Assembly (NCBI GenBank): GCA_030063045.1
Contig: JAQSEB010000205.1
Coordinates: forward strand, 186,001-250,000
Direction: 5' to 3'
DNA from: Pratylenchus scribneri
Taxonomy: Eukaryota > Nematoda > Chromadorea > Rhabditida > Pratylenchidae
Length of the DNA stretch: 64,000 bases
Shown: positions 1 through 64,000 of the stretch, piece after piece
How positions within the stretch are numbered: the stretch's first letter is position 1
Layout: every line of letters begins with the position of its first letter
Translations under genes and position numbers: made by a program
The notes under the pieces: model-generated
What the model saw: the letters and a program-made list of their open reading frames with translations, nothing else
What the model was told of the DNA's origin: nothing
Database searches by the model: none

Positions 1-320
1 TTAGAATAAATCCGCCTATTTTTAAGAATAATTCCGCCTGGTCAACTTAGAATAATTCCGCCTGTTTAGTTAGAATAATTCCGCCTGGCCAACTAAGAAT
101 AATTGCGCCTGTTTTTAAGAATAATTCCGCCAGCACAACTTAGAATAAATCTGCCTGGTCAACTTAGAATAATTCCGCCTGGTCAACTAAGAATAATTGC
201 GCCTGTTTTTAAGAATAATTCCGCCTGGTCAACTTAGAATAATTCCGCCTGTTTTTAAAATAATTTCACCTGTTTTAATTCAGCCTGTTCCTAATAAGAA
301 TAATTCCGCCTATTTTGCAA
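1..320. repeat. Satellite array, ~24-bp unit with TAATTCCGCCTG core
   Basis: About a dozen imperfect copies of a ~24-bp unit built around AATTCCGCCTG, separated by either GGTCAACTTAGAAT or shorter TTTTTAAGAAT spacers. The array runs off the left edge, so its true length is unknown. The same core recurs as a cleaner 25-bp array at 12505-12860 and as single units near 1770 and 1796 inside the first intron, so it is a dispersed satellite family. Confidence 0.9.
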
Positions 321-1240
321 TAAATAATTTGCCATAGGCAATATTTATTCCCCATTTCTATGTTCGTTCACAGATGAGAACAATTTCATTAAATTAATAA
401 ATGTGCCCTTTTTCTTGCTTGACTGCCTCTACTATATCCACTTTTCTTTTTCCTTTTTAGTCCCATATTCTTTTCCTTTTTTGGGCAATGGCCCATCCAA
501 TCCAACACGACGTGAACTCCAAAGGAAGGGATCCACCGCCATTCTCTCCATCGCCATTTGAAGCCAAAAAGACGGGCGAGCTTTTGGCCTTACCTTCCTT
601 GATTTTCCCACTTTTTCCCAAATTAACTGATAAAATCAGTAGTACCTTAATTATTACTCATTCAATCCATTTCTTTTAAAAGGTTAGTGATTAGTGTCAT
701 AAAATGAACCGTTGTTGGGCATAAGCCGTGAAAATAAGGAAAAGTATTTTCCTTTTATTCAGGAAGTTCTTTATTTAAAAAAAAAATTAAAATTTAATTT
801 ATTAATTTTGGTTGAATTATTTAGACTTTAAACAAATAAAAAAAATATTTTTTTTTAAATGCAATGATAATCCAGTCATTCAATTTTTTCGTAGCTCATC
901 AATTTGTTCAGCATTTTATTATAGACGTCGTTTTAAATTTAAACCCAACCGATGATACTTTGGACTGTTTAATTAGAGGATTTTAATTAATTTATCCTCA
1001 ATTTTATTGCATTTTTACTCAATTCATAAAATAAAAAACTCCCCCAAAAATGAAAAATCTTTTGATCAATTATTAAAATCATTGAAATTTGGCCAGTAAA
1101 TAAGACTCAAATAAGCAAATTAAAATTCGTATATATATATTATTTATTCGATTTTTGTGTGTGTGGCGAACTTTTTTTATCCTTAATTTTCTCCGAAAAA
1201 ATATCATGTTTATTTTTCTTTTTATTTTTTTTTAACATAA
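321..1240. other. AT-rich stretch without a recognisable gene
   Basis: No convincing coding exon on either strand. It ends in a T-rich tract and TTTCAG at about 1241-1246, which looks like a splice or trans-splice acceptor for the exon that starts at 1255. Promoter elements for the following gene may lie here but I see no diagnostic motif. Confidence 0.5.
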
Positions 1241-1254
1241 TTTCAGTTGAATGA

Positions 1255-2312
1255 ATGGAATTTGCTGATACCTTCCAATTAAATCCAAATGATTACAATA
1301 TTCCGGAAGATTTTCCTCTCTCATTTGCATCTCCAATATTTTCATCAAACATAACATCACCTCCAGCATCGTTTCCTCCATTTCGATGCCTTCGGCGTCA
1401 AAATGTGTCACAAAATTTGAGTGCCGATTCCTCTTCTCCACCTTTGTCCTCTTTGCTGTGTCGTTCTTCCAGTTTATCTTCGAATTCTTCATTTTCTTCT
1501 TCCAGCTACTCTGCTTTTTCATTAAATTCATCAACGACAAGTCTGGGCTCTTCTGAATCCTCGTCGGATTCTTCATTTGACAGTGATGGGGATTGGAAAA
1601 TGCAAGGGAAAAGTTGGAGCAGTAACAATGAAATAGAAACGGAAAATGGCCGAAATTTAAGGCAAAAAACAAAGATGGCGATTTATGGAGAGAAAGGTTG
1701 ACATGCATAATAGCTTTAATTAATTCATTAGTAAAATATCCGTTAACGAATTTGAAAAAACAATTTAATTCCGCCTGCCAAAAACGCATTTTAATTCAGC
1801 CTGCTGGTAAACACAGCTTCCACCAATTAAATACAATTTATTTTTATTATTTTACTACCGAATTAGAACTAGAAAAATTGTGATCAATAGCTCAAACCCC
1901 CAATTATTGTATTGCATTTTAAAATTTAATTCAAAGTTAAATTTTGTAAAATATATTTTTAACATTTTAGATCAACAAGACAACAATGAAAAATGCAATA
2001 TAAAACGAATAAAACATCGTCGAAAAAGTGAGAAAATTTATGATTTGCACAAAAAGTTGATTGATGGTGGTAAAAAAGGGAAAAGTTCATCAGCAAAAAA
2101 TGTTCAAAATGCAAATTTATTTATTGAAAGAGAAAAATTTGGAGGAAAAATTGGATTATTTGAGGGCCAAAAAACAATAAATTGGCAACATCGACGCCGA
2201 ATGCTGAATCATTGTGAAAATCAACAACAACAAAAGCATTCAAAAAGGCAGGAAAAACAGCGGCGAATGATGGCATCATTGACGATGCTGAAGAGAGGGC
2301 ATTTCGAAGGAG
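1255..2312 (+). CDS. Ser-rich/basic two-exon ORF, possible 5' end of the RABGAP1 gene
   Basis: Two exons, 1255-1696 and 1971-2312, join in phase 1. An acceptor-like TTTCAG lies 8 bases before the ATG, compatible with spliced-leader addition. The first ~145 residues are rich in Ser, Pro and Phe with a long Ser run. The second exon is basic, with a KHRRKSEK stretch, Gln runs and a coiled-coil-like end. I recognise no domain. The second exon ends in phase 1 at a GTAAAT donor, and the next exon at 4410 can be entered in phase 1, so these exons may be the N-terminal extension of the RabGAP protein (1478 codons in all) made from an upstream promoter. They could equally be a separate gene whose last exon I cannot find. 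No stop follows in frame before the donor, so the piece is not complete alone. Confidence is good for coding, low for the link. Confidence 0.6.
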
Positions 2313-4409
2313 GTAAATAATTGGCAAATTTAGAAACAATATATTCCGATTTTATATTGTATTTCATTCCGGAAAGAATTCTCTGATTTTTTGTAAAATT
2401 CTGGAAGTTTTTGTGTTTATTAGTCCAAATTTAGGGCTAAAGTTGTTTGGGTTGAGAGTGGGGCTAGGCTAACCCCTAAGCCTAAACTCTCAGTCTCAAA
2501 ACGGGTTAGGGATATGAAGTGAAAGAACCTTCAATTATTATTTATTTATTGGGAGGGAAAATCTAATAACAGAACTTACTCAAAAATGAATATTTTGGTG
2601 GGAAAATTGTGGGTTTTAAAAAGGTAGATTGGGGTAATATTTGATTGATAATAGGGTGTCGGGGTGATTTGACAAAAAGTGGTGATACAGTAGGATGAAT
2701 AGGAAAGACCCTTAGGCATTATTGGCATTTGGCATTGACAGTGTTTCTTCCCAAAAATAATAATTATTTTTGAGTTTAATTTCAAAAAAATATTTGGTCA
2801 ATAAGCCCACAGGGCACAAAATACCATATGACCATTAAAAAATATTTTTCTAAATTTTCCTTACTTTCCATGCCACTTTCGGCATTTTTGTGCCTATTTT
2901 CCTCTTTCTTTTCCCATTTCCCAACAAAACAAGAAAATCGACATCCCCCCTTTTCGGTGTGCTTGCTTCTCGGCTTTTTCCATTTGCGCCGCGTGCGGCC
3001 TTCCCTTTGCCTCTCTCTCTAGCTGCGCTGTCCATTCCAATTTCCAACCCAAATTTTTGATGGCTTCCGCGCTCTCCTTCCTCAGCCATTCTCGAGTCTC
3101 GACCCCGCAAATTTCTCTCATCATTGGGTAATGAATGAGAGAATTATATTCTACAATTTTTAGTGTGCTATTTTTCCTTGAATTTCTCCTTGAATGAATT
3201 TGGCCATAAAAGTTTGGCCATATGGCCCAGAGGCCTAGGCCTATTGGCGCGGATTTAATGCTTTTTTTTTTGTTAAAGTTTTTTTGGGTAAGGATAAGGA
3301 GAGAGAAAATGCCCTAAAGGCTTATTGTTTTTATAGGGCCATTTTAATTGGAAAAAATTCCAATCGCTGCCCAAAAATTTACGGTTTTTGACCATTTTTG
3401 GCTCATTAAGAAATGTTAATTAGCCCTCTAGATATTTTAAAGCCCATAGATTTTTGAATTTTGCCTCAAGCAAGCCATTCTCTTTCTTTCTAAACTCTTT
3501 TGCCGATTTCCCCCATTTTGTGTGCGGCGCCTTCGCTTGTCTCGCGCACAACCACAAATGCAATAAATTTCCCCCCGTCTTTCTTTCCATGGACGACCGA
3601 CGGTCGCGTTCGCCTCGATTCTTCGCCCCAAGCAAATAGTCCTCTCTCCTCTCCCTATACTATACTTGTTCCCTCCGCCAAAAATATATAATTCCCACAT
3701 AGAAATATGAGAAAATCAATCAATTTTGCCCGAATTCCCCCGTCGTCGTCGGCGGGGGTCTCGGTTTATTTTTGCCCTTTTCGATATTTGCTTCCAAAAA
3801 TGTTGTTTACAAATGTAAATTGGCGGCTATTTTTGTCCAGTAATAAATGTGACAAAATTGCTTATAAAAATATTTTTTACATACTTTTGGGAAATAAAAC
3901 GTAAAAAAGTGCCGAAAAAACTAAATTGGCCGACGGTCCTTTCCCCCCCCCCCCCTCTCCTCGACCAATTTGGCCAGAGGCCACAGGCCACCCACAATCC
4001 ACGGCACAATTTTATGTCCGTCCTACTCTTTTTTTATATTATTCACCGAAATTTCTTTTTCTAATTCCCCAATTCCATTATTTGAGTGTATTTAGAAGAT
4101 GTTCTTTCCCTTCAAAATTTTTTATTTTCCATTAAAATTGAATTAAAAAATAATCTTTTAATCTATATCGAAAAAAGAAGAAATATTTAGGCAATTAATA
4201 TTTTAGCCATTTATTTTTCGGCCGAATTCGAAAATCAAAGGATCACCTAAATATAAATCCACGAAAACTTATTCGGCTTTATTTTGGATTGGAAAACAAT
4301 TACATAATTACGAGAGAATTTGTCTAAAAATTCAATTTTGTGCCTAATTCCCTCCTCATCCCCTCCTCTAAAAATAGTCTAAGAAAATTAATTTCCGATG
4401 GCATTTTAG
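2313..4409 (+). other. Intron or intergenic stretch with pyrimidine-rich GC patches
   Basis: No supported exon. A short hairpin with GGGGCTAGGCTAACCCC-like arms lies near 2460-2500. Pyrimidine-rich, relatively GC-rich patches at about 2935-3120 and 3500-3700 share the phrase GTGTGCGGCGCC(T) with 10816-10832. They look like promoter-type sequence and could drive the transcript that begins at 4410, but this is inference. Confidence 0.35.
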
Positions 4410-4414
4410 CAAAA

Positions 4415-29303
<24,889 letters not shown>

Positions 29304-29580
29304 ATAAAAATAAATTATTGAAAGATGAAATGACAAAAAATTTGGAATTTGGGAAGGCATTTTGGCACCAAAATTTTTGAATTTAAAATACACTATTTCT
29401 TTTCCGTATATTGCTCCAAAATTCGCGCATTCCACATCATTTAAATTATAAATATTTTATTTCATCTTGAACTTTCATTTTCATTCGAATAAATCGAAAT
29501 AAAATTCTGATGGAATTATCTTTTAGTTATCAATTCAATGCATATTATATATTGTTGGCATGTATTTATTCATGAGATAA

Positions 29581-29800
29581 ACTTATTTTGGCAAAAATCT
29601 TTCGTGTCGAAAAATATTATATTTTTTTTTGAGGCCATATAACTTGGCCATAACTAGGTATAGGGCTAGCGTTAGGTTCAGGGCAGGCATGGGATTAGGG
29701 ACTAAGGGTTAGGGAATCTTGAAGAAGTCTGATTTGGTCAAGTTATATGGCCTCAAAAATATAATATTTTTCCACACGAAAGATTTTTGCCAAAATAAGT
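29581..29800. mobile_element. Foldback/MITE with telomere-like core
   Basis: ACTTATTTTGGCAAAAATCT at the left is mirrored by AGATTTTTGCCAAAATAAGT at the right. Arms extend ~85 bp through GAGGCCATATAACTTGG. The core is GGGCTAGCGTTAGG, GGGATTAGGG, AAGGGTTAGGG. A related, inverted and more decayed copy lies at 37703-37890. It is in the 3' flank of the RabGAP gene. Confidence 0.85.
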
Positions 29801-29848
29801 GACTTCCATTTAATCATTTTTATTATTATTCCTCCTTCTTGTCTTCGT

Positions 29849-30460
29849 CAAATTCAATTTTAATTGAATCACCAGCAAAGCCTGCAAATTTTGCCAAGTT
29901 TTATTAAGAAATTGGTACTTGTATGTTATCTGTCCGGAGATTCGAAAAGAATTAAGGTTCCTCCCATAGGGGGATTATATTCCCTAAAGACCCTACCTAT
30001 ACCGGATGACCCATGTGGGTCACCGTACCCTTACCCAGTGGATCTAAAAAAATCTCCGGAGAGATAACATACAAGTACCAAGAAATTGTCCACAATAATG
30101 AAGTAGAAAATTGTTTTGACCGTAGTAATTCCCGTCTTATTCACAAATTCAAGCGGAGGCAAATCAAAAAACCAGCTTTCGATCTCTCCATCTTTTCCTG
30201 CAGTATTATAAGCCTTCACATCAAAAACAAGAATTTGTCCGGCAAAAGAGCCATCATCCTCAAAAACACCGGCACCAATTCCATGTCGAATGAAATTATT
30301 ATGTGAAGAAGAATTGGCTGTTTTAATTGTTGCACTGAACAATGTAGTACCCGGTCCTCCAAATGAAAGCCATTCTGAACCAGGCTCAGCATGGGATGCC
30401 ACTTTAACCATTTGGACAATATGCGAACTGTTTAATAAAAATGGATGGTTTTGTAGAAAA
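29849..30460 (-). CDS. Partial minus-strand gene of unknown function, interrupted by a MITE
   Basis: A well-formed coding block at about 30130-30433 (minus) begins after a TTAAACAG acceptor. It encodes a hydrophilic segment including EWLSFGGPGTTLFSATIK, HNNFIRHGIGAGVF and ESWFFDLPPLEF. It ends near ACG|GTCAAA. A further exon-like block (about 29849-29892) after TTTGCAG encodes an acidic tail ending KKEE and a stop. The phases of these two blocks do not match as read, so a small exon is missing or the gene is damaged. With the MITE at 29914-30079 removed, the intron would be about 65 bp, a normal size. Upstream exons are not identified; nearby minus-strand pieces (calpain-like block, signal-peptide exon) may or may not belong. 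I do not recognise the family. Confidence 0.5.
29914..30079. mobile_element. hAT-type MITE, 166 bp, target duplication AAGAAATT
   Basis: Ends GGTACTTGTATGTTATCT and the reverse complement at the right, followed by TCCGGAGAT on both sides. AAGAAATT flanks at 29906-29913 and 30080-30087. The interior GGGTCACC...GGATGACCC and AAAGACCCTACC match the MITE at 9963-10177 in inverse orientation. It lies in an intron of the minus-strand gene fragment. Confidence 0.92.
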
Positions 30461-30599
30461 AAAAACATTGAAAAAATCGAAAAGAATATTGAAAATATCG
30501 AAAAGTTTATAATAGTTTAATGGTTTGTCCTAGACCCCCAAACCCTATACTCAATTGATAGATCTTGTCAAGACGTGCCGGATTGGTATATATTTTATC

Positions 30600-31300
30600 G
30601 TAGTTTGATCAAAAATTAAGGATATAAACCACCCCACTGCGAAGATGGGTTTTTTATTTTTATAACACGGAATATGATCATCAACAATTATATTTTGTCA
30701 TATTTCATCCACACATAGACGAATTTCATAAATGTCATAAGGAATAGATTCCTCCTCCTCCGAGATAAACAATTTTTTCAAGATATCCTGTCGCTCAGAA
30801 AAAACAGCAAGGGCAGAAATAAACCAACTATTCCCAAGATATCCTAAATTCATTTTCATTTATTGAATGCTATTATGGAAAGCCGTGCCTTGTTCGATGT
30901 CAGTCGGTTGCGGATCATTGAACAGTTTCCACACTTTCCTATCTTCCAAACAGCATGAACAAAACATTTGGTGTCTTGGAACAAAAATTTGGTGAGGGCG
31001 CAACCAGATAATACTAAAATTTTTCTTTCCTATATTTCCAATAGGAACATCGGAATGTGGAAATCTGCGATCAATAAAATCTTGTTGATTAATTCTAAAA
31101 ATTCAATTCTTTATTTTTATTTTTTTATTATTACCTGCAATAGTTGATATATGCATTATAAATCAATGATTCTGATTTCAAAAAAGAATTATTCAAAGCC
31201 AATAAAAATGCCCTCTTTCACCTTCAACGCTGTTCTTCACAATTGGCTCTACCTGCAGCAGCCCAGATTTGTCGAATTCAAGCCATTTTTGGTGCCTTCT
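30600..31300 (-). pseudogene. Calpain-like protease domain relic
   Basis: Minus-strand blocks follow the calpain catalytic-domain order. At about 31155-31240 there is an N-terminal block ending SESLIYNAYINYCR. At ~31090-30880 comes FIDRRFPHSDVPIGN, then IIWLRPHQIF and DIEQG. At ~30850-30600 comes LGNSWFISALAVFSERQDIL, then YEIRLCVDE and IIVDDHIPCYKN. In active calpains the active-site motif is GDCWF; here the Cys is replaced (GNSWF), so this copy cannot be a normal cysteine protease. A stop follows the DIEQG block and another interrupts before IIVDD, and the His/Asn half of the domain is not seen. I infer a degraded calpain gene or a non-catalytic derivative that has lost parts. Confidence 0.65.
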
Positions 31301-31871
31301 CAATGAAAATGTCTTGAGATGATGGCCCGTCTCTTTGGGCTACTTTTGTTTGCATATTACATGGCATTTTGGGATTTGTTCAATATTAGAATTTTTGCTT
31401 CCCTAAAATGATAATTGATGATTATTATAATTGAACACGGCATTTTTAAAGCCAATCGCCAATATATCGCAAAATCTATTTATTATGCACATAATTTATT
31501 TTAATAAATCTGAAGCCGAAAAAAGTGATTCGAACGGTTTTTAAATTTCATGAAAAGTGCCTTAATAAATTCATAGAATTCATTCCAGACGAATAATTTA
31601 GTCATATCATTTTTAATGAATGCTGATTGCTGAGTGGTTTCGCATTTTTATGATCAAAATGGGATGGATGGCCATAGTCTCGGCAAAATAAGTGGCTGAA
31701 ATTCTTCAAGATGAAAGAAAAATAGCGGGACGATCATATTTCGTTCAAAAAAGCATATTCTAATCACAAATTCAAGAAATTTAAATTATTTGGCTTATAG
31801 ACGGTGTATTAAAATTGAATATGATGTAGAAATTTTGAGGGACCAACTCGAGATTTATTTCTAAAAAAATT

Positions 31872-31943
31872 TCAGATGGATAAATTCCGTTGCCCATAAA
31901 TTAATGCTAAAATTGCCAAAAGCAAAAGGGAATGCTTGCGCAT
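31872..31943 (-). CDS. Orphan signal-peptide exon
   Basis: The minus-strand ATG at 31943 opens MRKHSLLLLAILALIYGQ, a textbook secretory signal peptide, then a stop after 23 codons. A GC dinucleotide follows TATGG (GC-AG introns exist in this window), so it could be exon 1 of a secreted protein gene whose other exons I cannot place. Alternatively a relic. Confidence 0.35.
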   Translation of the reverse strand: MRKHSLLLLAILALIYGQRNLSI

Positions 31944-32490
31944 TTTGTTGATTTGTCTTGTAAAAATTTCAAACAATGGATAATTTTATGATTAAAAATT
32001 ATCTAATAAAATTGGAGAGAAATTGAGAAATATATTTTTTAATTTAATTTTTTAGTATTTTAATTTTTTTTACACAATAAAAAATTACATTGATTTGTAC
32101 TGCATCAATAATTCAATTAGCAGGCCGATTCCCATATATTACTATAAACTTTTTAAAATTAACTTTCAATTCAAATCAAACAAAATTTTTTTACCAAATT
32201 TAGCAAAGGAAAGAAAAATTAATAATCAAAATAAATTAACAAAAAAGTGAACAAATAGATCAAAAATATTTATAAAATTGTTTGGGATGATGGACTAAAA
32301 ATGGAATAGTTCATTTGTTTTCAGTTTGTCCAGAAATTTGAAAATAAAAATAATTAGAAATAAACACTCTCAAATTTTATTAGATTTTCCTATTCTCAAA
32401 GAGCATTGCCTAAAAAATGGAATAAAATTTTATTTATCCTCTTATTTTGCATTTTTTTCGCAGATTGCCTTCCCTGAACAATTGGCCATT

Positions 32491-32567
32491 TTAAGCTGCT
32501 GAATATCTCCCGCAAAGTTCAATGCCAAAATCCTTGAATACATGCTCCACTTGATGCCAGCCTTCAC
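32491..32567 (-). pseudogene. Terminal exon-like fragment, unknown gene
   Basis: After a minus-strand ATTCATAG acceptor, 24 codons including GWHQVEHVFKDFGIELCGRY end at TAA (32491-32493). The W-H-x-V-E-H-x-F pattern resembles segments of nematode F-box-associated domains, but it is too short to assign. The hAT element begins about 100 bp upstream of this exon, so upstream exons may have been displaced or lost. Confidence 0.3.
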
Positions 32568-32672
32568 CTATGAATATAATATGTAGAGATTAGTTATGAA
32601 TCAAAATTTTTATTTAAAATTAAGTAAATAGTAATTGTTATTATAGACCGTTTATTCTACCTATATTCTATA

Positions 32673-35600
32673 CAGATTGGTATAGCTATAGGAAAAAGTA
32701 GAGTATAATACCTATACTCTACCTAAGGCCAGCTAAAGGTAGATTTAGAGTAGAGCAAAAAATTTCCAGCTAAAGATAAAGGTGTTTTCCTATACTTTTT
32801 CCTATACCTATAGCTTCTTTCTATACCCAAAAATTTAATGGAATTACCTTATTTTTTAAATTTTTTTCTGGCATTTTTTTCAAAAACTGACATTTTATTT
32901 CTTGCAATTGAATGAACAATAATCATAAAAACTATTATAATTTTTATTAAATAAAAATAATTATTGAACATTTATTAAAATATTCTTTTTAGAATTAAAT
33001 ATTGACATGGATGAGATTATAATGAATGAACAAGAAGAAGGAAATCAGCAAAATAACGCCTCTAATTTAGCTGAGATTATTTTGGATGAAGAAGGAAATC
33101 AGGAACAAGAGGTTTCAAAATCCAAAAGAACAGATCCAGCTTGGCAATTTTTCGATATTAACAAAGAGAAAAAAGAATGGAATTGCCTAATCAAAACATG
33201 CCAACAAACATTTAAATACACAACAGAATGCCCTAGTGCAAATACGGCAAATAAACATTTAAAAACAAAACATCCAAAAGAGTTTAAAATTGTCGAAGAA
33301 GAGAGAAATAAAATTGCAGCTGCTGGTCCAACAGTAAAAAAGCGAAAAATTGATGATCCAAAACAACAAAAATTGACATTTGCATCTGCAAAAAAATATT
33401 CAAAGGATAATCCAAAGTAGGAAACTTTTATTTTGCCCACATATTGAATTAATTAAAGCAATTAAAATTCAATGAATCCATTATTTTTTATTGCTGTAAA
33501 CCAAATGTGACAATTTACCAATTAAAATCGGATGAATTTCGAGGTTTATTTTCGGTTGCCGATTCACAATTAAATGTATTATTTTTAATTTAAATATTGC
33601 TTTTATTATTGTCTCAAATTTCAATAGGTTCCATCGGATTATAAACCAATAAAAAAAATGATCAGCGAATTTTACACCAAGAAGAAAATACATTTTACCA
33701 AAAGATTTGAGGACATGGCACCAAAATTCAGTGGCATTTTTGGATATTTGGACTGATCCAAATATGAAAACAGCCTATTTAGGTTGTGAATTAAATAAAA
33801 TACTCTTTTTAAATTGCGTTTTAGGTGTTTCGGTTCAATTTTACAATTTGGAATCTAAACAATTCGAGCGAATTTTCCTTGAAATGCGGCAGCTAAAATC
33901 AAAACACACAGGTTAATAAAATTTATTATCAAATCAAAATTATTAATCGAATTAGGCGCATATATCCGCGAGACATTTTTTTCCATTCTTGAGGAATTCA
34001 AATTGCCAGAAGAAAATATGCTTAAAATAATTTCTGATAATGCTAGCAATATGATTGCTGCATTTAAAAATGATGATGTTGAAAGTGAATCATCAGAATC
34101 AGAAACTGAGTCGGAATTTGAAGAACCAAGAAGTTTTTTCGGTCTGGAAGAAGAAGCGGATGAGAATGAATTTGAGGATTTTGACAAATATTCGGAGTAT
34201 TATTTAAATTATTTAGAAAATAAAATATAATATTTTCCTTAGGATGATGAGATTTGGATGTATTGCACATTCAATCAACTTGGCCTTGATGTTTATTCTG
34301 AAAAGACATGTATTGATAATGTATGGGTTTTCCTTGATCAAAAGAATTATAAATCATTTTAATAAATCACATCAATCAAAAGAGGATCTTTTTAAAGCCA
34401 CTGGGCTTTCACTTGTGAAATTTTGTGGCACTAGATGGGGACAATGGATTTTGGCCATCGAAAGATTCCTAAAAATTAAGGAAGATGTCAAAAAGGTTTT
34501 TTATTATTAAATTTTTATGTTTAATTTAATTTAAGATTATTCGAGGAAAATCAATCGGATTTCCAACAAATATTGAAATTGTTGAACTCGGCCAAATTAT
34601 TCATTTTCTGAAACCCATTTTGGAAATTTTGACCGCAATTCAAGTAATTTAATAATTTTTAATAATATATTTGATAAATTTAGTCTGAAAAAATGGTCAC
34701 CATTTCAATGGTATTTCCCAGACTCAAAAATTTTCTGCAGGATGCAGAGGTTTTAAAAATTTATATTAAATTGATTAAATTTAAAATTAAATTAGTCAAA
34801 GGATTTTTCGAAAAATCCTGTCATGGCCACTATTCGGGACGAATTTGTTGCTGAAATTCGAAAAAGATTTTCTTTTGTTTTTGATACGCGTGATCAAAAA
34901 TTTGACAAAATCTTCATCATTGCCACTTTCCTCGATCCGAATTACTGCTGGCTAATGGAAGAAATGGATGAATTCACTGCAAAAGGATTACTAAAATCGA
35001 ACGTAATTAATTAAATTTTTAACTAAATGTATAAAATAAAATTAAAAAAAACTATTAAGGTCAAAATCAATTCCCAAGTTCAGAAGCAGCAAATCATCCA
35101 AAATCAAATTAATTCATCAATTGATGAAAATATATCGTCATTTGATCGATTGAAAGCAGAGAAAAGGCGAATTGCTGCAAATTCTTCAAAAGCACAGGAA
35201 CCCATTAATGAATTGGAAAAAGCAATCAATGCATATTTGAGCTGGGCAAAAGAAACAATGCCTGAAGATATTGATCCGATTGCGTTTTGGGTATTTTTTT
35301 ATATTCGAAAATTAATTCTTAAAACAATTTTCAGCTTGAAGCGGATTCAAAATGGAATGCATTGAAACAATATGCTATTCAAACTTTGTCAATTCCGGCA
35401 ACTTCGGCGGCACAAGAGCGGATTTTCAGTTATGCGGGCATTGCGACTGAAAAGAGGAGGAACAGAATGGGTTCTGAACTTTTGAACCAGAAATTATTCA
35501 TCCATTTGAACAAAAAGAAGAAAGCAGGAACAGAAACAGAATTTGTTCTGTACTTTTAAACCAGAAATTATTCATCCATTTGAACAAAAAGTTTGATTAA

Positions 35601-35857
35601 TTGTTGATCGATATAAATTTTGCAATATTTATAAATTTATTGTCAATTTAAATTAAAAAAAATTAATTTTATTATAAAAAATTTTTTTGAAAAGGCATAG
35701 GAAAAGGTATAGGAAACTGCTATACTCTACCTATACCTATACTCTACTCTACCTGCCAAAAAAAAAGTATAGGTAGATGTATAGGTAACTCTACCTGTGG
35801 TCAGGTATAGGTAGAGGTAGAGTATAGTTGGCAATTTCCCAAGTATACCAATCTCTG
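32673..35857 (+). mobile_element. hAT-superfamily DNA transposon, target duplication ATTCTATA
   Basis: The 8-bp direct repeats ATTCTATA at 32665-32672 and 35858-35865 match the hAT signature. The left end CAGATTGGTATA and right end (reverse complement) CAGAGATTGGTATA form short imperfect inverted ends. Both subterminal regions (about 32680-32830 and 35695-35830) are packed with TATAGGTAGAGTATAG-type words, likely transposase binding sites. The interior encodes a hAT transposase. Length 3185 bp. Confidence 0.95.
33007..35559 (+). pseudogene. hAT transposase with BED zinc finger, probably frameshifted
   Basis: Exon-like blocks: 33007-33415, ~33628-33912, ~33955-34230, ~34241-34495, ~34535-34641, ~34682-34750, ~34798-35004, ~35060-35290, ~35334-35559. 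The first carries a BED-type finger (WNC-x4-C and HLKTKH). The catalytic core follows: LDIWTDPN, IISDNASNMIAAF, then GTRWGQW. The last block is the hAT dimerisation region, LSIPATSAAQERIFSYAG and NRM. An acidic Glu/Ser insert follows the second motif. Between the acceptor at 33627 and LDIWTDPN the open frame changes (frame 1 to frame 2 between ~33690 and 33750), so the copy as read seems broken; a sequencing error is possible. Confidence 0.8.
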
Positions 35858-35865
35858 ATTCTATA

Positions 35866-36780
35866 TTATAAATGATGATATTATCGAATTATCATATACT
35901 CAAGCAGATTATTTCGAAAATCTGACAAATATATTCAACCCCATTATTATTGAGATTTTTTGATCATTATGAAACGGTCCGTATTTGGCCTCTTTCTCAT
36001 TTAATTAGATATGAACTCATGTACTATTTAGGAAAAGTCTAAATTTGAAAGACTCTTTGTCTTTTTATTTATTCAGCGAGGTTTCACAATTATTTTTAGC
36101 CAATCTAAAAAACATTTATTTTACCAATTTTTTTTATTCTTTTTATTTTACACTTAATGGATTTTATTTAACATCATTTTTGCAAATAATATTTTGAAAT
36201 TCATAATTTAATAAATTGTTTAGAATATTATGCATTGTTCACAGAATGCTCGAACAGTGTTTGCATCCCCCGAAATTCATGTGCGATGGGGACAAAACGA
36301 TTGCGGGGACAATTCAGGCGGAACATATTCGCTATTTTCAATATTTTTTTCACCAAATTAAATCCTATTTTATATTGTAAAAACTCTATTGAATGCTCTA
36401 AAGTTAATGAAGCCTAAAATCAAAGATTTAAAATTTATTTGGTATAAAATTTTTTATATTTAAGTTAATTAAAATTAAGTAATTATCGTTAAAATCGATT
36501 GTTTTTATTGATCCATCCATCAAAAAATATTTAACAAATTTTATTCCATTTATCGATAAAAAGAAGATGGAATAAAGAAGGTGGAGGGAAAATTGATCAA
36601 GCTGGATTTTTCAAATTGTTCTGTATGGATATTTTGTGATGCATTTGATGTTTGGGGTTTATTAAGTTGCCAAAAATCGGAGTGATTCTTTAAAAAGAAT
36701 GAATTCAGCAGTTGAAAAATGGGGATGTGATTGTGGGAATGGGAAGGATTTATGTATGTGTTTTCTTCTCATCTCATCAA
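35866..36780. other. AT-rich intergenic stretch, no gene seen
   Basis: Between the hAT element and the stop codon of the minus-strand gene at 36781. No convincing exon, inverted repeat or conserved motif on either strand. Confidence 0.5.
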
Positions 36781-39700
36781 TTAAGGCTTATAGCCACGAT
36801 GTCCGCCTCCACCTCGACCACCACAATTTCCGTCTCCGCTGCATCCAACGCCTCCACCACGGCTCATTCCTCCTCGACCACCATCATCAGCATTGATTTC
36901 ACCCATTTCAATTGCAACATCGCCGCCGGGTTTTTGTTTGAATCCTTTGTTTCCAGCTCTCACTGTTGTTAATTCAAAAAAAATTTTTTTAGGATGTTTA
37001 TTGAATATGAAAAATTGTTTTTGTTTATAGAATGTTATTAACCGATAATATTTATAACAAATTTTTAATTGGCCATAAAACTTTTTAGTGATCTGTGATC
37101 AAATTTGGAGCAAAATTTCCAGTCTTCCCACTTAGATTTTGAATTAAAAAAGAATATTTAGATAATTTTGGGTAGCTAAATTACAAAATTCATCAACCAA
37201 ATTTCTTGGCGATTTCAATGAAATCGCCAATTTCCATTATTCGCCTCAATATATATGTAGTAGATAATTCTGGGAATTAGCTATTCCCGGGATTAGCTAG
37301 GGGTTTGGGCTAGCTAATTTCCGGAATCTCGGCTTCTAGACATCGTACAGACTCGAGAGTGGGCTCATTCGACTCGTCATAGTCGATTTAGTCTATGAAA
37401 TTTCAATTACAGACCGAATTAAGGGCTAGGGTTAGGGCTATGGTTAAGGGCGGCATGGGTTTTAGGGGCTAAGATTAGGGTTTAGGGGTCTGTAATTGAA
37501 ATTTCATATAGTAAATCGACCATGACGAATCGAATGAGCCTACTCTCGAGTTTGTACGATGTCTAGAAACCGAGATTCCCAAAATTAGCTAGCTAGCTAA
37601 TCCCGGGACTAACTAATTCCCAGAATTAACTGTAGCATATATATCCTAATAACACATGCTTATAATTTGGGAAAGGGAGTGTACTAATTTGTCGAAAAAT
37701 GATTACTTTGCCGAAATTCTTTCTTGTCGAAAAAATCATTTTTAAGGCCGTATATTGGCCAAATCAGATTTTTTAGGATTCCCCAACCCTTAGCCCCCCT
37801 AATGCCATCTTGCTTTGAACCTAATCCGGAGCCCTAATACCTAGTTAAAATATAATATTTTTCGACACGAAAGAATTTCGGCAAATTAACTATTTTTTCG
37901 GCAAATTAATCATCTAATTCGGAAAATAATTGGCCTTAGTTAAAACAAATATACAAACCAAAAATTTTTAAAATTTTTAAAATAAATAAATTTATACTCT
38001 TCAACTTGAATTTGAGATAAAGTTAGGGATTTGAAAAACCCAATAAATTTTCTATTCTGAAAAAAGTACATATATCATTGTAGAAATTTATTTTCAAAAA
38101 TTATATACCTCCTTGATTTGCTGAATTGATGAGCATATTCTGAAATTCGTTATATAATTTTAGAATAATTTGTAAGTTTGTTCCCTATTTTTTACTATGA
38201 TTTTTAAACCTTTTTGCTAAGATTTTTATTGTAGATTCAGCTACCGAAAAATAGTACCTGACTGATATGATTTTCTGCTGGAGTACACTGATCAACACTG
38301 GTTAATTGTTTTTTTTTGTTTTGGAAAAAATCTTTAATTGCTTAACGAAACCGGTTTGGTTAGTATATTAGGATTATATTGAACGATCAAATATAGGCTT
38401 TTCAGGTACTTATCGATTTTGTATCCGTTGGGTCCCCACTTTGGTTATTCCGAATTAGGGTCAGGATCATTAGGGATCATTCAGAGATAGGATAATCCTA
38501 ATCCTGATTACCCAAAAAGGGATACAAAATCGATAAATACCGGCTTTTCTATGTTTCTGAATATAATAGTAATATTTAATTTATATTTGATTTTGATATT
38601 TTTAAAATGTATTTTGCTATTTAAAAGAAGAGTATTTAATTGCAAATTGTTACCTTTGCGATAAGATTAGTGGTGTGTTCATGATGATGGTGATTCACTT
38701 GAAGCTGATTGATAGTTCGAGGCCGTCGCTTGTGGTCGTCGTCACGGCAGCGGCAATAGCTGAAAATTAATTACAAATATTTTCAACTATTGAATAAAAA
38801 TATTTGAATTTAACTTCTTGAGTTATTCACTAGTGAAAAAATTGTGATTTAAACAAAATTTAATGTTAAAATTCTGAAAGGATAATTCATGAAACAAACA
38901 AATTTCCTTTATTTTTAAAGATAATAATTTTTTTTTAAAAAACATATTCAAAAATAAATTTACCATGCCCAACAAATAATGGAGCAAATAAGTGGAAAGA
39001 AAATGAAGGCAACATATCCATCATCACAGTCCTATATGGAGAAGATATATAAAAATAATGGAATATTTAAAAAGAATGGAATTGCGAGTCAAAAATAGGG
39101 TTCAGCGGTACCGCAGTACCGGTCGGTACTGGTACCGAAGTACCGGCCTTTAGCCAGTACCGGTACCGATTTTGCTAGTACCGGTACCGACATCGGTACT
39201 ACCGGTACCGTTTTTTCAACTCGGTACTAGTCGGTACTGACAAGCACCCCCTAAAATGGCATTTTTGGCCAAATTTTTATTTTTTTTTTTTACATTTTTT
39301 TCTTTAAAATGAAAATTTCAGTCAAATTTAAATCTTTTATGAAGCTATTTTTTATTTCTCTGTATCAAAAAAAATTTTTGATTTTTGAAAGAAAAAAAAT
39401 TGATTTTTTAAAAATTTTTATGATTTTTTACCATTTTTTCTCCAGTACCGTCAGTACAGTGAGCGGTTGCGCGCTGGGCTCAGAGGTGCGGGAATTAGAT
39501 GGAATATTTGGGATGGAAATTGGAACGGGTTCGAGGACTTAGGATTGGAGCTTTGGCCTTAAGCTCGAACGGAGGCCCCGGGAAATAATCTGGTTGTTGT
39601 CCCTCTTGATTGTTGGTCGACTCCTCTGGATTTGCTGGGCCTATTCTCGACTAACTTCTCGACTGACTGGTTTCCTCTAGACTGACTGGTGGAATTGTGT

Positions 39701-40465
39701 GGAATTGCTTATGAGGGGGGAAAAGGGGCGTTCCAGTGATGGATAAGGAAATGTTAAAGCGAATAGTTTGTGTTTATTGTGTTGAGCCCAATTGTGTCTT
39801 GTAATCCAGCCAAATTTCCCTTACAGTACCAACTAGTACCGGTACCGACCGGTGCCGAGTACCGGTACCGGGTACCGACCCTAAACCCAGTACCGGTACC
39901 GAATACCGAGTAGGCTGGTACCGGCAAGTACCGGTACCGATTTTGGTCCAAAGTACCGGTACCGCTGAACCCTAGTCAAAAATGGACAAATATCTCAGTC
40001 AGATAGGTACTTTAGCTAAATTGGCAGAGATACAAATACTCTACTTATTTAATATATATAGATCATTCAATATTGTATTACAATATTCATTCAATATTTT
40101 AATTATTTTATTCCATTTTAGATTTTATATATTCTTCAATCGAACTCAAGCTTAAACTGTTCTAAATTCCTCAAAATTACCCAACTACTTGTCATAATTT
40201 TTTTTAAAATTTAATTTTTCATAAAAAATTAGATCAGTTCACTGAATTCAAGACCGACTATAAATCGAGATTGAGAATTTTTACCACATCATATTTTAAA
40301 AAAGTTTCAATTATATGGCATTAAATTTTATTATTTTGGATATAAGAGTTCACAAATATTCCTTACCTTAAATGAGTTTGTTGGACAAAAGAGAAGGGTG
40401 ATTATACTAGCGTAGAGGAAGTAGATAATAATAGCAAAAATTAGAAAAATACAAGAACAAATCAT
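36781..40465 (-). CDS. Small membrane protein with Cys/His cluster and Gly-rich tail
   Basis: Five minus-strand exons, all phases consistent: 40367-40465, 38964-39031, 38654-38759, 38109-38139, 36781-36962; 161 residues. The ATG at 40465 opens a hydrophobic N-terminus (MICSCIFLIFAIII...), a signal peptide or first membrane segment. Exon 2 starts DCDDG and continues into a second hydrophobic stretch (YVAFIFFPLICSIICWA), followed at once by CYCRCRDDDHKRRP, a typical cytosolic juxtamembrane Cys/basic patch. Then come NHHHHEH and a C-terminal glycine-rich tail (MSRGGGVGC, GGRGGGGHRGYKP). All donors are GT and acceptors AG. Three introns hold mobile elements: foldback elements and MITEs at 37264, 37703 and 38404, and a hAT-type element at 39096. 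Exon structure is strong; the family is unknown to me, and a role at the membrane is inferred only from composition. Confidence 0.8.
37264..37627. mobile_element. Foldback element with ~140-bp arms and telomere-like core
   Basis: The left arm AATTCTGGGAATTAGCTA through GAAATTTCAATTACAGACC is mirrored by the right arm GGTCTGTAATTGAAATTTC through TAATTCCCAGAATTA. The core 37424-37486 reads GGGCTAGGGTTAGGGCTATG then GGGTTTTAGGGG, ATTAGGGTTTAGGGG. Non-coding, in the last intron of the minus-strand gene. Confidence 0.88.
37703..37890. mobile_element. Decayed copy of the 29581 foldback family
   Basis: Arms GCCGAAATTCTTTCTTGTCG and CGACACGAAAGAATTTCGGC are inverted. The core CCCAACCCTTAGCCCCCCTAA then CCTAATCCGGAGCCCTAATA is the reverse-complement style of the 29581-29800 core (telomere-like). 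Same intron as the previous element. Confidence 0.75.
38404..38541. mobile_element. hAT-type MITE, 138 bp, target duplication GGCTTTTC
   Basis: Ends AGGTACTTATCGATTTTGTA and TACAAAATCGATAAATACC are inverted. GGCTTTTC flanks at 38396-38403 and 38542-38549. The GGTACTT start is like the MITEs at 9963 and 29914. The core contains ATTAGGGTCAGGATCATTAGGG. Confidence 0.88.
39096..39974. mobile_element. hAT-type non-autonomous element with AGTACCGGTACCG subterminal repeats
   Basis: The inverted ends begin TAGGGTTCAGCGGTACCG. GTCAAAAA is duplicated at 39088-39095 and 39975-39982. Both subterminal zones (39110-39240 and 39825-39965) hold about ten copies each of AGTACCGGTACCG in both orientations, plausibly transposase sites. 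The ~550-bp middle is unrelated AT-rich plus a moderately GC-rich block (39460-39700) with no clear ORF. Inserted in intron 1 of the minus-strand gene. Confidence 0.92.
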
Positions 40466-40668
40466 TTTTTTTTGCGATTTATAGGAATTGGTAAAAATGA
40501 AGCTGAAAATGAAAAGAAATTTTCAAGATGATCACATAAACGTGGCTACATTTCCTTCCATATTGATGATGAAGAACACTTTTAAATTACTTTAATTTAT
40601 TCTATATAAATTGTTATAATTTATTCTAAGAAAGATTGGTGAAAACGTCAGCGAAAATTCTTCAAAAA

Positions 40669-40674
40669 ATGCCA
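40669..40674 (+). promoter_or_regulatory. ATGCCA motif (dorsal-gland box-like)
   Basis: ATGCCA lies 68 bases before the SPRY gene start. This six-base motif is reported as enriched upstream of dorsal-gland effectors, including SPRYSECs, in Globodera rostochiensis (the DOG box). Another lies at 61670-61675 upstream of the second secreted gene. Six bases are common by chance, so this is only suggestive. Confidence 0.3.
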
Positions 40675-40741
40675 ACACATGAGATATAATTTTTTTTAAG
40701 TAAATAAACAGACCATTTTCATTTCCAAAAAATATTTCAAA

Positions 40742-43618
40742 ATGGAAATTTTTTTTATTATTCTGTCTATTTTGGTCATCATAGCCAATGTAAAATAATA
40801 TTTAATAATATTTTATATTTAATTTTTAAAAAAAATATATGATAAAATCATAAAGTCAAAAACATTTGTAGGAGTGGATCAATTACGATCGGCGAAATGC
40901 AAACAAATTGAACGCAGCAGATCGCGGCCCAAATTTGAGATTGAGCTTTTTCAAACAAGATGACTCTTTAACATATTCTGGGTTTTATGGTAAAAATTAA
41001 ATAGAGAAAGTTGAATTAATAATTAATTCTAAAAGGATACAATTGTATTCGAGCTGTTTTGCCGATTCCTACATTCAATATGACCATGAGCAGCAGCCAC
41101 AAAAAACCGAATATTGCTTTTTATTTTGAAGTGGAAATGCTCAACTATTGGTGAAATATTAATTTAATTTTTATTTGAATATTATAAAAATTTGGGCGCA
41201 AAATTTAAATAAAAAACATATTGAAATTTTTCTGGTGCAATAGATAACAATTATCAACAATTGAGTGAATATTCATTCACCATCACCATTCATAGGCCGA
41301 TGAGCGTTTATATTGGATTTTGTGACAAAAAATTTCCATTAGAAGGCCAATGGCTTGGGAATGAGAAGAATTCAATTGGAATTGCAAGAAAAGGAGACAT
41401 TGTGATTGATGGATATATACTTAATTTCGGAGATGAAATTAAAAATTTCAAGACAGGAGATTTTGTTGGTATCGGAATAATCCATCTTCCAAATTTGGGA
41501 ATGGAATGTTTCGCCACATGCAATGGAAATCTAATGGGTAAAATATTATTGAAATTGATGATATTTAATTTGGCAGAAAAAAACATTGAAATTGGCAAAG
41601 AAAAGTATTGTAAAATGCCAAAAAAAAAAACTGAAAATGGCGGAAAAAACATTGAAAAATGCCAAAAAATACATTGAAAATGGCAGAAAAAAGTATTGCA
41701 AAATGCCAAAAAAAGTATTGAAAAATGCGAAAAAAAAAGTATTGAAAAATGGCAAAAAAAAATATTGCAAATGGCGAAAAGATTACAGCGGAATGGTTTG
41801 TCTTAGTAGACTCTGGGGCTAGGGGTCAATTTGCCCACCCTGCTATTTTATTTCAATTTGCCCATCTTTCAATTTGCCCACTTTCAAAAAGCCCACCCCC
41901 TATTTTATTTCAATTTGCCCGCCCCCCTATTTTCTTTCAATTTGCCCACAATTTTTGCCCACCTTAATTTTTATTATTCCCAGCGTCATCCTAAGCTTAT
42001 TAAGTGCCAAGTTTAGTCTACCCTAGGGTTTTCGACCATTCCGGATCCGATTCTGGTAACGGTTTTTCGAAATTTTTTAATCGGAGCAAGTTATTGCCAT
42101 ATAAATGAATGAAGGGAAAAATTGGACCATGCAAGGGCTTTGAAGATTATCGAGGTAAAAATTAGCCGTGCCAAGAATGCAAAAAGTTGCCATCGATGAG
42201 AAGTTGGGCCATCGCCATTTTGTGTTGTACCATCGGCAAAAAATGTACCAATGCCATCCAGTGTTGTGCCATCAAAATAAAAGGTGTGCCATCAACGTAA
42301 AACTGTGCTAAAGTCAAGGAAAGCTATGCCTTCGACCGATAGAGCTGTGCCATCAGCGATAGAGTTGTTATTGTGAAAGGGAAATGTCATTGGGGAAGAG
42401 GAGTGCCAATGGATTATGAGAATTTCTTGAGGTGGAGGCGAACATCCGGATGCCGAGGCAAACATCATGGAAGTGAAGGCGAGATCCTGGAGCAAAGGCG
42501 TTGATCAAGGGACCATCAGAATCACGGCCTCGTATCCTAATGTTTGCCTCCACCTTCAGAACCATGCCTCGATACTCTCAATGTTCGCCTTCACCTCCAG
42601 GATTTTCGACAAAATATTTTAATAAAATAGCATTTGAAATTGATCATGACACTCCTTCTTTCATTGGCACTCCACTTCCTTCAATGGCACTACCCCTTCT
42701 CCATTAATTATCAATTAAAAATTTAAAATTAGTTGTTCAAAATTAGCAATTATCAATTAACAATTAACAAATTCATACTTGACTTTTTATTTGGCAATTT
42801 TTCCATGCAAATATTCCAGCAAATTAAATCTAATATAGTCATAATCGAAGTCAGCAAGTTCGAAAAACTAAGTGACTACGAAATTGCTAGAAAATTCACC
42901 CCCGAATGTCGAAATAAATGAAAAGTAGATGGGTGGGCTTTTTGAAAAAAATAGGAGGGTGGGCATTTTGAAAGGGGGCAAATAGAAATAAAATACGGGG
43001 GTGGTCAAATTGAAATAAAATACGGGGGTGGGCTTTTTGAAATGTGGGCATTTTGAAAGTGGGCAAATTGAAATAAAATAGCAGGGTGGGCAAATTGAAA
43101 GGTGGGCAAATTGACAAGACGCCGACTCTGGATCTCATTAAAACTCATTGAATGGTATATAATTTACCATGGTTTGGTCTGATGAAAGGATATTAAAAAC
43201 CGTTAGAACAATTTTAAGATTTATGGTTTAATTTAAAATTAATAAAAAAAATTGATTATAACTAATAAGTCGAAGGTCGAACATTTATTATGAAACGATG
43301 CGCCTTTCGACGAGATCTATTTATTGACTAAAAGATGGTTTAGGACAAACTATTGAACCGTTTTCAATGATCTTTTCGCCATTTTTAATGTTTCAATTAT
43401 TTAAACCGAATAAATTTAATAAAGAAAAGCATTAAAAATGACAATTTTAATTTTTTTTTATTAATTTAATTTTAGGTAATATTGTATTGCCTGCAAGATT
43501 CTCCACGATTCAACTTTTCCCGGCCATCACAATGAATGTGGATACATCTAAAATCAGAGCCAATTTTGACAACAATGGTAAATGGCGTTTTAAGGAGTTC
43601 GGAAGTCTCCTTCTTTAA
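40742..43618 (+). CDS. Secreted SPRY-domain protein (SPRYSEC-like)
   Basis: Five exons, all in phase, 231 residues: 40742-40789, 40872-40989, 41036-41150, 41266-41537, 43476-43618. Exon 1 is exactly a signal peptide (MEIFFIILSILVIIAN). The rest forms one SPRY/B30.2 domain, residues ~55-220: AFYFEVEML, the SVYIGFCDKKFPLEGQWLG strand, IGIARKGDIVIDG, GDFVGIGI, MECFATCNGNLMGNIVLP and FPAITMN...KIRANF. A signal peptide plus a lone SPRY domain, with no membrane segment, is the SPRYSEC layout of cyst nematodes, where such proteins leave the gland and act inside plant cells; that role here is inference. The last intron (1.9 kb) holds a ~20-bp repeat array and a foldback element. The signal exon resembles that at 61861. 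Exon 4 starts at the second of two possible acceptors because the first gives an immediate stop. Confidence 0.88.
41580..41790 (+). repeat. ~20-bp A-rich tandem repeat (AAAAATGCCAAAAAAAGTATTG)
   Basis: About nine irregular copies of a word of the type AAAATGCCAAAAAAAGTATTG, alternating TGCC, TGGC and TGCG. It lies at the 5' end of the SPRY gene's last intron. Confidence 0.8.
41820..43128. mobile_element. Foldback element with arms made of TTTGCCCAC subrepeats
   Basis: The left arm (41820-41965) consists of repeated words such as CAATTTGCCCACC, TATTTTATTTC and CAAAAAGCCCACCCC. The right arm (42930-43128) is their inverse (GGGTGGGCTTTTTGAAA, GGTGGGCAAATTGAAA), ending near CCGACTCTGG versus GACTCTGGGG at the left. 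The middle 42120-42370 has irregular GTGCCATC repeats and no ORF. It sits in the last intron of the SPRY gene. Confidence 0.85.
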
Positions 43619-43821
43619 ATGACACAACAAAGGCGAAAGATGATGCTGAAAAGAAACATTTTAAAATTCGTGTGATGATAAATTCCATTTATTCGGCTGA
43701 ATATATCACTTTTGAGAACAAACATCACTGCCTATGCTCTTTTGATGGTCATTGAATTCCTTTGGGTTTTCAAATTCAAATTTAATGGTCATAATAAAAT
43801 CAGCCAGCAAATTAAATTGCC

Positions 43822-44166
43822 TGAGGAATGGCCGCCAGGCATCTCGCCATGTCTAACCTATTTTCCCCTTATCCCTATTCTTTTGTTATCTCTCCCCTTT
43901 TATCCCCCACTCTTGATCCAATCCCCCTTTTTATGCTTTATCCCCTTTCCGCCCCTTATCCACCAATTGTTAATCCCTTTATAAGCTAATCCCTTTTTCT
44001 CCTTTTCTTGAGCCATTCTCGCCTTCCCCTAATCCCCCTTCCTTCCGCCAATCCCGTCCGCCCAAACCCCCTGTTGTCCTTTTGCCATTTTTATTAATTT
44101 GGAATAAATATTATTTCATTCGTACATCTGGGGGCAGGGATCGGGTCAATTGGGGCGCAACCATCA
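43822..44166 (+). repeat. 5' LTR of the Gypsy-type element
   Basis: 345 bp, C-rich on the plus strand, with a CTTTATAAGC TATA-like box and GGAATAAATATT poly(A)-signal-like sequence near the 3' end. Matches 60771-61115. Confidence 0.95.
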
Positions 44167-44186
44167 TGGAGGTCTTACCCGGATCC
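44167..44186 (+). promoter_or_regulatory. Candidate tRNA primer-binding site
   Basis: TGGAGGTCTTACCCGGATCC starts at the first base after the LTR. TGG pairs with a tRNA CCA end and the rest would pair with an acceptor/T-arm. The tRNA species cannot be named without a tRNA set. Confidence 0.6.
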
Positions 44187-44612
44187 TCGTCGAGAGGCGG
44201 CGGATGGGAGGAACGATCAACGGTTGGAAGGGGGATTAAAAGACAACCAAAAATGGTCTCAAATACTAAAAATGTCAAAAATTAATAATATGAGGGAGAA
44301 AAATCGAACGAAAATTCCGGCCAAATATATAATAATGAATATACCCCAAATTCAAATAAACTCCCAAATAATTCAAAAAAGGACAATAATGAATACACAA
44401 TAAATAAAATTTCCTTTATGAAAATCGGCCAAAAATTAAATAAATTTCAATTGATTAAAAATACTGAAAAATATGAATTATTATTATCCAAAAATTGAAA
44501 ATGGCCATTCATTTTTTCCCTCTCAATTCTTTCCAATTCATCCATTCGGCCACAATGCCTACAAGGGAATCATGCAAATTCCAAATTGGTATAAAATAGA
44601 AACAAGATTAAC

Positions 44613-46716
44613 TCACTCCTCAACGCGGCGACCGCCCGGGGTGAGCCCAACATTTGCAACGCCAATTCCACCGCCTCCAGCCATCACATGCGGATTGCGG
44701 CCTGAATAATTATTGAATTATATTAAATATGATTAAAAATAAAAAATTATTACGGAAAAATGCCCGGACGGAATCACGGAATCGGCCAAATGGTGGATTG
44801 GCAAGAGCAGGCAAATTTTGACGGCGGCGGCGGCGGCAGACAAAAATGATGGCCAAAGAGGCCAAGATTCCCACGCCCAAGGCCCCCAAAACTGCCCACA
44901 CCGCGACGAAGAAAACAGTGGTCACGTCGAAAGTGACCCAGACATGGGGCAAGTTATTGGGATTGATGCCAGGAGGTGCGCAAATGCCGAGCTCGGGAAC
45001 ATCGTAACGGATGGATGTGTAACAGGCATTTGGAGGCAAACACGGCACACCAGCGCAGGTCACGTTCGAAAGAAATTCCCAAATCATTTCAAAGGGATTG
45101 AATGAAATTTATTAAAATTTTATTAAATTATGAGCTAAAATTATCATTGGAATAAATTAACGTTTGGAAAAAAATGCTCAAAAGACTAAACTTTCGGAAA
45201 ATGGTTGGAATGGAAAATACCAACCAACAGGGAACAAACATGAGTTTGGCCAAATTGAAAGTTGGAAATGAAGTGAAAATGGCCGCGAAATGAAATGAAT
45301 GGTCGATTTGCCCTTCGGGGACAGATCCAATGAGAAGGGGCAAATACAACCAGCCAAGTTGGCGCACGACGGGCATCGGAAATGTTGAGCCATCTAAAAA
45401 TAAAAAGGAAACACAAAGAATTTTTTCCTTTTAAACTTATCTAAAGTGAAGCAGCACAAAAAGGGGCAAATGCAACCAGCCAAATGGGCGCACGATGGGC
45501 ATCGAAAATGTTGAGTCATCTAAAAATATAAAAGGAGACACAAAGATTTTCCTTCCTTTTAAACTTATCTAATAGGAAAAGCAAAGCAAAAATGGGTCCC
45601 AGTGAGCAAAACTGAAAAATAGAGGGAAAGTAAAAAAATTGAAAATAAAATTATCTGTTTAAATTGCGCATTGTCCAGCCAATGGCATTGTTGGGGGACA
45701 TAAAGGGATCAAAGTCCAAATCGTACAAATCTGCAAAAGTTTTATTGGGATTAGCAGTGGAACAGTTGGTGGAAGTAAAGTTTGGAGGGCCCGACCAATG
45801 GATTTTGGCAAATTATAGACAATGTTAAAATGAGAGAAAATTATGTGGGGGCGTTCTTGTGCTGGCCAGCCAAAATTTTATATTCTTTTTGCCCCCACTA
45901 AAAAATTGAAAATAAAGCAATTAATCTTATTGTCTAAGCCGGCGCCGATCCTAAGAGTCGAAAGGCTATACCAATTGCTTTCTCCGATCATTCTTGCTAA
46001 AAGTCCTCAGAAAACTTACCAAAAACTTTGATCCAAAAAAATTGAGTATTGAAAATAATAAAAATCGTAAAACTTGCCTAATTTGTGCCTTGTTTGATTG
46101 GAATTGCCCAAGAATTGTGCAGCCATCAGCCAATTGAACCCATCGATCATTGCAACCGACAACTGTAATTTTAATTTTAATTAATAATTAGTCAAAAAAA
46201 AAGGGGATAATAATAAAAAAAAATAATAAATCTAGCTTTCAAGTAATTTTTCATTTTCCCGTCTCTTTTTCGCTGTTTTATTTTTTCATTCAAATTCCTC
46301 CTAATTCCCAAAAAATTTTCATTTTTCTCCTCCCCCTATTTTTTGTTGGCGGTGGTGATAAATCGGAAAATCAATTAAATCATTCTCCTCTTTGAAAAAA
46401 ATGGTGATTGTTTTAATTTTTGATTGAAAGTTCATTCTCCTCATTTTTGTGGTGATTGAATCCCAAAAATAGTAATAAAAAAAATATTATAAATCCGCTT
46501 TTGAGCTGGAATTTATCCCGAGAGACCCAAATCCAAACGAAAGCAGTGCCACCACCCGAAGAAATATTATTCCACTTTTTCGGCCGTGTAATTGCAATTG
46601 TCTCAACTCACCAAATATCTGCAATTGCCCGGAGGGGATACTTTGCTGCTGCGTTCCCGCCGATCCAAAGCCACCAAGAAAACGTCCATTTGGCCAATAT
46701 TGATCACATTGTCAAT
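44613..46716 (-). pseudogene. Antisense intron-containing gene fragment inside the retroelement
   Basis: Minus-strand exon-like blocks lie between the 5' LTR and gag. About 46708-46612 includes DQYWPNGRFLGGFGSAG, donor GTGAGT. 46162-46078 includes GCNDRWVQLADGCTILG, donor GCAAGT; these two join in phase 1. About 45825-45662 includes IHWSGPPNFTSTNCST and YDLDFDPFMSPNNAIGW. About 45380-45180 follows. About 45087-44750 carries the Cys pattern VTCAGVPCLPPNACY, then one membrane segment (VFFVAVWAVLGALGVGI...) and an RRRRR stop-transfer. 44701-44616 includes MAGGGGIGVANVGLTPGG. This reads as a single-pass receptor-like membrane protein. Clean acceptors are missing before some blocks, two blocks (45390-45460 and 45480-45535) are near duplicates, and the first exon is cut where gag begins. 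I infer a captured, partly decayed host gene; family not recognised. Confidence 0.55.
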
Positions 46717-46825
46717 TGAAAAATCATAATTTGATTAATAAATTTAAATTAAAATAAAATTATTGGATTAAACTACACTAAAATATCATATCCTTATTAA
46801 TTAAAAATAACCCCATTACAAATAA

Positions 46826-47443
46826 AAAGTGGAGAGAAAAGAAAGATTAGAAAAAAGAAATATTCGAAGAGAAGAATTATTAATTAAAAGGGAAATTGAA
46901 TCAATAAATAGAAACGAAAAAAGAAGAGAAAAAGAAAGGGAAAAAGTAACGAAATTAAAGGAATTAATAACCCCAGTAAGGAGAAGTATAGAAACAATGA
47001 ATATTAGCCAAAATGATGAAGAAAGGGATGAAAGAACAGAAGAGGAAGAAAGAAATGCAAGGGGCATGGCATTTTTGGCACAAAAAATTGAATTATTGGA
47101 ACGAAAATTAGCTGCGGCGCCAAAAGAAAAAAGGGTGGAAACGGTGCCAAAAAATTTGGCAGCACCGCGCTATGATGGCACAACGAATTTCTGGGAATAT
47201 TTGAAAAAGTTTAATATTTTCGCCACAGCCTCCGGCTGGGAAATTCCCGATTGTGCAAGAGCGCTCCCCGCACTTTTGGATGGCGACGCATTACAAATAT
47301 ATTTGAGCCTCCCAGATTTGGAAAAAAGTAATTGGAAAAATCTAACAGCAGCCATGGCAAAGCGAACAAGCCATGCAGATCCTAAGGGATTCGCGCGGCG
47401 ATGTTTGGCAAAAGCTAAGCTGCAAATAGGCGAAACTCACTGA
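46826..47443 (+). CDS. gag: Gag (matrix/capsid part) of the Gypsy-type element
   Basis: Open from 46826; the first in-frame ATG is at 46997, so translation may begin there or upstream after splicing. The N-terminal ~75 codons are very charged (Arg/Glu, coiled-coil-like). The capsid-like part includes APRYDGTTNFWEYLKKFNIF and ALLDGDALQIYLSL, the usual retrotransposon Gag fold signature. The frame stops at TGA 47441-47443 while the next frame, open from 47430, continues the capsid homology. So Gag is split by a +1 shift within 14 bases. In an element with identical LTRs this may be a recent mutation, an assembly error, or programmed. Confidence 0.8.
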   Translation, partial: KVERKERLEKRNIRREELLIKREIESINRNEKRREKEREKVTKLKELITPVRRSIETMNISQNDEERDERTEEEERNARGMAFLAQKIELLERKLAAAPKEKRVETVPKNLAAPRYDGTTNFWEYLKKFNIFATASGWEIPDCARALPALLDGDALQIYLSLPDLEKSNWKNLTAAMAKRTSHADPKGFARRCLAKAKLQIGETH

Positions 47444-50400
47444 ATTTGGCAACAAAATTCGTGGATGGGTGGAAGATTCGATGGGGGACGTTACAAAATA
47501 TACTAGTGAAGCGAGGGAAGAAACGGCCATAGAATATTTCATTCAAGGCCTCCCCACAGACATAAAAAGGAAACTATTTTTTATGGATAATCCAAAAACA
47601 TTAAATGCCGCAATTGAAATGGCGAAAAAAGTTTGGCAAATTAAAAAGGAATTGGAAGGCGAAAACATGATAGCGGCCATTGATATGGAGGAAATAAAGG
47701 CAGAAGTCAATGCCATCAGGGTTGAAATGGAAAATAAAAGGGAGGAAATTAAAAATAATGAGAGGAAAATGGAAATGGAAAATAAAAATTGGGAACAAAG
47801 AAATTGGCAAGAAAATAGGCAATTGAATTGGAGAGGAAATAATCAAGGAAATTTCCGTGGAAATGGGCAAAGATATGGTCAAAATAATTGGAGAGGTGGA
47901 CAAAATAACTGGGGAAATGGGCCTAACTGGAATAATAGAGGAAATTATAATAATAATAATCCAAATTTTGAGCCAATTAACAACAATTGGCGGTCAAATC
48001 GTCAATTTTATGGAAATAATCAAAGACAAAATTGGAATGGAAATAGAGCAAGAGCGCGTGGAAGAGGAAATTGGAGAGGCGGCGATCGCCAATATAAAGT
48101 GAATTTGATAAATGATGAAGGGCCAAGCAATGCTTCTGCCCCCAGACGTTCTCCCTCGCCATTTTTCCCATTACTCTTGATTTGTGCCATTTTGGCAACA
48201 CTTTTTAGCCTAACATCTGGGCAATACCAAATTTGTTCCGAAAATATGCCAACCCACCCAATTTCTTTGCCAAAAATGGAGGAATGTAAAATCGAAAAAA
48301 CTGAAAAAGCTGCTGAACGAAAAATTATGCTGTTTTTGCCTATTTCAAATCCAAAAAAATTCCCCATCTTTTCATGTTCCCGCAAAAAAATTAAAACATG
48401 CACACACGCAGTTTTGTGGTTTTGGAAGGAGGAAGACCCGATAAACGAAACACAATGGGAAGGTTTAGATCCACACGAATGTTGGGATTGGATAAAAAAT
48501 AAGGAAAAGAATATGAAAAAAATAGACGAATATCGATGGGAAAATGATGCACAAATTACAGTGGAATTTGCATGGGTTGGAGAAAAGTGTTCTGAAGGGG
48601 AAAAAAGGCAAATTGAGAAGGGTGAAGGTGGAATTTTGGGTTTCGAACTAATAACAACATGGGGAAATAATTTAAATCCTCATAAGAAGTTTGAAAAAAT
48701 GTTAACTCGAACAATAGTCTGGGAAATCCCAAGTGAAGAATTTTGGCACACACATTCGCCCATAGGCAAATACAATGCAGAAATTACAGAAAAAGCCATT
48801 ATTGTGGAAGAATTGGAAGCGGTGTTTGAATACGAAAAGGAGGATGACAGACAAGGGATTATGGGGGTTCCGGAAAAAGCAATTAAATTAATAAATGATG
48901 CTTTTGTTATCATTTTCGAGCCCAGTAAAAATCGAATAAAAAGAGAAAAAATTAGGCCAAGACTAAGGGTCCCAAAAGTAAAAGAACAGCCACCATTACG
49001 TAACCCAGGAACCACCCCAATTCCTCCCTCAACTACAACAACTCCAAAAATTATCCCCTCCAGTACCACTTTGCCTACAACTAAGCCAAGCACTACAGTT
49101 TTGACCCCAACTACTACAAAAATTCCTTTTATTACTAGTACCACTAAAAAACCTACAACTCAAACTATAAAAATGCCCACATCCACAAAAATGCCTATAA
49201 CTCTAACCCCAAAAATGGCCATCATTTCAACCATAAAAAAGCCTATAACCTTAACAACAAAAAAGCCAATAATTTTAACCACAAAAATGCCTACAACTAT
49301 AAAATTACCTACAACTCCAGTGACAAAAATGCCTATAACCCCGAGTATAAAGCCTATTACGTCCACAACTAAAATGCCTACCACTACAGTAGTTAAAGTA
49401 TTAAAAATAGAAAAAATACAAAAAGAAGAAAATGATAGTGGGGTTGAGATTTTAAGGCAAATGGAGACCAAAACAGTAATTGAATTAAAAAAGGAAGAAT
49501 ATGAAAAAATAAAGGAGGAAAATGCCAAATTTAAGGAATGGGTGGACAAAATAAATGAATTGAAAAGGGAACAAAAGGGATTGAAAGATAAAATTATTGA
49601 AATTGAACGTCAAAGACGGATGACAACTGTCAGCACTCCGGAGAGTGAAACATTGGGAAATGAATTGAGGAATGTATCTGGGAAATTTTTGGATGAAGTT
49701 TGGAGAGGAAATTTGGAAAAGGCAAAAGAAAGGCAAAATTTTGGGGCAGAAACAAAAAATACGAATACTCGCATAAACTATGCGCTTTATAAAATGTCGG
49801 AAGAAAGAAGGCATGATTTTGAGCAAATTCAGTTACATGCATGCGAAAATACAAAATTTCAGCTTCAAATGGCTGGAGCTGTTCTAAAAATAAATCCGAC
49901 AGAAGGTGTCAGAAAAATATTTGAGAGGGATGATATATTTGCAAAATGGTCCAATTTTGGCCTCGAAATTGGGTTTTGTACCCAAGTTTCTCCACAAAAG
50001 ATTTTCTGGAACAATAAAATAAACGAAATATGTTTTGAAAAAATGCCGGTTTTGGTTGAGAATAAAACATTGTTTGTGGAAATTTATAGCCGAAATTTAG
50101 TGGCCACAAGTAAAAAAATCGATTGTGATAAAATAAATGTAACCAATTCTCTAAATGCCACACAAAAGGAAGAAATTGAAATAATGCGTGAAAATTTTGA
50201 AAAATCATTATCACTGGAAAAATTAGAGGGATTGAAGAAAAGAAATCCTTTCTTTTTGAAAAAGGGAGCGATTTTTGAACCGGACACCAGCCGAATTGAA
50301 AATTCTTTGGCCGAATATAGAAAAAGGTTTAACACACTCCCTACTGGATTTTTTCGGCAAATGAAGGCACCAAGTGTGCCAGAAGCCGTTGAAATAATTT

Positions 50401-53400
50401 TGAAAGAGGTGAAAGATAAAGTAGAAGAAACAGGAACAATCATAAAAGAAATCCCAGAAAAAGCAAATGATTTTATAAATGATGGCATAACATGGTTAAA
50501 ATCAATGAAATGGCTTGGAATTACAATTTTAATTCTAATTATCATTGGAGGAATAATATTTTTATTGGTAAAAACACGAATTTATTGGATGGCCGGATGG
50601 CAAGTTGGACAAATGGCAGGCACAATTTTGCAGGGAATGTTCACTAGTCGTCGGCCAAATCAAAGAGAAATTCAAGTCGCAGCGGTTAAAACAGTTGATC
50701 CATTGGAAGAAGAAGCCTTCATAATCTCATATTTGCCTCCACGTGTTTACGCCATTGTGAATGACCCAGAAAAACTGGTGAAAATCAAAGGAAAAGTAAA
50801 TGGGTTTGAATTAGAAATCCTTTGCGATTCATGCGCAGCAGTCTCACTTTGCAGTGAAAGACTAGCAAAAAAGTTGGGATTGAAAATAAACACAGACAAA
50901 CAGCCACAATTGTGTGCTGGGAATAATTTGGGAATGAATACAATTGGATATACAAATGTCATACTTGGACTTGGAAATAAAGAATGGGAAATTTCACTGT
51001 TGGTGACAACCACAGCACATTCCCCCGGGGATGTATTATTGGGAACGCCAGTGTTGAATTCATTAAAAGGATGCCTCGATTGGGAAGAGAAAAAAGTAAA
51101 AATTGGTGGACAATGGACTCCTATGATTTTGGCAATTCAAGCCAACAAAAAGAAAATGAAAATAAAAATTCAGAATGATGAAATTCTGGAGCCAAGAACG
51201 GACACATTAATGTGGGGAAAAATTGAGGATGAACTGGAAGAAGGGCAAATTTATTTGGTGGAAGAATTGTCTAATAATTATGAGATGTTGAAAGTTGGAA
51301 AAACCATTTGCATTCCCGGAAAAGAAGGATTGGTTCCCCTTCGATTATTAAATATGGGCATTTCTCCATTAAAATTGTTTAAAAATTCATTTGTGGCACA
51401 ATTGGAAGAAATTGAAGAACAAAAACCTGGCGTTTTTGTTACAGAAATACAAAAAGAAAATGATTATTTACCCAAAGAGTTAGATTGGATGGAAAAAGTG
51501 CCAGGAGAAGAAAGGAAAAATGAAAAAACATTGGAAGAACAAATAAATTTAGAAGGTTGCACGTTAAGTGAGAATGGAAAGAAGGAATTGATCAACATTA
51601 TCAAAAAACATGAAAAAGTTTTTGGCGGAAAAGATAAAAGTTTAGGACTTTATAATGGACCTATTGTCCACAGAATTGATTTGGAAGCCGGTTGCGCACC
51701 GGTCAGACAAAAAGCATACAGAATTGCCCCTTCACAAAGGGAAGAAGTGGAAAAACAATTAAAATCGATGCTTGAGCAAGAAATTATAAGGCCTTCGGCT
51801 TCCGAATTTGCAAGCCCAATAGTGCTAGTGCCTAAAAAAGGCGGCACATGGCGGTTTGCTATCGATTATCGAGCCCTAAATAAGATTACACAGAAACAGG
51901 CATACCATCTGCCTAATATTACAGAATTATTGGACACTGTAGGAGCCAAAAAATTCTATACTACGGTGGATTTAGCCGCCGGGTATCATCAAATTCCCTT
52001 GCGCGAGGAAGACGTGAAAAAAACAGCGTTCATAACGCATTGCGGCCTCTTCGAATTTTTGAGGCTTCCGTTTGGATTAGCTTCGGCGCCATCCACATTT
52101 CAGCGCATTATGGAAAATATCAGAGGGGAAATGATGGAAAAATTGGCCAGGCACAGGGAAAAAATGACCGCATGCATGCTTTGCTATTTGGATGATATTA
52201 TATTAGGCTCAATCGAAGAAGGGGAACATTTGGAACAATTGGATGCAATGCTAGGAATTTTAGAAAAAACAGGATTGACACTAAAAATTGAAAAGTGCAC
52301 ATTTGCACAAAGTCAAATAAAATATTTAGGCTTCATATTGAGCCAAGAAGGTATACAAGCAGATCCTGCACAAACCGCAGTAATTCAGAAATTTGATAAG
52401 CCAAAAAACATCCACGAACTCCGCTCGCTCGTTGGGGCGCTATCGTACTTTAGAAGATATATCCCAAATTTTGGACAAATCGCGCACCCACTTACATCCT
52501 TAATGAAAAAAGAAACAGAGGAAAAGATTGAAGAATGTTGGGGAAAAGAAGAAGAGGAAGCATTGGAAATTTTAAAATTTTTAATGCAAACACCCCCGGT
52601 ATTGAAAAGCCCAAATTTTAAAGAGCCATTTGAAATAGAAACTGATGCCAGTAACTCAGCAATTGCTGCTGTTTTGCTACAAAATAAACACCCAATTATA
52701 TATAGTTCGCGATGCTTAAATAAACACGAAAAAAATTGGCACGTTAATGAGAAGGAAGCATTAGCTATCATATTTGCAGTGAAGGAGTATGAACCGTACA
52801 TATTGTCGGCTCCTCAAACTACGGTTTGGACAGATAATATAGCTTTATGTGCCATGTCAAGGCAAAAAGGCCTAAAAGGCCGACTGTTGAAATACCAAAT
52901 GGCAATTCAAAGTTTTAGAATTGAAGTGAAGCACAGATCCGGTAAAAGCAACCGGTTAGCGGACTATATGTCACGCTATTTAAATTGGAAACAAGAAAAT
53001 AAAAATGAGGAAGAAATAATTAAAATTGAAGCAATAAATGCGAATAGCGAAATGATGAAAATAATGAATGACCAAAAAATAAATATAACATTGGAAAAAA
53101 TTGCAGATGAACAAAAGAAAGTTAAAGAATTAGCTGATTTATTTAGAGCAATAAAATGGAAAAAATTTCCAGATGATGAACAATATAAAAAGAAATTAAA
53201 AGAGAAAATGAAAGAACACATAATAATTGATGGGGCAATTTTTCATAAAAATGAGGAAGGAATGACCCGATTATTAATTCCGTTTGGATTGAGAGAAAAA
53301 ATATTGGAGGAAATGCATTCAAACCCAATGCAAGGAGGACATATGGGTTGGGAAAAAACATTTGAAAAATTAAAGAAAAGATTTATTTGGGATGGCATGA

Positions 53401-55193
53401 AGGAAGACACTAAAAATTATGTGAAAAGTTGTGAAATTTGCCAATTTAGAAAAATTGAAAGTGGCGATAAAAAAGCGCTCCCAACAAAACCAATTCAAGC
53501 CTCAAACAGGCCGTGGCAACGCTTACACATGGATATTTTAGGGCCACTACCCATAACTTCAAAAAATAATCGATACATATTAATGACTATCGATTCTTTC
53601 TCAAAATGGACACATGGAATTCCCATGAAAAAACAGAATGCTCCAACAATTTGCGATGCGTTTATTAAAGAAGTGATGTTACAAAAAGGGGTGCCAGAAA
53701 TTATTGTTACGGATCAGGGACGCCAATTTATAGGCGAAATTTTTCAAGAAATGTCAAAAATATTTGGATTCAAACATGATGTTAGTATGCCGTATCATCA
53801 ATCGGCAAATGGACAAATAGAAAGACTGAATGGCATAATTGCCACAATAATCGCAGGAAATGATGGAAAATATGAATGGGATATTGCGCTTCCCTTTGCA
53901 CTTTTTGCATATAATTGCTCAGTAAATTCGAGCACAAATGAAACACCGTTTTTCGCTATGCATTTGAGAGAGGCATTAATGCCTACGGATTTGTTGACAC
54001 ACAAAATTGGAAATGGAATTAATGGAGACCTAACTTGGTACTCCGAAGAAATGATAAAAGTTGCGGAAAAAACATGGTCAATCATGAAAGATAACATTGA
54101 AAAAGCGCAAAATAAATATAAACAAGATAATGACAAAAGTAGGAGGGCAGAAGAAAGGGAATTTTCAATTGGAGAATTAATATTGGTTCAAAAAGAAAGA
54201 AATATTGAAAAATTTGGGAAAAGATGGAATGGACCTTTCTTGGTTGTTGGTATTGAGAAAGAGAAGGACAATTTAATTCTAAAATCGGTTGATGGAAGAG
54301 AAAGATTGGAAAAAGTAAGCATGCAAAAATGTAAAAAATACAAAAAGGCAGCAATGTTGCCAATGAGGCCTTCTGATGCCTTGAAGGAAAAATATTTTTT
54401 GATGGACCCGAATACTGAAGAAGAGGCGGATGAGGAAGAAGGAAGAAAGGAAAAAGAAAAGAAAATATATATGGACAAAAATATTGAGGAATCGGATTCA
54501 GAATCCGAAAAGGAAACTCAAAAACAAGAAGGTCTTGAAGACCAAATGCCAAAAATATTCATGATTACAATGAAAAATAATAAAAAATCGGAATCGAAAG
54601 AGTTAGAAATGAAAATGAATGACCTCTCATTAAAAGAGGAAAAAATTGAAAGGCCCCTTGAGGTTACAACTTCAGCAAAAAAATTTAATATAATATGGAG
54701 AGGGGCAAAAGTTGCTGCAAATTGGTATCCAAATAAATCAAAACCATTTATTGAATGCCCAACGGCATTAATGAGAGGCTCTAAATTAGCCAAAAAAGAG
54801 GAATTCTATTGCCGGATTAAAAAACCGTGGGAAGGATGGTCAAATATATTGAAAGTGAAAACAAATGACAATTTGAACAATATATGCTTCGGATCAGAAG
54901 CAAAGAAGGAAATTGATAAAATGAATTGCGCATTGAGATGGTGTGGGAAAGGAAAAGGAAAAGAAGGACATAAATTTCAATTTTGCTATAAGGGAAATGG
55001 AAAATACACAATGTTAACATGCATAACAGATGGGTTGCCAGAAAATTTTGAAGAATCGGGAAGCGAATACAAAAAGCTAAAAATTAAGAGAAAACCGGAT
55101 TTGGACGGAATAGAAAGAAATAAATTTTGCAAAATTAATTGGAATGGAAAAAGCCAGGAAAGGGATATGGTTCCCGGAAGAAGATTGTGTTGA
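47430..55193 (+). CDS. pol: Gag tail, env-like, protease, RT, RNase H and integrase polyprotein
   Basis: One open frame of ~2580 codons (residues counted from 47469). 1-75: end of capsid. ~124-228: Asn/Gly/Arg-rich RGG nucleocapsid without CCHC knuckle. ~231-255: hydrophobic signal-like segment. ~256-510: cysteine ectodomain. ~513-644: Thr/Pro stalk with KMP repeats. ~658-717: coiled coil. ~790-900: second Cys region. ~1015-1038: membrane anchor. ~1095-1190: protease, with DSC where DSG/DTG is expected, then DVLLGTPV. ~1410-1640: RT with YLDD. ~1715-1840: RNase H (TDAS, KEALA, TDN, RLADYMSR). ~1950-2150: integrase with HHCC finger and D-D-35-E (MDILGP, VTDQG, NGQIERLNG). ~2240: GPF module. 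~2405-2500: first copy of a Trp-rich module. The second copy is broken at the end by a frame change into the next ORF. Integrase and RT look intact; the protease motif is odd. Confidence 0.93.
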   Translation, partial: AKLTEFGNKIRGWVEDSMGDVTKYTSEAREETAIEYFIQGLPTDIKRKLFFMDNPKTLNAAIEMAKKVWQIKKELEGENMIAAIDMEEIKAEVNAIRVEMENKREEIKNNERKMEMENKNWEQRNWQENRQLNWRGNNQGNFRGNGQRYGQNNWRGGQNNWGNGPNWNNRGNYNNNNPNFEPINNNWRSNRQFYGNNQRQNWNGNRARARGRGNWRGGDRQYKVNLINDEGPSNASAPRRSPSPFFPLLLICAILATLFSLTSGQYQICSENMPTHPISLPKMEECKIEKTEKAAERKIMLFLPISNPKKFPIFSCSRKKIKTCTHAVLWFWKEEDPINETQWEGLDPHECWDWIKNKEKNMKKIDEYRWENDAQITVEFAWVGEKCSEGEKRQIEKGEGGILGFELITTWGNNLNPHKKFEKMLTRTIVWEIPSEEFWHTHSPIGKYNAEITEKAIIVEELEAVFEYEKEDDRQGIMGVPEKAIKLINDAFVIIFEPSKNRIKREKIRPRLRVPKVKEQPPLRNPGTTPIPPSTTTTPKIIPSSTTLPTTKPSTTVLTPTTTKIPFITSTTKKPTTQTIKMPTSTKMPITLTPKMAIISTIKKPITLTTKKPIILTTKMPTTIKLPTTPVTKMPITPSIKPITSTTKMPTTTVVKVLKIEKIQKEENDSGVEILRQMETKTVIELKKEEYEKIKEENAKFKEWVDKINELKREQKGLKDKIIEIERQRRMTTVSTPESETLGNELRNVSGKFLDEVWRGNLEKAKERQNFGAETKNTNTRINYALYKMSEERRHDFEQIQLHACENTKFQLQMAGAVLKINPTEGVRKIFERDDIFAKWSNFGLEIGFCTQVSPQKIFWNNKINEICFEKMPVLVENKTLFVEIYSRNLVATSKKIDCDKINVTNSLNATQKEEIEIMRENFEKSLSLEKLEGLKKRNPFFLKKGAIFEPDTSRIENSLAEYRKRFNTLPTGFFRQMKAPSVPEAVEIILKEVKDKVEETGTIIKEIPEKANDFINDGITWLKSMKWLGITILILIIIGGIIFLLVKTRIYWMAGWQVGQMAGTILQGMFTSRRPNQREIQVAAVKTVDPLEEEAFIISYLPPRVYAIVNDPEKLVKIKGKVNGFELEILCDSCAAVSLCSERLAKKLGLKINTDKQPQLCAGNNLGMNTIGYTNVILGLGNKEWEISLLVTTTAHSPGDVLLGTPVLNSLKGCLDWEEKKVKIGGQWTPMILAIQANKKKMKIKIQNDEILEPRTDTLMWGKIEDELEEGQIYLVEELSNNYEMLKVGKTICIPGKEGLVPLRLLNMGISPLKLFKNSFVAQLEEIEEQKPGVFVTEIQKENDYLPKELDWMEKVPGEERKNEKTLEEQINLEGCTLSENGKKELINIIKKHEKVFGGKDKSLGLYNGPIVHRIDLEAGCAPVRQKAYRIAPSQREEVEKQLKSMLEQEIIRPSASEFASPIVLVPKKGGTWRFAIDYRALNKITQKQAYHLPNITELLDTVGAKKFYTTVDLAAGYHQIPLREEDVKKTAFITHCGLFEFLRLPFGLASAPSTFQRIMENIRGEMMEKLARHREKMTACMLCYLDDIILGSIEEGEHLEQLDAMLGILEKTGLTLKIEKCTFAQSQIKYLGFILSQEGIQADPAQTAVIQKFDKPKNIHELRSLVGALSYFRRYIPNFGQIAHPLTSLMKKETEEKIEECWGKEEEEALEILKFLMQTPPVLKSPNFKEPFEIETDASNSAIAAVLLQNKHPIIYSSRCLNKHEKNWHVNEKEALAIIFAVKEYEPYILSAPQTTVWTDNIALCAMSRQKGLKGRLLKYQMAIQSFRIEVKHRSGKSNRLADYMSRYLNWKQENKNEEEIIKIEAINANSEMMKIMNDQKINITLEKIADEQKKVKELADLFRAIKWKKFPDDEQYKKKLKEKMKEHIIIDGAIFHKNEEGMTRLLIPFGLREKILEEMHSNPMQGGHMGWEKTFEKLKKRFIWDGMKEDTKNYVKSCEICQFRKIESGDKKALPTKPIQASNRPWQRLHMDILGPLPITSKNNRYILMTIDSFSKWTHGIPMKKQNAPTICDAFIKEVMLQKGVPEIIVTDQGRQFIGEIFQEMSKIFGFKHDVSMPYHQSANGQIERLNGIIATIIAGNDGKYEWDIALPFALFAYNCSVNSSTNETPFFAMHLREALMPTDLLTHKIGNGINGDLTWYSEEMIKVAEKTWSIMKDNIEKAQNKYKQDNDKSRRAEEREFSIGELILVQKERNIEKFGKRWNGPFLVVGIEKEKDNLILKSVDGRERLEKVSMQKCKKYKKAAMLPMRPSDALKEKYFLMDPNTEEEADEEEGRKEKEKKIYMDKNIEESDSESEKETQKQEGLEDQMPKIFMITMKNNKKSESKELEMKMNDLSLKEEKIERPLEVTTSAKKFNIIWRGAKVAANWYPNKSKPFIECPTALMRGSKLAKKEEFYCRIKKPWEGWSNILKVKTNDNLNNICFGSEAKKEIDKMNCALRWCGKGKGKEGHKFQFCYKGNGKYTMLTCITDGLPENFEESGSEYKKLKIKRKPDLDGIERNKFCKINWNGKSQERDMVPGRRLC
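48160..50595 (+). other. Envelope-glycoprotein-like segment within the polyprotein
   Basis: Seen: a hydrophobic leader (PLLLICAILATLFSLTSG), two cysteine-bearing ectodomain regions, N-glycosylation-type sites, a Thr/Pro mucin-like stalk, a coiled coil, and a C-terminal membrane anchor (ITILILIIIGGIIFLLV) before a short Trp/Arg tail. Known: the ordering of Cys residues around ISLPKMEEC and the later C...K...C-x-x-x-P-V...C pattern resembles glycoproteins of chuvirus (Jingchuvirales) type that arthropod and nematode LTR elements have acquired. Inference: an acquired membrane glycoprotein. Its place upstream of protease rather than after integrase is unusual. Homology is by pattern only. Confidence 0.6.
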
Positions 55194-56850
55194 AATTGGA
55201 TGGCCAGAAAATTTATCACACGGATTAAAAATAGAAAATGCAAGAGTAAAAAATAAATGCTGGATCATTCATCCAGATGGACGATATTCGCAACCATTGA
55301 ATGCCACAATGGGCAATTTTAATAGAATATGGTTTGGCACGAAAGCCACCAAAGAGATTGGAAAATTGAACATTCATTTTGAAAATGGACTGGATAAAAT
55401 TAAAAAATTTTGGAATAAAGAAAAAGAAGCATTTACAACATTGGAAATTGTCTTTAAAAATCCCAGTGAAAATAGGGATAAATTAAACAAAAATGCGAAA
55501 AAGAAAAACGAAAATTCGTTGACTTTGAAAAGGCCATTGGAATTAGTGAAGGTGAAAATTTGTTGGCTGGACCAAAATATATCAGCTTTTTGGAAGCCAG
55601 TTGATGGAATTGAAGAATGCCCATTAAAATTAATAGACATTACTAAAACCAAATTGGAAGGTTATGAATTTGAACAATTATATGCATGGATAATAATTCG
55701 AAATCCAAATAATATGAAAATGTCCTATCCAATACGATTTGTGGTCAAGGATACTGAAACTTTGAAAATTGTAGACAAATCAATAAAGGAATTGAGTAAA
55801 TTGGGATTGAATGAAAGGGATGGAAGATTTTGGTGGAAAAAGAATAAAATATGCACAAATCCTGAATTTTTATATTTGACTCAATCGATGATGCCCAAAA
55901 CGAGCAAAATCGGATGGAAAAATAAAATATGGGATGCTGAATGGGACATTGATCAGTCAGAAAATATTTTTATTCCCGCTGAAAATAATGAAGAAGAGAG
56001 GGAGTTTCCAATAAAAATTACAAATGAAATTGAGGATTTGTCGTGGTCGCGGGAACTGACAGCCAAAATGACCAGTACAGTTCGAAAAATAAAATTGGGC
56101 ATAAAGGCTTTCACGACCTTGATTGGATCAAAAATAAGACTAAATATGGATAATGGAGAATGGGAATATTATAGGCGAATGAAAAAAGAATTTATCCCAA
56201 CAATAAGGGAAATTAAAAGAAAAACAAATGCCGAAAGTGACATTGAAAGCTTGAGTGAATCACTCGAAAGTGAAGGAAAGGTGAAAAACAGAATGAGAAT
56301 GATCATTGAAGGTGTTGAACGATGGGGATTTACCCCAGGAATGAAAGTGTCATTGGATGACGTTACAACTATTCCTATTAATTGGTTAGATGGAAGCTGG
56401 AAAGTCCACAAAGATAAAAAGTTCTCATGTTACGGCATGGAGCTGGACAGTTATGTGCGCGCGGTTGATGCATCATTTTTTGAGGGAAAAGAGTGGCCTA
56501 ATTTTGAAAGATTTTACTTGGCTAAAACCGCTGAGATGCAAATCAGTTTTTGGTGGCTGGAAACATTCGGCACTTTTTATAAATGGACGCGGAGAAATGA
56601 AAAAGAGGATATGCTAATAAGCTGCGTGGAAATTAATGGAGAAAAGATTGAAGATGTACAATATATTCCAGAAATAAAAATTGAAAAATGGAACGAAAAT
56701 TGGGAAGAACCTAAGGAAGAGATGAGGGAAGATGATGAAGAAGAGGATGATTTTGAGAATTTAAATTTGCCAAAAACCAACCAAATAGCCATCCATATCC
56801 CCATCGATCAACCAGGGCCATCCAAGCAATGCAAGGGCGCAAGCCAATGA
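55144..56850 (+). CDS. Second retroelement ORF: iterated Trp-rich modules
   Basis: 568 codons from ATG 55144, overlapping the pol frame by 50 bases in the +1 frame. The start of this ORF completes a module begun in the pol frame (KFCKINWNG upstream, then GIWFPEEDCVEIGWPENL here), so the two ORFs were probably one, with a 1-base shift near an AAAAA run at 55147-55153. A further copy follows at ~55545-55800 (KVKICWLDQ, FWKPVDGIEECPLKL). Weaker ones may lie at ~55900 and ~56350 (INWLDGSWK). The shared pattern is an I-x-W start, a W-[YFK]-P turn, then a C-P or W-P with an 80-residue body. The tail is acidic. No known domain recognised. It may be an accessory or structural protein. Confidence 0.75.
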   Translation: MEKARKGIWFPEEDCVEIGWPENLSHGLKIENARVKNKCWIIHPDGRYSQPLNATMGNFNRIWFGTKATKEIGKLNIHFENGLDKIKKFWNKEKEAFTTLEIVFKNPSENRDKLNKNAKKKNENSLTLKRPLELVKVKICWLDQNISAFWKPVDGIEECPLKLIDITKTKLEGYEFEQLYAWIIIRNPNNMKMSYPIRFVVKDTETLKIVDKSIKELSKLGLNERDGRFWWKKNKICTNPEFLYLTQSMMPKTSKIGWKNKIWDAEWDIDQSENIFIPAENNEEEREFPIKITNEIEDLSWSRELTAKMTSTVRKIKLGIKAFTTLIGSKIRLNMDNGEWEYYRRMKKEFIPTIREIKRKTNAESDIESLSESLESEGKVKNRMRMIIEGVERWGFTPGMKVSLDDVTTIPINWLDGSWKVHKDKKFSCYGMELDSYVRAVDASFFEGKEWPNFERFYLAKTAEMQISFWWLETFGTFYKWTRRNEKEDMLISCVEINGEKIEDVQYIPEIKIEKWNENWEEPKEEMREDDEEEDDFENLNLPKTNQIAIHIPIDQPGPSKQCKGASQ

Positions 56851-57111
56851 ACCGGCACAAGCAATGAACTAGAATTAAAATAATTAGTTAATAATTGTAT
56901 ATTAATTTCTTTCAATTTTTAATGTTGTTCTCAAAATTCTTTATAAAAAATTGTACCACCACTTATTTTTATCTATTTATTCTTTTGTTTGGTTGTTTTG
57001 GATAAATTTGAATTAATCTAATTAATATCCGAAAAATTAATTTCCATTTAATAATAATATCGATTTATTTGAAAAATATTAATAATTAATATCCAATCAG
57101 AATTGCAGAAG

Positions 57112-59112
57112 ATGGATAATGAAGTTTGGCTTCTGGATCCTGGTGAAGATGAATTAGACTATGATGAGGAAGTGGAAGAGGAGAAACAACAAAATAATTC
57201 GAATATTAGAAAGGAAAGACAAAAGGAAGAAAGCGAGAAAGAAGAAAGCGAAATTGAGGAAAAAGAAACGGATATACATGGAAATGAATGGAAGCCAGAA
57301 GGAAGATGGATTCCCAAAAATATTGCCGAAAAGAAGAGAATTCCAAAAAGGAAACATTGGGAAGATAATGAAAGCATGGAACGGAAAAGCTTTTTAAATA
57401 AGCCAGAACAAAAAAGGCAAAAATTAACACTTGATGAATGGTTGAGAAGCGATCAAGAATTACAAATAAATAATTTGCCTTGGCTATCAAATGCCGAATT
57501 GATTGGTCTGGGGAAAAGCGGAAATAACATGAAGATAATGAAAAAGGAAAAAAGCGCTGGAAACATATTGTTCCTGCGAGCAACTTATGCATTGGTGAAA
57601 AAGCATGCGTTGAGAATGGCAGAAAATGAGGATGAAAACAAAAAAGAGGAAAGGGAAGAAAAAGAAAGAAAGAATGATCCGATCAACGAATTGAATCCTA
57701 AATTGGACAGGAATAAGAAAAGATTGTTTGAAGAGGAAAAAGAAGGAGCCTTGAGAATGATGAAGAGAAGCATCGGAAGCATTGATAAAAACAATCAGAA
57801 AGAAACAGAAAAATTTGAGATGGGAAGAAAACAAAGAGATGTGCAAGCATTGATGCAAAAGTCGATGGAAGAAAAGGAAAAAAGTGGGAAGGAAATTGAA
57901 AAAGAAATTGAAGAAAGCAGACGAATAATGCACAGGAAACGTTTGGATAATATGGAGAAAAAGCGAAACAATTTATTAGCCCAATTGGAAATTGAAAATG
58001 AAAGAAATTGGGGGAACAAAAAGGAATATAATAGTGGAGGACGATTTGTGAAAGGAAGAAACGATGTAAGAAGAAGAGATGAAAATCGGAATTGGAGACA
58101 GAATGAAAATAGAAATGGAATCAAAACAGAAAGCATAGTAGACGAAAAAGAGAAGGAACACATAGAAAAAGATGAAGAAGAAAAGAAGGAAGAGAAGAAT
58201 ATGAATTCAACAAGCAAATTGCTTGGGGAAAAGCCCGAGGGCACGAATAAACAATTGAATAATTCCTGCAGCATTGCAGAAGAATTGAAGAAATTAGAGG
58301 AAATAATTAAAGAAAGAAATGATGAAAACGGGAAGAAAGAAGAAAATAAAAAGAAGAAAGATGAAGAAAAAATATTAAAAGGAAATAAAAATGGATCAGA
58401 AAGAGAAAGCCTTGATGAAAGATTGAGGAAGCTGAAAGAGAGAATTGAATTAAGCAGTGGTGCAGGACAAACAGTTCAAAGTCGGTATGATTACCACCGC
58501 TCACCGACTCCACCCAGCCCGGAAATCATTCCATTGGAGGAAGAGCCGACAATTAACATTGATTATATTTGTAATTGCCCCGTGTTGGCTGATGAAATTC
58601 TTGACCGATCAGGAACAAATGTGCCGAAAGTTTTCGATGAAATTAGGGGGAGGCCCATTCCGTCCATTTTCCATGCTTTATGTTTGGACTATCAAGTGCG
58701 GCATCATCACATCAATAAATGGACACCCTCTTATTTTATTGAACTACCAGACATTGTAATCACATTGGATGCTTTCACCCAATGGGTGCAGAGCCGTAGC
58801 CCGAAACAATTGTGGAAGGAAGAAAAGATGGAAAAAATATTGAGAAGCTGGATGGGATGTGCACACAAAAAAAGCGCCATTTTAGGCGAAAGAAGATTGA
58901 CATTGAGTTGGCCTGAGTCAGCACAACTTAAGCAATGGTTAATACCATTACAAAACAGAATGGAGATAACAATTGAACGAATTCAATTGGAAGAAAAAAT
59001 GAAAGAAAAAGCAAAAGAAGCGGTTTGGAAGAAAGAAGCGGAAGAAAATGGAAGAAAGCGAAGAGAAGCAGAAGCGGAGATTAGGAAGCAGAAGGAAGAA
59101 AGACACCAGTGA
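57112..59112 (+). CDS. Third retroelement ORF: highly charged protein
   Basis: Starts at ATG 57112, 666 codons. Splice-acceptor-like CCAATCAG and TTGCAG lie just upstream (57093-57108), fitting expression from a spliced subgenomic RNA. The N-terminus is acidic (DELDYDEEVEEE), followed by a weak Trp motif (LDEWLRSDQEL...LPWLS). The middle ~300 residues are long charged coiled coil with an RN-rich basic patch (~310-345). The C-terminal ~170 residues are a compact-looking domain: PTINIDYICNCPVLADEIL, YQVRHHHINKWTPSYF, FTQWVQSRSP, SWMGCAHKKSAILG. It ends in another coiled coil. No recognised family. The gene lies before the 3' LTR where env or accessory genes sit in other elements. Confidence 0.8.
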   Translation: MDNEVWLLDPGEDELDYDEEVEEEKQQNNSNIRKERQKEESEKEESEIEEKETDIHGNEWKPEGRWIPKNIAEKKRIPKRKHWEDNESMERKSFLNKPEQKRQKLTLDEWLRSDQELQINNLPWLSNAELIGLGKSGNNMKIMKKEKSAGNILFLRATYALVKKHALRMAENEDENKKEEREEKERKNDPINELNPKLDRNKKRLFEEEKEGALRMMKRSIGSIDKNNQKETEKFEMGRKQRDVQALMQKSMEEKEKSGKEIEKEIEESRRIMHRKRLDNMEKKRNNLLAQLEIENERNWGNKKEYNSGGRFVKGRNDVRRRDENRNWRQNENRNGIKTESIVDEKEKEHIEKDEEEKKEEKNMNSTSKLLGEKPEGTNKQLNNSCSIAEELKKLEEIIKERNDENGKKEENKKKKDEEKILKGNKNGSERESLDERLRKLKERIELSSGAGQTVQSRYDYHRSPTPPSPEIIPLEEEPTINIDYICNCPVLADEILDRSGTNVPKVFDEIRGRPIPSIFHALCLDYQVRHHHINKWTPSYFIELPDIVITLDAFTQWVQSRSPKQLWKEEKMEKILRSWMGCAHKKSAILGERRLTLSWPESAQLKQWLIPLQNRMEITIERIQLEEKMKEKAKEAVWKKEAEENGRKRREAEAEIRKQKEERHQ

Positions 59113-60770
59113 TGATGAAGAAAGAAGAGAAGAGGATGATGGAAGATGAGAAAATTTGATTGATTTTTTTTTAGGTCCTATTATTAAATATTTTCCCTTA
59201 CCTATCATTTAATTACCTATTTTCTAAATAATCCCCCCTCACATTTATCTAAACCCTTATTCTTTTGTTTTATCTTTTATTTGTAATCAATAAACACCAA
59301 CCGTTTGAACAAATTTGAATGCGGCACACAACAAGGCCTTGCCCATCCAAAAACAGTCGACCAAATTGATCACAAACCACTGACGCCAATTGACCCTGAA
59401 TATAAAATTGAATAAATCAACTGGCCAAATAAACCTCACATCCATATTTGACCGTCCGCCACCATCCCGACCATGTTGAGTACAAAATTGTTGAAACATT
59501 CCTTAGCCCACATCCAATCAATACTAATTCAAATCAACCAAAGAATGAATTAGCAAGACCGGATGCGAACCTAAGAAATAAACATTATTGGTTTAACCAC
59601 ATAAAATTATTATCTGTTTGATTCGGCCGGGTTGGCACTTGGCACACATCACAAGCCATGGCCATTAAGTTCAGTTGAATTGTTAATGGAAATAAATTTA
59701 ATTAAAAATGATTAAACAAAACAAAAACCTCAATTAAACAAGCTAGAACATTCACCAAAACATTGATGGCATCAACCAATGACCAACATTGGCAATCATT
59801 GCTCAAACATTGCACCAATGTGCTGAAAAATAAAAAACTAAATTCATTTAACCAAAAAATTATTTTTATCTCGTTTGCATCCCGTCCAATTCGCCAAAAT
59901 ATTGATCGCATCAGCCATTCGCCATTGGCATGTTTTGGCCCATCACACACAAAACACAATTTATTGTTGAATAAAATTGTAATAAACATTGCTGAAAAAC
60001 AAAAATAGGAAACGTAAAAATCAAATGCGGAATAAAACGGGAAATATTGCTAAACGGAATAATTATTGGAATGAATAAAAATGGCAACGGGTAAAAAAAT
60101 AGAAACGGCCGAGGGTGAAAAGTTGTGAATGAATGTGGGAAATGAAAATGCGAGCGGCGAATGTGTCCGAGCAAGGAAAAGGGACGCTTACCCAAGCAGT
60201 CCATCAACTATACCCAAGCCATCACCCAATACCCACGCATCACACACATAAAAGTTGACCTTGTCAATTGATGATGGGAATTGAACGCGAGCAACTATGG
60301 AAAGCTATGGAAAAATGGGCAATCATTGCCGAAAAATGAATAATGAAGAATTGGCCGATTTCCCGAACCATTATACGAAATTATCAAAAAGACTAAACAC
60401 TTTTCATTTTACCGGAATATGGAGGGAAAAAATTGGAAAAATTCGGGAATGGATTTTGGAAATTAATTGGATTTGGAACATTGGTGGAATGCGATTGAAT
60501 AAAATGGGAAAATATTGCATTGGAAAAGTGGGTGCGGAAAGCTGAACTAAATTGCCAGGAAGGGGAATAAAAATTGGACTAATTTGGAATTGTGAAAACG
60601 CGGAGCAAATATTTGGAAAGAGCAGAGTTGAAGAAAGAATGAATGTGAATGAAGGTTGGCGATGGAAATGGACAGCAATGGACGCTGATGGGCATTAATG
60701 GAATGCCCATCTTCCATCAAATCAATAAAGAAGGCTGCGGCCGTGGACGGCCTTGTCGGATGGGAGAGCA
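59113..60770 (-). other. 3' non-coding tail of the retroelement with antisense exon-like blocks
   Basis: No plus-strand gene. On the minus strand, about 59525-59455 encodes WMWAKECFNNFVLNMVGMVA with a GTGAGG donor. After a TATTCAG acceptor, 59395-59287 encodes VNWRQWFVINLVDCFWMGK and ends with a stop. Similar Trp-led words occur at ~59820-59760 (WSLVDAINVLV) and ~60240-60190 (WVLGDGLGIVDGLLG). They resemble one another and could be a decayed repeat protein or chance in CCAAT-rich sequence. Support is weak. Confidence 0.35.
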
Positions 60771-61115
60771 TGAGGAATGGCCGCCAGGCATCTCGCCATG
60801 TCTAACCTATTTTCCCCTTATCCCTATTCTTTTGTTATCTCTCCCCTTTTATCCCCCACTCTTGATCCAATCCCCCTTTTTATGCTTTATCCCCTTTCCG
60901 CCCCTTATCCACCAATTGTTAATCCCTTTATAAGCTAATCCCTTTTTCTCCTTTTCTTGAGCCATTCTCGCCTTCCCCTAATCCCCCTTCCTTCCGCCAA
61001 TCCCGTCCGCCCAAACCCCCTGTTGTCCTTTTGCCATTTTTATTAATTTGGAATAAATATTATTTCATTCGTACATCTGGGGGCAGGGATCGGGTCAATT
61101 GGGGCGCAACCATCA
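60771..61115 (+). repeat. 3' LTR of the Gypsy-type element
   Basis: 345-bp copy of 43822-44166, preceded by purine-rich GGATGGGAGAGCA, followed by the TTGCC duplication. Confidence 0.95.
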
Positions 61116-61120
61116 TTGCC

Positions 61121-61860
61121 AAATTTTAGTAATTTTTGCGCTTTGTAACCAGCTTTGTAACCATATAATTTATTAAGGATAATGAAGGACTCTCATCAGC
61201 ATATATTTTCAAATTTAGTAAACTATACAAAAATTTAAATTCTCTTATTAAAATTTAAATATTTAAAAAAAACTGCTAAAAATCTAAAAAAAAATTATTT
61301 ATACTTGCGTAAATTTCTTTTAAATATTTACCATAATTTTTAATTATTTTTAGCCGTAAGCGAAAATTCTAATAGGAGGAAAAAGAGAAATTAATTAATT
61401 TGACTAATCCAAATGCTAAAATTTACGGATTAGTCCTTCAGCAAATTCTACTACTTTCATCCATCCATTTTATTATCAAATAATTTCTTCTCATCACTCT
61501 TAAATGATCACATCATTCAATATTAATCATCCTAAAATTATTTTCTGTTTTCCAAATTAGGCCAAATTTTGCCCTTCACTTATTAATGATTAATCATTTT
61601 GGCACGGAACGAATGAATTTTTGCCACGTCGCTTTACCTTTTTTATTTCATTAATTTGGCCGAACCCAAATGCCAAAAATGAATCAACATTTTTTGATTT
61701 TGTTCATTTTATTCCCATTACCATTAATAATATTGTATTTTTAAACCAAAAATAAATATTTTTATTTCAATTTCTAATTTCGTCAAATTTAATCAAGCAT
61801 TATATATTTTCTAAAAATCATTTTAGACCATTTTAATTAATTACCAAAAAGTATTACAAA
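61121..61860. other. Upstream region of the secreted-protein gene
   Basis: AT-rich. Contains ATGCCA at 61670-61675. The last ~45 bases (GACCATTTTAATTAATTACC...TACAAA) resemble those before the SPRY gene start (GACCATTTTCATTTCC...TTCAAA). Nothing else recognised. Confidence 0.5.
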
Positions 61861-62611
61861 ATGGCAAAATCTCTTATTATCCTTTTCTTCCTTGTTATCA
61901 TGGCTAATGTAAGTAGAAAAAATATATTATATTAATAAAATTTTATATCTTAAAAATACAAATAATAATTTAAAAAATTTTTATATTATCACAAAATCAA
62001 ATAAAAGTGATTTTATGACATTTGGGGATGGAAAGGTTTAATTATTAAAGGTGGTAAATCTATTGGATAATTTACATATCATTTTATTAAATTTAAAATT
62101 AATTATAAAATGTTATTAAAATCATTGACCAAAATTGAACATTTTACTAGTTTAATTAATTAAAAATTTTGCGGACTTAATTTGAATAAATATTCAACAT
62201 TAGCCAATGCTTTTTTTAATAACATTTTAATTTATTTTATGCCCAATAAAATGACACATAATTTAATCATGTTTCTACGTCAGTACTAGACCATTTTATC
62301 CACAATTGTCAAGTTCACAATTATCATAACAGTCAGAAAATCATTAAAAATGGGAATAACGACTACATCACTATTAATGTAGCATTTTTTACTGCTTCGT
62401 TATTTTGTTTCCTAATGCAGCAGAGATTGCCTATCGGCCATTCCCACAGCGAGAGAAGCTCCGCGGCGGTGGGGAGGGGGTCCGCCAGCCGCCGCTTTCG
62501 ACTCGCCCGCAGCGCACTGATAAGAGGGAGAAAAGGGAGGAAGGGGGAAAGGAGGAACGAAGAAAGAAGGAAAAAGTTCGAAAATGCCCGATGCCAAGTT
62601 GCAATGCTTAA
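61861..62611 (+). CDS. Small secreted basic protein, candidate effector
   Basis: Exon 1, 61861-61908, is a 16-codon signal peptide (MAKSLIILFFLVIMAN) ending at GTAAGT, the same size and phase as exon 1 of the SPRY gene. Exon 2 has two readings. From 62426 it gives IAYRPFPQREKLRGGG, a Lys/Glu/Arg-rich middle and a CPMPSCNA end at 62611 (77 residues). From 62421 it gives an Arg-rich protein running to 62789. Both are phase 0. I prefer the shorter because it ends in a compact Cys motif, but cannot decide. The exon is GC-rich compared with its surroundings. No SPRY domain follows, so the signal exon and promoter may have been reused. Function unknown; secretion is supported by the signal peptide only. 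Confidence 0.5.
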
Positions 62612-62789
62612 AACTTGGCATCCTATAACTTTTTACCCACTGGGCCAATTTTGCTCATCTATATCTTATTCAAAAGGCCTTTCACGTGAGAATCACGTGG
62701 ACATTAAATTAAATTTAATTTACAAAAAAATTACAAAAAATTTATTTTTAAAGTTAAAGTTCAGGAAGGGAAATGAAAGGATAAATTAG

Positions 62790-63143
62790 TTTAAAAAAAG
62801 AGTAAATTTACTCAATAAATAATTAAAAATGAAACTTGAACTTTACGATTATTGATGCAATAACAAAAGGACATTTGATTTCCTCCTTCCTTCCCCTTAC
62901 CCTGCCCTCTTTCCTTGTTGCACCCATTCCTTATCAACTATTGATTCAATAAATTGGAATTTAAAAAAGATTGAAGAAAAATTATGAATTGTGAAAATGG
63001 AAATTAGGTTGATGGATTAAAAAGAAAAAGATTAGTATAAAAATATAATCAAGATAAAGAATGATAACCGAAAAATTTTTATTTAATTTAATCATTTTTA
63101 TAATAATTTAAACATATGATAAAATTTTTGAATATTCTTTTGT
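62790..63143. other. Intergenic, nothing seen
   Basis: AT-rich with one pyrimidine-rich patch (62878-62935). No exon, repeat or inverted pair supported. Confidence 0.5.
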
Positions 63144-63655
63144 TCAATAATCAAATTCTTGTTCCAATTCAAGATCCATTCTAATTTCCTTCTCTTCTTC
63201 TTCATCTTTCTCGCCTACCAAAAAGACTTCCTTCTGATGAGGAACTTGATGTCCCGGCTTATACCAGAAATTGATCACTGTGCCACAATTCTTATGCCGC
63301 TCCCTTTTTAATGCTGAAGAATTCTTTTTATAAAAAATAAATATCGAATTAACCTTTGAATACTTGTTTAAGAGTTTCTCCATATCCATAGAAAAAAGTC
63401 CGAATACCGGTGCTCAAAGGCATATAACTCTTTTTTGTCACTTGAGCGCCATCCAGTTGATAAATCTCTTTCATATATGGTTGATCATCCCATTTTCCTT
63501 TCTCATAAAAATACATTTCCAGAACATTAAAAATGCACTCGGTCATTACTGGGTATGAGAAATAAGATCATAAATAAGAAGCCTATTAAACCTTCTTTAA
63601 CATATTTAGGTGTACTTTCTGGATTATATATCTGAACAGGACAATTTGTCAGCAT
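63144..63655 (-). CDS. Three-exon gene, uncharacterised acidic-tailed protein
   Basis: Minus-strand exons 63592-63655, 63364-63548 and 63144-63323 join in phase to 142 residues from ATG 63655. Introns are 43 and 40 bp, typical for nematodes. Visible features: VLEMYFYEKGKWDD and QLDGAQVTKKSYMP in the middle, FWYKPGHQVPHQKEVFLVG, then a KDEEEEKEI acidic run and LELEQEFDY end. No signal peptide or membrane segment, so probably intracellular. No family recognised. A further upstream exon cannot be excluded. Confidence 0.75.
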
Positions 63656-64000
63656 TATTACAATTTAATGATAATATTTAATAATCAATTTTCTAAATGA
63701 ATGTAATTAATTTTTAAAAATTTTGAATTTAACGAAAATAAAAAAAAAAACAATTATTGAATATACTGGATTGATATTTGATTTTAGTTTTATGTGTCAT
63801 TATAATGAATTTTGAGTCTTAATTAACTAATACTCTGGATAAACACGTGCATGTCACGTGAACCTCACACTTTTGCCTCTTCTTTTACTTTACCTATTAA
63901 ATTATATTTATTTTGATGCGATCCCTAATCTAAAGGATTCATAATAGATGATACATATTTCAACCAAATGAGGGTACATTGTTTCTAAAAATAGATCAGT
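63656..64000. other. AT-rich right edge, no gene seen
   Basis: 5' flank of the minus-strand gene. Contains GCATGTCACGTGAACC near 63849-63864, an E-box-like palindrome also seen near 62688-62704. Nothing else recognised. Confidence 0.4.

What the first reader, a model, noticed from the sequence alone, without database searches (positions are those of the whole stretch)
47430..55193. Envelope-like glycoprotein placed between Gag and protease in one reading frame
The frame runs capsid tail, RGG nucleocapsid, signal-like segment, Cys ectodomain, Thr/Pro stalk, coiled coil, membrane anchor, then protease-RT-RNase H-integrase. Retroviruses and most env-bearing LTR elements put env after pol. Here protease and pol would be made downstream of a membrane anchor, implying an unusual topology or cleavage plan. 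The Cys pattern looks chuvirus-glycoprotein-like.
Basis: partly seen in the sequence, partly recalled or inferred. Interest (0 to 1): 0.92.

Follow-up and report, generated by a model that had tools for sequence, protein, structure and literature searches.

The report
Envelope between Gag and Pol
A virus-like jumping element in a nematode genome carries its likely cell-entry (envelope) protein in the middle of one long reading frame, between the capsid part and the enzymes, instead of at the end, and dozens of related elements in the same genome share this order, so it looks like an established design and not a rearrangement.

Summary
Confirmed. Window 43822-61115 is a 17.3-kb LTR element (identical 345-bp LTRs, 5-bp target duplication) in a nematode genome. 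Frame 47430-55193 reads gag tail, signal peptide, ectodomain, anchor, protease, RT, RNase H, integrase (Ty3-like order). The glycoprotein looks class III (chuvirus/gB-like): 21 of 21 aligned members hit Pfam Monjiviricetes_fusion, 7 also weakly gB. A furin site is kept in 18 of 21 and nine cysteines are invariant. The order is no rearrangement: 47 of 54 envelope loci have a listed RT just downstream, none a listed one upstream within 4 kb. A second Ty3 group shows the same order; two BEL/Pao-like loci in this genome keep a related envelope 3' of pol. Envelope and RT trees agree; ectodomain dN/dS is about 0.1. Simple scans found no splice acceptor between anchor and protease, no 2A motif, and no start codon conserved before env. 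Best reading: one Gag-Env-Pol polyprotein threaded through the ER as in flaviviruses, Gag and Pol on the cytosolic face, then cut by signal peptidase, furin and the element's protease. The anatomy is shown; expression, topology and fold are inferred. New variant of a known kind.

The parts
43817..43821 (.). target-site duplication, left copy (5 bp)
   Evidence: same 5 bp directly outside both LTRs (boundaries set by eye at TG..CA)
43822..44166 (+). 5' LTR, 345 bp, TG..CA
   Evidence: exact direct repeat with 60771-61115
44167..44182 (+). primer-binding-site-like sequence starting TGG directly after the LTR
   Evidence: read from sequence; the tRNA was not identified
44167..46825 (+). 2.7-kb leader, part of the element
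   Evidence: blocks 88-92% identical in the leader of a second copy, L009
46826..47443 (+). gag, first part (frame +2), weak Retrotrans_gag match
   Evidence: continues in frame +3 at 47430, frame break in this copy
47430..48119 (+). gag, capsid end and Arg/Gly/Asn-rich nucleocapsid (frame +3)
48150..48221 (+). internal signal peptide (approximate limits), followed by the conserved (Q)YQIC start of the ectodomain
   Evidence: cleavage point inferred
48222..48932 (+). Env N-terminal ectodomain, six cysteines
   Evidence: homologous in a second Ty3 group
48933..48944 (+). furin-type site RIKR, conserved position
   Evidence: R-x-[KR]-R there in 18 of 21; both Arg columns at least 90% identical
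48981..49500 (+). Thr/Pro-rich mucin-like stalk
49608..49619 (+). second basic site (RQRR) after the stalk and a charged helix-like stretch
   Evidence: such a site in 9 of 21, which form the clade of the window element (tree)
49761..50138 (+). class III fusion glycoprotein domain (Pfam PF24664 match), four cysteines
50514..50570 (+). transmembrane anchor
   Evidence: mean hydropathy 3.16
50676..50687 (+). VAAV, protease-cleavage-like motif between the anchor and PR
   Evidence: such a motif in 18 of 21, 2.1 expected; pattern chosen after seeing the sequences
50784..51059 (+). aspartyl protease (active-site triplet DSC)
51828..52340 (+). reverse transcriptase (YLDD)
52539..52916 (+). RNase H
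53280..53798 (+). integrase: H2C2 zinc domain and rve core
54333..55193 (+). tail after integrase, unknown, Trp-rich
55114..56850 (+). ORF3, 578 aa, unknown; weakly like the tail
57073..59112 (+). ORF4, 679 aa, charged, unknown; found near other copies
60771..61115 (+). 3' LTR
61116..61120 (.). target-site duplication, right copy

Best explanation
This is a young, envelope-bearing Ty3/gypsy-type retroelement of a nematode in which a class III (chuvirus/gB-like) fusion glycoprotein gene was inserted between gag and protease in a common ancestor and has stayed there, in frame, while the lineage diversified. It most likely works as one Gag-Env-Pol polyprotein. Gag is made in the cytosol; the internal signal peptide opens the ER channel; the ectodomain enters the lumen; the anchor stops transfer; and protease, RT, RNase H and integrase follow on the cytosolic side. 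Signal peptidase would free Gag, furin would cut the ectodomain into subunits (and in this clade perhaps trim the stalk at a second site), and the element's protease would cut at the [IV]xA[IV] motif between anchor and PR. Gag and Pol would thus be tethered to the same membrane patch as Env. Shown: order, frame, hydrophobic segments, sequence homology, selection, co-descent. Inferred: translation as one protein, membrane topology, cleavages, class III fold, fusion activity, infectious spread.
For: Order in relatives, Env and RT in one frame in 19 of 20. PF24664 in 21 of 21 env members and the gB profile in 7; in the ten shown singly the same part of PF24664. A profile of the 21 meets gB chains in 19 of 33 listed PDB rows, E from 0.046 up (weak). 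At least one hydrophobic segment at each env border in 21 of 21. Charge favours N-cytosolic signal peptides in 20 of 21 (1 tie) and C-cytosolic anchors in 17 of 21 (3 ties). Furin pattern in 18 of 21. Cleavage-like motif after the anchor in 18 of 21 against 2.1 expected from shuffles, before the signal peptide in 7 of 21 against 0.2. No TTTYAG acceptor in the 330 nt after the anchor in 21 members and no N[PA]GP motif. No Met within 100 residues upstream of the signal core in 8 of 21, the window among them. dN/dS against three open copies: N-ectodomain 0.07-0.13, C-ectodomain 0.10-0.13, PR 0.09-0.18, stalk 0.35-0.43. RT and Env distances correlate, r 0.94-0.96, n 21.
Against: No RNA or protein data. 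The window copy itself has a gag frame break and a second change of frame at 55114-55193. The Pfam match covers about 125 residues of the window Env (33.8 bits, cut-off 27); L014 is under the cut-off (16.5), the four gB matches shown are all under that family's cut-off of 43 bits, and the single window Env finds no viral fusogen in the PDB. In one search the three best rows are unrelated proteins. Single-sequence structure models failed (pLDDT 35.7 and 34.3), so the fold is not shown. The protease triplet is DSC here and DTC, DPC or DPG in some relatives, so protease activity is uncertain. The signal peptide has too few changes to judge (dN/dS 0, 0.32, 0.61 from 2-3 changes). A Met lies within 30 residues before the signal core in 8 of 21, so separate initiation is possible there. 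The cleavage motif is post hoc and the 21 rows are related. Three protein-database searches found no homologue.
Confidence: 0.68

Rival explanations
1. Env is in frame but is not made as part of one Gag-Env-Pol protein: alternative splicing (or trans-splicing) makes a separate Env mRNA and/or a Gag-Pol mRNA from which env is removed.
For: Retroviruses, and CERV of the nematode element Cer1, use spliced mRNAs (PMC10309623, passages). TTTYAG acceptor-like sites occur within 300 nt before the signal core in 9 of 21 members, some at places shared by close relatives.
Against: No such acceptor in the 330 nt after the anchor in any of 21; none before the signal peptide in the window or in 11 others; no place is common to the whole set. 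The frame stays open at least 80 aa upstream in 21 of 21 and at least 250 aa past the anchor in 20 of 21, which splicing alone would not require. My patterns are simple, so weak sites can be missed, and donors were scanned only near the two borders.
Confidence: 0.2
2. The Env of this copy was moved or captured by chance between gag and pol; a local rearrangement or assembly artefact.
For: The window copy has frame changes near 47430-47443 and 55114-55193.
Against: 47 of 54 env loci have a listed RT 1.1-1.8 kb downstream and 0 a listed one upstream within 4 kb; trees congruent; identical LTRs and a perfect target duplication.
Confidence: 0.01
3. The central segment is a membrane glycoprotein of the element but not a fusogen: for example a Gag-Pol membrane-targeting module or a receptor decoy that kept the class III-like sequence.
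For: The N-terminal half has no Pfam match of its own; L029 keeps a signal peptide, a short Cys ectodomain and an anchor without a detectable fusion domain, so the membrane module can outlive the fusion domain.
Against: The 21 A1 members keep the fusion-profile region with invariant cysteines, 18 of 21 the furin site, and ectodomain dN/dS is as low as for protease.
Confidence: 0.1

Closest known systems
Atlas virus and other nematode belpaoviruses (PMC9094657, passages)
   Same: Nematode LTR element with a captured viral fusogen, identical LTRs and a single intron-less polyprotein frame that includes Env.
   Different: Belpaoviridae, order Gag-Pol-Env, class II phlebovirus-like Env at the C-terminus. 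Here the pol is Ty3-type, the order is Gag-Env-Pol and Env is class III-like.
Anakin elements of mosquitoes (PMC7642597, passages)
   Same: Chuvirus-type glycoprotein captured by an LTR retrotransposon.
   Different: BEL/Pao pol, not Ty3; arthropod hosts. [quoted passage not shown]
Errantiviruses (gypsy group) and vertebrate retroviruses
   Same: Ty3-related pol with a fusogenic envelope.
   Different: env 3' of pol, Env from a spliced mRNA, other fusogen classes (gene order and splicing of retroviruses stated in PMC10309623; the rest recalled).
Flavivirus polyprotein (recalled)
   Same: Would work alike: capsid in the cytosol, internal signal peptide, lumenal ectodomain, stop-transfer anchor, cytosolic enzymes, mixed host and viral cleavages.
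   Different: No homology claimed or tested; an RNA virus without integration. Analogy only.
BEL/Pao-like elements of the same genome (L037 with L039, L038)
   Same: Related envelope (found with the L031 env) with signal-like segment and furin-type site, in frame with pol.
   Different: env after integrase, the usual side. Pfam fusion-domain match weak in L037 (0.0061, under cut-off) and absent in L038.

Membership tests
LTR retrotransposon / provirus | direct LTRs with TG..CA ends and a short target duplication | tested here: met
   345-bp identical LTRs, 5-bp duplication
Metaviridae (Ty3/gypsy) | pol order PR-RT-RH-IN with Ty3-type domains, no BEL/Pao markers | tested here: met
   Pfam order; DUF1758, DUF1759 and Peptidase_A17, which mark the BEL/Pao locus L039, are not among the matches of the window pieces at E up to 1
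Metaviridae (Ty3/gypsy) | phylogenetic placement among named Ty3 clades | not tested
   no named Ty3 reference sequences were fetched
Retrovirus-like or errantivirus organisation | env 3' of pol | tested here: not met
   env lies between gag and PR
Class III fusion glycoprotein (chuvirus/gB type) | profile similarity to known members | tested here: met
   PF24664 in 21 of 21 at E up to 0.01, gB profile in 7 of 21; not all over the curated cut-offs; PDB gB chains E from 0.046
Class III fusion glycoprotein (chuvirus/gB type) | class III fold, two fusion loops, trimer | tested here: inconclusive
   single-sequence models of low confidence
Chuviral glycoprotein (Jingchuvirales) by descent | groups with chuviral G in a tree, not with rhabdoviral G or gB | not tested
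   no homologues returned; the Pfam family is named for Monjiviricetes as a whole
Anakin (BEL/Pao plus chuviral G) | BEL/Pao pol | tested here: not met
   Ty3-type pol
Single-polyprotein element | translated as one protein | not testable with these tools
   frame open through both borders; RNA or protein needed

The most novel reading that the evidence does not exclude
A whole radiation of nematode Ty3 retroelements, at least two groups, uses an old Gag-Env-Pol polyprotein that threads through the ER, so that capsid and enzymes are delivered to the same membrane by their own entry glycoprotein. This would be an assembly plan not known from retroviruses, in which Env is a structural link between Gag and Pol, and no frameshift, readthrough or splicing is needed. 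The elements are recent enough (identical LTRs, purifying selection on Env) to be, or have lately been, infectious nematode viruses.
Probability: 0.45. Interest if true: 0.92.

Novelty: new variant of a known kind. Interest (0 to 1): 0.8.

Why it matters
Gene order gag-pol-env is treated as a constant of retroviruses and env-bearing LTR elements; in retroviruses Env is kept apart from Gag and Pol by splicing because it goes to the ER. A long-lived lineage that puts Env inside the Gag-Pol frame suggests that this separation is not needed, and makes a question testable: how Gag, Env and Pol amounts, sorting and packaging are set when all come from one chain. The same genome also holds related envelopes at the usual 3' place in BEL/Pao-like elements, so the two plans can be compared within one host. 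The second Ty3 group with the same order suggests the insertion is old or happened twice. The furin site, the stalk between two basic sites and the protease-type motif give concrete cleavage predictions.

Tried and rejected
Rejected readings. Rearrangement or artefact: refuted by the genome survey. Leader as host DNA unique to this insertion: rejected, most of the 2.7-kb leader is also in a second copy. 2A-type ribosome skipping: no N[PA]GP in the 21 frames. LTR length of 300 bp from the repeat finder: corrected to 345 bp. An integrase piece cut in the wrong frame gave misleading IN hits; it was redone in frame and the IN rows are not used (the 'IN: other' entries come from the same slip).

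Led nowhere. Env against IMG/VR: no relative; the alignment was too divergent to scan. Window Env against PDB sequences: no viral fusogen. One A1 member also matched an arenavirus nucleocapsid profile (4.5e-5), taken as spurious. Single-sequence structures were too poor to search, and no fold search was made. An alignment-based model was not tried because structure prediction does not list genome-search loci among the sequences it accepts. Genome-wide searches with PF24664 and with ORF3 did not complete. The RT list is 88 scored of 222 candidates, so 'no RT listed' does not mean no RT. Of those 88 RTs, 28 have no env detected; five of these 28 were looked at: L030 carries the A1-type env, L029 a shortened one, L034 shows one anchor-like segment, L032 and L033 show none in their longest frames.
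Full report
What is there. The frame of 2587 aa at 47430-55193 is real. It lies in a complete LTR element, 43822-61115, 17,294 bp, with identical 345-bp LTRs beginning TG and ending CA and a 5-bp target duplication. Identical LTRs point to a recent insertion (inference). The genome is a nematode's: 141 matches to the nematode cuticle collagen family, none in the tool's 14 control genomes. The window is part of contig C205 of a 227-Mb assembly.

Anatomy of the frame. Pfam on pieces gives, in order, a class III-type fusion glycoprotein domain, aspartyl protease, RT, RNase H, integrase zinc domain and integrase core, with a weak gag match just before. The env piece starts after an Arg/Gly/Asn-rich nucleocapsid with a signal peptide, six ectodomain cysteines, a furin-type site, a Thr/Pro stalk, a charged stretch with a second basic site, four more cysteines in the fusion-domain region, and an anchor. 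After integrase come a tail and two long frames of unknown function. In this copy the gag capsid domain changes frame near 47430-47443 and a second change lies at 55114-55193; some other copies and relatives have single frames of 3,128 to 3,590 residues. I cannot say whether the breaks are mutations or assembly errors.

The order is a lineage trait. Searching the genome with the env piece gave 93 matches, which cluster to 54 loci; 47 have a listed RT 1.1-1.8 kb downstream on the same strand, none a listed one upstream within 4 kb, and 7 no listed RT within 4 kb (RT list 88 scored of 222 candidates). Twenty relatives, 94 to 22% identical in Env, were fetched. gag was matched in 19 of 20 (not L020), both env halves in 20, PR in 16, RT and RNase H in 20, integrase in 20 with the corrected piece, some only in part because the fetched stretch ends there. 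Env and RT share a frame in 19 of 20 (L014 does not). L009 is the same locus as L002.

Borders. In the window and all 20 relatives there is at least one hydrophobic segment at the gag/env border and one at the env/PR border; L014, L015 and L022 have further ones close after the anchor, and L010, L023 and L025-L027 one elsewhere in pol. The ectodomain starts (Q)YQIC or something close to it. Net charge is higher on the Gag side than on the ectodomain side of the signal peptide in 20 of 21 (1 tie), and higher on the Pol side of the anchor in 17 of 21 with 3 ties: by the positive-inside rule this puts Gag and Pol in the cytosol. A furin pattern R-x-[KR]-R sits 232-255 residues into the ectodomain in 18 of 21; L018, L021 and L023 lack it. 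Nine of 21 have a second one after the stalk; these nine form one clade. A motif [IV][NATSV][AL][VIA] lies 41-66 residues after the anchor core in 18 of 21 (2.1 expected from shuffles; absent in L011, L012, L016) and before the signal peptide in 7 of 21 (0.2 expected); I read it as a protease site, which is inference from a pattern chosen after seeing the sequences.

Which fusogen. 21 of 21 env members match Monjiviricetes_fusion at E up to 0.01 (best 8.1e-15) and 7 match herpesvirus gB (best 9.8e-9). Ten members scanned one by one all match profile positions between 281 and 467 of 653; L014 is below the curated cut-off, and the four gB matches among the ten are all below that family's cut-off. 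A profile of the 21 meets gB chains in 19 of 33 listed PDB rows, at the same place, with E from 0.046 upwards; this is weak alone, and the three best rows are unrelated proteins. The single window Env found no viral fusogen there. Nine cysteines are invariant and a tenth nearly so. Chuviral rather than rhabdoviral or herpesviral descent was not tested.

Selection and descent. Against three open close copies (L002, L003, L005) dN/dS is 0.07-0.13 in the N-ectodomain, 0.10-0.13 in the C-ectodomain, 0.08-0.16 in anchor plus tail, 0.09-0.18 in PR, and 0.35-0.43 in the stalk; the 22-codon signal peptide has 2-3 changes in each pair and ratios of 0, 0.32 and 0.61, too few to judge (a fourth copy, L004, has stops and is left out). 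A frame kept open only for pol would not hold the ectodomain this tightly. Env and RT distance matrices agree (Mantel r 0.96 and 0.94, n 21), and the two trees have the same main clades: one capture followed by co-descent within this group is the simplest reading.

A second group and a contrast. Eight of the 40 RTs first left without an env were looked at. L030 has the A1-type env (profile E 8.9e-196). L031 (RT about 35% identical) has gag, signal peptide, furin-type site, anchor and protease in the same order; its env matches PF24664 at 4.6e-5 and gB at 0.01, both under cut-off. L035 and L036 show the same layout; L035 was scanned and matches PF24664 at 9.9e-6, under cut-off. L029 has a signal peptide, a short Cys ectodomain with no recognisable fusion domain, and an anchor; L034 shows one anchor-like segment; L032 and L033 show none. 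So env-less or env-reduced relatives exist. Profile comparison aligns the two env groups over the N-ectodomain (E 7.9e-12) and the fusion region (E 1.4e-6). Searching with the L031 env gave 85 matches in 75 loci; against the 40 RTs given to that script (of 88), 12 have an RT downstream, 0 upstream, 63 none listed. Two of the 63 were looked at: L038 has BEL/Pao-type integrase and then signal-like segment, furin-type site and a hydrophobic segment, and L037 with L039 is a BEL/Pao element with env at the 3' end. The other 61 were not examined.

How it is expressed. Three routes were weighed. One polyprotein: favoured, because the frame is open at least 80 aa upstream of the signal core in 21 of 21 and at least 250 aa past the anchor in 20 of 21, and no Met lies within 100 residues upstream in 8 of 21. 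Splicing: no TTTYAG acceptor in the 330 nt after the anchor in 21; nine have one within 300 nt before the signal core, at places shared only by close relatives; one donor-like site after the anchor, in L023. Separate start: a Met within 30 residues in 8 of 21 only. None of this replaces RNA data. The protease triplet, DSC here and DTC, DPC, DPG or DSG elsewhere, leaves the activity of PR open.

Known relatives. Atlas virus is a single Gag-Pol-Env polyprotein in a hookworm with a class II Env (PMC9094657, passages). Anakin is a BEL/Pao element with a chuviral glycoprotein (PMC7642597, passages). Cer1 has its extra gene, CERV, with its C-terminal half 3' of pol (PMC10309623, passages). Troyka has no envelope (PMC12440569, abstract and passages). 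Some fly elements use a small transmembrane protein encoded upstream of gag (PMC11952523, passages). Ten searches of the held library (listings only, at most 20 papers each) showed no paper whose title or abstract start describes env between gag and pol in an LTR element; the library lacks most subscription papers and bioRxiv preprints, so this is not proof of novelty.

Verdict. Real, conserved, and an unusual genome plan; the mechanism is inferred. New variant of a known kind (env-bearing LTR element), interest 0.8.

Noticed in passing
L039:2-7000 and L037:1-3996 (G000:C41): A BEL/Pao element whose single long frame (3,697 aa, where ten rows have a frame of exactly that length) carries, between integrase and a 3' class III-like env, a NADAR domain (9.4e-35) and a Cid1/MTPAP-type nucleotidyltransferase (1.4e-17): captured host-type enzymes in a retroelement frame.
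   Followed up: partly
window 54333-55193, 55114-56850, 57073-59112: Tail after integrase and two long ORFs; ORF3 and ORF4 have no Pfam match at E up to 1. The tail and ORF3 share a weak Trp-rich repeat (33% over 72 aa, E 4.5e-4). ORF4 occurs near other copies.
   Followed up: partly
window 50784-51059 and relatives L009-L028: The protease active-site triplet varies within the family: DSC (window), DTC, DPC, DPG, DSG; in L013, L014, L015 and L021 my pattern found no clear triplet. Unusual for a retropepsin.
   Followed up: partly
L029:541-1500: A relative with signal peptide, short Cys ectodomain and anchor between gag and protease but no recognisable fusion domain, followed by two profile-supported protease stretches and more than one DTG/DSC-like motif.
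   Followed up: partly
window 44167-46825: A 2.7-kb leader before gag, long for an LTR element, conserved in a second copy with 88-92% identical blocks; function unknown.
   Followed up: partly
G000:C19 and G000:C255: LTR-like matches in inverted orientation around env-bearing copies, perhaps nested or rearranged copies.
   Followed up: no
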